From a virus: a stretch of 59,872 nucleotides of DNA. Positions 1 to 59,872 of the stretch are shown here, in pieces. A program made the translations under genes and the position numbers. The stretch lies in the IMG/VR virus record IMGVR_UViG_3300024231_000697, positions 1 to 59,872 of that record. One strand, given 5' to 3'. Under the pieces are notes generated by a model, which saw only the letters and a program-made list of their open reading frames with translations, was not told the DNA's origin and ran no database searches. Positions within the stretch are counted from its first letter, which is position 1. The number at the start of each line of letters is the position of its first letter.

Positions 1-978
1 GAATCATATTCACCAGGTGATGAAATGGAAGATGGCGTAGTAAGTAATTGCTGTGGCGCTCAATTAATGGACTACAATGATGGACATGGTAGATGTTCAG
101 ATTGTAAAGAAATGGCAGCTGGCGAACGTGATGAAGAATACTACGAATCAGTTAACCCAGATAACTTAACAGAAGGTGTACTAGACGGCGATGATGAAGA
201 TGGATTCATGGCACGTAGTCAACTATACTTCATGGCACAAGATGCAATTAAACTACATGGAATAATTGGTGATAGAGATAATTTAGCACCATGGGTACAA
301 AGCAAGATAGCGCAAGCTAGCAAGGATATTGATGCAGTTAGTCGTTACACTGAATACAATGCCATGAAAGCTGAAATTGAACCACAAATGCAACCAGCTC
401 CAGAAATGGACGAAGCACAACAATTAAACGCATCAGACTATCATTGTGCTGATTGTGGCGACACAATGCACAACCCGACTACAAATTGTTCACATGATTC
501 ACATGATGAAACAGGTAGCTGGTGGAAAGATGAAAACGGCAACGGTGTTCCAGATTCATTAGAAGAAGCAATGGATCCAGCATCACCTGAACTAGTTGCA
601 ATCTTTGATAACCTAAAGCGTGGCGATAGAGTTAAAATTAAGCATGACAGTGCATTAGAAAAAGGTACTGATTATATCGAGTACGTAGTTAAAGCAAACA
701 ATGTTTTAAAGAATGGTGTTGGAAAAGCAACACTAGCAAGAGCAGATAGTCCAACAAGTGTTAAGCGTGTACTTTATAAACGCAACGGCAAAGTGACTAT
801 GGCTATTGGCGATATGGCTGCAACACTGGTTGACATTCAAGTTAGTGAAGGCAAGTACAGTACAGTTGCTGAAGAAACAAAATTTGATGATAAGCCAACA
901 AACAACAGTTTCCAAGACGTAGCTCAAGACTTATTTAAAAATGCATTAGCAAAAGCCAAACAAAAATCTAAAAAATAA
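1..978 (+). CDS. Zinc-ribbon protein, 5'-truncated, possibly virion-associated
   Basis: The frame is open from base 1, so the true start lies upstream; a methionine at base 25 is only internal. Two Cys/His clusters look like zinc ribbons: SNCCGA...CSDC near the start and YHCADCG...CSHDSH about 130 residues later. Between them is a helical stretch (ARSQLYFMAQDAIKLHG followed by APWVQSKI) resembling a motif I associate with structural proteins of marine T4-like phages. The C-terminus is Lys-rich. The role is unknown and the virion assignment is inference. Confidence 0.6.
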   Translation, partial: ESYSPGDEMEDGVVSNCCGAQLMDYNDGHGRCSDCKEMAAGERDEEYYESVNPDNLTEGVLDGDDEDGFMARSQLYFMAQDAIKLHGIIGDRDNLAPWVQSKIAQASKDIDAVSRYTEYNAMKAEIEPQMQPAPEMDEAQQLNASDYHCADCGDTMHNPTTNCSHDSHDETGSWWKDENGNGVPDSLEEAMDPASPELVAIFDNLKRGDRVKIKHDSALEKGTDYIEYVVKANNVLKNGVGKATLARADSPTSVKRVLYKRNGKVTMAIGDMAATLVDIQVSEGKYSTVAEETKFDDKPTNNSFQDVAQDLFKNALAKAKQKSKK

Positions 979-990
979 TAAGGAAATTCT

Positions 991-1722
991 ATGTCTCCTA
1001 TAGTGAAAAATATAACACAAACGTATAAAACATCACAGGGAGATATTGAAATATATGTACCAAAAGGTGCAAAACTATTAGTTAAAATATCTGGTGGAGC
1101 TGATAGTGCTATAGTATCTTATATGCTTGCCAAATATAGGCATGAAGTTGATAATACTATTAGCTTTATATTTGCAACGTCAGTTGCTGAGCCAAAAGCA
1201 TACCAAGCATTATTTGCAAGTCAAATAATAAAATGGATAAACCAGGTTTATCCGTTGGGAGAATATGAACACCGTACAAATAATAATCTTGGCGGTGATG
1301 ATTATGAGGTTGGTCAGGAAAGACTTACTAATCCAATTATGCTCCAAGTTGATCAAATGTGGACTGGAATAACATGCAATCCTCCTATGGAAGTTATGGA
1401 ACAAGAGAAACGTGTAAATGCAATCGTATCAGAACGCAATGTTCAAGTTGAACATGCTATAACACAAGACAAGCCTTTATCTGGTCCACATGGTGGCTTC
1501 TTGTTTAATGGACCGTTAATGAATACTGATAAAAAAGGTGTTGCAGAGCTTTACGATATACTTGGAGTAAGAGATACTCTATTTCCACTAACTAGAAGTT
1601 GTGAGCATCACACAAAGAACTTTACACATCATTGTGGAGAATGTTGGTTCTGTTGGGAACGAGAATGGGGTTTTGGTAAATTAGATGACTGGACAAGCAA
1701 AAGACGCAGTTTTGAAAAATAG
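991..1722 (+). CDS. QueC-like PP-loop ATPase, paralogue 1
   Basis: A 243-residue protein with the ATP-pyrophosphatase P-loop SGGADS at residues 34-39 and a C-terminal zinc-type cluster C204-x10-C215-x2-C218-x2-C221. The RSCE...HCGECWFCWER arrangement is typical of QueC, the 7-cyano-7-deazaguanine (preQ0) synthase. QueC uses ATP and ammonia to turn carboxy-deazaguanine into preQ0. The middle of the protein diverges from bacterial QueC, so another adenylating reaction is possible. A second copy lies one gene downstream and a QueD-like gene lies at 16170. SD AAGGAAA precedes the ATG. Confidence 0.75.
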   Translation: MSPIVKNITQTYKTSQGDIEIYVPKGAKLLVKISGGADSAIVSYMLAKYRHEVDNTISFIFATSVAEPKAYQALFASQIIKWINQVYPLGEYEHRTNNNLGGDDYEVGQERLTNPIMLQVDQMWTGITCNPPMEVMEQEKRVNAIVSERNVQVEHAITQDKPLSGPHGGFLFNGPLMNTDKKGVAELYDILGVRDTLFPLTRSCEHHTKNFTHHCGECWFCWEREWGFGKLDDWTSKRRSFEK

Positions 1723-1736
1723 AAAAAGGATAGAAC

Positions 1737-2159
1737 ATGAAATATAATGACATATCAAATAAATTAGTAGAAGGCAAAAGCCCACATAAAAAAGGTACTA
1801 AAAAGTACAACGATCATATGGCAGCAATGCATGCAGAATCAAATGTAGAAGAAGGTACCGAAATGGGAAACATTGGAGACGTTAGTGTAAAGCAATTCGC
1901 AAGTAAAGACGGAATAGCAATACAGCTTACTGGCTCTAATGGTTATGTTCAACTTTCTAGAGAAGAAGCTGCACAACTAGCATCACGTTTAGCAAATTGG
2001 GCAGGATCAAGGATCATGGCTAGGCCAGGTGAATATGAAAGTGTACAATCTGAAACCACAGCAGGTGCAATAGGTAGCTCAATGGGCGGTGGCAATGGCT
2101 TTGCTAATGGCGGACCGGGTACAATGGCACGACCAATGACTCGGAAAAAGAAAAAATGA
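1737..2159 (+). CDS. Small phage protein of unknown function
   Basis: 140 residues between the two QueC-like genes, ending in an ATGA overlap with the second. The N-terminus (SPHKKGTKKYNDHMAAMHAE) is a basic motif seen in other phage proteins. A middle segment (YVQLSREEAAQLASRLANWA) resembles the C-terminal part of the small protein at 10274. The tail is Gly-rich and then Lys-rich. No enzymatic motif is visible. Confidence 0.6.
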   Translation: MKYNDISNKLVEGKSPHKKGTKKYNDHMAAMHAESNVEEGTEMGNIGDVSVKQFASKDGIAIQLTGSNGYVQLSREEAAQLASRLANWAGSRIMARPGEYESVQSETTAGAIGSSMGGGNGFANGGPGTMARPMTRKKKK

Positions 2160-2953
2160 AATGGTTAGAAGACTATACTTGGGAAAATTATACAATCGTA
2201 GATGGTATTGAATTTCCATACACCGCTGATAAATGCAATATAGGCATTAAATTAAGTGGTGGTATTGATAGTGCAACTATTTTATATACATTAGCATGGC
2301 TACGTAAAGAGGGATATATTCATCCTGAAACTAATTTTATTCCGTTAGCTGGAGTAAATTATCACAGACCATACCAGAAGATGTATGGTGATAGAATTGT
2401 TAACACTATCAATCAGTTATTAGATACAACAATTCAATTGCCACTTGTTAGTTATGGTACTATTCTTAAAGATGTAGAAACAGCCACCCTTGAAATACAA
2501 GACCAGTTACTTAACGACGGGACTATGGATATTTGGTATGTTGGAGAATCAAAGTTTTTACCTCGTGATTATGTTAGTGGTACTAAATGGGCAGATGCAG
2601 TTACACCTGATACAGATCGTTTTAGTCCAGTTTCCTTTGCAGTATTGTTAGATGTTATGAATCCAGATAACACTTGGGCTGTTAATGATGATGACATGAA
2701 AACTAGAGCATGGGAAGCACCAGATAACACTATCTTCAATAGCCAACGTATTATACCATGGGCTAACATGCATAAAAAACATGTAAAGCAAGTAAGCGAT
2801 CATTTTGGAGTAACTGAAGAATTGTTAAATGTAACAAGAAGTTGTGAGTATAATCACGAGAATGGCACACCAATATCCTCACCTGAAATAGACTCTCACT
2901 GTGGAGCTTGTTATTGGTGTGTTGAGCGATTAGTTACATACGACCGATTATAA
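2156..2953 (+). CDS. QueC-like PP-loop ATPase, paralogue 2
   Basis: 265 residues with SGGIDS at residues 34-39 and a C-terminal Cys cluster C230-x18-C249-x2-C252-x2-C255 followed by VERL, the QueC zinc signature with a longer first spacer than paralogue 1. It presumably makes an adenylated intermediate, as QueC does on carboxy-deazaguanine. Start ATG overlaps the previous stop (ATGA), suggesting translational coupling. Two diverged copies in one operon may have different substrates or form a heteromer. Function is inferred from motifs only. Confidence 0.75.
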   Translation: MKWLEDYTWENYTIVDGIEFPYTADKCNIGIKLSGGIDSATILYTLAWLRKEGYIHPETNFIPLAGVNYHRPYQKMYGDRIVNTINQLLDTTIQLPLVSYGTILKDVETATLEIQDQLLNDGTMDIWYVGESKFLPRDYVSGTKWADAVTPDTDRFSPVSFAVLLDVMNPDNTWAVNDDDMKTRAWEAPDNTIFNSQRIIPWANMHKKHVKQVSDHFGVTEELLNVTRSCEYNHENGTPISSPEIDSHCGACYWCVERLVTYDRL

Positions 2954-2969
2954 TTTTATAGGAAATATT

Positions 2970-3167
2970 ATGGAAATGACAAGAAGAATTGCAGACCACA
3001 CTAGGGGTAGCTGCAATATATGTGGACATCCGAGCCATTGTGGATTGCCACGTTATGAAGAATTTCGCAATTATGCGTGTGACGGCAGCAACATTACTAA
3101 TATCAAAGTATGTAATGGTTGCTCATGCAAAGAATGCAGTAAGCCAGTTAAGAAGAAAACGGAATAA
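2970..3167 (+). CDS. Small Cys-rich zinc-finger-like protein
   Basis: 65 residues with nine cysteines, including CNICGHPSHC near the N-terminus and CNGCSCKEC near the C-terminus, as expected for a small zinc-binding protein. The stop is 4 bases before the endolysin start. Role unknown; it could be a nucleic-acid-binding or regulatory protein. Confidence 0.55.
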   Translation: MEMTRRIADHTRGSCNICGHPSHCGLPRYEEFRNYACDGSNITNIKVCNGCSCKECSKPVKKKTE

Positions 3168-3171
3168 ACAA

Positions 3172-4014
3172 ATGTCAAATAATTTTAATTTTAGATTTCA
3201 TCCAGGGCATGTGAATGAACTATTGCAGTGTGGAGAGCGATCTGCAGAAAGCTGGTTCGAAGCAATGAACAATATGTTTCCAAAATACGATATTATTACA
3301 GAGCATCGTGTAGCAGGGTTTATTGCCCAAACAGCTCATGAATCTAACAAATATAATGCTCTTACTGAAAACTTAAACTATAGTGCTGCAGCATTAGATA
3401 AAATCTTTGGAAAGTATTTTAAACGAGCAGGACGAGACGCAAAACAATATCACAGACAGCCAGAGAAGATTGCAAATGTAATTTATGCAAATCGTATGGA
3501 TAACGGTGATACTGATAGTGGAGATGGCTGGCGCTTTAGAGGTGGCGGTATTCTACAATTAACAGGTCGTTACAATTATACTAAGTTTGGTAATAGTGTA
3601 GGATTGTCTGCTTTAGAAGCAACCAAGTATGTACGCACAAAGTTTGGTGCAATTGAGAGTGCTTGTTGGTTCTGGGAGTCAAATGATATTAATCGCTATT
3701 GTGATAATAATGATATTGTTGGAATGACTAAACGTATTAATGGTGGTACCATTGGACTAGAAGACAGAATACATCACTATGAGCATGCACTTGAAATACT
3801 TGGTGCACCAGTAGTTGAAAATGTAACACATAGAACACTTAAAATGGGCATGAGAGGTACTGATGTTTCTAAAATGCAAAGGGCTTTAGGTATACATGCT
3901 GATGGTGACTTTGGTCCTGGTACAGCAAAAGCAGTTAAACGTTGGCAAGCACAAAACGGTCTTACGGCAGATGGCATTGTTGGTAGACAGACATTATTAA
4001 GGCTATATAATTAA
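3172..4014 (+). CDS. GH19-type endolysin with C-terminal peptidoglycan-binding domain
   Basis: Late lysis enzyme that would cleave peptidoglycan glycan strands in the periplasm. The 280 residues hold a GH19 chitinase/lysozyme-like domain (about 1-205), with a candidate catalytic Glu57 in AQTAHESNKY, a second acidic residue in LTENLNY, and the RGGGILQLTGRYNY segment. A PG_binding_1-type repeat (about 222-280) contains DGDFGPGTAKAVKRWQ and DGIVGRQT. The frame is open further upstream, but the ATG at 3172 directly follows the preceding gene and gives a normal N-terminus. No signal peptide is seen, so a holin would be needed. Confidence 0.87.
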   Translation: MSNNFNFRFHPGHVNELLQCGERSAESWFEAMNNMFPKYDIITEHRVAGFIAQTAHESNKYNALTENLNYSAAALDKIFGKYFKRAGRDAKQYHRQPEKIANVIYANRMDNGDTDSGDGWRFRGGGILQLTGRYNYTKFGNSVGLSALEATKYVRTKFGAIESACWFWESNDINRYCDNNDIVGMTKRINGGTIGLEDRIHHYEHALEILGAPVVENVTHRTLKMGMRGTDVSKMQRALGIHADGDFGPGTAKAVKRWQAQNGLTADGIVGRQTLLRLYN

Positions 4015-4020
4015 TAAATA
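4013..4020 (+). promoter_or_regulatory. T4-like late promoter octamer (AATAAATA)
   Basis: Seven of eight bases match TATAAATA. It overlaps the endolysin stop and lies 18 bases before the next ATG, which has AGGAG at 4028-4032. Spacing is tight but suits late transcription of the 4039 gene. Confidence 0.5.
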
Positions 4021-4038
4021 CTGTATAGGAGATTTACA

Positions 4039-5412
4039 ATGAGAGCTGAAGAAATATTATTAGAGTCAAGGGGCGTAACAGCTAGACTACCAGGAGAAAC
4101 ATACGTTGCTGATGGTAATCCAAGTGACATATTAACAATACAAAGTATTGATGTTCTTCCATCAGAAGGACAAGGCTCTGCTTATGAATCATTAGAGGAC
4201 ATGTTAGCTGCTTTAGATGCAGCACTTCCACAAGGCGCAGTAAAAATTGAAGACAATGCAACTAATACTGGCACCAAAGCCGTATTAATAGCAACAGTAA
4301 AGCGTGAAAGCGATGGACAAATTCAGCACCATGTGAGATACATAAAAGGTATTCCTCCAACTGGTATACATACATTGTGGAAAACAATTAAAGGTTATAA
4401 ATTTTCAAAAGGTGCAGAACAAGAAAGTGTGCCTATTAAGCCAAGTGACTTAATTAAAGATGAAAATTATCGCAGTGCAGAGCAACTAGCTAATGATGTT
4501 GTAACAGGTACAAAGAAGTTAGTACAAGGTACTGGACATGATGAACTAGCCGTAGTAATGGAACAAGCAGTTAAAAATGCATTAGCAGGTACTAGCAATC
4601 CTATTCCAAATGCAGGTCAATATTTTAATGTATTACAAAAGTATGCAGGTGAGTATTTAGGACCAATTGCAATGATGAGTAATCCAAAGACTGTTGGTGG
4701 CGATACAGCTGAAATAATGAAAGCATTTGAAGTTAATAACTTTGCTGGATCAAGTTGTTCATTCCCACAAAACGTTTCAATGGAACTAATTGATAGTGTA
4801 ATAAAATTAGCGCAAGGTCCTGAAATACAAGTAAGTAGTAAAATTAGTACAAGTGGCGGTGCAGCAAGTAGCCTTAGTGGAGTATACAAACAAATGACTC
4901 CTAAGATATCTGCTGAATACCCTGCAGGATCAGAGATAATCCAAATACTTGCAACAGAGAGTTCAGTTAATGGCCCGCTTAAAGTAGCACTAAAACTTGG
5001 TATAATTGATCAAGCTGATATACAAGCTCTGGCTGATCTAGATAAAGCAAGTAAAAATATTGCTGATTTAAAAACACAACGTATGCAAGAACTAACACAA
5101 TCACAAGGTGTTGCAAAAGGTACACTAGAACGTCCAGACTATAGAGTATTTTATCATGCACTAACAGCAGTTATGAATCGAGTTATACCTCAAGTTAACC
5201 AATCTGATGAATTTAAAGCAGCAATGTTAGCAGTTTTAAACAATAACCAATATGTACAATTAGTTACCAAAGGTAAACAAGATAACAAAGGTAATGTAAC
5301 TATGGAATACTATACTAAGTTTCCAGCAGTATATGCAGGTGCTCCAGCACTTGTTAATAAAACATATTTTGCAACCGGACAAAAAGGACGCATAGGCTTT
5401 AAACTAAAATGA
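4039..5412 (+). CDS. Late protein of unknown function, 457 aa
   Basis: SD AGGAG and a late-promoter-like octamer precede the ATG. The N-terminus MRAEEILLESRG is a style seen in T4-superfamily virion and late proteins. The protein is soluble-looking, without signal peptide or membrane segment, and ends in a basic tail. A conserved-looking segment (VSSKISTSGGAASSL) lies in the middle and could be a nucleotide- or DNA-contacting loop, but I cannot assign a family. It overlaps the next gene by an ATGA. Late structural or packaging-associated role is inference. Confidence 0.55.
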   Translation: MRAEEILLESRGVTARLPGETYVADGNPSDILTIQSIDVLPSEGQGSAYESLEDMLAALDAALPQGAVKIEDNATNTGTKAVLIATVKRESDGQIQHHVRYIKGIPPTGIHTLWKTIKGYKFSKGAEQESVPIKPSDLIKDENYRSAEQLANDVVTGTKKLVQGTGHDELAVVMEQAVKNALAGTSNPIPNAGQYFNVLQKYAGEYLGPIAMMSNPKTVGGDTAEIMKAFEVNNFAGSSCSFPQNVSMELIDSVIKLAQGPEIQVSSKISTSGGAASSLSGVYKQMTPKISAEYPAGSEIIQILATESSVNGPLKVALKLGIIDQADIQALADLDKASKNIADLKTQRMQELTQSQGVAKGTLERPDYRVFYHALTAVMNRVIPQVNQSDEFKAAMLAVLNNNQYVQLVTKGKQDNKGNVTMEYYTKFPAVYAGAPALVNKTYFATGQKGRIGFKLK

Positions 5413-5690
5413 TCTGGGATACTATAGTAGACATGGCAACAAACAGATTATGGATCTGGACAGCACTAGCAGGAAGTATATTTGGCGCATTATTCATTTA
5501 CTGGATAAAAGACACATACATTGCTTTTTGGTCAATAAATAAATGGCAAGCCACATTAGACTTTTTAGTCAATCGTTGGGGCTGGAACTGGTTTAAACAT
5601 AATCCAGACGCATGGAAAGCAGCCAATCCAAAACTTACAAAAAAGATAGAAGAACTAGAAACTCGTATTAAAAAACTGGAAAATAAATGA
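5409..5690 (+). CDS. Small membrane protein with C-terminal coiled coil
   Basis: 93 residues. One membrane segment lies at about 13-33 (RLWIWTALAGSIFGALFIYW), followed by a Trp-rich stretch and a charged heptad-like C-terminus (KKIEELETRIKKLENK). It overlaps neighbours by ATGA on both sides, within a late-looking operon downstream of the endolysin. A holin or spanin-like role is conceivable but not supported by a recognised motif. Confidence 0.55.
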   Translation: MIWDTIVDMATNRLWIWTALAGSIFGALFIYWIKDTYIAFWSINKWQATLDFLVNRWGWNWFKHNPDAWKAANPKLTKKIEELETRIKKLENK

Positions 5691-6562
5691 ACAAAGTATA
5701 CTTATTATGCACTCGAGCAGCAATTATGGCAAGTGCAGGAACTTATGTAATAAACTCTAGTCCAGACTTTTATGGCATAGTACATAATAATCTATGGATG
5801 GAAGAAACAAGTGAAGACTTTGGCTTAGCCAAAATCATTAACGATTGGTGGAATGTAAGTGACAAATTCAAAAATACTGGGTACAATGCAGATTTTAGAA
5901 ATAACAATACAATGGAAGAACAAGACTTGGTACGAGTATGTGAAGCCTGGAATAACATGGGTACTGGCAAGAATATATGCTTATTTACACATGCAACAAA
6001 TGTAGAGGACATTGTAGAGATTAGAAATAGACTTGATTTACCTATGGTTGTCATAACTACATCAATGGGACAGCATAGTGATAAGTTTATTGATCCTATA
6101 TTGCGGCGTGAATATAACCCGCTAATGAACGACTATGCTGGATTAGACGCTGCATGGGAGCATATATACAATCAATTAATCATACTAGATGAATTTTGGA
6201 AACGTCATGGCGACTTCAACATAACAATAAATGATTGGTTGAGTCATCCACAGGAGTTATATCACACCTTGGGCGTAGCATACAATCATAATGTTAATAA
6301 ATGGACCGAGCAATTTGTACTATGGAACAACGCAGAGGATTTAGAAATGACCAGTATAATGTATTCTAAAACAGATGCTTACAAAGTACAACTTCTTACT
6401 TATTTGTTTAATACATACAGTCAAGACATAGAAAATACTTCTGATAAAATAAAATTTGCTAATATTCTTATGGAAGTATATAAAGAGAATGATTGGTTTG
6501 AGTTTGATGAATTCATGGATGCTGCATTTAAAAAGTTAGGATATAACTTGACTTCTATATAA
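5687..6562 (+). CDS. Protein of unknown function, 291 aa
   Basis: Start ATG overlaps the previous stop (ATGA). The N-terminus (KVYLLCTRAAIMASAGTYV) has a hydrophobic strand followed by a small-residue loop, as in P-loop-like folds, but no clear Walker A is present. A segment around residue 105 (NICLFTHATNVEDIVEI) and the next strand (PMVVITTS) look like alternating beta/alpha structure. This could be a sulfotransferase- or kinase-like fold; I do not recognise the family. An early promoter for the next gene begins within its last codons. Confidence 0.5.
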   Translation: MNKVYLLCTRAAIMASAGTYVINSSPDFYGIVHNNLWMEETSEDFGLAKIINDWWNVSDKFKNTGYNADFRNNNTMEEQDLVRVCEAWNNMGTGKNICLFTHATNVEDIVEIRNRLDLPMVVITTSMGQHSDKFIDPILRREYNPLMNDYAGLDAAWEHIYNQLIILDEFWKRHGDFNITINDWLSHPQELYHTLGVAYNHNVNKWTEQFVLWNNAEDLEMTSIMYSKTDAYKVQLLTYLFNTYSQDIENTSDKIKFANILMEVYKENDWFEFDEFMDAAFKKLGYNLTSI

Positions 6563-6576
6563 GGACAGTGTATTAT
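6548..6576 (+). promoter_or_regulatory. sigma70-type early promoter before the dsbA-like gene
   Basis: TTGACT at 6548-6553, 17-base spacer, TATTAT at 6571-6576. The predicted start is about 20 bases before the ATG at 6603, which has a GGAG ribosome site. Confidence 0.7.
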
Positions 6577-6602
6577 TAGTTATATTTTAATGGAGAATAC
6601 AC

Positions 6603-6857
6603 ATGTCAACTTACTCAAGCACAGACGTTAATAAACTAAAACAAATCGTACAAGAAGGTACGCACGTAATGGAAGAAGTGGAAACACTTAAAGAAGGCCT
6701 ACGTGATACAGTAAAAGCAATCTCAGAAGAACTAGGTATTAAACCATCAGTGCTAAACAAGGCGATTAGTATTGCACACAAAGCTAACTTTGGCGAGCAT
6801 AAAGATGCTTTTGATGAGCTAGAAAATATATTAGCAGTAATTGGACGTACAGAATAA
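6603..6857 (+). CDS. dsbA: DsbA-like double-stranded DNA-binding protein
   Basis: 84 residues, close to the 89 of T4 DsbA, the small dsDNA-binding protein implicated in late transcription. The pattern matches in order: an N-terminal helix, LKEGLRDTVKAISEELGI, a helix-turn-helix-like KPSVLNKAISIAHKANFGE, and an acidic terminal helix. It has its own sigma70-type promoter and sits just before the DNA polymerase, as expected for a DNA-metabolism or transcription factor. Assignment rests on size and pattern resemblance, not an alignment. Confidence 0.65.
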   Translation: MSTYSSTDVNKLKQIVQEGTHVMEEVETLKEGLRDTVKAISEELGIKPSVLNKAISIAHKANFGEHKDAFDELENILAVIGRTE

Positions 6858-7145
6858 ATGGTTACAGAAACTACCTATTGTGTATTAAATGTATGTTATA
6901 ACATGCATTGGAGTGATTGGGTAGGGCAAATAGGTGTCCTATTATTAATGACGGCGTTCTTCTGTTTGCAAACAGGAAAGATAGACGCTAAAGGATTAGT
7001 ATACAGTCTTGCAAATTTAGGTGTTGCAATCTTTTTAGGAATCAATTTATATTATAAACCAATACTTGCTAATATTATACTTGAGGCCTTCTGGGCAGTT
7101 ATGAGTATATACGGAATTATCCGATGGTATAAAGGAAGAAAATGA
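6858..7145 (+). CDS. CBU_0592/YgjV-like small membrane protein
   Basis: 95 residues with three hydrophobic segments: WVGQIGVLLLMTAFFCLQTG, the GLVYSLANLGVAIFLGINLYY region, and IILEAFWAVMSIYGIIRWYK. The order D-W-x-G...G-L-Y-Q/S-L-x-N...E-x-F-W-x-x-x-S-x-Y-G matches the small CBU_0592-type inner-membrane family of bacteria, whose function is unknown. It overlaps the polymerase start by four bases, so it is probably co-transcribed with gp43. Confidence 0.65.
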   Translation: MVTETTYCVLNVCYNMHWSDWVGQIGVLLLMTAFFCLQTGKIDAKGLVYSLANLGVAIFLGINLYYKPILANIILEAFWAVMSIYGIIRWYKGRK

Positions 7146-9820
7146 GTTACGTAGATGCATATTTAGATAGAGAGCGTGATATAATCCACGCAGTAGAGAG
7201 AGTAAACGGAAAGAGAGTATTTCGTGAATTTCCTGCAAAGTATGTATTATATTATCCAGATGCACGTGGCAAGTATACAAGTATATTTGGCGACAGCCTG
7301 ACACGAATAGTATGTAATAGTGGCAAAAAGTTTGCTACTGAGAAAAAGATAAATGCACACAAGACATTATTTGAGAGCGATACTAATCCAGTTTTTCGTT
7401 GTTTAGCAGAAAACTATGATCCCAATATTACTCCAGAACTTAATTTGTGTTTGTTTGATATTGAGACAGACTTTAATCCAGAGATAGGATATGCTCCTCC
7501 AGAAGATCCTTTTAACGCAGTTACAGCTATTGCACTTAACAATAGTTGGTTAGGCACCACAATATGTTTATCAATTAAGCCCAAAACATTAACTAAAGAT
7601 CAAGCGCAAGAAATATGCAATAAGTTTGAAGATACATTTTTGTTTGATACTGAAAAAGAAATGTTAGAAACATTCTTAGAGCTAATTGACGAGGCAGATA
7701 TCCTTAGTGGATGGAATAGTGAAGGCTTTGATATTCCATACTTAGTTAACAGAATTGCTCGTGTATTGAGTAAAAGTCACACTCGTAAGTTTTGTTTATG
7801 GGATAAAATGCCTAAGTCAAAAGCAGTATTAAAGTATGGCAAAGAAAATCCAACATTTGAACTAAGTGGACGTATACACCTAGATTACTTGGAATTGTAT
7901 CGTAAGTATACATATCATGAAATGCACAGTTATTCTCTAGATGCTATTGGTGAATATGAACTTGATGAACGTAAAGTTGAATACGAAGGCACACTAGATC
8001 AGTTGTACAACAATGATTATGAAAAGTTTCTTGCATATTCAAGACAAGATGTTGACCTACTTGTACGTTTGGATAAGAAGTTACAGTTTATTGATTTGTC
8101 AAATGTACTTGCACATTCTAATACAGTGTTGTTACAAACAACAATGGGTGCGGTTGCGCAAACAGACCAAGCTATTATTAACGAAGCACATGAACGAGGA
8201 CTTATTGTTCCTGATAAGAAACGTGGCGATGCGTTCCAGAAAGGTTATGAACGTAATGTTGCTGCGGCAGGCGCATATGTTGCGAATCCAGTAAAAGGAC
8301 TACATGAATGGATTGGCAGTATTGACCTTAACTCACTGTATCCTAGTATTATCCGTAGCGGTAACATGAGTACTGAAACTATTGTTGGACAAGTTCGACA
8401 TACAATTACTAGCCCAGGCATTGAAGAATACTTTTCCAAGTACAAAGATGGTCCAGTGCCTAAGTATTGGGAAGGTAAGTTTGCAACCGCAGAATATGAA
8501 TTGGTAATGGAACAAGACAAAGTAGAAGTGTTAAAGCTGGACTTTGAAGATGGAACTAGTCTTGATGCAACTGGTGCAGAGATATATGAGATTATCTTTA
8601 ACAGCGGGCAACCTTGGATTATTAGTGCTAATGGTACAATCTTTACATATGAGAAAAAAGGTGTTATTCCAGGCTTGCTAGAACGTTGGTATGCAGAACG
8701 TAAAGTACTACAAAAGAACGCACGTGATGCACGTGAAGAAGGTGGAGATAAATTTGACTATTGGGATAAGCGCCAGTTGGTTAAAAAGATTAACCTGAAC
8801 AGTTTGTATGGTGCGTTACTTAATCCTGGCAGTAGGTTTAATGACCCACGTTTGGGGCAGAGTACAACACTAACAGGCAGATGCATTGCCAAACACATGG
8901 CAGCAGAACTTAATCAGATACTTGCTGGCAAGTATGATCATTTGGGAGAAGCCATTGTATATGGTGATACTGACTCCACATACTTTAGTGCATATCCAAT
9001 TCTCAAAGATCAAATTGAAGCTGGAGAAGTTAACTGGAGTCGCGAAAATGTTATTGCGTATTATGATGCAGTGTGCGAGGAAGTGAACAAGACATTCCCA
9101 AGCTTTATGAACAGGGCGTTCCACACTACATTAGAACTAGGTGAAATTATTGCCGCAGGACGTGAAATGGTTGGCAGTTCTGGTATCTTTATTACTAAAA
9201 AGCGATATGCAATGTTAGTATTTGATGATGAAGGCAAGCGTGAAGATACAGATGGCAAAAAAGGCAAAATTAAAGCAATGGGGCTTGATCTAAAGCGTAG
9301 TGATACGCCAGCATTTATGCAGGAATTCCTCAAAGAAATACTATTAATGGTATTAACTTCAAAGCCTGAACGTGATGTTATTAATCGCATTATTGAATTC
9401 CGTACTGAGTTTAGAAAGAAGCCTGGTTGGGAAATGGGTACTCCTAAGCGTGTTAACAACTTGACAAATCACACAAAGATCTTTAAAAAGACAGGCAAGT
9501 GTGGTATTGGACACGCACTGGCAGCTATTAACTGGAATACACTACGTGAGCTAAATAGTGATGCACATAGTATGGAAATTACTGATGGTATGAAAACTAT
9601 TGTTTGTAAGTTAAAAACAAATCCAATGAATATGAAAAGTGTAGGTTGTCCTACTGATGAGAAACGTATTCCAGATTGGTATAAAGATTTACCTTTTGAT
9701 ACACAAGACATGGAACACTCAATTATTAGTAAAAAGATTGAAAACTTAATTGGCGTATTGAACTGGGATTTAGAATCAAGTGCGGCGAAAAATACATTTG
9801 CTGACTTGTTTGAATTTTAA
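7142..9820 (+). CDS. 43: T4-type family-B replicative DNA polymerase (gp43)
   Basis: Replicative polymerase with proofreading exonuclease, 892 residues (T4 gp43 is 898). Exonuclease motif I FDIETD is at about 105-110 (D106, E108). Polymerase motif A is DLNSLYPSII starting at D395, motif B is VKKINLNSLYGALLNP, and motif C is YGDTDS with D609 and D611. A KKRY motif follows near residue 690. The C-terminus is probably the sliding-clamp contact. No intein or frameshift is visible. Its ATG overlaps the preceding membrane protein, and a strong early promoter follows directly after its stop. Confidence 0.97.
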   Translation: MSYVDAYLDRERDIIHAVERVNGKRVFREFPAKYVLYYPDARGKYTSIFGDSLTRIVCNSGKKFATEKKINAHKTLFESDTNPVFRCLAENYDPNITPELNLCLFDIETDFNPEIGYAPPEDPFNAVTAIALNNSWLGTTICLSIKPKTLTKDQAQEICNKFEDTFLFDTEKEMLETFLELIDEADILSGWNSEGFDIPYLVNRIARVLSKSHTRKFCLWDKMPKSKAVLKYGKENPTFELSGRIHLDYLELYRKYTYHEMHSYSLDAIGEYELDERKVEYEGTLDQLYNNDYEKFLAYSRQDVDLLVRLDKKLQFIDLSNVLAHSNTVLLQTTMGAVAQTDQAIINEAHERGLIVPDKKRGDAFQKGYERNVAAAGAYVANPVKGLHEWIGSIDLNSLYPSIIRSGNMSTETIVGQVRHTITSPGIEEYFSKYKDGPVPKYWEGKFATAEYELVMEQDKVEVLKLDFEDGTSLDATGAEIYEIIFNSGQPWIISANGTIFTYEKKGVIPGLLERWYAERKVLQKNARDAREEGGDKFDYWDKRQLVKKINLNSLYGALLNPGSRFNDPRLGQSTTLTGRCIAKHMAAELNQILAGKYDHLGEAIVYGDTDSTYFSAYPILKDQIEAGEVNWSRENVIAYYDAVCEEVNKTFPSFMNRAFHTTLELGEIIAAGREMVGSSGIFITKKRYAMLVFDDEGKREDTDGKKGKIKAMGLDLKRSDTPAFMQEFLKEILLMVLTSKPERDVINRIIEFRTEFRKKPGWEMGTPKRVNNLTNHTKIFKKTGKCGIGHALAAINWNTLRELNSDAHSMEITDGMKTIVCKLKTNPMNMKSVGCPTDEKRIPDWYKDLPFDTQDMEHSIISKKIENLIGVLNWDLESSAAKNTFADLFEF

Positions 9821-9821
9821 C

Positions 9822-9850
9822 TTGACAGTATAGCTAATCTGTGTTACTAT
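9822..9850 (+). promoter_or_regulatory. Strong sigma70-type promoter with downstream palindrome
   Basis: Consensus TTGACA at 9822-9827, 17-base spacer, TACTAT at 9845-9850. The predicted start near 9857 falls at the left edge of an 18-bp palindrome. It drives the gene at 9918. Confidence 0.82.
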
Positions 9851-9857
9851 TATGTGT

Positions 9858-9875
9858 TGCATGTAATTACATGCA
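9858..9875 (+). promoter_or_regulatory. Perfect 18-bp palindrome at the transcription start
   Basis: TGCATGTAATTACATGCA is its own reverse complement and begins 8 bases after the -10 box. It could be an operator for a dimeric repressor, or a 5'-end stem in the transcript. The leader to the ATG at 9918 is about 60 nt and also contains CCGGGCC. No matching site was seen elsewhere in the window. Confidence 0.6.
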
Positions 9876-9917
9876 CCGGGCCACATAAGTCCGCAAACAT
9901 ACAAAGGGAGAAAATTT

Positions 9918-10145
9918 ATGGAAATTTTAAATAGAGTAAAAGAATGGGCTGGTAAACTAGCTGAAGTTGGCGTAAGTGTCGCTGCCCTAATGATTATCGT
10001 AGAAGTATTAGGATTTGAAGTACCATTCCTAAACACAACAGGTATTATTACAAATGTATCAGAGATTATTGGATCACTAGGCTCACAGGGTGTAGTAGGT
10101 TTAGTAGCTGTTTGGGTACTATATGAGATCTGGAACAGACGTTAA
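9918..10145 (+). CDS. Small two-segment membrane protein of unknown function
   Basis: 75 residues: an amphipathic N-terminal helix (MEILNRVKEWAGKLAEVG), a first membrane segment (VSVAALMIIVEVLGF), a loop, and a second segment (GVVGLVAVWVLYEIW) ending in basic NRR. Size and topology resemble holins or small host-takeover membrane proteins. SD GGGAG lies 8 bases before the ATG. It sits alone between a strong early promoter with a palindromic start site and a terminator, so it is probably highly expressed and individually regulated. Confidence 0.7.
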   Translation: MEILNRVKEWAGKLAEVGVSVAALMIIVEVLGFEVPFLNTTGIITNVSEIIGSLGSQGVVGLVAVWVLYEIWNRR

Positions 10146-10161
10146 TTCAATTTTGAATTAA
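10142..10161 (+). other. 9-bp inverted repeat at the stop of the 9918 gene
   Basis: TTAATTCAA and TTGAATTAA are separated by TT and overlap the stop codon. In RNA this gives an AU-rich hairpin that might stabilise the 3' end; the true terminator lies 20 bases on. Confidence 0.45.
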
Positions 10162-10180
10162 ACTATTTAATAACTTATTG

Positions 10181-10208
10181 AAAACGCAGGAAACTTTTCT
10201 TGCGTTTT
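10181..10208 (+). terminator. Rho-independent terminator
   Basis: AAAACGCAGGAA pairs with TTCTTGCGTTTT (about 12 bp with one G-U) around a 4-base loop, with U residues following. It directly precedes a new promoter, forming a stem-loop/promoter cassette. Confidence 0.82.
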
Positions 10209-10211
10209 TCA

Positions 10212-10240
10212 TTGACAAGCAGAACGACTTCGTGTATATT
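10212..10240 (+). promoter_or_regulatory. sigma70-type early promoter
   Basis: TTGACA at 10212-10217, 17-base spacer, TATATT at 10235-10240, three bases after the terminator. It drives the small genes from 10274. Confidence 0.8.
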
Positions 10241-10273
10241 AAGTGTATAAGTTAAACAAAACGAGGTAATAAT

Positions 10274-10528
10274 ATGTCAACTGATTTACGCAATGTACCA
10301 AACTTAAACACAACAACTGAATTAACTCAAACTCGTTTTTGGGGTGGTGTTGACCGCAAGCAGTGTTTGCAAGTTACACAGAAAAAGCCACGTGGCTTTG
10401 TTACTCCTACTACATCAGATGGCTTTTTTAACCACGTTGAATTAACACGTGAACAAGCTCGTGAATTGGCAGTTGAGTTGATGTTGTTTGCAGAAGGTCG
10501 TGAAGTAGAAGAGTTTGAAGGAGCATAA
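10274..10528 (+). CDS. Small early protein of unknown function
   Basis: 84 residues behind its own promoter, with a GAGGT ribosome site. The C-terminal half (FFNHVELTREQARELAVELM) shares the L-S/T-R-E-x-A-x-x-L-A pattern with the protein at 1737, suggesting a common small domain. A Pro/Gly-rich strand segment lies in the middle. No function can be assigned. Confidence 0.6.
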   Translation: MSTDLRNVPNLNTTTELTQTRFWGGVDRKQCLQVTQKKPRGFVTPTTSDGFFNHVELTREQARELAVELMLFAEGREVEEFEGA

Positions 10529-10529
10529 T

Positions 10530-10757
10530 ATGAATTTAATAGTATCACTATACCTATCAGTAATAGTAATTGCAACCGGAGAAGAACTGAAAGTTTTATC
10601 ACAAATGAAATTTGACACAATTGAACAATGTGAATCGTTTGTGTTAAATCAAAGCAAAGGATATGATTATTTTCGTAATAATGAAGGCGCATTAGTGTTG
10701 ACTGTTCCAGCTACTGGCAATATAATCACCGCTAAATGTTTTAGAAAAGGAAAATAG
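10530..10757 (+). CDS. Small exported or membrane-anchored early protein
   Basis: 75 residues. GAAGGAG at 10517-10523 points to the ATG at 10530 rather than the upstream in-frame start inside the previous gene. The N-terminus (NLIVSLYLSVIVIATG) is a signal or anchor segment; two cysteines follow (EQCESF, AKCFRK) and could form a periplasmic disulfide. Role unknown. Confidence 0.55.
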   Translation: MNLIVSLYLSVIVIATGEELKVLSQMKFDTIEQCESFVLNQSKGYDYFRNNEGALVLTVPATGNIITAKCFRKGK

Positions 10758-10758
10758 T

Positions 10759-11121
10759 ATGTACACAGTTAAAACAAACACGTTCCCATCAGAAACTGTC
10801 GGAATTACTTCTCGTTTAGAAGATGCACTTGCTATGTGTACTACCGTCGGTAGCGAAGCAGGTAATCATGTAAGTAATATAAGAACACTTACTAGTTTTG
10901 ATGAATATATTGATCAGCACAACGGTTATGCCTGTGTAAACGAATTATATGAAGACGATGAAGGCTTTAATAAAAATTCATATATGTATGGAAAAATTGT
11001 AGAAGCAAATGGTACAAAATTCATAAAAGATGTAGAAGACTTGGATGGATTATCAAGTAACGCATATGCTTCAAGGGAAGAAGCTTCTCGTGTATTTAAA
11101 GAAAAAATTGATATTATATAA
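10759..11121 (+). CDS. Small early protein of unknown function
   Basis: 120 residues, acidic, no membrane segment. It follows the previous gene by one base and shares its promoter. A region near the C-terminus (SREEASRVFKEKID) is helical. No recognised motif. Confidence 0.5.
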   Translation: MYTVKTNTFPSETVGITSRLEDALAMCTTVGSEAGNHVSNIRTLTSFDEYIDQHNGYACVNELYEDDEGFNKNSYMYGKIVEANGTKFIKDVEDLDGLSSNAYASREEASRVFKEKIDII

Positions 11122-11130
11122 AATTAGCTA

Positions 11131-11159
11131 TTGACAATGTCAATACAATTAACTATATT
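11131..11159 (+). promoter_or_regulatory. sigma70-type early promoter
   Basis: TTGACA at 11131-11136, 17-base spacer, TATATT at 11154-11159, in the short gap before the 11189 gene. Confidence 0.8.
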
Positions 11160-11188
11160 AGCGTTAGTAAACGAAAGGAAACTATATT

Positions 11189-11434
11189 ATGTCTAATGAA
11201 ATTGAAATGCTTGAAACATTAAAGTCAGAATACTTGGGTATGGGCTTTAATGTTGAACTAACCAAATACCACGTGGCTGGTATTGCTGAAGGTCTTGATA
11301 CTCATGAAACAATGAACTTTGTTGACTGGGAAGATGCTTGTGATTGGGGCAAACGTGCCACTGAAAACCCAGCTTGTCCTTTTGTTGTTGTGGAAATGAA
11401 TAATCCAGTAACTGGCCAAACAGTGGAGTTTTAA
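11189..11434 (+). CDS. Small early protein of unknown function
   Basis: 81 residues with its own promoter and a GAAAGGAAA ribosome site. It is acidic, with a Trp/Cys-bearing centre (VDWEDACDWGKRA). No known family recognised. Confidence 0.55.
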   Translation: MSNEIEMLETLKSEYLGMGFNVELTKYHVAGIAEGLDTHETMNFVDWEDACDWGKRATENPACPFVVVEMNNPVTGQTVEF

Positions 11435-11435
11435 A

Positions 11436-12170
11436 ATGGATAATCAGCAAGAAAAAGAAAAGTTTTTAGATACACTCAAAGGACAACGATTTTATCGTTT
11501 TGTATTGTCTGGGTATGGTGGCGAGTCAGCTTATATCAATATTGATAATAAAGCATTTGAGTTCTGGAACGCCCATATTGAAAAGCATGAGTCAGACGCT
11601 GACCTAGTCAACTATATGACATGTGATGATTCAGAGGATTATGAGTTTAATGACCTTGAGCACGTTCCAGAAGAAGCAGATTTTTTATCCATTAAAGGTG
11701 AACAATATAAGTGGCAATGGTACGAAGCTGAAGGTGAATTTTTACATCAAATGGGTGTAGAGTACGACGGTGCATACATTACTGTAGAAGAAGTAGAAAG
11801 TGCCGATTATAATTCTAACACTATTGATATGTTAATAGAAGGTGAAAGCGTAAGCGCACTAAATGAACAAGTAGGTACTGAATCCAATTGGGAAACAGAA
11901 ATAACTGACTGGGGAGAGCCAGACGGTATTGATGATCAAGGTGATTATGTTGCACAAATGTTTTCAAGTGAAAAAGGTATATTTATAGAAGGCACTATCA
12001 CTACAGTTGGAGATTTTAATCCCAACAAGTTATCGATAAGGATTGACGAATATCCTAACGGAGATGAAGTTATTAATGGTCTTACATACAATGACATTGA
12101 ATTAGAAAACGAAGGTGGCGACACTATTGGAAAAGGCTATTATGCCCAAATATGGAGTAATATACAATGA
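11436..12170 (+). CDS. Acidic early protein of unknown function, 244 aa
   Basis: Very acidic throughout. The N-terminal part (FYRFVLSGYGGESAYINI) looks beta-rich, and two acidic repeats rich in Glu/Asp/Tyr follow. Such acidic proteins in early phage regions can act as DNA mimics or host-protein inhibitors; that is speculation. It starts one base after the previous stop and overlaps a 50-residue membrane peptide gene at its end. Confidence 0.55.
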   Translation: MDNQQEKEKFLDTLKGQRFYRFVLSGYGGESAYINIDNKAFEFWNAHIEKHESDADLVNYMTCDDSEDYEFNDLEHVPEEADFLSIKGEQYKWQWYEAEGEFLHQMGVEYDGAYITVEEVESADYNSNTIDMLIEGESVSALNEQVGTESNWETEITDWGEPDGIDDQGDYVAQMFSSEKGIFIEGTITTVGDFNPNKLSIRIDEYPNGDEVINGLTYNDIELENEGGDTIGKGYYAQIWSNIQ

Positions 12171-12319
12171 CATATCCAGTAACATTATTTTTTGCCACAT
12201 TGTGGTTAGTACTAGTAGTTTGTGTATTTAACCCTATAGTGGTTGGTGAATGGCAGGCCCAGCGTGACAACGCATATGATGCCACATTTGTAAATATATT
12301 ACAAGGAGATCTTGAATGA
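12167..12319 (+). CDS. 50-residue membrane peptide
   Basis: ATGA overlap with the previous gene. A single strong membrane segment (VTLFFATLWLVLVVCVF) is followed by a short polar tail. It overlaps the next small gene by four bases. Coding status rests on the coupled overlaps and clean composition. Confidence 0.5.
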   Translation: MTYPVTLFFATLWLVLVVCVFNPIVVGEWQAQRDNAYDATFVNILQGDLE

Positions 12320-12489
12320 TTAATGAACTTAAAGATATTGAAATCCTAGAAAATGCAATTAGTGCATTTACTGAAGGTGCAACTGATGATAAACGCAATG
12401 CTATTGATAGCTTAGTATCAATGCTTGAACAAAAGCAAGCATTAGTTGAACAATTCGAAAACGAATACGAAAACGAACTATCAAAATAA
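12316..12489 (+). CDS. 57-residue helical peptide
   Basis: ATGA overlap with the preceding gene and SD AAGGAG at 12303-12308. The protein is an acidic, fully helical-looking chain (ALVEQFENEYENEL at the end). It is immediately followed by a terminator/promoter cassette, so it closes this mini-operon. Confidence 0.5.
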   Translation: MINELKDIEILENAISAFTEGATDDKRNAIDSLVSMLEQKQALVEQFENEYENELSK

Positions 12490-12561
12490 TTTATAACCTA
12501 TTGAAAGCGAACGATTTATTAGTTCGCTTTTTTGTTGACATCTTGGTCTAGAACTGCTAGA
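12490..12561 (+). repeat. Terminator/promoter cassette, copy identical to 32999-33070
   Basis: All 72 bases are identical to 32999-33070. The unit contains TAACCTATTGA, a GC-rich stem-loop, TTGACA and the GGTCTAGAACTGCTAGA element. Diverged versions lie at about 13603-13681 and 33625-33707. It resembles the PeSL mobile regulatory cassettes described for T4-type phages. Confidence 0.85.
12504..12533 (+). terminator. Rho-independent terminator in cassette
   Basis: AAAGCGAAC (12504-12512) pairs perfectly with GTTCGCTTT (12522-12530) around a 9-base loop, followed by TTT. The next promoter's -35 box starts at 12535. Confidence 0.88.
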
Positions 12562-12563
12562 CA
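12535..12563 (+). promoter_or_regulatory. Cassette early promoter
   Basis: TTGACA at 12535-12540, 17-base spacer ending in TGC (extended -10 type), then TAGACA. The element contains CTAGAACTG followed by CTAGA, a near direct repeat that may be a factor-binding site. The -10 is weak, so a phage or host cofactor may assist. Confidence 0.65.
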
Positions 12564-12592
12564 GTATGTATAGTAACAAAAAGGAAAACACG

Positions 12593-12847
12593 ATGTTTAG
12601 AATCCCATCATTTTACGAAGACAAACCAAGTTTTGAAGATGCCTGGATCACAATGAAACAGCATGGTCGTGGCGATGTACTTGAAGGTATGAATGCTATG
12701 CAACGTGCATGGGAAGAACATTGTGCAACTCCTGGAGTACATTGTGACTTAGATGACGATGTGTTTTGGGATAATTACTCCATCGAAGCAAATGCTTACA
12801 ATATAGTATTTACAAACATGTATAAACTTTTTGGAGAAGCAGCATAA
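12593..12847 (+). CDS. Small early protein of unknown function
   Basis: 84 residues. An earlier in-frame ATG at 12566 falls at the promoter itself, so the ATG at 12593 behind AAAGGAAAA is the start. The sequence is acidic and Trp-containing, with no recognised motif. Its stop overlaps the next start (TAATG). Confidence 0.55.
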   Translation: MFRIPSFYEDKPSFEDAWITMKQHGRGDVLEGMNAMQRAWEEHCATPGVHCDLDDDVFWDNYSIEANAYNIVFTNMYKLFGEAA

Positions 12848-13152
12848 TGATAATTAATGATGATGACACAATTACTATTGTTGATTCTTCAGTGTGGGAT
12901 GAAAGTATACTTTCCAACTGTAGTCCTACATATTCAATAGCCGAACCTGCAACTGAAATTGAAATACACCAAAGTAACGGCGAAACATTAAAGGTCGCCG
13001 CTACTATACGTCAACAAAAATATGAAATCGAAGCACTAACAGATATCATTAAAGAAATGGTAAAAACTAAAAACTTTGATGTAGAATTAGATATTGAAAA
13101 AAGAGTTGAACAAAAGAAGTTTCTTGACAAACTTGGAGAAAATCCAACATGA
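12847..13152 (+). CDS. Small early protein of unknown function
   Basis: 101 residues. The N-terminal half is beta-like; the C-terminal half is a charged helix (TDIIKEMVKTKNF...DIEKRVEQKKFLDKL) that may form a coiled coil. It overlaps neighbours on both sides, so it is translated from the cassette promoter at 12535. Confidence 0.5.
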   Translation: MIINDDDTITIVDSSVWDESILSNCSPTYSIAEPATEIEIHQSNGETLKVAATIRQQKYEIEALTDIIKEMVKTKNFDVELDIEKRVEQKKFLDKLGENPT

Positions 13153-13592
13153 ATTATATTGAAGTAATAGGCGGAACTACTAGTCAACGTAGCAAAGTAC
13201 AGAGCATGGTTGAGTTTTGTATTAAAACCCTAATGCCACGTATGCAAACTTTGGAGATTACAATTAAATTGTGTACTCCTGAAGCAGAAGCAATGGGATA
13301 CTGTTTGGAGCTAGATACTAAACGTGAGTTTGAAATTAAAGCAGATCGCAAGTTAAAATTACGAAAGCTTTTAGAGACAATTGCACACGAAATGGTTCAT
13401 GTAAAACAGTATGCTCGCAGAGAATTGCATCCTTCAACTAATGCTTGGATGGGAAAAACTGTTAATCCAGAAAAAGTACTTTATTGGGACCTTCCTTGGG
13501 AAATAGAAGCACACGGTCGTGAAATAGGATTATTTGTACGTTGGTGTGAAGCAAACCAGTTAGGACATCTTAATTGGACACAGGAATCTTAA
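13149..13592 (+). CDS. SprT-like zinc metallopeptidase
   Basis: 147 residues with the zincin motif HEMVH (H80, E81, H84) in the sequence IAHEMVHVKQYARRE, followed 35 residues later by WEIEAHGREIG, which could supply the third zinc ligand. This layout matches the SprT-like/minimal gluzincin families found in many phages; substrates are unknown, but SprT relatives act on DNA-associated proteins. It is the last gene before a second cassette. Confidence 0.72.
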   Translation: MNYIEVIGGTTSQRSKVQSMVEFCIKTLMPRMQTLEITIKLCTPEAEAMGYCLELDTKREFEIKADRKLKLRKLLETIAHEMVHVKQYARRELHPSTNAWMGKTVNPEKVLYWDLPWEIEAHGREIGLFVRWCEANQLGHLNWTQES

Positions 13593-13611
13593 ATTAATTT
13601 CTAACCCATTG

Positions 13612-13650
13612 AAAAACAACAAAACCTTTTTTTATTTTTGTTCTGTTTTT
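13612..13650 (+). terminator. Probable terminator in diverged cassette
   Basis: AAAAACAAC (13612-13620) pairs with GTTCTGTTTTT with a 2-base bulge, inside a U-rich context and preceded by CTAACCCATTGA. It is AT-rich and weaker than the copy at 12504, but in the same position relative to the promoter. Confidence 0.55.
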
Positions 13651-13652
13651 TA

Positions 13653-13681
13653 TTGACTATCTGACCTAGAACTGCTAGAAC
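13653..13681 (+). promoter_or_regulatory. Cassette early promoter, diverged copy
   Basis: TTGACT at 13653-13658, 17-base spacer, TAGAAC at 13676-13681 with upstream TGC. It shares CCTAGAACTGCTAGAACATA with the other copies. Confidence 0.65.
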
Positions 13682-13711
13682 ATATATAGTAACAAAAAAC
13701 GGAGATGCTAA

Positions 13712-14062
13712 ATGACACAGATGTATAAAGTTTACCAAATTCAAATTGATGCTAACCTTAGTGAGCTTATTAACCGTGAAGGTTGGAACTGTCACGAGAA
13801 AGCAACTGCATATGCTGATGCAATGTGCGGTATGTTTGAAATGGCATTAGCTCGTTTTGATAGTGTATACACTCACGTTGCAGACGTAATTGCAGATGAT
13901 TTAGATCACGTATTTGAAGTTGGCAACATTGGTCCAGCAGACCGCATTGTACGCAAAGACAAAATGACAAGTATTAGTGTTGGTAACATAATTGAAGATC
14001 AACAAGGCGTACGTCACATTGTTGCAAGCAATGGATTTGAACTAGTAGAGGAAACAGTATAA
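13712..14062 (+). CDS. Small early protein of unknown function
   Basis: 116 residues downstream of a cassette promoter, SD CGGAG. The N-terminal part (KVYQIQIDANLSELINREGW) and the acidic centre recall conserved small phage proteins, but no function is known to me. Its stop overlaps the next start by TAATG. Confidence 0.55.
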   Translation: MTQMYKVYQIQIDANLSELINREGWNCHEKATAYADAMCGMFEMALARFDSVYTHVADVIADDLDHVFEVGNIGPADRIVRKDKMTSISVGNIIEDQQGVRHIVASNGFELVEETV

Positions 14063-14613
14063 TGAAAAGTATCTTTACAGGTTTAATTTTTGCATTAATG
14101 ACATCAACTATCGCACATGCTGATTTTCCTTCAGTAAATAGTGATATGTTAACAATAAAAACATATGGCGAGGACGACTTACTTATATTTAAACCAGAAG
14201 AATACCCAGAAGTATATTGTTTGGCTCTAAACGTATATTACGAATCACGTGGTAGTAATTTAGCTGATCAGTATGCAGTAGCTGATGTAGTTTTAAATCG
14301 TACAAATGACAATCGTTGGCCTGATACTGTATGTGGTGTAGTAAAGCAAGGCAGAAAACATGCAAGTGGCCAGATGAAACGTAACCAGTGTCAGTTTAGC
14401 TGGTATTGTGATGGTAAGGCAGATAACCCGCAAGATGAGGACAGTTGGATACGTGCTCAGACAGTCGCATTTAAGATAGCGTACTATGGACAAATGCGTG
14501 GTATTTCAGAAGGTGCTAATCACTATCATGCATCATATGTGACGCCATCATGGGCTAAAAAATTACAGCTAGTAGGCCGTATTGGAGCTCACGTTTTTTA
14601 CCGTTGGAACTAA
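14062..14613 (+). CDS. SleB/CwlJ-type cell-wall hydrolase with signal peptide
   Basis: 183 residues. A signal peptide (MKSIFTGLIFALMTSTIAHA) is followed by a Hydrolase_2 (SleB) domain: CLALNVYYESRGS, VADVVLNRT, WPDTVCGVV, CQFSWYCDG, ANHYHASYV and IGAHVFYRW in the family order. SleB relatives cleave peptidoglycan glycan strands. Secretion through Sec would put this enzyme in the periplasm without a holin, unlike the endolysin at 3172. It may aid lysis or remodel the wall early, given its position after an early promoter. Confidence 0.85.
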   Translation: MKSIFTGLIFALMTSTIAHADFPSVNSDMLTIKTYGEDDLLIFKPEEYPEVYCLALNVYYESRGSNLADQYAVADVVLNRTNDNRWPDTVCGVVKQGRKHASGQMKRNQCQFSWYCDGKADNPQDEDSWIRAQTVAFKIAYYGQMRGISEGANHYHASYVTPSWAKKLQLVGRIGAHVFYRWN

Positions 14614-14614
14614 A

Positions 14615-15280
14615 ATGAACAAAGAACAAAGATATATTACTAGTGATTGGTTTTCAGACTTCCCTCTTGGGCAGGAGGCACCAGGCACACGTAACTGGCT
14701 AGATAATGCAGAGCGAAAACTAGGCGGTAAAGAAACCGCTGTTGAATATTACTTTAATGATTGGAGATATCGTGGAACTATTGAACCTGGATACAACACT
14801 AATGCTAGCTTTGGGTGTAGTCACACTCTTGGTTATGGTGTACAGACCCCCTACTCAGAAATAATTAGATATGCTAACATAGGTGTTAGTGGACTTAGTA
14901 ATGATGCAATTGCCAGATTAGCATATGCATATTGTGAAAACTTTGATCCTAAATGTATTGTAGTAATGTGGACAATACCTCATCGTAGAGAATATATAAA
15001 TGAAGAGGGACAAGTAGTAAAATTTAGATACGACAGGCATAATGAAAACAATATAAATCGTGAACTCATTTCATTACAAAATGATAAATGGGACGAATAC
15101 AATTTACAAAAGAATAAACTTTTTCTAATTAACTATTGTATAAGCAAAGAGATACGTCTGTTGGAATATGACTTTACAGGAAATGATAAACAAGCACGTG
15201 ATGGTATGCATCCAGGTCCTATATGGCATGCTAACATGGCTGCACAAATTCTTTTAGATATTGATGATGATTCAATTTGA
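14615..15280 (+). CDS. SGNH-hydrolase-like protein
   Basis: 221 residues. Block I is FGCSHTLGYG (Ser in the GDS-like position), a Gly/Asn segment ANIGVSGLSNDAI follows, and the terminal block is DGMHPGPIWH, giving the Asp-x-x-His pair of SGNH esterases. SGNH enzymes add or remove acyl groups on sugars or lipids. The start is the ATG at 14615, two bases after the previous stop. The C-terminal SGNH-like half of the 16655 gene has the same order of blocks. Confidence 0.65.
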   Translation: MNKEQRYITSDWFSDFPLGQEAPGTRNWLDNAERKLGGKETAVEYYFNDWRYRGTIEPGYNTNASFGCSHTLGYGVQTPYSEIIRYANIGVSGLSNDAIARLAYAYCENFDPKCIVVMWTIPHRREYINEEGQVVKFRYDRHNENNINRELISLQNDKWDEYNLQKNKLFLINYCISKEIRLLEYDFTGNDKQARDGMHPGPIWHANMAAQILLDIDDDSI

Positions 15281-16088
15281 AGATGATCCTCTTGTAATTT
15301 GGTTTAACCAACACCACGATATGGGCGGAAGTGTCTATTCGTCATACTTTGATTGGAATTCAATAAAGAGCCCACAAAATACAATTGTAAAAGTTTTAGA
15401 AGATTTTATTGCATTACCTCCTCATTCAATAAGCGAGTTTATTAATGCAGATATACTAGACAATGAAATGCCCGACAGAAACATCATGGAAGATGCTAGT
15501 AAAATAGCATACCTTTGTAATGAAATGATGTTCGATACTATAAAATTTCATCCACAAGCAATACATGAACCTTGGTATGATAGATATCGTATTCATCCAG
15601 GAAGTGGTAGACTGGCGGCACTGTGGCTATGTGGGTATGAGAATTTTAAAACAATATACACACATTTTGATGAACCTGGATTTATTGTACCTAAACGATC
15701 AATTCCAATTGAAGATGAATTGCAAATGCAGAGCAATATACTTTATTCCAAAGACGACTGGCTAACTGCTCATCCAGTGGAAGTAGAAACATACTATGCT
15801 TTCCCTGCAGAAACAAAAGATTACAATCATACAGTAAGTAAGGATTCTATCTGGAAGCCAGAAATGGTGGACACATTAATGCCTTGGGAATTTTTACGAT
15901 ATAGTGAAGGTAAAAATTTTATTAACATGTGGAAACCAGCATGGCGTAACGAAGTTGTTGACCTTTACAATGAAATGAAATATGGACATTTACAGCTTGG
16001 TGAAACTTTATTTGAATTTGGTTTAGATGGAAAAATAACAAACATTATCAGAAAGAACAAAAGTATTGACATTATTGATAGAACATAA
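15264..16088 (+). CDS. Protein of unknown function, 274 aa
   Basis: Overlaps the SGNH-like gene by 17 bases; ATG at 15264 or 15267 is the likely start. A central segment (WYDRYRIHPGSGRLAALWLC) resembles the His/Gly/Arg loop of ParB-like or related nucleotide-handling folds, but this is weak. The protein is Trp- and acidic-rich. Sandwiched between SGNH-like and sugar-dehydrogenase genes, it might join surface-sugar chemistry; no firm assignment. Confidence 0.5.
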   Translation: MMIQFEDDPLVIWFNQHHDMGGSVYSSYFDWNSIKSPQNTIVKVLEDFIALPPHSISEFINADILDNEMPDRNIMEDASKIAYLCNEMMFDTIKFHPQAIHEPWYDRYRIHPGSGRLAALWLCGYENFKTIYTHFDEPGFIVPKRSIPIEDELQMQSNILYSKDDWLTAHPVEVETYYAFPAETKDYNHTVSKDSIWKPEMVDTLMPWEFLRYSEGKNFINMWKPAWRNEVVDLYNEMKYGHLQLGETLFEFGLDGKITNIIRKNKSIDIIDRT

Positions 16089-16103
16089 TATAATACATAA
16101 ATA
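16066..16103 (+). promoter_or_regulatory. Tandem early (sigma70) and T4-like late promoter
   Basis: TTGACA at 16066-16071, 17-base spacer, perfect TATAAT at 16089-16094, then CATAAATA at 16096-16103. The gene at 16170 may be transcribed in both phases. The 5' leader contains a weak GTGG/CCAC stem around 16108-16130. Confidence 0.75.
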
Positions 16104-16169
16104 CACAGTGGACTTATACGTCGACCCACTTTAAACACTCCGCCGTAACAATATAAATGGAGAGATAAA

Positions 16170-16646
16170 ATGGCTTATTACAGCACAAAAACATATGGAC
16201 ATAATATTGGTTTAAGCGCAGTGTTTAGACAACCTCATGCAGATCACTCTCATTGTAAATTTTTACATGGGTATAGTTTAGGATTTAAATTTACGTTTGG
16301 ATGTAGTGAACTGGATAATAAAAACTGGGCAGTAGATTTTGGTGGATTAAAGCCACTAAAGAAATGGTTAGAAGATCACTTTGATCATAAAGTAGTAATT
16401 GATCGTGAAGATCCATTCTTGTATAAGTTTGCGGAACTAGAGAACATGGGCCTAGCAGAAATTACAGTACTAGATGGTGTTGGCGCAGAAAAGTTTGCAT
16501 ATCATGCATGGAAGTTTGCAGACGCCCTTATACGTGAAGCTACTGACAATCGTTGTTGGTGTGAATCTGCAGAATGTAGTGAGCATGGAAGTAACAGTGC
16601 AATCTACACCCCTTTTACAGTACAAAAAACTATACTACAGGAATAA
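16170..16646 (+). CDS. QueD-like 6-carboxytetrahydropterin synthase family protein
   Basis: 158 residues of the PTPS/QueD fold. The zinc and catalytic region reads SAVFRQPHADHSHCKFLHGYS, with the catalytic Cys and HG-type motif but Tyr where classic QueD has the second His of HGH. Further blocks NKNWAVDFGGLKPLK, DHFDHKVV and WCESAECSEHGSNSA match a divergent proteobacterial branch I recognise. QueD turns dihydroneopterin triphosphate into carboxytetrahydropterin, the first step towards preQ0. With two QueC-like genes at 991 and 2156 it hints at 7-deazaguanine synthesis. Confidence 0.8.
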   Translation: MAYYSTKTYGHNIGLSAVFRQPHADHSHCKFLHGYSLGFKFTFGCSELDNKNWAVDFGGLKPLKKWLEDHFDHKVVIDREDPFLYKFAELENMGLAEITVLDGVGAEKFAYHAWKFADALIREATDNRCWCESAECSEHGSNSAIYTPFTVQKTILQE

Positions 16647-16654
16647 CAATTTAA

Positions 16655-18376
16655 ATGATAATTACAGTAATTGGATGTGGATTCGTAGGATCAACAGTAG
16701 CAAACTTCTTAGAGAAGAATGGTATTGATGTTGAGAGAGTTGATCCAAAATATTATGATACTACATTAGAGGAAGCACTACGTATATCAGACGGTGCAAT
16801 CATGTGTTTGCCTACTCCAACAGTTAATGGAGTATGTGACGATAGTTATATTGCAGATGTATTTTCTGAAATAAATGAAAAAGATCTACATGTTCCAATT
16901 ATGAATAAAAGCACAGTAACACCAGACATTATCAAAAACTGGCCTGAGTATGTACTATATAATCCAGAGTTTTTACGTGAGGCAACTGCTGAAGAAGACT
17001 TTGAAAATCAACACACATTTATAATGGGTGCAACAGACACATTTGATGGGAAAAATACTGTTAAGTTTTGGAAACAGATATTTGAACCATTGTTGCCTAA
17101 TTGTGAATTTATAGTAACAGATAGATCAACAGCAAGCATGACCAAGTATGCACACAATGCGTTCTTGGCAACCAAAGTAGCATTTTTCCATGAGCTAGTT
17201 ATTAAGAACATAGATGTAGAGGTTAAAGAAGAACAGTTCAACTATGATGAACTTACTCATCTACTTGGAAGATTTGACACCATTGGTAATAATCATATGA
17301 AAGCACCAAACGCAGAAGGCAGGTTTGGATTTGGTGGTAACTGTTTTCCCAAAGATGTTGCCGCACTAACAAACTATTATCAGAAGCACGGAACTCCTGC
17401 TACAATATTAGAACAGGTCACGGAAACAAACAATATGTTAAAAAAAGAAAATAGATTAAATTATAATAGTAATTTTCCAAAAGTACCTTATATGGTTTGT
17501 ATTGGCACAAGTCACACATATGGCGAATGCAATGGTGTTCGTACTCCTTACACATTTAACAATATTATTGGTGAGAAACTAGGATTAGAAGTTGTTAATG
17601 TTGGGCTAAGTGGTGCAATGTCTAATGAAATTATGCAACTAGTAAATGAGCTAGACTACAAGGGCGTATTTGGTGATAATTGTAAATTTGTAATGTTAGA
17701 GCCACGTGTAACAGATAACTCGTATAAAATGTATTATGAACAAATGATAGATTGGCTAGATATACGATCCAAAGCAAAAGAGGATAGCCTTTTAGATATA
17801 CCATTGTTAGAAAGATCAGCACTAGGTCCTGACAGAACGTGGGATAACGGAAAAATAAGATTTAATCAGACTCTTAACGATATGTTATATTTAACAGGGC
17901 AACAGAATAGTCTAAACAAAGAGCATATAGAGATGAACGGGCAAGCATCGCTAGAAGAGTTTTATATGTCAGTACCTTCAAGTGAAATTGATGCAGCATT
18001 TAATGCCGCAGAATATCAATTAGCATTTCAAAATAAAACAATGGCTGTGGCATTTGAAGATATGCAAATTGTTGATATGATTAAAAATATGATATGCTCT
18101 AAAAATATTCCTTTTGCATGGACTTTGATTGATAGTAGATATCAATATTTGGAAGAATTAAAAGAAATATTTAATAATAAATCAGATGTATTTGATTATA
18201 TGTTACTTGGAGAATCAGTTAACCATGCAATACAAACTAATTTAGAAGCAGAACAAGATACAAGAACATTACGAGATTTGCAATGTGAATGTCATCATTA
18301 TAACTCTGATGGACACCAGTATACAGCAAAACTATTATATCCACTTGTAGACGCAGTAATAAAAAACACGAAATGA
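16655..18376 (+). CDS. UDP-sugar dehydrogenase fused to an SGNH-like domain
   Basis: 573 residues. Residues 1-265 are a UDP-glucose/GDP-mannose dehydrogenase: NAD-binding VIGCGFVGSTVA, MCLPTPT, YNPEFLREA, and the catalytic FGFGGNCFPKD with Cys230. The usual C-terminal UDP-binding domain is absent. From about residue 270 an SGNH-like domain takes its place (MVCIGTSHTYGEC; VVNVGLSGAMSNEIMQ; ending near HHYNSDGHQYTAKLL). The combination suggests oxidation and acylation or deacylation of a sugar, perhaps for surface or DNA glycan. The frame is continuous, so this is a genuine fusion in this sequence. Confidence 0.8.
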   Translation: MIITVIGCGFVGSTVANFLEKNGIDVERVDPKYYDTTLEEALRISDGAIMCLPTPTVNGVCDDSYIADVFSEINEKDLHVPIMNKSTVTPDIIKNWPEYVLYNPEFLREATAEEDFENQHTFIMGATDTFDGKNTVKFWKQIFEPLLPNCEFIVTDRSTASMTKYAHNAFLATKVAFFHELVIKNIDVEVKEEQFNYDELTHLLGRFDTIGNNHMKAPNAEGRFGFGGNCFPKDVAALTNYYQKHGTPATILEQVTETNNMLKKENRLNYNSNFPKVPYMVCIGTSHTYGECNGVRTPYTFNNIIGEKLGLEVVNVGLSGAMSNEIMQLVNELDYKGVFGDNCKFVMLEPRVTDNSYKMYYEQMIDWLDIRSKAKEDSLLDIPLLERSALGPDRTWDNGKIRFNQTLNDMLYLTGQQNSLNKEHIEMNGQASLEEFYMSVPSSEIDAAFNAAEYQLAFQNKTMAVAFEDMQIVDMIKNMICSKNIPFAWTLIDSRYQYLEELKEIFNNKSDVFDYMLLGESVNHAIQTNLEAEQDTRTLRDLQCECHHYNSDGHQYTAKLLYPLVDAVIKNTK

Positions 18377-18386
18377 GAAATAAAAA

Positions 18387-18692
18387 ATGAGCGCAGTAAA
18401 TGACGAAATCATTGAAAATTTAAAAGAAGTACATGATCCTGAAATTAGTATAAACGTATATGATTTGGGCTTGATATACGAAATAAATATAAACGATTCA
18501 CATGTAGATATTGTAATGACATTAACAAGTGCGTTTTGTCCAGCAGCAGATGAAATTATTGCTGATGTACACGAAGCAGTCACTAATGCAGATACGATTG
18601 AAACTTGTGATGTAAAAGTTACATTTGACCCAGCATTTACTCCAGACATGATGAGTGACGAGGCTAAAATGATTTTAGGAGTATGGGAATGA
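18387..18692 (+). CDS. SufT/MIP18-like (DUF59) Fe-S assembly protein
   Basis: 101 residues, the usual size of a stand-alone DUF59 domain. Signature [18 protein letters not shown] at 16-33 and the conserved Cys in [12 protein letters not shown] (C51) are present. DUF59 proteins (SufT, PaaD, MIP18) help mature Fe-S proteins. It is followed by a 7Fe ferredoxin (ATGA overlap), an FTR1-like permease and an ABM protein, and an A-type carrier lies at 23300, all pointing to Fe-S supply during infection. Confidence 0.85.
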
Positions 18693-19039
18693 CTTATCTA
18701 GTTAACGATCTTTGCATTAATTGCAAACATATGGATTGTGTAGAAGTATGTCCAGTGGACTGCTTTTATGAAGGAGAAAATACACTGGTTATTAATCCGG
18801 TCGAATGTATTGATTGTGGTGTATGTGAACCAGAGTGCCCTGCTGATGCTATTGTTGCAGATACAGAGTATGAGGGAGAAGAGTTGAAATTTTGGATGGA
18901 TATTAATCAAAAGTATTCAGATATATGGCCCAACATTACGATTGCTAGGCCAGACGACACTCCAACGGATGCTGAAGAATGGCATGGCGTTGAAGGAAAA
19001 ATTAAATATTTTAAAGAAGCACCAGGAAAGGGTGATTAA
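18689..19039 (+). CDS. fdxA: FdxA-type 7Fe ferredoxin
   Basis: 116 residues. AGGAG at 18677-18681 and the ATGA overlap select the ATG at 18689. Eight or more cysteines are laid out as C9-x2-C12-x4-C17-x3-C21-P-x2-C25 and C40-x2-C43-x2-C46-x3-C50-P, as in Azotobacter ferredoxin I. The C-terminal part (DIWPNIT...[11 protein letters not shown]) also follows that family, so it is full length. It would carry one [3Fe-4S] and one [4Fe-4S] cluster and could pass low-potential electrons to the radical SAM enzymes in the window; that partnership is inference. Confidence 0.93.
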
Positions 19040-19588
19040 ATGATTACAAGTTTTGTATACGTAGGGCGTGAAGCTTTAGAGATGATGTTTTTAACATTGA
19101 TGGTAATGACAGCTATTACAGCATCATGGCGAGTTTATGGCTCAGCTATTGTTGGTGTATTATCAGGTATTGTAGTAGGCTACTACGCAGGAGAACTACT
19201 AGAACCATATGAAGTAGTAATGTATGCATTGCTAAGTGCATTGATGTTTTGGTTGTTCTTTACAAGTAAAGGAATGGCAGAACATATCAAGAGTCATGTA
19301 GATGCAATTGCAACTCGACAAACAGGTGTTATTGCAGGCTTATTTGCAATTTGGTTTATATATGCACGTGAAAGTATGGAAATCTTTGTATTCATGTTCC
19401 AAGCAGTAAACAATAATCCAAATAGTTGGTTAGGCGCCGCAGTATCAGCAGCATTAGTATTTGGTAGTTTTCCAATTATCCGCAAGCATGTACAGCCAGC
19501 AACCTTATTTACAATAACACGCTATGCATTCCTAGTATTTGGACTATGGTTTGGATATGAAGCGTGGGAACATTTAGAAGGTCACTAA
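19040..19588 (+). CDS. FTR1-like iron permease
   Basis: 182 residues with about six membrane segments. Two Arg-Glu-x-x-Glu motifs mark the FTR1/EfeU ferric-iron permease family: REALE at 10-14 and RESME at 110-114, each in a membrane helix. Canonical members are longer (roughly 270 or more) and lack nothing essential here except the C-terminal extension. It starts on the base after the ferredoxin stop. Inner-membrane iron import is the family role; transport by this phage copy is inferred. Confidence 0.82.
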   Translation: MITSFVYVGREALEMMFLTLMVMTAITASWRVYGSAIVGVLSGIVVGYYAGELLEPYEVVMYALLSALMFWLFFTSKGMAEHIKSHVDAIATRQTGVIAGLFAIWFIYARESMEIFVFMFQAVNNNPNSWLGAAVSAALVFGSFPIIRKHVQPATLFTITRYAFLVFGLWFGYEAWEHLEGH

Positions 19589-19870
19589 ATGGCAGTTAAA
19601 GTATTCTTTATTGCACACATCAAGGATTTTAATGACGAATACCGAGAGTATGTAAACAAAGTAAGAGACCTGGGTGAACAACACCCGGGTTTTATCAGCC
19701 TAGAAAGTGAAGAAATTGGCGAAATTGAAATTACTATTAGCACATGGCGTAGTAGAGAAGATGTTGCTGATTGGGCGAAAGACCCAACCCATATGAGTGC
19801 TAAAGCTAAATGGCGTGAATGGTATCATTGGGTAAAAGGAATACACGTGGATGTAGTAGATGAATCCTAG
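19589..19870 (+). CDS. ABM-domain (antibiotic biosynthesis monooxygenase-like) protein
   Basis: 93 residues with the dimeric alpha/beta-barrel ABM pattern: VFFIAHIKDFNDEYREY, HPGFISLESEE and ISTWRSREDVADWAKDPTHM. Some ABM proteins (IsdG/HemQ-like) open haem and release iron, which would fit the neighbouring permease; others oxidise quinols. It starts on the base after the permease stop, so the two are co-translated. Confidence 0.72.
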   Translation: MAVKVFFIAHIKDFNDEYREYVNKVRDLGEQHPGFISLESEEIGEIEITISTWRSREDVADWAKDPTHMSAKAKWREWYHWVKGIHVDVVDES

Positions 19871-19875
19871 TAGTA

Positions 19876-19883
19876 TATAAATA
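19876..19883 (+). promoter_or_regulatory. T4-like late promoter (perfect TATAAATA)
   Basis: Perfect octamer 16 bases before the ATG of the 19900 gene, with AGGAG at 19887-19891. A transcript from it would have a very short leader. Confidence 0.6.
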
Positions 19884-19899
19884 AAAAGGAGAAGACATT

Positions 19900-20106
19900 A
19901 TGGCCATGAATCATCAGCCAAAGCCTAAAAGTCCAGATGCAGACTTAATTGCAGAATTTCTTAAAAAAGGCGGAAAAATTACTAAATGTAAAACAAAGCC
20001 AATGCCTGATGAACTTGGAATTAGTAATGTATCTTGGGGTAAAAAATTAACTAAAGTGGAAAAAGATGCAAAGCATTTACCACTAGACAATAACAAAGAC
20101 AAATGA
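19900..20106 (+). CDS. Small basic protein of unknown function
   Basis: 68 residues, Lys-rich, with AEFLKKGGKITKCKTKPMPDE in the middle, a pattern I have seen in short phage proteins. It is preceded by a perfect late-promoter octamer and overlaps the next gene by ATGA. Possibly nucleic-acid binding; unproven. Confidence 0.55.
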   Translation: MAMNHQPKPKSPDADLIAEFLKKGGKITKCKTKPMPDELGISNVSWGKKLTKVEKDAKHLPLDNNKDK

Positions 20107-20330
20107 ACGTGCAAAATAATCATACATGGCCATCATGTGTTGGACTAACTTGGCAAGGTGGGAATTGGTTAAATGCAACAAACAGAACAGAAGTATGGAC
20201 TGATTTATCAAGTAGGAAGTGGCCTTTACACTTGAGATATCTTCCTACTAAATGGGTAACTTGGGACACTAATGGAGCAAGATTGAAAATTTTTAAAAGG
20301 AACAAAAAAAATGAATTCAGAAAATATTAA
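20103..20330 (+). CDS. Small Trp-rich basic protein
   Basis: 75 residues with seven tryptophans and a Lys/Arg-rich tail. ATGA overlap with the preceding gene supports it; it overlaps the next gene by 20 bases. No family recognised; moderate doubt that it is translated. Confidence 0.42.
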   Translation: MNVQNNHTWPSCVGLTWQGGNWLNATNRTEVWTDLSSRKWPLHLRYLPTKWVTWDTNGARLKIFKRNKKNEFRKY

Positions 20331-20535
20331 AGGAATAGTAGTATTAATTATGGCAGTAGGACTAATGGGCCTGCTAGGTATTATAATTATAGACGAGTTT
20401 GCAATGGCATCAGAACATGATGCAGATTTAGATCAAAACATCATAGAATTACTACAAATGAGTATTACAGGTGTAATTGGTATTGTTGCTGGGTATGTTG
20501 GTGCAAAAGGCAGTTCGTGTAACTGTAAAAAGTAA
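20311..20535 (+). CDS. Small two-helix membrane protein
   Basis: 74 residues: first membrane segment GIVVLIMAVGLMGLLGIIII, an acidic loop, second segment SITGVIGIVAGYVGAKG, and a Cys-rich tail (SSCNCKK). Similar small proteins occur in marine phages. SD AAAGGAAC precedes the ATG. Role unknown. Confidence 0.6.
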   Translation: MNSENIKGIVVLIMAVGLMGLLGIIIIDEFAMASEHDADLDQNIIELLQMSITGVIGIVAGYVGAKGSSCNCKK

Positions 20536-20540
20536 AAACT

Positions 20541-21719
20541 ATGAAAACTCCATCTGATACATTTTGTGTTTTACCTTGGATGCATTTGGCAACAAGTGCT
20601 GGAGGAGAATTAAGGGTGTGTTGTAATAGCACCCCCAATCAAAATTTTATTAATAAAGCAGATGGAACAGCATATACTGTTTACAATGATGATATCCAAG
20701 AAGCATGGAATAGCCAAGTTTATACTGGTATAAGAAAGCAATTTTTAGATGGCGAACAGCCAGATATGTGTACTCGATGTTTTCGTGAAGAAGCATCTGG
20801 AGTTAAAAGTGCTAGAATACGTTCCAATGATAAATGGATGTTGCCTGATGCAAAGTATGAACAAGATGCAGATTTTAATATTAGGTATGTTGATATTAGA
20901 CTGGGCAATCTATGTAACCTTAAATGCCGCATGTGCAATCCTTGGGCAAGTAACCAGTGGATTAAAGAATGGACACTTATACGTCCAAATGAAACAACTG
21001 AAGAAGTTCAGCATTTAAGTAAACTAACCTGGCCTGAACATGAAAAAACTTGGGATAACTTGTTTAGTATTGTTGATAGCGTAGAGCAGATATACCTCAC
21101 AGGTGGCGAGCCAACTATTATAATGGAACAGTTAAAGCTACTGGACTATTGTATAGATAATGGTTATGCCAAGAACATTGAGCTAAAATACAACACCAAT
21201 TTAACAAACATTCCAGCTAAGTTAATTGACAGATGGAAAGAGTTTAAAATTATTAAATTGCAATGTAGTATTGATGCAGTGGGAGAGTTAGATCGTTATA
21301 TAAGGTATCCAAGTAACTGGAACAAGATACAAGAAAACTTTGATATAATACAAAGTCTAGATAACAAATATATTGAGATACATAATACCGTACAGATGTA
21401 TAATATACTTAGATTACCTGAATTCATACGATGGGCAGAGGATACTGGAAATAACATATATTTTAACATTTTAAACCATCCAAAGGAATTAAATATCAGG
21501 GTATTACCAAAATCTTTAAAGGAATTAGCTAAAAAGCAACTCCAGCCATATACACATATTGATAAAGTACAAGGCATTATTGATTATATGATGGAAGAAG
21601 ATTGGAGTGATTACTACGATGATTTTTTAAAGTATACATATGCATTAGATATGAATAGAAATGAAAACTTGTATGATTTAATACCAGAGTTTAAAATTAG
21701 TAACAGAGACAATTTATGA
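20541..21719 (+). CDS. Radical SAM enzyme with N-terminal twitch-like domain (rSAM 1)
   Basis: 392 residues. The N-terminal auxiliary-cluster region has C9, C27-C28 and C77-x2-C80 (pattern CVLPW...RVCCNS...CTRC), followed by the radical SAM core C125-x3-C129-x2-C132 in RLGNLCNLKCRMC and a glycine motif LTGGEPT. The auxiliary domain precedes the core, unlike typical SPASM enzymes. It would cleave SAM to a 5'-deoxyadenosyl radical; substrate unknown. Closest relative in the window is the minus-strand gene at 47277. ATGA overlap couples it to the next radical SAM gene. Confidence 0.9.
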   Translation: MKTPSDTFCVLPWMHLATSAGGELRVCCNSTPNQNFINKADGTAYTVYNDDIQEAWNSQVYTGIRKQFLDGEQPDMCTRCFREEASGVKSARIRSNDKWMLPDAKYEQDADFNIRYVDIRLGNLCNLKCRMCNPWASNQWIKEWTLIRPNETTEEVQHLSKLTWPEHEKTWDNLFSIVDSVEQIYLTGGEPTIIMEQLKLLDYCIDNGYAKNIELKYNTNLTNIPAKLIDRWKEFKIIKLQCSIDAVGELDRYIRYPSNWNKIQENFDIIQSLDNKYIEIHNTVQMYNILRLPEFIRWAEDTGNNIYFNILNHPKELNIRVLPKSLKELAKKQLQPYTHIDKVQGIIDYMMEEDWSDYYDDFLKYTYALDMNRNENLYDLIPEFKISNRDNL

Positions 21720-22789
21720 AACATTACTTGTCTACACCTGTAACACTACAAATGGAAATTAGTAGTATGTGTAATGCATTATGTCTTGGTTGTGCTAGAA
21801 CAGATACCGCTAATTATAACACTAAGCGGCCTAATATACCAAAAAAGCAGTTTATTGATCTTGATACAATACGAAAGATATTTCAAGGTTTTACTACTGT
21901 AACTGAATTAGACTTTTGTGGTACTGTAGATGATCCATTTATGCATCCGTATTTTAATCAAGTGCTGGAAATTGCACTTGATTGTGGAATAAAAAGAGTA
22001 ATAATACATACAAATGGTGGAGCTAGACAGCCAGAATATTTTAGAGAAACATCACGCATATTACAACAATTTGAAAGTGCCGTAATAAGATTTAATATAG
22101 ACGGACTTTCTGATACTAACCACTTATACAGGCAGAATACAAAATACAAAAGAATTATAGAAAATGCTACTGCATTTATACAAGAAGGTGGTCAAGCAGA
22201 ATGGCAATTTTTAGTATTTCCGTGGAACAAGCATCAATTACAAGAAGCAGAAGATTTAGCCAACTCTATGGGATTTGATAAGTTTCAGTATAGAGTGGAT
22301 CGTAGTAATGCTAGTGAAATTGGACTTGATAAAATAAACCTTGCAAAGACTGGAACCAAAATGGAGGCCTATCATTTTACACCTGAACGTTTAATGGAAA
22401 AAACTAGAGAGTTCGAAGATAATGAAATATCATGCCACTTCAGTGAAGATAAGATGTACTTTATAGACTTTAATGCTAGACTATGGCCATGTTGTTTTTT
22501 GCGTAACCAGGATTTTTTTGGAGATGGAGTAAATCATGGAGTTATTGTAAATAATAATATGTACAAAGTCTATGATGATCCTGATTGGAATAGATTGGAT
22601 ATAAACTCAGTAACAGATGTTCTTAATCATCCATTTTATGCTAATGATTTAATAGAAAGTTTTGATGCAAAATACGGATTAGGAAGAGCAAAGAAAATAA
22701 CAAAGTGCGCAATGACTTGTGGTAAAAAAGCAAGAGCTAGAGATAAAGATCATCACATGTGGAAAGAAGAAAGAGAAAATGAAAATTAG
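21716..22789 (+). CDS. Radical SAM enzyme with C-terminal SPASM-like domain (rSAM 2)
   Basis: 357 residues. Core C19-x3-C23-x2-C26 (SSMCNALCLGC) sits at the N-terminus; the C-terminal cluster region has ISCHF, LWPCCF and KITKCAMTCG. Architecture matches the genes at 58798 and the split 42188/42915 pair, and each of these lies next to a twitch-first enzyme. ATGA coupling to rSAM 1 suggests the two act on one pathway. Substrate unknown. Confidence 0.88.
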   Translation: MKHYLSTPVTLQMEISSMCNALCLGCARTDTANYNTKRPNIPKKQFIDLDTIRKIFQGFTTVTELDFCGTVDDPFMHPYFNQVLEIALDCGIKRVIIHTNGGARQPEYFRETSRILQQFESAVIRFNIDGLSDTNHLYRQNTKYKRIIENATAFIQEGGQAEWQFLVFPWNKHQLQEAEDLANSMGFDKFQYRVDRSNASEIGLDKINLAKTGTKMEAYHFTPERLMEKTREFEDNEISCHFSEDKMYFIDFNARLWPCCFLRNQDFFGDGVNHGVIVNNNMYKVYDDPDWNRLDINSVTDVLNHPFYANDLIESFDAKYGLGRAKKITKCAMTCGKKARARDKDHHMWKEERENEN

Positions 22790-23303
22790 TAAATTTATTA
22801 GAACTGTACCAGATTACCCAGTACTAGGAGTTAACTTTTATGATATGAATAGTTTGTTTAGTAGTAATGTATGGCCAGATGTGGTTAAGGATATGGCAGA
22901 CAGTATTACTTTAAATGGAGAGTTTGATTACCCAACACATATTATTGGTATTGAAAGCAGAGGATTTGTTATTGGAGCTGCATTAGCACAGGAACTAAAC
23001 ATTCCATTTACTATGGTTAGAAAAGATGGGGCTAAATACCCAGGTAAGTTACTAAAAGAAACATACGAACTTGAATATGGAAGTGATACACTGACATTAC
23101 AAGAAGGTATACTTGGTCACACTAGTAGAGTTATTATTGCAGACGATTTAGTAGCAACAGGCGGCAGTATGATGGCCACCAAACGACTAGTAGAGAAAAC
23201 AGGTGCTACTGCATTAGGCGGAGTTACTATCGTAAACTTAAAATATTTAAACAATAATATGGAAAGATTTCCAATAATAACAACATATGAGGTGACAGAA
23301 TGA
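22779..23303 (+). CDS. apt: Adenine phosphoribosyltransferase
   Basis: 174 residues, normal APRT length. It joins adenine to PRPP to make AMP in the cytoplasm. Visible features: N-terminal IRTVPDYPVLGVNFYD, IIGIESRGFVIGAALA, and the PRPP-binding loop VIIADDLVATGGSM. The ATG at 22779 overlaps the previous stop by 11 bases; an upstream in-frame start lies deep inside rSAM 2. Radical SAM enzymes release 5'-deoxyadenosine, whose breakdown yields adenine, so this enzyme could recycle that by-product; PRPP synthetase is at 27762. Confidence 0.92.
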   Translation: MKISKFIRTVPDYPVLGVNFYDMNSLFSSNVWPDVVKDMADSITLNGEFDYPTHIIGIESRGFVIGAALAQELNIPFTMVRKDGAKYPGKLLKETYELEYGSDTLTLQEGILGHTSRVIIADDLVATGGSMMATKRLVEKTGATALGGVTIVNLKYLNNNMERFPIITTYEVTE

Positions 23304-23677
23304 TTACAATAACAGAAAAAGCAGCAGAACATTTAAGAAACATTAGTGAAGCAAACGATGGGAAATTTCCAAAACTAGCAGTTAAAGGCGGCGGTTGTGC
23401 TGGATTTAGTTACGATTGGTCACTAGTATCTACGGATCAAATAGACGATATGAGTGATGAAGTAATTGCATTGCCTGATGGTGGTAATATGGTTGTTGAT
23501 GGTATGAGCGTTATGTACTTGTTTGGTACTCAATTAGAACTCAATACTTCATTATTTGGTACTACATTGGAAATAGTTAACCCGTCAGCACAAAGTTCAT
23601 GTGGTTGCGGAGAAAGTATCAACTTTGATATGGACGCAGTTGCAGAAAACTACGATAAATTTAATTTGCCAGAATAA
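23300..23677 (+). CDS. A-type Fe-S cluster carrier (IscA/SufA/ErpA family)
   Basis: 125 residues with the three family cysteines: C33 in GGGCAGFSY, and C101/C103 in SSCGCGES. A-type carriers deliver [2Fe-2S] or [4Fe-4S] clusters to client enzymes in the cytoplasm. It overlaps APRT by ATGA and lies in the same operon as two radical SAM genes, which are typical clients. An insert after residue 45 and an acidic C-terminal tail are slightly unusual. Confidence 0.92.
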   Translation: MITITEKAAEHLRNISEANDGKFPKLAVKGGGCAGFSYDWSLVSTDQIDDMSDEVIALPDGGNMVVDGMSVMYLFGTQLELNTSLFGTTLEIVNPSAQSSCGCGESINFDMDAVAENYDKFNLPE

Positions 23678-23693
23678 TTTGTAAAGAATTATA

Positions 23694-23722
23694 TTGACTT
23701 GTATACAAGAATAGCATATAAT
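23694..23722 (+). promoter_or_regulatory. sigma70-type promoter with perfect -10
   Basis: TTGACT at 23694-23699, 17-base spacer, TATAAT at 23717-23722. It drives the MazG-like gene at 23752 and those after it. Confidence 0.85.
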
Positions 23723-23751
23723 ATTAAAACAAACTAAAGGACAATACAATA

Positions 23752-24108
23752 ATGACTAACGTATTTGAAGACGTAAATAAATTTGGTACAGCATGTGATC
23801 AACCTGCGAGTGAAGCAAACTATAAAATGTATCTTGATCTAATCCGTGAAGAAACGGATGAACTAGAAGAAGCTATCCAAGACGAAGACAAAGTAGAACA
23901 ACTAGACGCACTAGTTGACATTCTAGTTGTAACTGTAGGTGCTATTCGTGCCGCAGGATGGGATGGCGAAGCTGCATGGCGTGAAGTAATGAACACTAAC
24001 TTTGCAAAGATTGACGCAGACACAGGCAAAGTACGCAAGCGTGAAGATGGTAAAGTGCTAAAGCCAGAAGGTTGGAAAGCACCAGAACTAGAACAGTTTG
24101 TTAAGTAA
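23752..24108 (+). CDS. MazG-like NTP pyrophosphohydrolase
   Basis: 118 residues of the all-alpha NTP-PPase fold. The metal-binding pattern is visible as REETDELEEAIQ (E-x-x-E), followed by EQLDALVDILVVTVGA (D-x-x-x-D). Family members hydrolyse non-canonical or signalling nucleotides; phage MazG proteins often clear dNTP or (p)ppGpp-like pools. SD AAAGGAC; TAATG overlap to the next gene. Confidence 0.82.
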   Translation: MTNVFEDVNKFGTACDQPASEANYKMYLDLIREETDELEEAIQDEDKVEQLDALVDILVVTVGAIRAAGWDGEAAWREVMNTNFAKIDADTGKVRKREDGKVLKPEGWKAPELEQFVK

Positions 24109-24383
24109 TGCTATCACATAAAGATAAAGCTCTTGAAGATATGGACTTCTTTGAATCAACAGAATTTGAGAAATTCATGCTTAAAAAAGTGCTAGCTGCA
24201 AGCAAGGCTGGTATGACAGATAGAGTAATTGAACAATTACAATTCTTCCTTAGTCTTATTAGGGAACAAAAGAAAACAGCACAAGAATTAGGGCGTACTA
24301 ATTTTAATGATGGTGTAACTGTAAACTTAGGTGGTGAGGATATTCCAGAACCAACTGACGAAGACGAAGAGACGAATGACTAA
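24108..24383 (+). CDS. Small acidic protein of unknown function
   Basis: 91 residues: a helical N-terminal region (FESTEFEKFMLKKVLAASKA), a second helix with QLQFFLSLIREQKK, and a strongly acidic tail (EPTDEDEETND). Coupled to MazG upstream by TAATG. No family recognised. Confidence 0.5.
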   Translation: MLSHKDKALEDMDFFESTEFEKFMLKKVLAASKAGMTDRVIEQLQFFLSLIREQKKTAQELGRTNFNDGVTVNLGGEDIPEPTDEDEETND

Positions 24384-24885
24384 AATGAACGCAAATAATC
24401 AAATGGTAATAGGTGAGCAAGATATTGTACATGGATGGCTTACCGGACGTGCAATTTCACATGCGACTGTGGAAGATATTACACCTATAAATATATACAA
24501 TGAATGGTGCAATACATTTGATTTACAAGATACAATTATTCCTACATTAGAAAATAACAATGCTGACTACGTTAACAATGCTATTGCTAACTGGAATATG
24601 CCACAAGAATACAAAGATATAAATATCGTTGAATACTTGTTGGAAAAAACGACTAACAAACAGCAACATGATCGTGTTGTTATGGAACTTGAACTATTCC
24701 TTGATAGAGGAATGGAACCAGTACTAAAATTTCTAATATACCTAGTAAACATATGTCAACAAAATGATGTAGTATTGGGCGTTGGACGTGGAAGTAGTGT
24801 TGCAAGCTATTGCTTATATCTTATAGGTATACATTGTATAGATAGTATAAAGTATGAACTAGATATAAAAGAGTTCTTAAAATAA
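24376..24885 (+). CDS. Short protein ending in a PolIII-alpha-like motif
   Basis: 169 residues from the ATG at 24376 (ATGACT overlapping the previous gene). The C-terminal segment VLGVGRGSSVASYCLYLIGI followed by DSIKYELDIKEFLK closely follows the conserved G-x-G-R-G-S-A/S...D-P-I/L block of bacterial DNA polymerase III alpha subunits, but the protein stops there and carries no catalytic aspartates. Either a stand-alone nucleotide- or DNA-binding module or a relic of a split DnaE. No continuation is present downstream. Confidence 0.6.
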   Translation: MTKMNANNQMVIGEQDIVHGWLTGRAISHATVEDITPINIYNEWCNTFDLQDTIIPTLENNNADYVNNAIANWNMPQEYKDINIVEYLLEKTTNKQQHDRVVMELELFLDRGMEPVLKFLIYLVNICQQNDVVLGVGRGSSVASYCLYLIGIHCIDSIKYELDIKEFLK

Positions 24886-24903
24886 TTACAAGGAGATTTT
24901 AAA

Positions 24904-25293
24904 ATGAAATCAATTAAAACAGCAAGGGGTCAAACACTTGATATGAGTGCATTGGCAGCTAAGAATGAAAAAACACGTGCAATCAGTAATGTGCCAGTTA
25001 ACGCACGTGGTGATATTATTGATAACCGTGGAGAAGTCAAAGTATCAAAAGAAGAATTATCAGCAGAGTTTTATAAAAATCACGTACCAGGAGCAGATGT
25101 AAAATCTGTACCAGTATCTGAAGAACCAACAACAAGTAAAACTAAAGCAAAGAAATCTACTCCAGCAGAGCCTCTTGAAATTAACAGAACTGCTAAAACA
25201 CGCAGTGATGGCTCAACATATATTGAAGTTGAATACGACGATGGCAGTATGCAAGAGCTAGATATGGAATCAGATGAAGGAAATTCACTATGA
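24904..25293 (+). CDS. Phage protein of unknown function, 129 aa
   Basis: Starts with MKSIKTARGQTLDMSALAAK, and NVPVNARGDIIDNRGEVKVS follows; I have seen this opening in T4-like marine phages without a known role. The middle is Pro/Thr/Lys-rich and disordered; the end is acidic (EVEYDDGSMQELDMES). AAGGAG ribosome site. ATGA overlap to the GroES-like gene. Possibly a structural or assembly cofactor. Confidence 0.55.
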   Translation: MKSIKTARGQTLDMSALAAKNEKTRAISNVPVNARGDIIDNRGEVKVSKEELSAEFYKNHVPGADVKSVPVSEEPTTSKTKAKKSTPAEPLEINRTAKTRSDGSTYIEVEYDDGSMQELDMESDEGNSL

Positions 25294-25607
25294 CTGAAAT
25301 AACCGCACTAAGAGGTAAGATATTAGCAGAACTGGTGGAACCACCAAATGGACATCGCACACTCGCAAGTGGACTTATTTTAAAAGATGAAGACAAAGCA
25401 CACACTGGCATTAGACCAAGATGGTTTAAAATTTATAGCGTGGGTACTGATATTGATTGGGTTAAACCAGGACAATTTGTATTCGTAGCACATGGACGCT
25501 GGAGTAATGGTGTTAAGTTAGATGATAATACTAAAATTTATCAACTAGATAATGAAGAATGCTTAATGATTAGCGACACTAACCCAGTAACAGAAACAAT
25601 TGGATAA
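25290..25607 (+). CDS. GroES-like co-chaperonin (gp31-type role)
   Basis: 105 residues. The beta-barrel and mobile-loop layout fits GroES: TALRGKILAELVE, NGHRTLASGLILKDED, RPRWFKIYSVGTDID and VKPGQFVFVAHGRWS. T4 gp31 replaces GroES on GroEL to fold the capsid protein; the same job is inferred here. It is followed by a ClpP-like protease, giving a small proteostasis module. Confidence 0.75.
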   Translation: MTEITALRGKILAELVEPPNGHRTLASGLILKDEDKAHTGIRPRWFKIYSVGTDIDWVKPGQFVFVAHGRWSNGVKLDDNTKIYQLDNEECLMISDTNPVTETIG

Positions 25608-25611
25608 TAAA

Positions 25612-26259
25612 ATGAAAAACAATGCAGACCAAATAAAAGAAGCACTTTCCATTGCAATGGATATTGTAGATAATTCAAACTTAACATCAGCAGCGGCACC
25701 AAGTGGCCCACCAAAACAACCAGGAATGGTTATGTGGGAGGCTGGTATTTACTACATGAGTGACGCATTCACTGATGCTTCTTGTAAACCAATTGTAAAT
25801 TGGATTATTGAAAAGAACTTACTACCAGATAGCGAACGTCCTGAAAAACTAACATTGGTTATTAACAGTCCAGGTGGCAGTGTACATGCTGCATTTGCTC
25901 TTATTGACACAATAAAAGGTTCAGCTATTCCTGTACACACAGTAGGGCTAGGAATGATTGCAAGTTGTGGTATTTTAACATTTATGGCAGGTGCAAAAGG
26001 TCATCGTACACTTACTCCTAACACAAGTATTTTGTCACACCAATATTCATGGGGTTCAGGCGGTAAAGAACACGAACTATTTGCTCGTGTTAGAGAGTTT
26101 GAACTATCATCAGCTCGTATGTTAGAACACTATAAGAAATGTACTGGATTATCAGAAAAGAAGATTCGTGATATCTTATTGCCAGCAGAAGATGTATGGC
26201 TAACTGCTGAAGAAGCAGTCAAATATGGTATAGCAGATAAGATTACGGAAACTTACTAA
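25612..26259 (+). CDS. clpP: ClpP-like serine protease
   Basis: 215 residues from the ATG at 25612; an in-frame TTG four codons earlier is less likely. Fold and active-site segments follow ClpP: LTLVINSPGGSVHAAFALID, GLGMIASCGIL with Ser118 in place, ILSHQYSWG with the His, and a late Asp region (DVWLTAEEAVKYGIAD). Phage ClpP proteins may serve as head-maturation protease or modulate host Clp. It starts just after the GroES-like gene and abuts rSAM 3 without a gap. Confidence 0.85.
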   Translation: MKNNADQIKEALSIAMDIVDNSNLTSAAAPSGPPKQPGMVMWEAGIYYMSDAFTDASCKPIVNWIIEKNLLPDSERPEKLTLVINSPGGSVHAAFALIDTIKGSAIPVHTVGLGMIASCGILTFMAGAKGHRTLTPNTSILSHQYSWGSGGKEHELFARVREFELSSARMLEHYKKCTGLSEKKIRDILLPAEDVWLTAEEAVKYGIADKITETY

Positions 26260-27693
26260 ATGACTAAAAAGCCTCAGACAGAAAAACCTCCATTCTTAGG
26301 TAAAAAAGAGATGGAAAATGTGTTGTCTGAGGCAGGCATTCCAAACCCGCATACTTTTTGTTTAGCTCCTTATATGAATGGAGATCTAGATCAAGATGGC
26401 ACAGTATATACGTGCTATCGTGGTAAAACAGAACTTGGTAATTGGAAAGAGGATCCTTTTTCTGAGTCATTTAACGGTGGCCCAATGAAAAATGTACGCC
26501 AACAATTATGGGATGGCGAAATTATAAAAAACTGTGAAAGTTGCCAGGAAGCTGAAGCAAATAACAGTATTAGTCCTAGGATTAACTTTTTTAATCGTTT
26601 ATATATTCCAGAACCTTGGGAAGATACATCTACTTTTTATGACATACTACCAGACTTACTTGAACAGATATCTGAAGATCCACAACATGGAAATATATCA
26701 GATATTCAACGCACAGAAATAAGGCCTAGTAGTCTTTGCAACCAGAGGTGCATGCATTGTAACCCAGAATCCAGCACCAAGTGGATCGAAGCTTTGTCTA
26801 AAAAAGAAAACCATGATCAAGTAATAAATCAAGTGGAAATACACACTGAAGAAGACCATCAAAGATCTGTACTAGGGCTAATGAAAGGTGGCGGAATAGT
26901 TATACCTCATGACCAACTTTCTAAATTTTATAAAGGCTCATTAACAAGTGCATCTAAGTATGAGGATGAAGTTGTATCTGTATTAAACTCAAGTAACGAG
27001 ATAGCATTTACTGGTGGTGAGCCACTTATGAATCCTGAACATGAAAGCCAACTTGATTACATTGTTAATGTATCTAAGACAGCTGGTACTAAGACACTAT
27101 CATATAATACTAATTTAAATGTAAAAGATATTAGCAGATATTTTAAGTATTGGCAAAAGTTTCAAGTTATGAATTTAAGAATAAGTATTGATAGTGATCT
27201 TGCTGGATATGAATATTTTAGAACATATGGTAATATGGAAGTGCTTAAAGAAAACTTAAAACTTGTAAAAGAACAACAAAAAATACACCCTGGACATTTT
27301 ATTTTAAGTGGTACAGTTACATTTGGTATGCTAAGTGCATTGCGTTGGAAACAAATTATAGCTGATTGGACAGAGTATGGTTTGGAATTTCACACCAGCC
27401 TAATACTTAAACACCCAATTAGTGTAAAATGGCTACCAAAGCCTCTGGCAGACAAAGCACTTGAAGAGATGCAATGGTGTCTAGATAATCTAGATACATT
27501 TGGTGATATTAGTAAAAGACAGAAAAAGAAAATAGTGCATCATACTAAAGATTGTATGGCATACATAAGTGGATTCAACAATCAATTTGATATGATGCCA
27601 CCACGTACTAGAGAATATATATTGTTTGCTGACCGGTCAAGCGGCAACAATTATAAAGATTATTATCCAGAATTAATTCCATTTATGGAATAG
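26260..27693 (+). CDS. Radical SAM enzyme with N-terminal twitch-like domain (rSAM 3)
   Basis: 477 residues, the longest of the group. Auxiliary cysteines C34, C52 and C92-x2-C95 (single Cys where others have a CC pair), then core C160-x3-C164-x2-C167 (SSLCNQRCMHC). An insertion of about 50 residues follows the core before FTGGEPLMNPEHE. It starts directly after ClpP and ends just before a strong promoter. Reaction and substrate unknown. Confidence 0.88.
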   Translation: MTKKPQTEKPPFLGKKEMENVLSEAGIPNPHTFCLAPYMNGDLDQDGTVYTCYRGKTELGNWKEDPFSESFNGGPMKNVRQQLWDGEIIKNCESCQEAEANNSISPRINFFNRLYIPEPWEDTSTFYDILPDLLEQISEDPQHGNISDIQRTEIRPSSLCNQRCMHCNPESSTKWIEALSKKENHDQVINQVEIHTEEDHQRSVLGLMKGGGIVIPHDQLSKFYKGSLTSASKYEDEVVSVLNSSNEIAFTGGEPLMNPEHESQLDYIVNVSKTAGTKTLSYNTNLNVKDISRYFKYWQKFQVMNLRISIDSDLAGYEYFRTYGNMEVLKENLKLVKEQQKIHPGHFILSGTVTFGMLSALRWKQIIADWTEYGLEFHTSLILKHPISVKWLPKPLADKALEEMQWCLDNLDTFGDISKRQKKKIVHHTKDCMAYISGFNNQFDMMPPRTREYILFADRSSGNNYKDYYPELIPFME

Positions 27694-27697
27694 TTAC

Positions 27698-27726
27698 TTG
27701 ACTTTTCAACAACAATACATTATAAT
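27698..27726 (+). promoter_or_regulatory. sigma70-type promoter with perfect -10
   Basis: TTGACT at 27698-27703, 17-base spacer, TATAAT at 27721-27726, driving the PRPP synthetase gene. Confidence 0.85.
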
Positions 27727-27761
27727 AAAAGCATAAATCAAAGAATAGGAATAATTTGAAT

Positions 27762-28703
27762 ATGAAGATTATCGCAGGAAACAGTAACACTGGTCTCGCC
27801 CAGCAGATTGCAGATCATTGTTTTGCTACACTTGTACCAGCAGACATTAAAGCATTTGCTGATGGTGAGAGTAGTGTAGAATTTTTAGAAAACATACGTG
27901 GTGAAGATGTTTTTATAATCCAAAGTACAAGTACACCAGTAAACGATAATTTAATGGAATTAATGGTTATGATTGATGCTGCCAAACGTAGTAGTGCTAA
28001 ACGTATTACCGCAGTGATTCCATATTTTGGTTATGCAAGACAAGATCGTAAGAGTGCAAGTCGTACACCAATTACTGCAAAACTGGTGGCAGATTTGTTA
28101 ACAACCGCAGGTGCTAATAGAGTACTTACAATGGACTTACACGCAGGACAGATACAGGGCTTCTTTGATATTCCAGTGGACGATTTAACAAGCCGTATTG
28201 CATTTGCCAAGGATATTCAAAAGAATGTTGACACAACAGTAGGCACAGTATTTGTTTCACCAGACGCAGGTGGTACAGTACGAGCTCGTAAGTTTGCTGA
28301 TATGTTTAATGGCGACATTGCTATTGTAGACAAGCGCCGCCCACGTGCAGGTGAAAGTGAAGTAATGGGACTTATTGGTGACGTTAAAGGACAGCATGCT
28401 ATCCTAGTAGACGACATTATCGACAGCGGCGGTACATTGTGCAACGCCGCACAAGCAATTATGAACGCAGGTGCATTAAGTGTTAGAGCTTATATTACAC
28501 ATGGTGTATTAACTGGCAAGGCATGTCAGAAAGTAGAAGCTAGTGTACTAGAAGAACTTGTAATCACTGATAGTATTAATTTTAGGTGCCCTGCAAACCA
28601 TGTAAAAACACGTGTGGTAAGTGTAAGCCAAATGTTTGGTGAAGCTATTCGACGTGTAACTAACGAAGAGTCAGTAAGTAGTCTCTTCACACAGAAATTA
28701 TAG
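27762..28703 (+). CDS. prs: Ribose-phosphate pyrophosphokinase (PRPP synthetase)
   Basis: 313 residues, same length class as E. coli Prs (315). It makes PRPP from ribose 5-phosphate and ATP. Matches in order: [62 protein letters not shown], the PRPP loop [13 protein letters not shown], and [15 protein letters not shown] at the end. The ATG at 27762 is chosen over an in-frame TTG six bases earlier. It supplies APRT at 22779 and nucleotide synthesis. Confidence 0.96.
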
Positions 28704-28712
28704 GATATTAAA

Positions 28713-28943
28713 ATGGCAACAGGTAAAAATAGTAAAAAGTCTAATAAGCTACACAACATGTTTAATAAAAATCAACAACAAACTACACGGCGTAGTGAAA
28801 TTGTAGAACAATCGCATTATGTTGTAAAAATGTTTATTGGTGATACACTGGTAGAAGAACGACCAATTATTGGACACAGTAAAAGTTATGCTGAGGATTG
28901 TGCTGAAAACTGGGATAACGGAATTATTGACTTATCAAATTAA
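28713..28943 (+). CDS. Small basic protein of unknown function
   Basis: 76 residues: a Lys/Asn/Gln-rich basic N-terminal third (NSKKSNKLHNMFNKNQQQ), then a beta-like part (YVVKMFIGDTLVEERPIIG) and an acidic end. It could bind nucleic acid. The clamp-loader promoter starts within its last codons. Confidence 0.5.
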   Translation: MATGKNSKKSNKLHNMFNKNQQQTTRRSEIVEQSHYVVKMFIGDTLVEERPIIGHSKSYAEDCAENWDNGIIDLSN

Positions 28944-28954
28944 TAGTGTATAAT
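28927..28954 (+). promoter_or_regulatory. sigma70-type promoter before clamp loader
   Basis: TTGACT at 28927-28932, 16-base spacer, TATAAT at 28949-28954. Confidence 0.78.
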
Positions 28955-28977
28955 ACTAACAAAAGCGGAGAAAAATA

Positions 28978-29910
28978 ATGGCTAAAGACTTATGGGTAGA
29001 GAAATATCGTCCTACTGACATCAGCACATATGTATTTAAAGATGATTCACAACGTGCGCAAGTACAAAACTGGATTACAGATGGAGGTATTCCGCATCTA
29101 TTGTTTAGTGGATCTCCAGGTACTGGAAAAACTACACTAGCAAAAGTACTAATACAAGAACTAGGCGTAGAAAAAGCTGATGTAATGTACATCAACGCCA
29201 GTAGAGATAATGGTGTAGAGTTAATTCGTAAACGTATTACTGCTTTTAGTGAAACAATGCCCTGGGGCGAGTTTAAAGTTATCCTACTTGACGAGGCTGA
29301 TCACATCAGTCCAGAAGGACAAGCGGCATTACGTGGTGTAATGGAACAGTATCATGCAAGTGTAAGATTTATACTAACATGTAACTATCCTAATATGATT
29401 ATTCCTGCTTTACACAGTAGATGCCAAGGCTTTCATATCGAACAATTAGATCAAGTAGACTTTACAGTACGTGTTGCTGAAATTTTAGCAGACAACGAAG
29501 TGCTATTTGATATGGATACCTTAGACGCAATGGTACGTGCAAACTATCCAGATCTACGTAAAACTATTAATACAGTACAAATGACTATTGTAGATAATAA
29601 GTTAATGTTACCTGATGGTGGCGGCAATACTAGCGAGTGGCGCATGGAAATGGTAAGTTTATTCAAGGCTGGTAAAATTGCTGATGCCAGAAAGCTTATT
29701 GTAAAAACAGCTCGTGCTGATGAATATAATGACATTTATACTTGGCTATATCAAAACTTAGACTTATACGCAAAGGATGATTTCCAATACGACAGTTGTG
29801 TACTAGCAATACGTGAAGGGCTTATTAAGCACACGCAAGTAGCAGACCCAGAGATTAATTTAAGTGCTACAATGATTGAAATTGCTAGAGTATTTGATGA
29901 AGCCAAGTAA
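28978..29910 (+). CDS. 44: Clamp-loader ATPase subunit (gp44-type)
   Basis: 310 residues (T4 gp44 is 319). AAA+ ATPase that opens and loads the sliding clamp for gp43. Walker A GSPGTGKT at 45-52, Walker B with D105-E106-A107-D108, sensor segment FILTCNYPNMIIPALHSRC with the SRC arginine finger. The C-terminal collar domain follows. It has its own strong promoter. The small partner gp62 was not recognised next to it. Confidence 0.95.
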   Translation: MAKDLWVEKYRPTDISTYVFKDDSQRAQVQNWITDGGIPHLLFSGSPGTGKTTLAKVLIQELGVEKADVMYINASRDNGVELIRKRITAFSETMPWGEFKVILLDEADHISPEGQAALRGVMEQYHASVRFILTCNYPNMIIPALHSRCQGFHIEQLDQVDFTVRVAEILADNEVLFDMDTLDAMVRANYPDLRKTINTVQMTIVDNKLMLPDGGGNTSEWRMEMVSLFKAGKIADARKLIVKTARADEYNDIYTWLYQNLDLYAKDDFQYDSCVLAIREGLIKHTQVADPEINLSATMIEIARVFDEAK

Positions 29911-30973
29911 CTTAATACTAAATGTAACTTATTGGCAGGATAGTCCACAATTTAGTGGTATATTGAATCACTTATTAGGGTATAGTCCAGACATGGGTAT
30001 TATACCTTCTAAGCCATATCTAATGCATGATACCACTTATGAATCATGCTATTTTCATAATGCAAAATCTGGAAAAAAAGCTAACTTTAGATCACTCTAT
30101 AATATTGTTAGCGCAGTTAACGAGAGTGCCAACCCCCAAGAAGAAATAATAACACAATTAAGCAAATACAACGACTTTAAAGGTACGCCTGTATTTGAAA
30201 GTGACTATAAGTTTGTTTTACCACGCAGTGTTAATTACAAGCCGTTTTGTGATGGCCCGCACACACTAATTAATGGTGATTATACATCAGCTGGTTATAT
30301 TGGATTGATGGAACATACTATTAATTGCAGAAGTTGGATGCAAGATATATTTAATAATCAGACTAGTTTAGATTCTTTTGATACTGTTCTTAATGAGGAC
30401 CTTGGAGATGATTATTTTGATTTAAGAGATAGCGCAAACTATTGTAAAACAATTTTAGAGCATATAATTAAAATTAAAAATGAAAGTATTGATATAAGTG
30501 ATGCATACGAATACTTTTTTGACAAACCAATAGCAGTTGTTAAATCAGCAATTGATTATGGTATGGAATATGTCATGAATAACGGCTATGATGTCTACAA
30601 GGAGTTAATGACTAAAAAGTATGTAAATGAAACACGTCATAAACTTAATACCACTAGTATAAAACTAAAAACACTTATGCTACCTGTGCCAGATATAAGT
30701 TATATCGCATATGAGAAATTATATGATACATGTGGAATTGCAAAGAATGATGAAGCATTTCACAAGTGGCACAACTACATATTTCAAGGTGACAAATTTA
30801 AAGAAGAAGAGAGTGTGGAAGCTCTTGTTAATATTATTTCCAAAACTTTTACAGGCAAGGCATATCGAAAAGATTCATGGACCATGACTATGGCGGCAAT
30901 ATTGGAAGTAGCATTAGAAGAAAAGCAAGGAATACAAAATGGATTGCAGACATATCCAAAATATGCGTGTTGA
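29897..30973 (+). CDS. Protein of unknown function, 358 aa, after clamp loader
   Basis: ATG at 29897 overlaps the gp44 stop by 14 bases. The sequence is Tyr/Asn-rich and soluble-looking, with no recognised motif. In T4 genomes gp62 neighbours gp44, but this protein is about twice gp62's length and does not resemble it to my eye. It may be an unrelated insertion. Confidence 0.5.
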   Translation: MKPSNLILNVTYWQDSPQFSGILNHLLGYSPDMGIIPSKPYLMHDTTYESCYFHNAKSGKKANFRSLYNIVSAVNESANPQEEIITQLSKYNDFKGTPVFESDYKFVLPRSVNYKPFCDGPHTLINGDYTSAGYIGLMEHTINCRSWMQDIFNNQTSLDSFDTVLNEDLGDDYFDLRDSANYCKTILEHIIKIKNESIDISDAYEYFFDKPIAVVKSAIDYGMEYVMNNGYDVYKELMTKKYVNETRHKLNTTSIKLKTLMLPVPDISYIAYEKLYDTCGIAKNDEAFHKWHNYIFQGDKFKEEESVEALVNIISKTFTGKAYRKDSWTMTMAAILEVALEEKQGIQNGLQTYPKYAC

Positions 30974-31196
30974 CAATTGTCCAGATGCAACTGTATTCTA
31001 TGTATCAGGAACTGGGCGGGAAATACTAAATGCTTTGGAACCATTTCCAACAGGAGACTGTATCGTACAAAGAAATATTAAAGAAGAAACAGCTAGAGAA
31101 TTTTTAAAAAATAATCCAGTTGACTATTTTCATTTATATGTTCTGTTTGATAAAGATCCTGATCAAGCTATGCTGTTTAAACTCACATATGAGTAG
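30939..31196 (+). CDS. Small protein of unknown function
   Basis: 85 residues from ATG 30939, which has CAAGGA in front; an alternative ATG at 30963 would shorten it by eight residues and reduce overlap with the previous gene. Mixed alpha/beta sequence (ATVFYVSGTGREILNALE; FHLYVLFDKD). No family recognised. Confidence 0.45.
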   Translation: MDCRHIQNMRVDNCPDATVFYVSGTGREILNALEPFPTGDCIVQRNIKEETAREFLKNNPVDYFHLYVLFDKDPDQAMLFKLTYE

Positions 31197-31201
31197 GACC
31201 G

Positions 31202-31209
31202 CATAAATA
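31202..31209 (+). promoter_or_regulatory. T4-like late promoter (CATAAATA)
   Basis: The octamer lies 30 bases before the ATG of the ExbB-like gene at 31239, suggesting that the ExbB/ExbD-like pair is expressed late. Confidence 0.6.
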
Positions 31210-31238
31210 GACATATAACAACTCGATTGGATTACATT

Positions 31239-31676
31239 ATGAGAATACGGTTTATGATATGGTGGCTGGTTACAGTTACTCAACTAGTACTAATAGGAAC
31301 AGCAATTAACTATGGTGCTATAGATTTTTTACTGACAGCAGACGTAACAAGACTTAGCTTTGTAATTGTCGCAATGTGGTTTGTAGCCACAGGATTAATT
31401 GGATACATTTCATTTTACAGAAAAGGAAATTATGACCTAACTTGGTTTATGGCAGAAACTGCAATGAGCGTAGGTATGGTTGGAACATTAATAGGATTTA
31501 TGCTAATGCTTAGTGGCAGTTTAGCTGATATTGATCCAGGTAATATTGATGGTATGAAAACAGTTATAGCAGATATGGCAAATGGTATGAGTACCGCACT
31601 AGTTACTACATTATGCGGATTAATTACTAGTATCGCTATTAAAATACAAATAGTTTCACAAGAATACGGAAGATAA
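31239..31676 (+). CDS. MotA/TolQ/ExbB-like proton-channel subunit
   Basis: 145 residues with three or four membrane segments. The signature region MSVGMVGTLIGFMLMLSG, a loop with MKTVIADMANGMSTALVTTL, then CGLITSIAIKI matches the TolQ/ExbB channel core. An upstream TTG is less likely than the ATG at 31239. The next gene encodes an ExbD-like partner one base away. Such pairs use the proton gradient to drive outer-membrane import, motility or envelope work; the phage role is unknown. Confidence 0.78.
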   Translation: MRIRFMIWWLVTVTQLVLIGTAINYGAIDFLLTADVTRLSFVIVAMWFVATGLIGYISFYRKGNYDLTWFMAETAMSVGMVGTLIGFMLMLSGSLADIDPGNIDGMKTVIADMANGMSTALVTTLCGLITSIAIKIQIVSQEYGR

Positions 31677-31677
31677 A

Positions 31678-32286
31678 ATGAAGAGAATGAGAGACCAAAG
31701 CAGTAGTATGGCATTTAATGACATGCTATTTAACATTTTAATTGGATTTGTTATGCTTTTTATTATTGCCTTTCTATTAATTAACCCTATTACTAAAAAA
31801 GCTGATGTTCCTACAAAAGCTGAAGTTTTAGTAATGTTAGAATGGGATTCAGAAAGTAAATCAGACATGGATCTTTGGCTGATGCGTGAAGGCGGACGTC
31901 CAATTGGATTTACTAATAGAGAAGCAGATAATTGGTTTTTAGACAAAGATGATTTGGGAATGTCTAATGATGCAATTAGCATTGATGGTGTTTCTACAAT
32001 TATAAAAGTTAATCACGAAACTATTAGCATGCGTGGCATACTGCCAGGAATATACTATATTGCCGTACATAGTTATAGCCTACAAGAAGAAGCAGTTGGC
32101 ATGACACTTACAGTTTTAGATGTTAATCCATATAAAGAAGCATATGCTATAAAAAAATACTCAGGAACAAAGAAAGCAATTACAAGATTTCCAGCTATTG
32201 AAATAGATAGAGAAGGAAGAATTATTCGTGTGTTCAAACACAATAAACGGGTTGTACCAGTGCGTGGCTCAGCCGCCGCATTATAA
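31678..32286 (+). CDS. ExbD/TolR/MotB-like membrane protein
   Basis: 202 residues: a short cytoplasmic N-terminus (SSMAFNDMLFNILIGF), one membrane helix (FVMLFIIAFLLI) and a periplasmic domain. F-N-D-x-L-F-N-x-L-x-G-F-V-x-L-F is the ExbD/MotB anchor pattern. The ExbD proton-carrying Asp would sit at the start of the helix (N-D). The periplasmic part (LLEWDSESKSDMDLWL region onward) is beta-rich and not a peptidoglycan-binding OmpA domain. Confidence 0.7.
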   Translation: MKRMRDQSSSMAFNDMLFNILIGFVMLFIIAFLLINPITKKADVPTKAEVLVMLEWDSESKSDMDLWLMREGGRPIGFTNREADNWFLDKDDLGMSNDAISIDGVSTIIKVNHETISMRGILPGIYYIAVHSYSLQEEAVGMTLTVLDVNPYKEAYAIKKYSGTKKAITRFPAIEIDREGRIIRVFKHNKRVVPVRGSAAAL

Positions 32287-32298
32287 TAGGAAAATACT

Positions 32299-32886
32299 AT
32301 GTTTTATATAGCAGCAACATTATTATTCACACTTGCATTAGTAAGTATATACGCATTAATTATATCTAGAAGGAAACCAGTAATTGTATTTTTACTAACT
32401 CCATTATTATTAACTGCTAGCATCTATGCTGGATGGGCAATTTATACATTAGTTGGATCTCCTATTGATGGCTTTCCAGACGGACACGTGGAAATATTAC
32501 ATGTAGAACCTGCAAGACCTCACATATACTTTTTAGTATTATCATTAGAAGAAGAAGATCCAGGTCACCCAAAATATCATCGTGTTGATTATACTGAAAA
32601 CAATAGAAGAACTATGATGGAATTGCAACAGCGTGGTGAACGTGGATTGTCAACACAAGGCCAGTTTAAACCAAAAGGTGGAGAAACAAATGGCGGTGAG
32701 AAAAACGAACAACAGTTTATCTTGGATGGTCAAGACGGTCCAATGAAAGTATCAGCCGCTAAAAAGGCAGATAATCAATATGTACCACTATCAATACGAG
32801 AAATGCAAAGAGCAGAACGTCGTCGTGAACTTGCTCGTGACACTAATCCTGAAGTATTGCGTAATACAGGTCCACATCCAGAATGA
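32299..32886 (+). CDS. Membrane protein associated with the ExbB/D-like pair
   Basis: 195 residues: two N-terminal membrane segments (YIAATLLFTLALVSIYALII and IVFLLTPLLLTASIYAGWAI), then a long polar domain with a Gly/Glu-rich linker and a basic C-terminal helix (REMQRAERRRELARD). It follows the ExbD-like gene in the same operon, so it may be a third subunit. No family recognised. Confidence 0.55.
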   Translation: MFYIAATLLFTLALVSIYALIISRRKPVIVFLLTPLLLTASIYAGWAIYTLVGSPIDGFPDGHVEILHVEPARPHIYFLVLSLEEEDPGHPKYHRVDYTENNRRTMMELQQRGERGLSTQGQFKPKGGETNGGEKNEQQFILDGQDGPMKVSAAKKADNQYVPLSIREMQRAERRRELARDTNPEVLRNTGPHPE

Positions 32887-32993
32887 TTAAATTTTTAGCT
32901 AAACTATTTAAAACTCCTAAAAATAATAGCAAAATACAAGTTTCATATATAGGCGTAGGGCGTGGCGGACAACCTTTAATATATAAAGTTTAA
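32883..32993 (+). CDS. 36-residue basic peptide
   Basis: ATGA overlap with the preceding gene. Sequence begins MIKFLAKLFKTPKNN and continues with a Gly-rich segment. It ends just before the next cassette, closing the operon. Weak evidence of coding. Confidence 0.35.
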   Translation: MIKFLAKLFKTPKNNSKIQVSYIGVGRGGQPLIYKV

Positions 32994-32998
32994 ATTAT

Positions 32999-33070
32999 TT
33001 TATAACCTATTGAAAGCGAACGATTTATTAGTTCGCTTTTTTGTTGACATCTTGGTCTAGAACTGCTAGA
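32999..33070 (+). repeat. Terminator/promoter cassette, copy identical to 12490-12561
   Basis: Exact 72-base repeat of the unit at 12490-12561, about 20.5 kb away. The perfect identity implies recent duplication, gene conversion or strong selection. Confidence 0.85.
33013..33042 (+). terminator. Rho-independent terminator in cassette
   Basis: AAAGCGAAC (33013-33021) pairs with GTTCGCTTT (33031-33039), 9-base loop, followed by U residues; identical to 12504-12533. Confidence 0.88.
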
Positions 33071-33072
33071 AC
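33044..33072 (+). promoter_or_regulatory. Cassette early promoter
   Basis: TTGACA at 33044-33049, 17-base spacer with TGC extended element, TAGAAC at 33067-33072. It drives the 33101 gene. Confidence 0.7.
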
Positions 33073-33100
33073 ATATGTATAGCAACAAAGAGAGTATCAA

Positions 33101-33613
33101 ATGTCAATAGCAACTTATAACACATTCGAAACAATTACTAAAACACTTGAAACTACATTTGCAGAGTTTGATGCTAAGTTTCGTGAAGCAGAAATTAAAT
33201 ACTTTTTTGAGCGTAAAGCTGCTGTTGCTGACTTTTGGGCTAACAAAGAACTTAAAGCAGAATTAGGTGATTACGAATGGTACGAAACACTTTGGGCTAC
33301 TGCTGGTGGCAAAGGCATGTACGAAGTTGTTGCTCCTGGTTACCACAATGATGCAGGTATTACTGAAAAAGCAAATAAATTTGTAGACGGTAAAATTGCC
33401 AAACGTAACGCAACTATTGCTAACAAACTAACAAAGTTGGATATCACAGAAGTTACTGCTAGTAATGTAGAACGTAGTTCAGATGGATTTCACGGTTACT
33501 TTACTGTTGAAACTGAAGTTGGTACAAAGCATATTGATATTGAAACTATTGTTGCTGGCGGATACAATATTCAGCGTATGCACTACAGAACATTAGTAAG
33601 GGTATTAAAATAA
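33101..33613 (+). CDS. Early protein of unknown function, 170 aa
   Basis: Own cassette promoter upstream and another cassette directly downstream, so it is a single-gene transcription unit. The N-terminal half is helical (ETTFAEFDAKFREAEIKYFF), the C-terminal half beta-like (GYFTVETEVGTKHIDIETIV). Conserved-looking among marine phages but with no known role. Confidence 0.6.
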   Translation: MSIATYNTFETITKTLETTFAEFDAKFREAEIKYFFERKAAVADFWANKELKAELGDYEWYETLWATAGGKGMYEVVAPGYHNDAGITEKANKFVDGKIAKRNATIANKLTKLDITEVTASNVERSSDGFHGYFTVETEVGTKHIDIETIVAGGYNIQRMHYRTLVRVLK

Positions 33614-33678
33614 ATCAAAATAATTTTTAACCCATTGATTTCATTGGCAACCTTTTTCATTTATTTGTCGCTTTTTTG

Positions 33679-33707
33679 TTGACAATTAGGTCTAGAACTG
33701 CTAGAAC
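33679..33707 (+). promoter_or_regulatory. Cassette early promoter, fourth copy
   Basis: TTGACA at 33679-33684, 17-base spacer, TAGAAC at 33702-33707 with GGTCTAGAACTGCTAGAAC intact. The upstream part begins with TTTTAACCCATTGA as in other copies, but its stem-loop is poorly formed. Confidence 0.7.
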
Positions 33708-33742
33708 ATATGTATAAGTTAATTAAACAGAAAGATTACAAC

Positions 33743-33985
33743 ATGTCAAATTATGCAACATTAACAGAATCAATTAACACTGCAACTTTTAACTCAGAAA
33801 ACTGGAATGCTGATGGTAGCATTAACTGGAGTTTTGTTGATGCAGATGCATTTGATGAGTGTAACAAATTGTTTGACGGAACAGCAGCTTTTTACGAAGC
33901 ATTTGATGAAATCGTAACAGCTATACGCAATGAAATGCGTGAAGAAGCTGATTCAGAAGCACGTTTTGAAAGGGCAATATCTTAA
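33743..33985 (+). CDS. Small acidic early protein
   Basis: 80 residues from the ATG at 33743; an in-frame ATG at 33710 lies at the promoter start site and is unlikely. The protein is acidic, with Trp/Asn-rich start and a helical end (EIVTAIRNEMREEADSEARF). Overlaps the next gene by TAATG. Unknown function. Confidence 0.55.
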   Translation: MSNYATLTESINTATFNSENWNADGSINWSFVDADAFDECNKLFDGTAAFYEAFDEIVTAIRNEMREEADSEARFERAIS

Positions 33986-34203
33986 TGGAACGTATAATTA
34001 AAATTGGAGACAAAGTTAACTCCAAATTTGGTATAGCAAAAGTTACTCATATTGAATTATGTGAGAAGCGTGGTGAAAAATATGGTTCACCAGCTATATC
34101 AATAAATATTATAGACAAAGACCGTTGTGTTTTTGACTTAGACAACAAGCATTGGTGTTATGGCTATCAGATAACAGCTTTGCAATTAGTAGATGAAACT
34201 TAA
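33985..34203 (+). CDS. Small beta-rich early protein
   Basis: 72 residues that look like a small barrel (IIKIGDKVNSKFGIAKVTHI at the start), reminiscent of KOW/SH3-like folds but without a firm match. TAATG overlap with the gene before. Confidence 0.5.
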   Translation: MERIIKIGDKVNSKFGIAKVTHIELCEKRGEKYGSPAISINIIDKDRCVFDLDNKHWCYGYQITALQLVDET

Positions 34204-34214
34204 AGGTATATAAT

Positions 34215-34493
34215 ATGAAACGCAATATCAGAACAGCATTTAATCAACTTAACAAAATTGGTGCACCAACTATTGAAGGTGGTTACAACGGCGAAGATTC
34301 ATTTCGTATTAGTGCAGAAGATAACTGCCAAGACATAAATGAAACAGTATGGGCAGACTATTACCAAATGACAGACGGTGACGGCACTGGCTTTGTGATG
34401 GGTGTTAATAACCGCATTAATGATATCTTGGATGCTAATGGACTATATGCAGAATGGATTAATCCAGGTTGTCTAGCAGTGTGTGAGGTGTAA
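34215..34493 (+). CDS. Small early protein of unknown function
   Basis: 92 residues, acidic, with IRTAFNQLNKIGAPTIEGGY at the N-terminus and GFVMGVNNRINDILDANGLY near the end. No recognised family. In the same early operon as its neighbours. Confidence 0.5.
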   Translation: MKRNIRTAFNQLNKIGAPTIEGGYNGEDSFRISAEDNCQDINETVWADYYQMTDGDGTGFVMGVNNRINDILDANGLYAEWINPGCLAVCEV

Positions 34494-34494
34494 T

Positions 34495-34656
34495 ATGTCA
34501 ATATATACGTGGCGCATATTTTTAGATGATAATTTTCTTGGCTATACATATGCGCCAACGTCTAAAGAAGCTTGCGAACAAGCTTTAAAAAATGGGGGCA
34601 TTGCTAGTAAAATGAATGCCCAACTAAATGATCTATCTTATGAAAGGATAAATTAA
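34495..34656 (+). CDS. 53-residue peptide of unknown function
   Basis: Starts one base after the preceding stop and overlaps the next start (TAATG). Contains a beta-like start (SIYTWRIFLDDNFLGYTY) and an alpha end. Overlap coupling supports translation. Confidence 0.45.
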   Translation: MSIYTWRIFLDDNFLGYTYAPTSKEACEQALKNGGIASKMNAQLNDLSYERIN

Positions 34657-34829
34657 TGTCAGAAATTGGAATGATAGCCGTGGCAATTGCCAAAAAGCGA
34701 GAGGACGAAGAAGCAGGTCTTGATTTTTCTGGACCGATTCCTAAAAATGCTCCTATAATGGTACTAGTGAGACGCACTAGAATACTATTTAAAAAAATAA
34801 AACGTCGACTTCGACGTCTAAGGAGCTAA
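34656..34829 (+). CDS. 57-residue peptide with Arg/Lys-rich tail
   Basis: TAATG overlaps at both ends. The C-terminus (FKKIKRRLRRLRS) is strongly basic, suggesting nucleic-acid or membrane contact. A palindromic base run (AACGTCGACTTCGACGT region near 34800) lies in the coding end. Confidence 0.45.
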   Translation: MSEIGMIAVAIAKKREDEEAGLDFSGPIPKNAPIMVLVRRTRILFKKIKRRLRRLRS

Positions 34830-35263
34830 TGTTGCTGCTAAAATTAAACAAACATATAGTTAACGATATTATTAAAGATGATCCCGTTCGTCCACACATT
34901 GAAGGTGAATGGAGAACTGATCATGGTAGAGAAGTATATGGACTATATGAAGATGAAAGCTATGAAAAACTACTCGCTGTTATCTGTGTTGCATATACGG
35001 CTAATGTTCCCAAGACTGAAAAGGGAATGAACTATATTGGAAAAAATGTAGCAGTGTTCTATACTGTTTGGAGCTATGAGCGTGGTGCAGGTAGAAGTAT
35101 TGTGAACGCTGTCAGCGAACATATAAAAAAGAACCATAAAAAAGTACAAAGGCAAGTAACACTAAGTCCATTAACTGATATGGCAGAACGATTTCACACA
35201 AGAAATGGTGCAGAGTTAATTGGAAGATATAACGATTGCCAAAACTTTGAGTATAAATCATGA
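34829..35263 (+). CDS. GNAT-like acetyltransferase
   Basis: 144 residues. The central strand and acetyl-CoA loop look like GNAT: NVAVFYTVWSYERGAGRSIV (x-x-R-G-x-G-R-like), then KKVQRQVTLSPLTDMAERFH and RNGAELIG, typical of the C-terminal GNAT half. Phage GNATs can modify host or phage proteins. SD AGGAG at 34821. Assignment by pattern only. Confidence 0.55.
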   Translation: MLLLKLNKHIVNDIIKDDPVRPHIEGEWRTDHGREVYGLYEDESYEKLLAVICVAYTANVPKTEKGMNYIGKNVAVFYTVWSYERGAGRSIVNAVSEHIKKNHKKVQRQVTLSPLTDMAERFHTRNGAELIGRYNDCQNFEYKS

Positions 35264-35547
35264 AATACAATTTACCAATTGAATATAGTAAAGCAACTCC
35301 TAAACAGCGTAGAGAAGTTAGGGAACAATACATTTTTGAGCAAGCAGGATTATGTATGTGGTGCTTTTCTCCTTTGGAAGGTGATCCACACCCACAAATG
35401 CAAAAGATGGATATTAATCTAAAATTATTTCCTCCAGGTTTTTTAAAAAACCCGGTACACTTACAACATAATCATGACAGTGATTTGACAGAAGGTGCAG
35501 TTCATGCTAAGTGTAATGGAGTAATGTGGCAATATCATGGAAGGTAG
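35260..35547 (+). CDS. HNH / endonuclease-VII-like nuclease
   Basis: 95 residues. Zinc and catalytic pattern: GLCMWCFSPLEG (C-x2-C), then VHLQHNHDSDLTEGAVHAKC with the His-Asn-His box and a later Cys. INLKLFPPGFLKNPVHLQHN is a conserved phage version. Related to the HNH/recombination endonuclease VII group, acting on branched or specific DNA. ATGA overlap with the GNAT-like gene. Too short to be a typical homing endonuclease. Confidence 0.72.
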   Translation: MKYNLPIEYSKATPKQRREVREQYIFEQAGLCMWCFSPLEGDPHPQMQKMDINLKLFPPGFLKNPVHLQHNHDSDLTEGAVHAKCNGVMWQYHGR

Positions 35548-35549
35548 AT

Positions 35550-36011
35550 ATGAAAGTTAAAATTAGCGGGTATCCAATTTACCAATATTGGTTAGATAAA
35601 TTATCTGGGTGGAACCCCAAGCAAAAAATAAAGGTTCGTATTGATCCACATGATACGTGGAGCATGGATTATACACTCGCACATATCATTGCACCTATGC
35701 TAGTACAACTAAAAGAAACTAAGCATGGTGCTCCCATGGTTGATATGAAAGATGTTCCAAAAGAACTACGTGCTACTAAGGCACAACAGAACAATTATAT
35801 AGAAGGTGGCGATGTAGATTCCAAACACTTTGATCGTTGGGATTATATATTAGATGAAATGATCTGGGCGTTTGGACAAAAGTGTCGTGAAGATTGGATG
35901 GAAGATTACGATTACAACAAATGGGATAGCGAAGGCGTTAAGGCACATCAAGAACGAATGTCGAACGGATTCAAACTGTTTGGTAAATACTACGAAAACT
36001 TATGGGATTAA
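35550..36011 (+). CDS. Conserved phage protein of unknown function
   Basis: 153 residues from the ATG at 35550 behind GGAAGG. KIKVRIDPHDTWSMDYTLAHIIAP... is a pattern I recall from numerous phage proteins without a known function. Aromatic, acidic C-terminal half (EDWMEDYDYNKWDSE). Three bases separate it from the HNH gene and four from the next. Confidence 0.6.
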   Translation: MKVKISGYPIYQYWLDKLSGWNPKQKIKVRIDPHDTWSMDYTLAHIIAPMLVQLKETKHGAPMVDMKDVPKELRATKAQQNNYIEGGDVDSKHFDRWDYILDEMIWAFGQKCREDWMEDYDYNKWDSEGVKAHQERMSNGFKLFGKYYENLWD

Positions 36012-36014
36012 AAT

Positions 36015-36368
36015 ATGGTTGAACATGAAGTAAAGGAAAGCAATGCTAAAAAAGTAGCACAAGAATATGCACAAGAACGTAAACGTTTAAAAGCAGAACT
36101 TGCTGAGTTACAAACAGAGATTGAAGATCTAACTCCAACAACACCAACTGGTACAACTGATTGGTATGTTAAATGGTTGAGTATGATCCTATGTGTTAGT
36201 GGCGTATTTCTTCTTAGTGCAGACCTGATTTTTTATGGACAGGTTGCTTATATTATTAGCTCAATGGGTTGGGTATATGTTGGTGTAACCTGGGGAGATA
36301 GAGCTATTATGATTGGTAGTAGTATTAGTGGTACCGCGGTAATGATGAACCTGGTGCAAAGTTTATAG
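36015..36368 (+). CDS. Membrane protein with N-terminal coiled coil
   Basis: 117 residues. A charged helical N-terminus (AQEYAQERKRLKAELAELQT) precedes two or three membrane segments (WLSMILCVSGVFLLSADLIF; YIISSMGWVYVGVTW; MIGSSISGTAVMMNLV). Function unknown. Confidence 0.55.
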   Translation: MVEHEVKESNAKKVAQEYAQERKRLKAELAELQTEIEDLTPTTPTGTTDWYVKWLSMILCVSGVFLLSADLIFYGQVAYIISSMGWVYVGVTWGDRAIMIGSSISGTAVMMNLVQSL

Positions 36369-36377
36369 GATGATTAA

Positions 36378-36575
36378 ATGATGAAAAGAATAAGTGATAA
36401 AAAATGGATTATTGAAGTCCAAGAAAATGGTAAAACAAAAGAGTTGTTTATTGAATTTCCAGATGATGTACTAAGCCAAATGGGTTGGGCAGAAGGTGAT
36501 GATCTTGAATGGATGGAAAATAATGACAAGTCTTGGTCAATAAAAAAGATAGTAAAAAAGAGTAAAAATAAATGA
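36378..36575 (+). CDS. AbrB/MazE-like small DNA-binding-fold protein
   Basis: 65 residues. The pattern FIEFPDDVLSQMGWAEGDDL, then a W-rich strand, is the swapped-hairpin AbrB arrangement (P-x-x-h-h-x-x-h-G-h-x-x-G-D-x-h). Such phage proteins may regulate transcription, or be an unpaired antitoxin. Two adjacent ATGs (36378, 36381) leave the exact start open. Confidence 0.6.
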   Translation: MMKRISDKKWIIEVQENGKTKELFIEFPDDVLSQMGWAEGDDLEWMENNDKSWSIKKIVKKSKNK

Positions 36576-36841
36576 AAAAATTTATGATAGAAAGCTACAA
36601 TAGTGATCCGGTTGCATTCTGGTTTGAACTGATAGGTAGCATAGCTGCAATTATAGCGAGTGCAATGCTTGCTGTTTGGGCAACTGATCCTCCAATGGCA
36701 CTAATTTATCCCTTCTATTTGGCAAGCAGTGTACTACACATAGTGGCTTCAGCTAGGCGTAAAGCTGCATGGATTACAATACTAAGTGTGTACTTTACAT
36801 TTATAAATATATACGGAATAATTAATGTAATAATAGGATAA
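36572..36841 (+). CDS. Small three-helix membrane protein
   Basis: 89 residues, with membrane segments at ELIGSIAAIIASAMLAVWAT, LIYPFYLASSVLHIVASA and AAWITILSVYFTFINIYGII. The layout resembles the CBU_0592-type protein at 6858, but the key motif is not as clear. ATGA overlap with the AbrB-like gene. Confidence 0.55.
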   Translation: MKKFMIESYNSDPVAFWFELIGSIAAIIASAMLAVWATDPPMALIYPFYLASSVLHIVASARRKAAWITILSVYFTFINIYGIINVIIG

Positions 36842-36845
36842 TTTA

Positions 36846-37430
36846 ATGAGTGATATTTGGCTACTTAGTGATACCCATTTCAATTTCCCAGAGATGCTGG
36901 GTTTTACTGATTGGGAAGGCGAAATGACACGCCCAGGATTTGACAATGTGCAACAAATTGATGAATTTATGATCGATAATTGGAACAGTGTTGTTAAGCC
37001 AAATGATCATGTTATGCACTTGGGAGATTTTGTTCAACAAGATAGACAAAATTGGATGGACAATAATTTTCATAAGTTAAATGGTACTTGTGAGTTAATT
37101 GTCGGCAATCACGACGTTATACCAATGATGGCCAAAGGAAACTGGTTTACTAATATTAGTATGTGGCGCCAATTACAAACAGAAGAGATACTTTTAACAC
37201 ATGTTCCACTGGATGCAGGTGCTTTAATTAGACCAAGGTATGCAAATGGTGATCGTGCTGTTGACAAATATGATCAAACAAAATGGATGACTGTAACCAA
37301 TGTACACGGACACTTACATACTAATCCAAGTCCTGAAGGACCATATATATGCGTATGTGTTGAGCAAATTAACTATACACCTATAAATATAGAGGTGGTT
37401 ATGCAACAAATAGCAAAGGATAAGCTATGA
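36846..37430 (+). CDS. Calcineurin-like metallophosphoesterase
   Basis: 194 residues with the full metal-ligand set in order: LLSDTHFN, HLGDFVQ, VGNHD, LLTHVPL and VHGHLHTNP. The family hydrolyses phosphoesters; T4-like phages often carry one of unknown substrate. ATGA overlap to the HAD gene. Confidence 0.88.
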   Translation: MSDIWLLSDTHFNFPEMLGFTDWEGEMTRPGFDNVQQIDEFMIDNWNSVVKPNDHVMHLGDFVQQDRQNWMDNNFHKLNGTCELIVGNHDVIPMMAKGNWFTNISMWRQLQTEEILLTHVPLDAGALIRPRYANGDRAVDKYDQTKWMTVTNVHGHLHTNPSPEGPYICVCVEQINYTPINIEVVMQQIAKDKL

Positions 37431-38137
37431 TAAAAACAAAATATTGTTTTGATGTAGATGGAACACTCACTCCTAGTAGACAAAAAATGGATAAACGCTT
37501 TGCCGTATGGTTTAGTAAGTTTTGTGAAAGAAATGACGTTTATTTGGTTACAGGAAGTGATAGGCCTAGAACTATTGAACAAGTTGGCGAATGTATATAC
37601 AATACATGTACTAGAGTATATCAATGTAGTGGTGGCCAAACATATAAAGGAGATTTATGCGTAGAATCTTCTGATTGGACATTGCCAATATCTGCTAGAA
37701 ACTGGTTGGAAAATCAATTAGAGGAAAGTGCATTTGATATGCGTACTGGCAATCATATTGAGCAACGACCTTGTATGGTAAACTTTAGCATAGTAGGCAG
37801 AGGTGCTAGTATAGAACAACGTGAGGCATACGTAAAGCATGATACTGAAACTGGAGAGCGTGGCGTTATTAGAGATTTATTTAATGAGCAATTTCCACAA
37901 CTACAAGCCACAGCAGGTGGCGAAACTGGACTAGATATAGGACCAGTTGGCAGTGATAAAAGTCAAATACTTAAAGACTTTTCACTTAACGATAAAATTA
38001 TATTCTATGGCGATGCTATACAACATGGTGGTAACGATTTTCCGCTAGCAAGTGCCTTAGAAGACTATCCCAATAGTCACTCAGTCCACGTAAAAGGATG
38101 GGAAGATACATGGGATATTCTAAAGGAAATAAAGTAA
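37427..38137 (+). CDS. Phosphomannomutase-like HAD phosphatase (eukaryotic PMM type)
   Basis: 236 residues. HAD motif I FDVDGTLTPSRQ, motif II-like LVTGSD, and the PMM cap and return segments NFSIVGRGASIEQREAY, GGETGLDIGPVGSDKSQIL and FYGDAIQHGGNDFP closely follow eukaryotic phosphomannomutase (PMM1/2) rather than the bacterial phosphohexomutase fold. It could interconvert or dephosphorylate sugar phosphates, supplying GDP-mannose-type sugars. A nucleotide-sugar link to the 16655 dehydrogenase is possible. Confidence 0.75.
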   Translation: MIKTKYCFDVDGTLTPSRQKMDKRFAVWFSKFCERNDVYLVTGSDRPRTIEQVGECIYNTCTRVYQCSGGQTYKGDLCVESSDWTLPISARNWLENQLEESAFDMRTGNHIEQRPCMVNFSIVGRGASIEQREAYVKHDTETGERGVIRDLFNEQFPQLQATAGGETGLDIGPVGSDKSQILKDFSLNDKIIFYGDAIQHGGNDFPLASALEDYPNSHSVHVKGWEDTWDILKEIK

Positions 38138-38138
38138 A

Positions 38139-38639
38139 ATGATTAAAGCAATTATGGCATGCGATGCACAAGGTGGTATTGCGAAGAATGGAACATTGCC
38201 ATGGGATAAAAATCCAAAAGATTTAGCATGGTTTAAAAAACAAACTGCAGGTTCAGTAGTTATTATGGGAAGCAAGACATGGGATGACCCGGTTATGCCT
38301 AGTCCACTTCCTGGAAGAATTAATGTAGTGGTTACTAGTGATCCAGAAGAACACCCTGGCGCAGACCATTATATAAGTGAAAATTTGCTTGAAGGAATTG
38401 AAGACATAGCAAACAAATATAATAAAAAAGATATATGGATAATTGGCGGAGCAAATCTATTCACACAAGCTACGCCAGTAATTAGTGAAGTATATTTGAC
38501 TATTATGGATGATCAATATGACTGTGATACTTGGATTAACTTAAAAGAAATAAAAAGCATCTTTAGTAATGAGATGGCATCACAGCACGATGAAGGTATG
38601 ACAGTAATGATACTAGAAAGATTTAACGCAGATAAATGA
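38139..38639 (+). CDS. frd: Dihydrofolate reductase
   Basis: 166 residues, typical DHFR size. KAIMACDAQGGIAKNGTLPW at the N-terminus, the NADPH-binding GSKTWDDPVMPSPLPGRINVV, and IWIIGGANLF near the C-terminus. It regenerates tetrahydrofolate for thymidylate synthase, whose gene overlaps its stop (ATGA), the same pairing as T4 frd/td. Confidence 0.95.
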   Translation: MIKAIMACDAQGGIAKNGTLPWDKNPKDLAWFKKQTAGSVVIMGSKTWDDPVMPSPLPGRINVVVTSDPEEHPGADHYISENLLEGIEDIANKYNKKDIWIIGGANLFTQATPVISEVYLTIMDDQYDCDTWINLKEIKSIFSNEMASQHDEGMTVMILERFNADK

Positions 38640-39526
38640 AACAATATTTACAAGCACTACAACATATTTTAGACAATGGTGAAGACGTAAGCGATCGAAC
38701 AGGAACCGGTACACGTAGTGTATTTGGCTACCAAATGCGTTTTAACCTATCTCAGGGGTTTCCAGCAGTAACTACAAAAAAACTGTTATGGAAAAGTGTA
38801 GTAGGAGAACTACTATGGTTCTTGGAAGGTAGCACAGACGAACGCAGACTTGCTGAGATTACATTTGGACGCTCACGTGAAGAACTAATTGGCAAGCAAA
38901 CAATCTGGACCGCCAATGCTGATAAGCAAGGCAAAGACTTGGGATATGTAAATGATAACACTACCAAAGCACTAGGGCCAGTTTACGGTCATCAGTGGCG
39001 TAACTTTAATGGTGAACTGTATAATAGCGCACCATATTTACAAGGCACTGATCAAATTAGTTGGTTAATAGAAGAAATTAAAAATAAACCAGATAGTCGA
39101 AGGTTAATACTTTCTGCATGGAACCCAAATCAAATAAATGAAATGGCATTACCTCCCTGTCATACAATAGCACAATTTAGAGTAATGAACGGTAAACTAA
39201 GTTGTCAGTTGTATCAGAGAAGTGCTGATATGTTTCTGGGTGTACCATTTAATATTGCTAGCTATAGTTTGTTTACTCATATGTTAGCTCAAATATGTGA
39301 TTTACAAGTAGGCGAATTTGTACACACAATTGGAGATGCACACATCTATAATAACCATATGGATCAAGTAAAGCAACAATTAGAACGTACTCCTAAAGAC
39401 AAAAAGCCATTTTTAGAAATGCCAAACTTTAGATCTCTGGAGGAGTTAATAAATACACATGTTACTGATTACACCTTGATTGGATATAATCCAATGGACA
39501 GTATCAAAGCACCAATGGCAGTTTAG
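38636..39526 (+). CDS. td: Thymidylate synthase (ThyA type)
   Basis: 296 residues, compared with 286 in T4 Td. Catalytic Cys175 is in PPCHTIAQF. Other family blocks: SDRTGTGTRSVFGYQMRF, the W/E-rich LLWFLEGSTDERRL, QLYQRSADMFLGVPFNIASY and HTIGDAHIYNNH. It makes dTMP from dUMP with methylene-tetrahydrofolate. No intron is present, unlike T4 td. Together with DHFR it supports a high rate of AT-rich DNA synthesis. Confidence 0.97.
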   Translation: MKQYLQALQHILDNGEDVSDRTGTGTRSVFGYQMRFNLSQGFPAVTTKKLLWKSVVGELLWFLEGSTDERRLAEITFGRSREELIGKQTIWTANADKQGKDLGYVNDNTTKALGPVYGHQWRNFNGELYNSAPYLQGTDQISWLIEEIKNKPDSRRLILSAWNPNQINEMALPPCHTIAQFRVMNGKLSCQLYQRSADMFLGVPFNIASYSLFTHMLAQICDLQVGEFVHTIGDAHIYNNHMDQVKQQLERTPKDKKPFLEMPNFRSLEELINTHVTDYTLIGYNPMDSIKAPMAV

Positions 39527-39535
39527 GAACTTAAC

Positions 39536-40273
39536 ATGATCAGAATTAACCGCAAAATATTACCAGATTTAGCAAAATTTATTGAAATGCGTTATGGGGT
39601 AAGTTTATTAGACGAAGCGGTTAATCCAGAATTAATGCCTGCATTACTACGCTTACAATATCAGATTGATGAAACAATTTTAGATAATTACTTTGGTTAT
39701 GATAGCAGTAGTGGTGGAACAGAAGGTTATTGGAAGCAACAACTATCTTATGATACTCGAAGAACTGGAGCAGAGTTAGTTAACAGGCTAAAAGAAATGG
39801 GCGACAAAACTGAAATTCTAGATGTTGGCTGTGGTGATAACAAAATGAAAGAGCTAATTGGAGATAATGTATTTGGTATCGATCCATTTAATAATAACGC
39901 AGATGCTAAAATTGGTGTTATGGATATAAAGAGAAATACTGGTAAATGGGACGTAGTATTGTGCCTAGGAAGTATTAATTTTGGAGACGAAGCTACAATT
40001 AGATCACAAGTTATACATGTTGTTAACCAAATTAAGCCAGGCGGTAGAATATTTTGGAGATGCAATCCTGGCATCACGCACGGTCATGATAGAGCAAAAT
40101 GGATTGACTTTTTTCCTTGGACACATGAATTTATGGACAGTCTTGCAGCAGAATACAAATGTGATGTGATAGAAAATGGCTGGGATCACCCTGCAGATTT
40201 TGAAGATATTCGTTGGGGTAACAGACTGTATAGTGAATGGCAAAAGCCAGAAGTAACTTCTTTAGCAACATAA
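39536..40273 (+). CDS. Class I SAM-dependent methyltransferase
   Basis: 245 residues. Motif I is ILDVGCGDNKMKELIG (about 96-111), motif II VFGIDPF, motif III-IV KWDVVLCLGSINFGD, then VNQIKPGGRIFWRCNP. An N-terminal helical part of about 90 residues is unassigned. The substrate cannot be told; a DNA, nucleotide or small-molecule role is possible given the DHFR/TS neighbours. Confidence 0.82.
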   Translation: MIRINRKILPDLAKFIEMRYGVSLLDEAVNPELMPALLRLQYQIDETILDNYFGYDSSSGGTEGYWKQQLSYDTRRTGAELVNRLKEMGDKTEILDVGCGDNKMKELIGDNVFGIDPFNNNADAKIGVMDIKRNTGKWDVVLCLGSINFGDEATIRSQVIHVVNQIKPGGRIFWRCNPGITHGHDRAKWIDFFPWTHEFMDSLAAEYKCDVIENGWDHPADFEDIRWGNRLYSEWQKPEVTSLAT

Positions 40274-40279
40274 ATTTTA

Positions 40280-40287
40280 ACTAAATA
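40280..40287 (+). promoter_or_regulatory. Weak T4-like late promoter (ACTAAATA)
   Basis: Six of eight bases match, with the TAAATA core intact, 24 bases before the protease ATG at 40312. Confidence 0.35.
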
Positions 40288-40311
40288 CTACATAATGGGA
40301 GATTATCTAAT

Positions 40312-41571
40312 ATGAGTATTATGAATATAATAAAAATATTTGGAAAAATCAGTTTACTATTAATTGCTATTACATCTGTATCAGTAATTTCTACATCATA
40401 TCATCGCGACATACAAGAAAGAGTTAACAAATTTACAATATCTTTCTGGGAAAATAATCCAAAAGTTGCAGAAGGACTAACTTCTATACACAAGTTAGTT
40501 CTTAATGGTGAACGTTTTGACAAAGAAGCAAGAATAAAAACCACAATAAGTACACACTATAGAAGTGTAGTACTAGTATCAACAAGACCAAAAGAAGGCG
40601 CAAATCCAATGGTATCGGGTAGCGGCGGTGCATTAGGTACTGGATTCTTTATTGAGGAATCAGACACACATGCTTTAGTAATGACTAATCATCATGTAGT
40701 TGGAGATTATATAAAAAATCCAGATAGCGTAGATCTAACAATACAGACAGTTTCAGAGAGATGGCCTTATCCTGCAGAAATGGTTGGATATGACGAAGTA
40801 AGCGACATTGCTATTTTAAAAATAACTAAATTAGAAGATGAAAATTGGCCGTCGCTACCGTTTGCAGATTATAAAAGCATACGTGAGGGCGACCCAGTTG
40901 TAGTTATTGGACATGGTATGAGTATGCCGTGGACAGCAACATCTGGACATGTTACATATAACGGACGTGGTACTAGACCATATAATCTAATGCTACAAGT
41001 AGATGCAGTTGTTAACCAGGGTAACAGTGGAGGTCCAATTATAAGTTTGGAAGGTGAAGTTGTTGGTGTTGCACAAAGTATATTCAGTCCAGGAAGACAG
41101 ATTCCAGGTTGGGATGGTATTGGTTTAGGGGTACACGCAAGACATGCTAAAAAAATAATGGACTATGTAAAAACTGACAAATATAAAGAACAAGGATACG
41201 TTCCTTATGCAGCATTTCCAGTACCAGTTAATAGCTTTGTTTACGAAGATGTAAAAGATATTACTAGAGAAGATAGACATTATATTTACGTAGACTATAC
41301 ACAAGGTGCAACCAGTACTACATACGCTGCACAAGCAGCAGGATTAAAACAAGGTGACGTTATTACTGAAATAGATGGCAAGCGCATGTGGAGTAATTAT
41401 AATATACTATCAAAAACAATATATTCATTTCCAGGAGATGTAATAACATTTAAAGTTATTAGAAGCAATCCAGCAGCAATGGAAAAGCAAGAATTAGAAA
41501 TACAAGTGACGCTTGAAGAAACAAATCACGCAGAATTAATAGCACTTGTTAATAGACGTGGAGGAAGATAG
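40312..41571 (+). CDS. HtrA/DegP-like serine protease with PDZ domain
   Basis: 419 residues. An N-terminal membrane anchor (NIIKIFGKISLLLIAITSVS) places the protease in the periplasm. Trypsin-fold triad: His128 in MTNHHVVG, Asp165 in VSDIAILKI, Ser239 in GNSGGPI. A PDZ domain follows (QAAGLKQGDVITEIDGKRMW) near the C-terminus, with an unusual linker of about 45 residues before it. A late octamer precedes the gene. Envelope quality control or superinfection roles are possible. Confidence 0.9.
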   Translation: MSIMNIIKIFGKISLLLIAITSVSVISTSYHRDIQERVNKFTISFWENNPKVAEGLTSIHKLVLNGERFDKEARIKTTISTHYRSVVLVSTRPKEGANPMVSGSGGALGTGFFIEESDTHALVMTNHHVVGDYIKNPDSVDLTIQTVSERWPYPAEMVGYDEVSDIAILKITKLEDENWPSLPFADYKSIREGDPVVVIGHGMSMPWTATSGHVTYNGRGTRPYNLMLQVDAVVNQGNSGGPIISLEGEVVGVAQSIFSPGRQIPGWDGIGLGVHARHAKKIMDYVKTDKYKEQGYVPYAAFPVPVNSFVYEDVKDITREDRHYIYVDYTQGATSTTYAAQAAGLKQGDVITEIDGKRMWSNYNILSKTIYSFPGDVITFKVIRSNPAAMEKQELEIQVTLEETNHAELIALVNRRGGR

Positions 41572-41573
41572 TA

Positions 41574-41581
41574 CATAAATA
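41574..41581 (+). promoter_or_regulatory. T4-like late promoter (CATAAATA)
   Basis: Seven of eight bases match, 33 bases before the ATG at 41614; it would open a late operon of nitroreductase-like and radical SAM genes. Confidence 0.6.
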
Positions 41582-41613
41582 TTATGGGACTACCACTATA
41601 AGGATTAAAACTA

Positions 41614-42195
41614 ATGGAGAACTGGCAACAGGCGGCAGAGCAACGAACTAACACATACAAGTGGACTGATGAAATTCCAAGCGAAGCTGATATAAATGAA
41701 ATATTAGACAATTTACATTTATATTCTCCAAGTAAACAACGCAAAGTAAGATATGAAATTTTAATATATCGTAATGACGATGAGCTTAGACGTAAACAAA
41801 TATATAGAGCCTCTGCTGCAGATTTAACAGATACTGCAAGACATAATCCACAAACACTAGCACCTTGGTTACTACTTTTTAAAAAACGTAACAGTGATGA
41901 AGATTTTAATGATGCTGACATCTTTATGGATTTAGGAATTGCAACAGGAGCTATTATATGGGCCGCCGCAGATAAAGGTATTGATAGTGGTTTGAATAAA
42001 TGTGTAAACTATCCTGATCTAGTAGAAGATGCAGTTGGCTTTATGCCAGAAATGATTATTGGACTAGGATATAAAGCACCTGGACAGAGTTACTATTGCA
42101 CACATTACGAAAAAGAAGTAAGCATACCAGACAGCAATTATGATCAAAAGCCTAACAAGGATGATTATATCAGTTATTGGAGCCACAATGAATAA
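41614..42195 (+). CDS. Nitroreductase-like flavoprotein
   Basis: 193 residues with the nitroreductase layout: an N-terminal helix, LHLYSPSKQRKVRYEI, a central hydrophobic APWLLLF strand, FMDLGIATGAIIWAAADKGI (the conserved G-x-A/S-x-x-x-x-A helix) and FMPEMIIGLGYKAPG at the end. It likely binds FMN and oxidises or reduces a small substrate. Its stop overlaps the split radical SAM gene by 8 bases, and a second nitroreductase-like gene at 44637 also sits beside a radical SAM gene. Confidence 0.72.
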   Translation: MENWQQAAEQRTNTYKWTDEIPSEADINEILDNLHLYSPSKQRKVRYEILIYRNDDELRRKQIYRASAADLTDTARHNPQTLAPWLLLFKKRNSDEDFNDADIFMDLGIATGAIIWAAADKGIDSGLNKCVNYPDLVEDAVGFMPEMIIGLGYKAPGQSYYCTHYEKEVSIPDSNYDQKPNKDDYISYWSHNE

Positions 42196-42928
42196 TTTTT
42201 GGGAAACAAAAAGCCAACAGATTGAAGTTTCGATCACTACTCATTGCCAAGCAAAATGTCCAATGTGTCCACGAACAGAAATGATAGATGATGGTCTTGA
42301 ATTTAAAGTATATCATTCATCCATTGAAAGCTACAAGAAAACTATACATGAGTGGCAAGAGGATCATAGCTCTCTACATAAAAAGGTTGTAATATGTGGC
42401 GACTATGGAGATCCTATGATGCATCCAGATATTGAAGAATATATCAAAGTTACACATGATGCTAATATAGATATATCTATACACACCAATGGCGGTTTAC
42501 GATCCACAGACTTTTATAAACGCATTGGTGAAAACTATAACTGCCTTATAGTATTTGGTATCGACGGCGTAACTGCTGAATCAAATAATTTATATAGAGT
42601 CGATGTTGACTTTAACAAAGCCATGGAAAATATGTTAACATACGCTAAGTATACCATGAATAATTGTCAATGGGACTATCTCATGTTTACATATAATATA
42701 GAAGAATGCAAAGCAGCAATGCAACTAGCGGAAGAACATGGTATTCGTTTTTTTCCTAACATAAACAGACGCAAATGGAAATATAAAATAACTTCAAAAG
42801 AGGATATGGAGACTGCAAAAAAATATATGGAGATGGCTAGAAATTATTCAGGCATATCTAAAATAGTTAACTATGCTGATCCTGATAACAGATATGTTGA
42901 ACTGAGGCGCAAAAATGATAAAATGTAA
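42188..42928 (+). CDS. Radical SAM core, 5' part of a split enzyme (rSAM 4a)
   Basis: 246 residues from the ATG at 42188. Core C20-x3-C24-x2-C27 (TTHCQAKCPMC) and a Gly motif in CGDYGDPMMHPD. Similar genes at 21716 and 58798 continue into a SPASM-like C-terminus; here the frame stops after YVELRRKNDKM and the continuation lies in the +1 frame (next entry). An A-run (AAAAA then AAAA) sits at the junction. Could be a frameshift, programmed or artefactual, or a two-polypeptide enzyme. Confidence 0.78.
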   Translation: MNNFWETKSQQIEVSITTHCQAKCPMCPRTEMIDDGLEFKVYHSSIESYKKTIHEWQEDHSSLHKKVVICGDYGDPMMHPDIEEYIKVTHDANIDISIHTNGGLRSTDFYKRIGENYNCLIVFGIDGVTAESNNLYRVDVDFNKAMENMLTYAKYTMNNCQWDYLMFTYNIEECKAAMQLAEEHGIRFFPNINRRKWKYKITSKEDMETAKKYMEMARNYSGISKIVNYADPDNRYVELRRKNDKM

Positions 42929-43184
42929 AACAAAAAATGTTATCATTGATACTGATAATAGACTATGGCCATGCTGTTGGGTTTTAACTAAATCAGATCT
43001 TTCATTCTATTTGGCTGATGTTGAAAAAAGAGAACCGTTTTGGAATAGTTTAAGCCATCATACTATAAATGAAATTTTAAATCATGAAGTATATACTGAT
43101 CATTTTAATACCAAACATTGGGAAGATGAAGATGCATGTGATCCAATTTGTAAAATTGAATGTACATTGAAAGGTAGCAAATAA
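42915..43184 (+). CDS. SPASM-like domain, 3' part of a split radical SAM enzyme (rSAM 4b)
   Basis: 89 residues beginning MIKCKTKNVIIDTDNRLWPC. The pattern I-x-C-x6-I-D...N-R-L-W-P-C-C then CDPICKIEC matches the C-terminal region of rSAM 2 and of the enzyme at 58798, aligned without a gap after I-x-C. It overlaps the core by 14 bases in the +1 frame, with its own ATG but no good ribosome site. It ends in a TAATG overlap with the next radical SAM gene. Confidence 0.75.
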   Translation: MIKCKTKNVIIDTDNRLWPCCWVLTKSDLSFYLADVEKREPFWNSLSHHTINEILNHEVYTDHFNTKHWEDEDACDPICKIECTLKGSK

Positions 43185-44440
43185 TGTCAAATAGTACGTA
43201 TTGTTCATTGCCTTTCAATCATTTAAATATTAAACAAAAAGGAAGAGTATCCTCATGTTGGAGAACTTCTGCTGAAATAGGTAACTTGAATACGCAATCC
43301 CTTGATCAGATATGGAATGACGCTCCTCTACGAGAACTTAGACGACAATTTTTAAATGGCGAAAAACCAAAACAATGCGAAAGTTGTTGGGATATGGAAG
43401 CAGCTGGTATTAGAAGTACACGACTGGGTGAACTAGAAGATAGTGAGAATACAACATATGAACAAGCTAAAGAACAAACTAACTCTAATTACGAAATGGA
43501 TACTAACAGTCTAACTATAATTGAGGTAAGATTTGACAACATGTGTAATTTAATGTGTAGACACTGCTCTCCTGTTTATAGTAGTAAATGGGAACATGTT
43601 CTAAAAAGCGATCCAGAACTTCTTGAAATTTCTGAAGAGATAGGCAACAATCAGACTGGTTGGGACAATCAGTTTAGATTGACTCAGGACACTATAGATG
43701 AAATTGGTCAATTTAAAAATTTAAAACATATAATGGTATCAGGTGGTGAGCCATTATTTCATAGTAAGCACTATGGATTTTTGGAAAACTTACTACCTAT
43801 AGCTCATAATCTTGAAATGAGTTATAGTACTAATTTGTCTTTGTTGCATTATAAAAAATATAGTATAGTTGAATTATGGAAGAAGTTTAGATTCATGGAT
43901 CTTCGTATTAGTATGGATGGTGATGATTGGTGCTATAATTACGCAAGGCCTTTTGGCAAATTATCAATTATTGAAGATAACATTAAAACAGTAACATCAG
44001 AATTAGACAATGCACACATTAGTTGCTCTTGTACTACTAGCTTATTTAATATTACTAGAATACCCCAAATATTTGAATATTTTAATAGTCTAGGAGCATA
44101 CATACATTGTAGTTTGGTGCAAGAACCATTTGCAATGAATCCACAAGCACTACCAGCAGAACTAAAAGAACAAGTTAATAAAGCCTGGGAAGAATGGTTG
44201 CCAACTGCTAGAGATACATTTAAAAAAGCAAACAACTCTCTTGATATTGATAAGCAAGTCAAGTTAGCTACTACGTGGGGAGAATATGTAATGGATTATA
44301 TGAATGGCAAAGATCTATATGAAGAATACTGGAGCGATTGGGTAAAATATGCAAATGCACAGGACAAGTATCATAACACAAATATATTAGATATATATCC
44401 TGAATATACTCCTTATTGGGACAATGGACCAATCAGTTAG
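43184..44440 (+). CDS. Radical SAM enzyme with N-terminal twitch-like domain (rSAM 5)
   Basis: 418 residues. Auxiliary cysteines C7, C25 and C65-x2-C68 (a single Cys at 25 where several relatives have CC), then core C121-x3-C125-x2-C128 (DNMCNLMCRHC) and a MVSGGEPLFH motif. TAATG coupling to the split SPASM gene makes another twitch-first plus SPASM-last pair. It converges on the minus-strand block and shares four bases with the opposing stop. Confidence 0.88.
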   Translation: MSNSTYCSLPFNHLNIKQKGRVSSCWRTSAEIGNLNTQSLDQIWNDAPLRELRRQFLNGEKPKQCESCWDMEAAGIRSTRLGELEDSENTTYEQAKEQTNSNYEMDTNSLTIIEVRFDNMCNLMCRHCSPVYSSKWEHVLKSDPELLEISEEIGNNQTGWDNQFRLTQDTIDEIGQFKNLKHIMVSGGEPLFHSKHYGFLENLLPIAHNLEMSYSTNLSLLHYKKYSIVELWKKFRFMDLRISMDGDDWCYNYARPFGKLSIIEDNIKTVTSELDNAHISCSCTTSLFNITRIPQIFEYFNSLGAYIHCSLVQEPFAMNPQALPAELKEQVNKAWEEWLPTARDTFKKANNSLDIDKQVKLATTWGEYVMDYMNGKDLYEEYWSDWVKYANAQDKYHNTNILDIYPEYTPYWDNGPIS

Positions 44441-44448
44441 TTAGTTAG
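44437..44448. repeat. TTAG tandem repeat: all-frame stop on both strands
   Basis: Three TTAG units (44437-44448) give TAG in all three plus frames (44438, 44442, 44446) and TAA in all three minus frames. They contain the stop codons of both convergent genes. Confidence 0.8.
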
Positions 44449-44658
44449 TTTGCTTATAAAGTATTCCCATTCAGTATAAGTTTTTTCAACTATCCACTTG
44501 TGTTTGGGTTCAACATTAGTGTAACGTTTTATGTAATAGTAATAAGATAGCCATACCACTTTTCCACTGTCTACTTTTTTTGGAACCCATGCATATTTTC
44601 TAGTTATTTCTGGTTCTTCACTGTGTCTCAAATTATCTAATCCAAAATTTCTACGCAA
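44437..44658 (-). CDS. Small basic protein of unknown function
   Basis: 73 residues from a TTG start (no ATG available), overlapping the end of the nitroreductase-like gene by 22 bases. Basic and Tyr/Trp-rich (KKVDSGKVVWLSYYYYIKRY). It terminates at the TTAG repeat. Coding is plausible from composition but not certain. Confidence 0.45.
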   Translation of the reverse strand: MRRNFGLDNLRHSEEPEITRKYAWVPKKVDSGKVVWLSYYYYIKRYTNVEPKHKWIVEKTYTEWEYFISKLTN

Positions 44659-45332
44659 ACTTGTTCTCTCTTTTTTACCATATAATCACAATCAGGATCA
44701 TCCTTATATTCTATTCTAGTTTTATCAGGATGTGGAACACCAATACCTACAAGCATAAAATTGGTGAACTCTAGGTTTAATAGTTTTTTAAGTGCATAGT
44801 TGTCAAAACATGTACAATATCCTGTACGATATCCAAGCATATTTGCAACTAAAACTAATTGCCCTGAACTAATACCTAAATGTCTATTTTGGTCTTGTTT
44901 AAATCCTGCTATAACCTGTTTTTGGTTACTTCCATCAGAGTTGTTAAATTGCCAAGCATTTTCTTCTACATCATGTTCTTGCATTTCTTGGTCTTCGAGA
45001 AAAGATTCAGACATTTGATCGAAGTCTTTACATTCATATACAAACACTAAGTTTGCTAATGTTTGTGAATTTGTTGCTACAGATTGTACTTTTGTTGTTT
45101 TGCTTCTAACTGTTGCACCTACTGTAAGATCGTGTATTTTGCTTATAATATCTGGGTTAGATACAACCGTTAAATTAAAATAGCTATGATTTTGTTTAGA
45201 TGGCGCTTCAGTTGCCGCATGTATCATGGGATCCAAATGCTCCTGTGGTATAGAAGCGGTTAAATCAAAATTACGATAGCAATGCTGACTGCCTGTTACC
45301 GCCTGTTCTAGTTGTTCTGTTATTTTATCCAT
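44637..45332 (-). CDS. Nitroreductase-like flavoprotein
   Basis: 231 residues. Nitroreductase pattern: CYRNFDLTASIPQEHLDPMI, ATEAPSKQNHSYF, a helix GISSGQLVLVANMLGYRTGY with the conserved Gly, and FMLVGIGVPHPDK at the end. Good SD GGAG. Overlaps the upstream radical SAM gene by 13 bases. Compare the gene at 41614, which is also next to a radical SAM gene. Flavin-dependent oxidation of a modified product is a possible role. Confidence 0.8.
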   Translation of the reverse strand: MDKITEQLEQAVTGSQHCYRNFDLTASIPQEHLDPMIHAATEAPSKQNHSYFNLTVVSNPDIISKIHDLTVGATVRSKTTKVQSVATNSQTLANLVFVYECKDFDQMSESFLEDQEMQEHDVEENAWQFNNSDGSNQKQVIAGFKQDQNRHLGISSGQLVLVANMLGYRTGYCTCFDNYALKKLLNLEFTNFMLVGIGVPHPDKTRIEYKDDPDCDYMVKKREQVCVEILD

Positions 45333-46492
45333 GTTTTGTCTCCTGGAAATAATGGCATCTGTGTGCCAGGCGCTCGTTTAGGGATCTTACTATCAGCACT
45401 ACTTACACATGAGCGTGTTGTGCAAGGTTTTGGCGCATCAAATAGTTTAAATCCAGTTTCAATATTACCTAACGGCTGATCATGACAGCTATAGCTACGC
45501 TTAACACTGCCATCTGGTTCACGTATAATAATACTACGATAACCTGAACTACATTCCCATCCTTCAAACTGATTAAAGTTAAATGCATTGAAGCGTTCAG
45601 CTTGATCCATGTAATATGGGTCACCAACTTTATCACGGAATTCAATTTGCATATGCCAAGGTACACCAGCACTTTGCTTACGATAATGATCGTCTTTATC
45701 AATTTTAAATTGTGGTTTAGGACGTTCTACTATGTTAGCAATTTTTGATTTTTCTTCAGTGTATGCACGTTGCGGCATGCCATTATGTAATTTCTTTAAC
45801 ATTTCATCTGTGTAACCATCTACGATTTTACTCGCAGTTGGATCACTCTGTGGCTTGAGTGTTACATTGATTCCTTGGTTGTGGAAGAACAATGCATTTT
45901 CCCAATCACGATCAAACCACTCAGGAACCATAACTTGGTTAATAGTAACTTGTACATCATGTTGCTGACAGAAAATTAATTTGTCAGCAAACTCTTGCAT
46001 TTTATCAGGAGTATTAACATGCTCAGTATGCAAACTAGCAGTAATACTTGCTCTATGAAATTTAGCCGCATACTCAACATAAGTTTCATGCCACTTTAAT
46101 GGGCGACTCATATTAGTTGTCATATGTACACTTGTATAATTTGTGTTGTGTGCATCATCTGCTAAATGTTTCAGCATATCTAAATACCCAGGATGAAACG
46201 TTGGTTCGCCTCCACTTAAACTAAAATGGAAACTGTTAAATCCACGTTCACGTGCTTGACGTTTAATCTCATCAATAGTTTTTAAGTTAAGCTCTGTAGG
46301 GCGATGATCTTTTCTATTACTTCTAGCATAAGGCCAACAGTAGCTACAGTTATAATTACAAAATCGACCAAGTAACCAGCTTACTGTAAACATATCACGG
46401 TATAGCATAGTACGTTGTCCTACACGAACTATATCTTCATATGGGGTAGCAGTAAAATCGTACTCGCTCCATTTTAAATCATCATTACTCAT
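45320..46492 (-). CDS. Radical SAM enzyme, canonical N-terminal core (rSAM 6)
   Basis: 390 residues. Core C45-x3-C49-x2-C52 (RFCNYNCSYCWPY) lies near the N-terminus, followed by FSLSGGEPTFHPGYLDMLKH. A C-terminal Cys region (WECSSGYR; SYSCHDQPLGN; PCTTRSC) looks SPASM-like. This is a third type in the window, without the N-terminal twitch cluster. SD CAGGAAG; dual promoters upstream. The nitroreductase-like gene overlaps its end. Confidence 0.88.
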   Translation of the reverse strand: MSNDDLKWSEYDFTATPYEDIVRVGQRTMLYRDMFTVSWLLGRFCNYNCSYCWPYARSNRKDHRPTELNLKTIDEIKRQARERGFNSFHFSLSGGEPTFHPGYLDMLKHLADDAHNTNYTSVHMTTNMSRPLKWHETYVEYAAKFHRASITASLHTEHVNTPDKMQEFADKLIFCQQHDVQVTINQVMVPEWFDRDWENALFFHNQGINVTLKPQSDPTASKIVDGYTDEMLKKLHNGMPQRAYTEEKSKIANIVERPKPQFKIDKDDHYRKQSAGVPWHMQIEFRDKVGDPYYMDQAERFNAFNFNQFEGWECSSGYRSIIIREPDGSVKRSYSCHDQPLGNIETGFKLFDAPKPCTTRSCVSSADSKIPKRAPGTQMPLFPGDKTWIK

Positions 46493-46516
46493 TGGTATTC
46501 TTCCTGTTATATGTAT

Positions 46517-46544
46517 ATAATAGCATATTCTATTAGATAGTCAA
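46517..46544 (-). promoter_or_regulatory. sigma70-type promoter for rSAM 6 operon
   Basis: On the minus strand: TTGACT (46544-46539), 16-base spacer, TATTAT (46522-46517). It precedes the ATG at 46492 by about 25 bases. Confidence 0.75.
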
Positions 46545-46708
46545 TTAAATTTTTACTGTTTTAGACACAAGATCTGCTTGAGTTATGCCCTTTAAAGTGG
46601 TTTATAGGACTACATCTAGTAGCTAAAAACGTTTTGGCTATCCTATTACACAAATCTATAATTAACTTGCCGTTTAATTGCCCTTAAATTATTTAACTAG
46701 TGTTACTA
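46545..46708 (-). other. Gene-free leader between late and early promoters
   Basis: About 165 bases with no ATG-led frame on the minus strand. It holds an imperfect inverted repeat around 46620-46645 (TAGCTAAAA and TTTTGGCTA) without a U-run. A late transcript from 46709 would carry it as a long leader. A small RNA or regulatory leader is possible; nothing firm. Confidence 0.35.
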
Positions 46709-46716
46709 TATTTATA
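46709..46716 (-). promoter_or_regulatory. T4-like late promoter (perfect TATAAATA, minus strand)
   Basis: Perfect octamer on the minus strand, overlapping the stop codon of the 46712 gene and pointing to rSAM 6. Confidence 0.6.
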
Positions 46717-47284
46717 AGCCGTGTTCTGCTACTAATTCTAAATTCTTCTCGTGGTAGGCTTTAATACTAGATGTTAAATCTGCTAAACTAATATCAGACT
46801 CAAAGAAATCAATTAGTAATTGTAACGTAACTGGATTACGAAGTATGAATATATCATCATACTCTAATGATATATCTGTATGCTTGATATCTTCTTGCGC
46901 AATTTCTTTTGGATTTGCAACACCATGTATTAACGACATTATTCTATCTCCACGATAGTGATAATTAAAGTTGTTGTTTAATAAAGTTTTAAGGGCTCCT
47001 AGTAAAACTACAAAACTATTTGTCTTTGAGGAATTAACATTGATGCCAATAGACTGGTATTGCTTTAAGTATTCATAATCTTCATACCATTCCCATTCAT
47101 GCATTGTACATATTTTTTTACATCGTTCTATACTAACTTCTTTATCTCGATCGTAAATATAGTCGCGACCATCAACTTTTCCAAAGTATTCATTATTACG
47201 TTCTATCCAGTCATATGTAGGGTCTAACATAAATGAAAGGAATTGCCCACTTGCTCCACCTTGGTATACAAGTAACTTAGTCAT
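46712..47284 (-). CDS. Protein of unknown function, 190 aa
   Basis: N-terminus TKLLVYQGGASGQFLSFML has a beta-strand and Gly-rich loop like the PAPS-binding loop of sulfotransferase-like folds, but no other motif supports this. A later ILRNPVTLQLLIDFF segment recalls the second strand and helix of such enzymes. It overlaps rSAM 7 by 8 bases at the end of a long operon, so it probably acts in the same pathway. Confidence 0.5.
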   Translation of the reverse strand: MTKLLVYQGGASGQFLSFMLDPTYDWIERNNEYFGKVDGRDYIYDRDKEVSIERCKKICTMHEWEWYEDYEYLKQYQSIGINVNSSKTNSFVVLLGALKTLLNNNFNYHYRGDRIMSLIHGVANPKEIAQEDIKHTDISLEYDDIFILRNPVTLQLLIDFFESDISLADLTSSIKAYHEKNLELVAEHGL

Positions 47285-48503
47285 TTTTTATAAACTTTGA
47301 AAACTCTGGAGCAATCTCTAATAGATTGCCTTTTTGTAATTCGTCTGTTTTTATATTAAAGTCAACAAACTCTTTCCATCGCTTTTCATACCAATCTTCA
47401 GCCCACATATATTTAATTGTGTCTGCCACTTTTGGTATATGCAAATAAGGCTGTAAGCGTTCTTCTGCCAGTTGTTTTAATTCAGATGGAAGTGTTCTAA
47501 TATTCATACTTTCTGGATGATTAAGTATATTTAAATAAATTTGATCATCAGTAATACCTTTACTAGCAATCCAATCAAATAAATCTGACATAGCACACAT
47601 ATTTAAAACTTGTACTGTGCAATGAATTTGTATATTTACATTTGGTAATGCGTTTAGTTTATCAAATGTTTGTTCTACTTTACCCCAATTACTTGGATAA
47701 CGTATATATCTATCTCTCTCGCCGGTTGCATCAATACTACAATTTAATTGTACTCTCTTAAAGTGACTCCAATAGTCAATCATCTTTTGTGGAACATTTG
47801 TTAAGTTAGTATTATACTTTAGTTTGATGCCACTTGCTAAATCATTCTCAATGCAATAGTCAAATAATGCATACTGTGATGTTGCTAGTGTAGGCTCACC
47901 ACCTGTTAAATATATCTCTTCAATAGTATGAGCAATTTCAACAAACGTGGTTGCAGTTTGTTTACGATCTGGCCATTGTTGCATTACTTCCAAGTGATCA
48001 AATTCTTCTTGTGTTAATGGATCATTTGGTACTAGTTCTGCTGTATCAACAACTTTGTTCCAATCCTTAACCCACATACTACTGCTCCATGGATTGCACA
48101 TACGACATTTTAAGTTACATAAATTGCCCAATCGTAAATCTACGTATCGTACATCTACAGGAATTTCTTCTGCAATTTTAACACTATCTTTAAGCCATTT
48201 TTCATTATACCCAATACGAGGGCTACGTATACCTGCATCTTCTTCACGGAAACATCTTTGACATGTTTCTGGACGTTCGCCATTTATAAACTGTTTGCGA
48301 ATCTCTTTGTAATGATTGCTATTCCAAACATCGTCTATATCATCTTTGTAAATGCGATAACTTTTTGTTGGATCGTCATCACGCATAATTTTATTATTTT
48401 TTGGATTACTATTACAACATACTCTATAGCCACCGCCTGGATTGACTGCTACATGCATAAAAGGTAATACACAAAAGGTATCACTTGGTAAATCTTTACT
48501 CAT
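47277..48503 (-). CDS. Radical SAM enzyme with N-terminal twitch-like domain (rSAM 7)
   Basis: 408 residues from the ATG at 48503. Auxiliary cysteines C11, C29-C30 and C81-x2-C84; core C129-x3-C133-x2-C136 (RLGNLCNLKCRMC). It matches rSAM 1 almost motif for motif (SDTFCVLP, CCNS, IRKQF-x-x-G-E, VD-x-RLGNLCNLKCRMCNPW), so the two are clear paralogues on opposite strands. Overlaps rSAM 8 by 8 bases. Confidence 0.9.
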   Translation of the reverse strand: MSKDLPSDTFCVLPFMHVAVNPGGGYRVCCNSNPKNNKIMRDDDPTKSYRIYKDDIDDVWNSNHYKEIRKQFINGERPETCQRCFREEDAGIRSPRIGYNEKWLKDSVKIAEEIPVDVRYVDLRLGNLCNLKCRMCNPWSSSMWVKDWNKVVDTAELVPNDPLTQEEFDHLEVMQQWPDRKQTATTFVEIAHTIEEIYLTGGEPTLATSQYALFDYCIENDLASGIKLKYNTNLTNVPQKMIDYWSHFKRVQLNCSIDATGERDRYIRYPSNWGKVEQTFDKLNALPNVNIQIHCTVQVLNMCAMSDLFDWIASKGITDDQIYLNILNHPESMNIRTLPSELKQLAEERLQPYLHIPKVADTIKYMWAEDWYEKRWKEFVDFNIKTDELQKGNLLEIAPEFSKFIKND

Positions 48504-49551
48504 CAAATAATTCCGGGCATTCTTGCTTCATATCTGTTCCATATATTTTATCTAATGCTGACATATAGTCAACTAATTTTTTAAAGTTTTCTTCTTTATA
48601 TACAACGTCAGTTGATATATTTAACTTTTCTCTTACACTAGGATGTAAACTACTGTAGTTCATAAACTCAGGTTCTTTTAGTTGCCAATCTGTAGTGTTA
48701 TGTATATCAAGTCCATGATTGTTTGCCCATTCCTCTGTTTCATAAAACACCGCAGCATTTAGAGTTTGTGGCAAATACGTTATGCATATTTCTATGTCTA
48801 AATCTCTTTTCTTAATATTATTTATAAAGTCCTCAATATTGCTCCATTTACTGTATGGACGTATATATTCATATCTACTCCCAATGCCATCAACACTTAT
48901 ATCAATTTGGACTTCTCTATATTTACTAAAAATTTCAAACCATTCATCATCTAAAGTAACTTGCCCGTTTGATATAAATTTTAATTCAGTTGAAGAACTT
49001 GCTCCTGATTCTATTGCGTACTTACATACCTCTTTTGTATGTTTTACTAAAAAAGGCTCCCCTCCAGTAAACTTTAAATACTTAACTTTGTCAAGATTAT
49101 TTTTAACTTCACTTAAAAATTTATTATGCCAGCTAAATGGACTAGTTAATGGCTTTATAGGATCCCAATGTTTTTCAAGATTTGCATCTTTGTTAGCTTT
49201 TACTACTTTATCCCATGTACTACTAGATTTTGGAGTACACATTCTACAACTTAAATTACATGTGTTTGTAATTTTAAGATCAAATATAGTTTTTTCATCT
49301 CCAGGAACATGATATTTTGCTCTAGAGGTTCGTGGACTTGATCCATTATGAAGTTCATCTAGTCTACAGTACTCGCACTCTTTTGCCCATCCTGTTTCCA
49401 TTGTTTCTTTTAGTTCTGGAAAGCTATTTTTCCAATTAAACTCATCATAATCTTTATTACTATTGTCGCTCGGACGAATATAACAGCAAGGTCTTACAGT
49501 TCCTCCTGTTCCTATTGTAATCCCATTATCTAGGTAGGCACACTTAGGCAT
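48496..49551 (-). CDS. Radical SAM enzyme with N-terminal twitch-like domain (rSAM 8)
   Basis: 351 residues. Auxiliary cysteines C4, C22-C23 and C59-x2-C62; core C98-x3-C102-x2-C105 (TNTCNLSCRMC); KFTGGEPFLV. Closest relative is rSAM 9 just upstream (same MPxC start and CC spacing), suggesting tandem duplication. SD TAGGAG and a late-promoter octamer lie in the 27-base gap in front of it. Confidence 0.9.
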   Translation of the reverse strand: MPKCAYLDNGITIGTGGTVRPCCYIRPSDNSNKDYDEFNWKNSFPELKETMETGWAKECEYCRLDELHNGSSPRTSRAKYHVPGDEKTIFDLKITNTCNLSCRMCTPKSSSTWDKVVKANKDANLEKHWDPIKPLTSPFSWHNKFLSEVKNNLDKVKYLKFTGGEPFLVKHTKEVCKYAIESGASSSTELKFISNGQVTLDDEWFEIFSKYREVQIDISVDGIGSRYEYIRPYSKWSNIEDFINNIKKRDLDIEICITYLPQTLNAAVFYETEEWANNHGLDIHNTTDWQLKEPEFMNYSSLHPSVREKLNISTDVVYKEENFKKLVDYMSALDKIYGTDMKQECPELFDE

Positions 49552-49575
49552 TTATAAATCTCCTATTCTTAAGAC

Positions 49576-49583
49576 TATTTATG
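49576..49583 (-). promoter_or_regulatory. T4-like late promoter (CATAAATA, minus strand)
   Basis: Octamer 24 bases before the rSAM 8 ATG, overlapping the 3' end of rSAM 9; starts a late sub-operon for rSAM 8, rSAM 7 and the 46712 gene. Confidence 0.6.
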
Positions 49584-50559
49584 TATCTAGAAACTTCTCG
49601 TAATTGGTATTATGTATACTATCAATGGTTTTTAGATGTTTTATTAATTGTGCGGCAAGTACTGGATTTTCAAGCACATTAGGACTCATGAATTCTGGAT
49701 CATAACATGTACCACATGACGACCAAAATATACCATGTTCAGCACACCAGTCAACAACTTCATGCACGTGATCTTTATTAAGTATCTGGTGTAAACTGTT
49801 AACCCTAACCTCCATATTTGTACCTATGGTTGCAGCATGTAATGCTAGTACATTTGTTTCAACTTCATTCCATTTAGCATTCTGTCTGATGTATTCATAT
49901 CGTTCGCCAATTGCATCCAAACTTATATTAAACGATACTTCACTAAAATGCTTTAATGTACTTAACTTATCTTCTAAATTTATGGTTCCGTTAGTGGTAA
50001 AATGTAGTTGTACATCTTTAGCAATATCGTTATCCACCATATACTGTACCATTTTCCAAACTTGTGGTATCATAAATGGTTCGCCACCAGTAAACTTAAC
50101 CACTTCTGCATATGCTAAATTTGGAAATACTATATCAAAATCACGATGCCATTTTTCTTTTGGTGCTTTGCCATATGCATCCATAAAGTCTTTGGGTAAA
50201 TTATTTTCTTTGGTAATTTTTTGCCAAGTACTACTGCTCCAACTGTCACACATTTTACAAGCAAGGTTGCAGGTATTGTTAATCTTTAAATCCCACCAAG
50301 CAATACCGTCACCGCAATCAGCTAGTTTTTTATTATAGTGGTCGCTCCAAGGTATACCGTCTTCTTCTTGTTTGAGTTTACATTCTATACAACCAGGAAG
50401 CCAGTCACCACTTGCACTTAGTTGTCCTAGTCTTTTGTGTTCTGATTTCCAATCATCATTAAATCTTAAAGGTTTTTCGTCACGATAATGACAACATGGG
50501 CGCACTATTCCATTAGGACCAATAGTTAGTCCATGATCAAACATTACGCAATATGGCAT
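49579..50559 (-). CDS. Radical SAM enzyme with N-terminal twitch-like domain (rSAM 9)
   Basis: 326 residues, the shortest. Auxiliary cysteines C4, C22-C23 and C57-x2-C60; core C97-x3-C101-x2-C104 (NNTCNLACKMC); KFTGGEPFMI. Tandem paralogue of rSAM 8. It overlaps the 2OG oxygenase gene by one base (stop/start), so it is translationally coupled to an Fe(II) enzyme. Confidence 0.9.
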   Translation of the reverse strand: MPYCVMFDHGLTIGPNGIVRPCCHYRDEKPLRFNDDWKSEHKRLGQLSASGDWLPGCIECKLKQEEDGIPWSDHYNKKLADCGDGIAWWDLKINNTCNLACKMCDSWSSSTWQKITKENNLPKDFMDAYGKAPKEKWHRDFDIVFPNLAYAEVVKFTGGEPFMIPQVWKMVQYMVDNDIAKDVQLHFTTNGTINLEDKLSTLKHFSEVSFNISLDAIGERYEYIRQNAKWNEVETNVLALHAATIGTNMEVRVNSLHQILNKDHVHEVVDWCAEHGIFWSSCGTCYDPEFMSPNVLENPVLAAQLIKHLKTIDSIHNTNYEKFLDT

Positions 50560-51320
50560 TAACAGTGCAATCCCATACTTTTGCCGTATCCGTATCTTGC
50601 TTTCTCTTTTAATAAGTCACTTTGGTCCCCATCAAATATCATGTGTATACGTGGTTCATCGCTGCGATTCCAAACTGCATGCTCGTATCCTGTGTTAATT
50701 TTAAATGCACTACCTGGTGTGTAAGGCAATTCGCCCCAACCACCCATCACTAGTTTACATCCGTCAGGATTGTTAACTGCTACATTAGTTGCACCAACTC
50801 CTGTAATTCTTGGCCTATCAGTATGTGGTGCTAGCCAACCGCCTGGCAATACTGCCATAAAGCGCACACGGGTAAATACGTCATATAGTTTACTATCCAT
50901 CATCCATTCTTTAGTACGTGGTGCAAATTTAGCTATGTCAGTCCAGTCACTTAAATCACGTTCTGCACTATCTGGTAAATTATAATCTTCTGGTACATTA
51001 GTATGTACACTACTCATACCATACATACATAAACTTAGCCAACCACTACTGTTTGGTCGATGCAATGTATAACAACTGGTGTACAATAAATGATTTGCTT
51101 CCTCAAAGATTTCTTCATGTGGCATGTCATCTATGCCTAAATCAATCCAAGGTAGTTTTGTTTTGTCTAATATTTCGTCTAGCTCGTCCTGTGCATCAGC
51201 CCATAAGTAGGCACTATCAACACCCTCAAACATAGGAGTAATATCTTCATTTGCTTCAAAAAACTCTTGAGTTTCTCTATTGGGTTCTTCCCAAGTAAGT
51301 TGTTTTCCTTCGTACCACAT
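50559..51320 (-). CDS. 2OG-Fe(II) oxygenase, Asp/Asn beta-hydroxylase-like
   Basis: 253 residues. The double-stranded beta-helix metal triad is visible as H166-x-D168 (VLPGGWLAPHTDRP) and H214 (GYEHAVWNRSDEPRIHMIF), with Arg224 as likely 2-oxoglutarate partner. The segment NVAVNNPDGCKLVM is typical of phage aspartyl/asparaginyl beta-hydroxylase relatives. It would hydroxylate a peptide, protein or small molecule. Located between a radical SAM gene and the paired unknown proteins. Confidence 0.82.
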   Translation of the reverse strand: MWYEGKQLTWEEPNRETQEFFEANEDITPMFEGVDSAYLWADAQDELDEILDKTKLPWIDLGIDDMPHEEIFEEANHLLYTSCYTLHRPNSSGWLSLCMYGMSSVHTNVPEDYNLPDSAERDLSDWTDIAKFAPRTKEWMMDSKLYDVFTRVRFMAVLPGGWLAPHTDRPRITGVGATNVAVNNPDGCKLVMGGWGELPYTPGSAFKINTGYEHAVWNRSDEPRIHMIFDGDQSDLLKEKARYGYGKSMGLHC

Positions 51321-52745
51321 TTATAATATTCCTGGTAATGATCTGATATTGTGATAACTGTGATAAAAACCATGCGGAGTATCGCCAGTTAAATATACAT
51401 CTTTATTGTTTATTAATAATTCGTTTACTAAGTTTAAAAAAGCAGCCTGTGCTTGAAACGCATGAGTATTTATATAGTTAATTTCATAAGACCATATATT
51501 ACTAATTTGTAAAAATACACGATTGTCTTTCCCTACTTCTTCTACTAGCGTATTCCAATTTTTAACAATGTCAATATTTAAAAATACATGTTCTAGATTT
51601 CTAATATGATTCCAGTGTTCTAACCATTGCTCTTGGCTATCATAGCTGTCTATAAACTCGCCAACTAAGTCTACATCGTAAATAATACAATCTTGTCTGT
51701 GGAAGCCATTGTCCATAATTGTATGTATGTTATCTTCAACAAACTTCTCAAAGTTGGTACCATCCCAGTTATTTAAAACAAACTTAGTCCATTCAGTTGC
51801 ATACCAACTAAAGTCACTCCAGATAACTTTCTTTAAATTATCTCCAGCATTTGTCATATGTCTAAATTGATGCAATCCACTACACGGCGCAATTATAACA
51901 TCAACTGGCAAATCTGTTTCTTCTGGTACATCTTCTGTGTTTGTTATATACATGACATGACTATCCATAACTTTGAATCCATACATTTCACGTTTGTCTT
52001 CAGGAACCTCGTCATAATAAAACTGTGTAAGAAATTCTTTATCCTGTTTATTCCAATCTACATCCAACATCCACATTTTGGTTTGCTCAATATCATCTTC
52101 TGGATAACAACAATATTTTTCATTTCTAATATCGTAAGATAAATTTCTTACAACACAATTATTAGCAAGTGATATTGCAATTAATGCGTCAAATTCATCT
52201 CCTGCAAAATCCAATCCACCTAATGTTTTTCCTGTAGGAGTTAAGTACATTGGAGTATATTCGTCATGAAAGTTTTCTTCACTTGGAATAAATCCAGGAT
52301 AAAAATCATTCCACTCGAATTCTGGATAGTCAATCTCTGCCCATTTTTTTAAATTTAATACCACGCATTGTTTGTGCCATTCTGGTGCTTGTGCGCTAAT
52401 AAGTCTGTCAATAATATGTCCCGCACAAAACCAATCGTCCCATGTAGATACTTCTTTGAGTAACTCATCATCAAATTCAGCAGTCATTGGCCAAGTACCA
52501 TCAAACCATAATACTGCCATTTCAAAATTCATATCTGCTAATTGTCGTAGTGTAGAATATCCATCATCTGTCCAACTAGTAGTGTTTACTACTGCGTGTT
52601 GTGTAGAGTTTGTTAGATTAATTGACATGCACTTTTTTAATTTACTAGCATACTCATGTTCATTTTTAATCTCATCTACTAATATTTCACCAAATATACA
52701 ATGTGCTATTTGATTTTTAGATCCAAGTTTGATGTATGTATTCAT
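51321..52745 (-). CDS. Unknown protein, paralogue of the 52742 gene
   Basis: 474 residues. Shared landmarks with its neighbour: an N-terminal VLWFDGTWP segment, a central G-x-I-x-D-R...N-x-x-x-W, a later VIWSDFSWYATEWTKFVL...WDG, and near the end IWSYEINY. The second half has a faint Rossmann-like strand pattern. No known family recognised. It overlaps the upstream copy by 4 bases and abuts the oxygenase gene, so it is likely a core part of the pathway (enzyme, scaffold or substrate carrier). Confidence 0.55.
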   Translation of the reverse strand: MNTYIKLGSKNQIAHCIFGEILVDEIKNEHEYASKLKKCMSINLTNSTQHAVVNTTSWTDDGYSTLRQLADMNFEMAVLWFDGTWPMTAEFDDELLKEVSTWDDWFCAGHIIDRLISAQAPEWHKQCVVLNLKKWAEIDYPEFEWNDFYPGFIPSEENFHDEYTPMYLTPTGKTLGGLDFAGDEFDALIAISLANNCVVRNLSYDIRNEKYCCYPEDDIEQTKMWMLDVDWNKQDKEFLTQFYYDEVPEDKREMYGFKVMDSHVMYITNTEDVPEETDLPVDVIIAPCSGLHQFRHMTNAGDNLKKVIWSDFSWYATEWTKFVLNNWDGTNFEKFVEDNIHTIMDNGFHRQDCIIYDVDLVGEFIDSYDSQEQWLEHWNHIRNLEHVFLNIDIVKNWNTLVEEVGKDNRVFLQISNIWSYEINYINTHAFQAQAAFLNLVNELLINNKDVYLTGDTPHGFYHSYHNIRSLPGIL

Positions 52746-54196
52746 TCTTCTAATCCTATAACTAGGTTATTAGTTGCACTGCCAATTACTCTGGCAGGAC
52801 ACATTAAATCAGCATCATTAACATCAGTACCAGCATACCAACTTTCATTATTAGTCTGTTGTATACGCTCTATCATATTCATAAAGCTACGCTCTAACAC
52901 AAACGGCTTGGCTAGTATTTTAGGAATAATATAACTGTAAATGTTACTAGCCCAGAAGAATGTTTTAACATCATGTAGTTTTACAAATAACTCATCTTGT
53001 CCATTGATTAAGTCTGCCTGTACTACTGTGTGATCACAAAAGCTAATTTGTGTCCAGAAGTCTTGCCAACTAGATTGCCCTCCAAATTGGTCTATTACAT
53101 TTGGCCATCTTTCAACAGTTAAGTCTAACAAATCTTTGTTAGCATCTGGATTACGTTCACACCATGCTTTTACCCAACCTGGATAGTCTTCACCATCCCA
53201 CATCTTAAGTGTTTCTCTTTTAAATTTTACACTATCTTCATCAAAGTCATACCAGACAAATCTAGTCATACCTGGGTTTACTCCATACTTGTATGCATAG
53301 TATAATAATTTAAATCCTGCTGTTGCTCCTACGTACTGATCAAACACTGTATCTTCAAGTAAACTACTTGTTGTAGGCGCACTGGGTTCAGTATTAATAA
53401 AGTAAATTGGACTACCAGGCAAGTTAATATTTTCCAATAATTTTTTACCTTGATAACTAACCTCTGTTGGATCATGAAACTCGCCACTTAGTCCTCGTTC
53501 AAGTTCATCTGTACCAAGCCAAGGTTTAATTAATGTTACACTATCCATTAAGTCATCACTAATGCCCCACACTCTCATATTACGTAGTAAACTGTATTGT
53601 ATCCAACTTGTAGCGAACGTATTCTGATGTATGTAATTTACTGCTTCTGCACGTTTCCACTTTCCGTTACTAGGGCTTAAACTATATGCACTATCTTCCC
53701 ATCTTTTAGTAACATCTGTTTCCATCCAATCAGGATGTCTTGCTGGTTCCCACAGTGGGCCTACTTGATGTTCCATCCAAGATGCTATGTTAATAATAAC
53801 AAAACTTCTACCAAGATAAGGATACATGTTTGGACGATCACTTATAATTTGACCGGATACCATCCAGTTTGGATCTTCAGCATTATATTTGTCAATCTCA
53901 TTCAATAGTTTGATATTAAAATCTTCACTTGCTGGCCAAGCACCATCAAACCAAACTACTGCATACTTATAGTCCATAGAATTCATTGCAATAATCCAAC
54001 TTGTATCAAACATGTTGTATAAATTTACAATACCGCCTCTAACATGATTATTGCATTCTACATTTTGAATTGTTTGCAATTTTTGTTTTAGTAGTGCGTG
54101 TTGGTTTAGTGCTGGATCTCTATCTAAAAAAGCATGAACTATAGGCCAGCTTTGTTCAGTATGATAGTAACTCCAGTTTTGTTGTCCTTGGATCAT
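52742..54196 (-). CDS. Unknown protein, paralogue of the 51321 gene
   Basis: 484 residues with the same landmarks in order: VVWFDGAWP, VSGQIISDRP, RFVWYDFDEDSVKFKRETLK...WDG, and NIYSYIIPK. Identity to the sister gene is low but the layout is the same, so duplication is ancient. It overlaps rSAM 10 and the sister by 4 bases each (ATGA type). Function unknown; a glycosyl- or methyltransferase-like fold is conceivable. Confidence 0.55.
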   Translation of the reverse strand: MIQGQQNWSYYHTEQSWPIVHAFLDRDPALNQHALLKQKLQTIQNVECNNHVRGGIVNLYNMFDTSWIIAMNSMDYKYAVVWFDGAWPASEDFNIKLLNEIDKYNAEDPNWMVSGQIISDRPNMYPYLGRSFVIINIASWMEHQVGPLWEPARHPDWMETDVTKRWEDSAYSLSPSNGKWKRAEAVNYIHQNTFATSWIQYSLLRNMRVWGISDDLMDSVTLIKPWLGTDELERGLSGEFHDPTEVSYQGKKLLENINLPGSPIYFINTEPSAPTTSSLLEDTVFDQYVGATAGFKLLYYAYKYGVNPGMTRFVWYDFDEDSVKFKRETLKMWDGEDYPGWVKAWCERNPDANKDLLDLTVERWPNVIDQFGGQSSWQDFWTQISFCDHTVVQADLINGQDELFVKLHDVKTFFWASNIYSYIIPKILAKPFVLERSFMNMIERIQQTNNESWYAGTDVNDADLMCPARVIGSATNNLVIGLEE

Positions 54197-55416
54197 TTAT
54201 TATTCTCTGCTACTATGTCCATTCCTTCTAAACTCATATTTAAATAAGTTTTTACCATGGACTTTAAGGTTGCTTCATTAGGATATCTATTTTCAATATC
54301 ACGAGTGTATTTACGCATACGTGCATATAGCATGTATACTGATGTATTGTTTTCCATGTAAGTTGCAAAGCGATCCATTTCAGGGTGACGCTTCTCTGCT
54401 GATCTTAAATGTGAAATAATACTATTTTTATAGTTGCCCTGCCATACTGCTGGACTTAAATAGTTTGGTGTTTGTAATATGTTTGCTGTAATAAATTTTA
54501 AGTCTACTGGAGACTCTTTCCAGAAGTCATAAAACTCAGGCATCTGGTATACATTATGAGCTTGTACTGTAATTCCTACTGCTAAGTCAATACCATCTAT
54601 TAATGATAATGCTAACATGTTCTCGTAAACTGTATCCCAATCGCCGTCTTGTCTAATGTAGTTATAAACTTCTCCAACGCCATCCATACTTACTTTGATA
54701 TTAACGTGTTTAAACTCACTCCATATTTTAACCAGATCGTACTTCTTAAACTTGATATAACTTAGGTTACTAGCATAGCGCAAACGTATACGCTTCTTGA
54801 TTTCTGTAGGTATACTGTCTAGTAAATCATAATGCTCTTTATTAATGATTGGCTCGCCACCAGTAAACTGTAGGGTATGTACATGATCCCAAAGCTCAGG
54901 CCACTCTGACAAGCTCTCAAATAGCGTTGTAGGGCGTAGTAAGCGTGTCTCGTATCCATCTTTTGTATACTTCTTTATAATATCTAAGTCCGCCACACGT
55001 TTGTATGAACTGTGTGTACTACACATAATGCACTTTAGGTTACAGAAGTTACTAACTTTTAGTTCAATCCAAATAGGAGGATTATCGACTGAGTAGTCAT
55101 CATTCACTTGAATAATATCAGCAAACTCTAACCAGTTGTCTTTTTCCCACTGTAACCTATTACTTACAATCCCGCTGTCCTCATTGTGCCAGCACACTTC
55201 ACAGCGTTCTGGTCTTTCTCCGTTTGCTAGGGATTTTCGTAATTCTTTATAATTTTCGTTGTTCCAAGTTTCAATAGCTGATTCGTTTGGATTGTTAAGA
55301 GGTATTTCTTGTGCCTCACAACACGGCACTAGATCGCCGCCTGCTGTACCATATATATGTACATAGGGTAGCATACAAAATGTATCGCTCTCTTTTAATT
55401 TATTTTTATCAATCAT
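54193..55416 (-). CDS. Radical SAM enzyme with N-terminal twitch-like domain (rSAM 10)
   Basis: 407 residues. Auxiliary cysteines C14, C32-C33 and C72-x2-C75; core C125-x3-C129-x2-C132 (SNFCNLKCIMC); QFTGGEPIIN. Four-base overlap with the 52742 gene and a 1-base gap to rSAM 11. Substrate unknown. Confidence 0.9.
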   Translation of the reverse strand: MIDKNKLKESDTFCMLPYVHIYGTAGGDLVPCCEAQEIPLNNPNESAIETWNNENYKELRKSLANGERPERCEVCWHNEDSGIVSNRLQWEKDNWLEFADIIQVNDDYSVDNPPIWIELKVSNFCNLKCIMCSTHSSYKRVADLDIIKKYTKDGYETRLLRPTTLFESLSEWPELWDHVHTLQFTGGEPIINKEHYDLLDSIPTEIKKRIRLRYASNLSYIKFKKYDLVKIWSEFKHVNIKVSMDGVGEVYNYIRQDGDWDTVYENMLALSLIDGIDLAVGITVQAHNVYQMPEFYDFWKESPVDLKFITANILQTPNYLSPAVWQGNYKNSIISHLRSAEKRHPEMDRFATYMENNTSVYMLYARMRKYTRDIENRYPNEATLKSMVKTYLNMSLEGMDIVAENNK

Positions 55417-55417
55417 G

Positions 55418-56602
55418 TCAATCCCAATTAATAGACGGTACGTCTAGCTCAACTAAGTCTTTAAACTTTCGCAATTCAGGCCAGCTAGTATCCAGTTGGT
55501 CTCTTATACGTAACACTTGTCTTATATCTTTCATATAATCTGTGCTATTGTCCTCTACTCCATTTGGTTTGCAAATACCATATAATAAGTCTCTTAGGGG
55601 TCGCATTTTACCTGGTTTAATTTGGTCACTAAATTGCATACGTATTGTAAACTCTAGTTTTTTCTTAAACCAATCTGGCCAATGTTGAATACTTAAATAA
55701 TGAGGCTCATAAACTGTTTGCAATATAACGTCAATATCTTTTACTATTTTTGCCCAATATACAAACTCAAACATGTAAGCTGCATTTACTACATTAACTG
55801 TAGTTGCAGTCTTTACAGTTACTTTGCCAGGATATTCTGACCTCATTGCAATCCATTTGTCAAGAGTAGCTTCAACTTGTTCCCATTTGCTAGGTGCTCT
55901 TAACGCATCATTAACACCACCATATGCATCAATACTTGCACTTATGGTAATGTGCTTAAACTGCAACAGTGCATTGTAGTCTGTTTTCTTAGGCCACCAT
56001 GTGCAATTGGTGAAAATTTCTATCTGTATGTTTGGTGCTAGTCCAGCGTCTGCCAATCTTACAACAAAGTTTAAGAATTGGCGATGTAAGAATGGCTCTC
56101 CACCTGTTACCTTAATATAACGTAAATCACGTAGCATGTCAACATTAATATCGTCCAAGTCTAATTCTTGTTTACTTTTTAACTTTTTGATAGTTTCTGC
56201 AGTTTCCATTTTTAATTTAATACTATCGTCGTCCCATGTATGACTAAAATCAGGTCCGCAACTCATACACTTTAAGTTACATAGTCTACCCACTGTAATT
56301 TCCAAATACTCTAGTTTGACGTCATCTGTAAAGTCACTAAAGAACTCATCAGCCTCAGTACGCATACTGCTACCTTTGGTTTCTTCATCTGCTTTACATT
56401 TAAAACAACCTGGATGCCATTCGTTACGCATCATAGTTTCACGTATATCTGCAAAACTTGCATCAAATGTATCCACATGTTGTCTATCTCCTTCCCCAAG
56501 GAACCTGTTGTGAAATCTACAACAAGGTGTGGCATCCACGCCATGCATTAGCATAGCACTTTTAAATGGATATGCACATGCGTTTTTGGGTAATTTACTC
56601 AA
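55418..56602 (-). CDS. Radical SAM enzyme with N-terminal twitch-like domain (rSAM 11)
   Basis: 394 residues if translation starts at TTG 56602, which overlaps the aminotransferase stop; an in-frame ATG at 56638 would add 12 residues. Auxiliary cysteines C9, C27-C28 and C66-x2-C69; core C108-x3-C112-x2-C115 (GRLCNLKCMSC); KVTGGEPFLH. It follows the PLP enzyme with an 8-base overlap, so the two are coupled. Confidence 0.88.
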   Translation of the reverse strand: MSKLPKNACAYPFKSAMLMHGVDATPCCRFHNRFLGEGDRQHVDTFDASFADIRETMMRNEWHPGCFKCKADEETKGSSMRTEADEFFSDFTDDVKLEYLEITVGRLCNLKCMSCGPDFSHTWDDDSIKLKMETAETIKKLKSKQELDLDDINVDMLRDLRYIKVTGGEPFLHRQFLNFVVRLADAGLAPNIQIEIFTNCTWWPKKTDYNALLQFKHITISASIDAYGGVNDALRAPSKWEQVEATLDKWIAMRSEYPGKVTVKTATTVNVVNAAYMFEFVYWAKIVKDIDVILQTVYEPHYLSIQHWPDWFKKKLEFTIRMQFSDQIKPGKMRPLRDLLYGICKPNGVEDNSTDYMKDIRQVLRIRDQLDTSWPELRKFKDLVELDVPSINWD

Positions 56603-57533
56603 GGAATTTGCCTTTGTTTTTATAACGCTTAACAGCATTACGGATATTAACACGATGGTATTTTTTATCTCTATTAAACATGCTCCATTCTTCTGTCATA
56701 GGAGCGGTAGCAATATGTACTGTGTTACTTGGTTCAAGTCCATAATGTTCACACACGGCATCATGTGCTTCTTTATATTTCTTTGGTACTGTGTCTGGAC
56801 TAAAGTGTTCAAACAAGAAGTTTGCAATCATAACATTTAAATGTATACCATGGTTCCATTCAGTTTGTACACTTAAACTACCTTCGTCAATACGACTAAA
56901 CACGATACCTGCACGCCAGTTACCACAGCTAAGTCCTTTGGTTGTACTAAATGCAGCCATTGTGATACATGGTTGATCTAAGTCAACTTCAATTCCATGA
57001 CATGTTCCAAACCAAGCAAGATCAACAAATACTGGTATTTCTAATTCGTTACACTTGCCAATAATTCTATCCCACTCATCATGCTTTCTACCAGTACCAC
57101 TAAATGGTAAACTAATAATTAATGCATCACCCTTTGCTAATGGAGTTTCTTCAACATAACGTTTGTGATGCCACTCGCCTTCAAGTAATACATCACGGTT
57201 ATAAGGATATTCTCCGCGGTACATACGCAAATTATATCCATTAGCCATACAATAATAATGCCACCAATCAAGTCCTTGTGTTGTTCCCAAACTTACAAAT
57301 TTATGTGGAAAACTTTCTAAGCCAGTAATACTATTCATTTTACTACTAGTAATCCATTTTGGATATACGTCTAAAAACTTAGTAGCCGCATCACTAATAC
57401 CTTCAATACTCATTTCTGGACCAAAGAATTCGCTTTCCAATTTATCATAAAATGGTTGGTTCCATATACTATTGCCGTGATTTGCAAAGTCTTCGTTTTT
57501 AATTACTTGATTCTTGGGTGGTTTTTTAGCCAT
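56595..57533 (-). CDS. PLP-dependent aminotransferase-like enzyme (fold type I)
   Basis: 312 residues, shorter than most of the family (roughly 360-430). Asp171 in VFVDLAWFGTCHG and the PLP lysine K199 in FSTTKGLSCGNWRAG fit fold-type-I aminotransferases; a normal R-x-G follows. The small-domain C-terminus is truncated relative to aspartate aminotransferase. It may transfer an amino group to a sugar or keto intermediate made by the radical SAM enzymes around it. Confidence 0.78.
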   Translation of the reverse strand: MAKKPPKNQVIKNEDFANHGNSIWNQPFYDKLESEFFGPEMSIEGISDAATKFLDVYPKWITSSKMNSITGLESFPHKFVSLGTTQGLDWWHYYCMANGYNLRMYRGEYPYNRDVLLEGEWHHKRYVEETPLAKGDALIISLPFSGTGRKHDEWDRIIGKCNELEIPVFVDLAWFGTCHGIEVDLDQPCITMAAFSTTKGLSCGNWRAGIVFSRIDEGSLSVQTEWNHGIHLNVMIANFLFEHFSPDTVPKKYKEAHDAVCEHYGLEPSNTVHIATAPMTEEWSMFNRDKKYHRVNIRNAVKRYKNKGKFLE

Positions 57534-57535
57534 TA

Positions 57536-58801
57536 TTATTTGTCCTCTTTATATGGGGCAAGCTCTGGTACTGCCGCAAATGTATCTGTCTTACGAAGCC
57601 TATCTAAGTCTCGTGTATATTGTAGGAAATGTTTCCAACGCTTTTTTTGTTCTACTGGATCTACTTCTCTTTTTAATCCATTTCTAATATCAGCAACACC
57701 TGTTTGGTATTCAAACATATCTACGTGATGGCTATCTAATGGCCAAATAGTTGATGTTGGAATATTTTCCATTTTCTTTAATGCTTGTTGTTTTAACTCT
57801 AGTGGAAGGTTTGCAATATTTAAATATGCTGGACTTACAACAACATTTGTCATTGCAATACTAGCACGTTTTCTATGGTGCTTGGCAAACCAGTCCCATA
57901 TTTTATCTAGTTCAAAAACATTAGTAGACATTACTGTCACTGCAAAAACAACCTCAACATTATCCATTTCATAAAACTGGTCAATGTTCTTGTTAAGGTC
58001 TTCCCATGTGTATTTACCACCGCGAATAATACTGTAAAGTTCATCTACTGCTTCAATACTAATCAATAGTTCTACGTGTTTAAATTCTGCAAATATATCT
58101 TTAAACTTTTGTTCAACTACGGTAGCATTTGTACTAATATCTAAACTAACATTGGCAGCTAGTCCTGCATCTACAAACCATTTAAGTACACTATAGCAAT
58201 GTTCGTCATACAATGGTTCACCGCCACGCAATGCAACTACTTCTAAATTTCTAAAATACTCTGGGTTGGCAAATAAATTATCCATAAAGGTTAAATCATC
58301 TACGCCATTATAGCCTGTTTGTGTTTCTGTCCAATATTCAGGATTTTCCTTATTAAGTGCTTTGCCGTCTTTTTTCCAACTTGTACTAACAAACGGATTG
58401 CAATGTATACATGCTAGGTTACATTTGTTGCTTAGTGTAAAATCCAAGTAACGAATATCTGGTTCCATGTCTGCACTATGCCATTCACTTTCAACACGCA
58501 ATTCATAATCCATTTTGTCCCAAAAGAACATACGTCTGCTACGTCCACTTTTTTCTTTTTTAGCACAATTCATACATGCTGGTGGAATAATTCTATTACG
58601 ATGATCTTCTCTTAGTTTTTTAAATGCATCACCATGCCAAATTTCAGCAAGGGTTTGATCATTAATATTTCCAAGCCTATCCTTATAAATGATGTCTGGT
58701 ACAACAGTGCCTCCCCATTTAATAGTGAGTGCATGCCAAGGTGCCATACAAGTTGGATACTTTTTATCATCTAAAAATCTATTTCTATATTCTTTTTTCA
58801 T
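57536..58801 (-). CDS. Radical SAM enzyme with altered N-terminal cluster domain (rSAM 12)
   Basis: 421 residues. Core C127-x3-C131-x2-C134 (SNKCNLACIHC) and a LRGGEPLYD motif. The auxiliary domain keeps C18 and C76-x2-C79 but has VVPDII where relatives have a CC pair, so the auxiliary cluster may be incomplete or use another ligand. Four-base overlap with rSAM 13 makes a third twitch-first plus SPASM-last pair. Confidence 0.88.
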   Translation of the reverse strand: MKKEYRNRFLDDKKYPTCMAPWHALTIKWGGTVVPDIIYKDRLGNINDQTLAEIWHGDAFKKLREDHRNRIIPPACMNCAKKEKSGRSRRMFFWDKMDYELRVESEWHSADMEPDIRYLDFTLSNKCNLACIHCNPFVSTSWKKDGKALNKENPEYWTETQTGYNGVDDLTFMDNLFANPEYFRNLEVVALRGGEPLYDEHCYSVLKWFVDAGLAANVSLDISTNATVVEQKFKDIFAEFKHVELLISIEAVDELYSIIRGGKYTWEDLNKNIDQFYEMDNVEVVFAVTVMSTNVFELDKIWDWFAKHHRKRASIAMTNVVVSPAYLNIANLPLELKQQALKKMENIPTSTIWPLDSHHVDMFEYQTGVADIRNGLKREVDPVEQKKRWKHFLQYTRDLDRLRKTDTFAAVPELAPYKEDK

Positions 58802-59844
58802 TTACAAATTCCACATATATCTCTACACTGTTTCCAGCTCGCATTTTTTACTGCTCTCTTTAGGTCAGTAGTAAACCATTCATTATTTAATACTTCAGAT
58901 AAACTATATTTTTTCAAATCATTTTCTTCTCTTGCTTCAAAAAAGCTATCATCAACCATTAAATTTAAGTCATGGTTTTCAATTGGTACACCATATAAAC
59001 TAAGATGACAACAAGGCCAAACTGTTCCCCAAGGATCAATTTGTATTTTTCTATCACTATACCAAGGACACTTATGATCCTTTTGATTGTCCATAATTTC
59101 GTCAGTGGTTTCCAAGAAAACATTTCTATCACGTAAGTCACTTATTGGTCTGTCTTCTCTATCGTTCCAGTTTACTTGATACTCGTCAATATCATAATGT
59201 CCACTAATTTCATAATTTCCATCTACTGTAACAATATTCATATGGTCACCATGACTATGTCTTAATGCAAATTGCACACACCCATTCTCATATGCCAGAT
59301 TTTCAACTTCTTTTATCTGATGCTTGTTGTGTTCAAACAATGTCATAGTATAACATGCTCTGCCGCCGCCTGCAATAAAAGCTTTACTATTTCTAATAAT
59401 TTTTTCCCATTCAGTCTTGCGCCTGTATAGAGAGTGTGTATCGCTCATTCCATCAACTGCAAACTTAACTGCATGATTGGTAAACTTTCTGCATATCTTG
59501 CCTAATGAATTCCAAAACTTTTCAGTTCTCATTGCTCCATTAGTGTGTATATACAAAGCAGTTTCAGGATGATAAGCACAATATATTTCTAGCATTTCCA
59601 CCATTTTTGGGTGCATCATTGGATCACCCCAATTACCATTTAAGCTAAGTTCAACAATATACCATCCTCTGGTATCCTCACTACATAATCGTGTCCATAC
59701 CTCCATGTCAAAATGTTCGAGAACCAGTTCTTGTTTAACCTCGTCACCATCTACATTTCTCACACAGGCACCACATCTAGCATTACAATAACTAGTTAAG
59801 TCAACTTGCAAATTATTAACAACTCTAGCCCAATCCATATTCAT
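58798..59844 (-). CDS. Radical SAM enzyme with C-terminal SPASM-like domain (rSAM 13)
   Basis: 348 residues. Core C20-x3-C24-x2-C27 (TSYCNARCGAC) at the N-terminus, NGNWGDPMMHP, and a C-terminal cluster region (KCPWYSDRK; VWPCCHL; CRDICGICK). Same type as rSAM 2 and the split rSAM 4, with which it shares the IHTNGAMRTEKFW-type turn. SD GAGGA precedes the ATG at 59844 (a second ATG is two codons later). It is the first gene of the minus-strand block in this window. Confidence 0.88.
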   Translation of the reverse strand: MNMDWARVVNNLQVDLTSYCNARCGACVRNVDGDEVKQELVLEHFDMEVWTRLCSEDTRGWYIVELSLNGNWGDPMMHPKMVEMLEIYCAYHPETALYIHTNGAMRTEKFWNSLGKICRKFTNHAVKFAVDGMSDTHSLYRRKTEWEKIIRNSKAFIAGGGRACYTMTLFEHNKHQIKEVENLAYENGCVQFALRHSHGDHMNIVTVDGNYEISGHYDIDEYQVNWNDREDRPISDLRDRNVFLETTDEIMDNQKDHKCPWYSDRKIQIDPWGTVWPCCHLSLYGVPIENHDLNLMVDDSFFEAREENDLKKYSLSEVLNNEWFTTDLKRAVKNASWKQCRDICGICK

Positions 59845-59872
59845 TATATTAATCCTCGACTACTGATTTTAT

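What the first reader, a model, noticed from the sequence alone, without database searches (positions are those of the whole stretch)
51321..54196. Unknown 480-residue paralogue pair inside the radical SAM operon
Two adjacent, 4-base-overlapping genes share landmarks (WFDGxWP; D-F/W-x...WDG; x-W/IYSY) but match no family I know. They sit between rSAM 10 and the 2OG oxygenase, so they are likely central to the pathway as enzyme, scaffold or acceptor protein.
Basis: partly seen in the sequence, partly recalled or inferred. Interest (0 to 1): 0.8.

Follow-up and report, generated by a model that had tools for sequence, protein, structure and literature searches.

The report
Hydroxylase-linked two-domain transferase-like pair
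Two overlapping virus genes encode a previously unnamed protein family that looks like a sugar-transferase fold joined to a methyl-transferase fold; relatives in predatory bacteria are fused to or sit beside a hydroxylase, which suggests an enzyme team that adds a hydroxyl group and then decorates the product.

Summary
Genes B (52742-54196) and A (51321-52745), both minus strand, overlap by 4 bases, are true paralogues (21% identity, E 2e-22) and match no Pfam, PHROG, NCBIfam or PDB sequence. Structure prediction (pLDDT 84 and 89) with Foldseek reads both as an N-terminal GT-A-like domain plus a C-terminal class-I methyltransferase-like domain. Nothing supports a RiPP precursor or acceptor role.

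Relatives occur on about 21 IMG/VR contigs: 12 with the B-A pair (window included), 9 with a single A-type copy. The family profile also found cellular relatives, in 13 of 369 Bdellovibrionota genomes. There the constant partner is not radical SAM but an AspH-type 2OG hydroxylase, adjacent or fused (in either order) in 11 of 12 genomes tested; 13 of their 15 AspH genes are at this locus. One Bdellovibrionia chromosome carries counterparts of much of the viral pathway.

B has lost the conserved N-domain motifs (3-46 bits against 73-121 for A), and part of that domain in one clade, but keeps its C-domain.

Best reading: a hydroxylate-then-decorate module. Catalysis by either domain is inferred: the GT domain lacks DXD, the other GxGxG. 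Substrate unknown.

The parts
52742..54196 (-). Gene B, 484 aa: GT-A-like N-half (about res 1-250), methyltransferase-like C-half (about res 255-484); N-half degenerate
51321..52745 (-). Gene A, 474 aa: same architecture; N-half motifs intact (GHI, HxQ, HDxYTP, R207/K210), C-half intact
50559..51320 (-). AspH-type Fe(II)/2OG hydroxylase, 253 aa (PF05118), triad H166-x-D168...H214 invariant in 13 aligned homologues; constant partner of the family
54193..55416 (-). N_Twi radical SAM protein overlapping the start of gene B by 4 bases; conserved directly upstream of the pair
55418..56653 (-). N_Twi radical SAM protein
56595..57533 (-). Short PLP-enzyme-like protein (Aminotran_1_2 weak in the window, E 3e-4 in an orthologue); 44% identical cellular counterpart in L171
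57536..58801 (-). N_Twi radical SAM protein
58798..59844 (-). Radical SAM protein with C-terminal SPASM domain
47277..50559 (-). Three further radical SAM genes (49579-50559, 48496-49551, 47277-48506) downstream of the hydroxylase

Best explanation
A and B are paralogous two-domain proteins of one unnamed family: a GT-A-like (nucleotide-sugar transferase fold) N-terminal domain fused to a class-I, SAM-methyltransferase-like C-terminal domain. They work with the AspH-type Fe(II)/2OG hydroxylase encoded directly downstream. Most likely the hydroxylase installs a hydroxyl group on the substrate and the two-domain protein elaborates that product (glycosyl transfer by A's N-domain, methyl transfer or another SAM-dependent step by the C-domains). 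B is a specialised copy whose N-domain has lost the conserved residues and probably serves A structurally while its C-domain stays active. Shown: paralogy, two-domain architecture as predicted, hydroxylase linkage and fusion, motif loss in B. Inferred: order of steps, sugar and methyl chemistry, A-B complex, nature of the substrate (cell-surface glycan, lipid, peptide or small molecule).
For: Two AlphaFold models, pLDDT 84.1 and 89.2, pTM 0.70 and 0.83 (both use the same alignment). Foldseek hits fall into two classes for each model: GT-A (majastridin 2qgi 8.8e-4, ColGalT1, PBCV-1 GT, GnT-I 4.2e-3, CHSY3, B3GalT5) and class-I MTases (NNMT 3rod 9.9e-4, PNMT 1hnn, AviRa, INMT 2a14); full-length matches only to uncharacterised phage proteins, A0A6J7WH01 E 7e-24 TM 0.71/0.75. 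The C-domain exists alone (L060:1459-2487), so the two halves are separable modules. Hydroxylase link: 13 of 15 AspH genes of 12 family-bearing genomes lie at the family locus, 11 of 12 genomes; 7 of 8 genomes without the family lack AspH. Pfam confirms AspH fused N-terminally in L169, L177, L175, L176, L180 and C-terminally in L179; the tree puts these in two different places, so two fusions. Half-by-half scoring against cellular-only profiles: N-half A 73-121, single copies 105-120, B 3-46 bits; C-half 78-135 bits for all. Several of the viruses, and other phyla's loci, carry sugar genes nearby: UDP-glucose dehydrogenase, phosphomannomutase, carbamoyltransferase, GT4.
Against: The GT-A domain has no DXD: one acidic residue in viruses, none consistently in cellular relatives. 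The MTase-like domain has no GxGxG motif, only one conserved Gly. Foldseek scores are modest (E about 1e-3 to 1e-2, per-target TM 0.3-0.45), and no hit passes 1e-3 for model A. Profile-profile comparison with viral GT-like and MTase-like neighbours gave no support (shallow profiles). Homologues in Acidobacteriota and Alphaproteobacteria are not next to AspH.
Confidence: 0.55

Rival explanations
1. Only the C-terminal domain is catalytic (SAM-dependent methyl or aminocarboxypropyl transfer onto the hydroxylated substrate); the GT-A-like half is a binding or dimerisation domain throughout the family, not a sugar transferase.
For: No DXD; N-domain is degenerate in B, partly deleted in L028/L043-type B, weak in Acidobacteriota/Alphaproteobacteria members; C-domain is the constant part and occurs alone (L060) or behind a weak 2OG-oxygenase match (L171, E 1e-3, below cut-off).
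Against: A-type, single-copy and most cellular N-domains keep a specific polar set (GHI, HxQ, HDxYTP, R207, K210), which is hard to explain without ligand binding or catalysis; some GT-A enzymes need no DXD (general knowledge).
Confidence: 0.3
2. The pair are direct auxiliary partners (scaffold, carrier or product-handling enzymes) of the N_Twi radical SAM enzymes; the hydroxylase linkage is secondary.
For: All 12 pair-bearing viral contigs and several Bdellovibrionota loci (L070/L170, L168, L171, L174, L179, L181) put the family beside radical SAM genes.
Against: Family plus hydroxylase without radical SAM in the fetched stretch in L172, L175, L176, L178; fusions are to the hydroxylase, never seen to radical SAM.
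Confidence: 0.1
3. The pair are acceptor or precursor proteins (RiPP-like) modified by the radical SAM enzymes.
For: Position inside a radical SAM and 2OG operon only.
Against: 480-residue proteins with confident two-domain enzyme-like folds, invariant polar motifs shared by viruses and bacteria, no leader/core pattern.
Confidence: 0.03

Closest known systems
Uncharacterised uncultured Caudovirales phage proteins A0A6J7WH01, A0A6J7WK42, A0A6J5KYS8 (BFVD)
   Same: Full-length match to the whole predicted structure of B, TM 0.63-0.75, E 5e-20 to 7e-24
   Different: Only about 14% sequence identity; unannotated; context not examined
LH3/PLOD lysyl hydroxylases and mimivirus L230/R699 collagen enzymes
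   Same: 2OG hydroxylase and GT-A glycosyltransferase working in one pathway or one chain; weak Foldseek hits to LH3 6fxk and R699 9e92 (PMC9546862)
   Different: Hydroxylase there is not PF05118; GT there has the DXXD metal motif; no methyltransferase domain. An analogy of logic, not membership
GT-A glycosyltransferases (majastridin, GT25/ColGalT, GnT-I, B3GNT2)
   Same: Predicted fold of the N-half
   Different: No DXD, no Pfam match, modest scores
Class-I SAM methyltransferases of the NNMT/PNMT/INMT type and AviRa
   Same: Predicted fold of the C-half; invariant Asp where these enzymes have the acidic residue after strand 2
   Different: No GxGxG motif I, no Pfam match, SAM binding untested
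N_Twi radical SAM islands of marine myoviruses (pelagimyophage variable region, TARA virus with 12 radical SAM genes)
   Same: Same kind of gene neighbourhood reported before (PMC7029224, PMC5332604)
   Different: In the passages of those papers I read, neither this family nor its hydroxylase partner is described

Membership tests
GT-A glycosyltransferase (N-half) | GT-A fold | tested here: inconclusive
   Foldseek hits in both models are dominated by GT-A for this half, but E about 1e-3 to 1e-2 and low TM
GT-A glycosyltransferase (N-half) | DXD metal-binding motif | tested here: not met
   Position is W-x-[DE]-G in viruses; acid not kept in cellular members, only Gly
GT-A glycosyltransferase (N-half) | Match to a Pfam glycosyltransferase model | tested here: not met
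GT-A glycosyltransferase (N-half) | Nucleotide-sugar binding and transfer | not testable with these tools
   needs protein
Class-I SAM methyltransferase (C-half) | Rossmann-like MTase fold | tested here: inconclusive
   NNMT, PNMT, AviRa, INMT, DOT1L among hits of both models, modest scores
Class-I SAM methyltransferase (C-half) | Glycine-rich motif I | tested here: not met
   Single conserved Gly (G290 of A, 37 of 39)
Class-I SAM methyltransferase (C-half) | Acidic residue after strand 2 | tested here: met
   D311 of A conserved 39 of 39
Class-I SAM methyltransferase (C-half) | SAM binding | not testable with these tools
   needs protein
AspH-type 2OG hydroxylase (partner, 50559-51320) | PF05118 match and HxD...H iron triad | tested here: met
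   E 3e-10; H166, D168, H214 invariant in 13 sequences
LH3/PLOD-type bifunctional hydroxylase-glycosyltransferase | 2OG hydroxylase fused to a GT with DXXD | tested here: not met
   Fusion present, but with PF05118 and without DXD/DXXD
RiPP precursor/acceptor | Short protein with variable core | tested here: not met
   474-484 aa, confident folds, invariant motifs

The most novel reading that the evidence does not exclude
A hydroxylate-glycosylate-methylate module, shared by marine T4-superfamily viruses and Bdellovibrionota, in which two paralogues divide the work: A keeps both domains, B keeps only an active C-domain and turns its transferase domain into a structural subunit, on one substrate together with the AspH-type hydroxylase.
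Probability: 0.3. Interest if true: 0.75.

Novelty: new variant of a known kind. Interest (0 to 1): 0.6.

Why it matters
It names the function class of a conserved, unannotated part of the large radical SAM islands of marine viruses, and ties it to a specific partner (an AspH-type hydroxylase) by fusions in bacteria. That turns an open 'unknown operon' into a testable three-protein module, and a Bdellovibrionota chromosome carrying counterparts of the amidinotransferase, PLP-like, radical SAM, hydroxylase and two-domain genes offers a cellular system in which to look for the product.

Tried and rejected
Pfam, PHROGs, NCBIfam and PDB sequence searches of the pair: nothing. INPHARED phages by tblastn with B, A and diverged members: nothing. 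Genome-collection scan with conserved peptides: nothing; the cellular relatives appeared only through the radical SAM neighbour and profile searches. GT25 family in the viral records: nothing, but the control genomes did not ring either, so uninformative. Profile-profile comparison of the halves with viral GT-like and MTase-like neighbours: no support. nsP3 zinc-binding hit on L060 C-domain (E 7e-4, below cut-off): taken as chance. RiPP-precursor reading: rejected. Bacteroidota (395 genomes): no match.

Full report
Observation. They are paralogues (E 2e-22; 67.9 bits against at most 6.4 in 1000 shuffles), and the landmarks are real. No sequence library recognises them.

Viral relatives. Profile-guided scans of IMG/VR found relatives on 20 further contigs (21 with the window; some are near-duplicates). 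Eleven of these and the window carry the B-A pair in the same order, with an N_Twi radical SAM gene upstream and an AspH-type hydroxylase downstream, in wider operons of radical SAM genes, a PLP-like gene and, in the other contigs, an amidinotransferase whose best PDB sequence matches are HsvA, StrB1 and SxtG. Nine carry one A-type copy in another setting: TctA transporter, UDP-glucose dehydrogenase, carbamoyltransferase, GT-like genes; in two of the loci examined the gene directly upstream has an HxD...H...R pattern like a 2OG dioxygenase, although Pfam does not recognise it and its similarity to AspH is weak. No isolate phage in INPHARED has the family. The window virus is of the T4 superfamily: its DNA polymerase is nearest Agrobacterium phage Atu_ph07 (47% identity).

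Fold. AlphaFold models of B (pLDDT 84.1, pTM 0.70) and A (89.2, 0.83), built from the same 24-sequence alignment, give two domains. Foldseek hits for both fall into GT-A glycosyltransferases and class-I methyltransferases, with modest scores; full-length matches exist only to uncharacterised uncultured phage proteins. A free-standing C-domain next to a carbamoyltransferase gene (L060) shows the C-half is a module of its own. I could not confirm the fold by sequence.

Cellular relatives and the constant partner. A scan with the radical SAM neighbour led to Bdellovibrionia loci with the family beside radical SAM genes. The family profile then found it in 13 of 369 Bdellovibrionota genomes, 2 of 396 Acidobacteriota, 1 of 385 Alphaproteobacteria and 0 of 395 Bacteroidota. 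In Bdellovibrionota the recurring neighbour is an AspH-type hydroxylase: fused N-terminally in L169, L177, L175, L176 and L180, C-terminally in L179 (Pfam PF05118), adjacent in L168, L171, L172, L173, L174 and L178. In 12 family-bearing genomes 13 of 15 AspH hits are at this locus and 11 of 12 genomes show the link; 7 of 8 genomes without the family have no AspH hit. The fused proteins fall in two places of the tree, so fusion happened at least twice. On one chromosome (L171) the family gene sits with two AspH genes, an amidinotransferase (47% identical to the viral one), a PLP-like protein (44%) and radical SAM genes.

Division of labour. Scored against profiles made only from cellular members, A and single-copy viral proteins match well in both halves (N 73-121 and 105-120 bits), whereas B matches in the C-half (106-135 bits) but barely in the N-half (3-46 bits). 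B has lost H110, the HxQ and HDxYTP motifs and R207/K210 (numbering of A), and in the L028 and L043 lineages part of the N-domain is missing. B forms one clade and A plus the single copies another. The simplest reading is an old duplication after which B's N-domain lost its function.

Interpretation. The link to a hydroxylase, the two transferase-like folds and the sugar-metabolism setting suggest that the hydroxylase makes a hydroxyl group that the two-domain proteins elaborate, in the way of collagen hydroxylysine glycosylation (LH3, mimivirus L230/R699; PMC9546862), which is an analogy only. Which domain is catalytic is open: the GT-A-like domain has no DXD and the C-domain no GxGxG. The substrate is unknown; PF05118 includes enzymes acting on proteins, lipids and free amino acids (general knowledge). 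Radical SAM islands in marine myoviruses have been reported (PMC5332604, PMC7029224), in the latter within a host-recognition region; I did not find this family described in the passages of those papers that I read.

Noticed in passing
L060:3718-4809 and 5192-5896 (virus of L006/L007): CsgG curli-export homologue (PF03783, 4e-51) with repeat proteins carrying signal peptides; a CsgG/CsgF curli operon is reported in pelagimyophages (PMC7029224).
   Followed up: partly
L015, L025, L031, L021 (virus contigs with the single-copy family gene): Viral TctA tricarboxylate transporter (E 2e-87 in L031) and a TctC-like periplasmic protein next to the family gene.
   Followed up: partly
L171 (Bdellovibrionia, MAG JAUICP01): Chromosomal cluster with counterparts of the viral amidinotransferase, PLP-like, AspH (two copies), family and radical SAM genes; direction of transfer untested.
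   Followed up: partly
L168:11448-14078: 876-aa protein containing an N_Twi radical SAM domain; the extra half was not identified.
   Followed up: no
window 42140-43184: Radical SAM gene followed by a separate small SPASM-like gene (89 aa): a split radical SAM/SPASM pair.
   Followed up: no
window 41614-42195 and 44637-45332: Two nitroreductase-family genes flanking the radical SAM island.
   Followed up: no
window 16655-18376, 37427-38137, 38636-39526: UDP-glucose dehydrogenase, phosphomannomutase and thymidylate synthase homologues in the same virus.
   Followed up: no
L025:16408-18558: GmrSD/DUF262-like restriction-type protein a few genes from the family gene.
   Followed up: no
L186 (Acidobacteriota): Family gene next to a sulfotransferase-like gene and a CHAT-domain protein; an AspH homologue and a carbamoyltransferase fragment lie 4-6 genes away.
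   Followed up: partly
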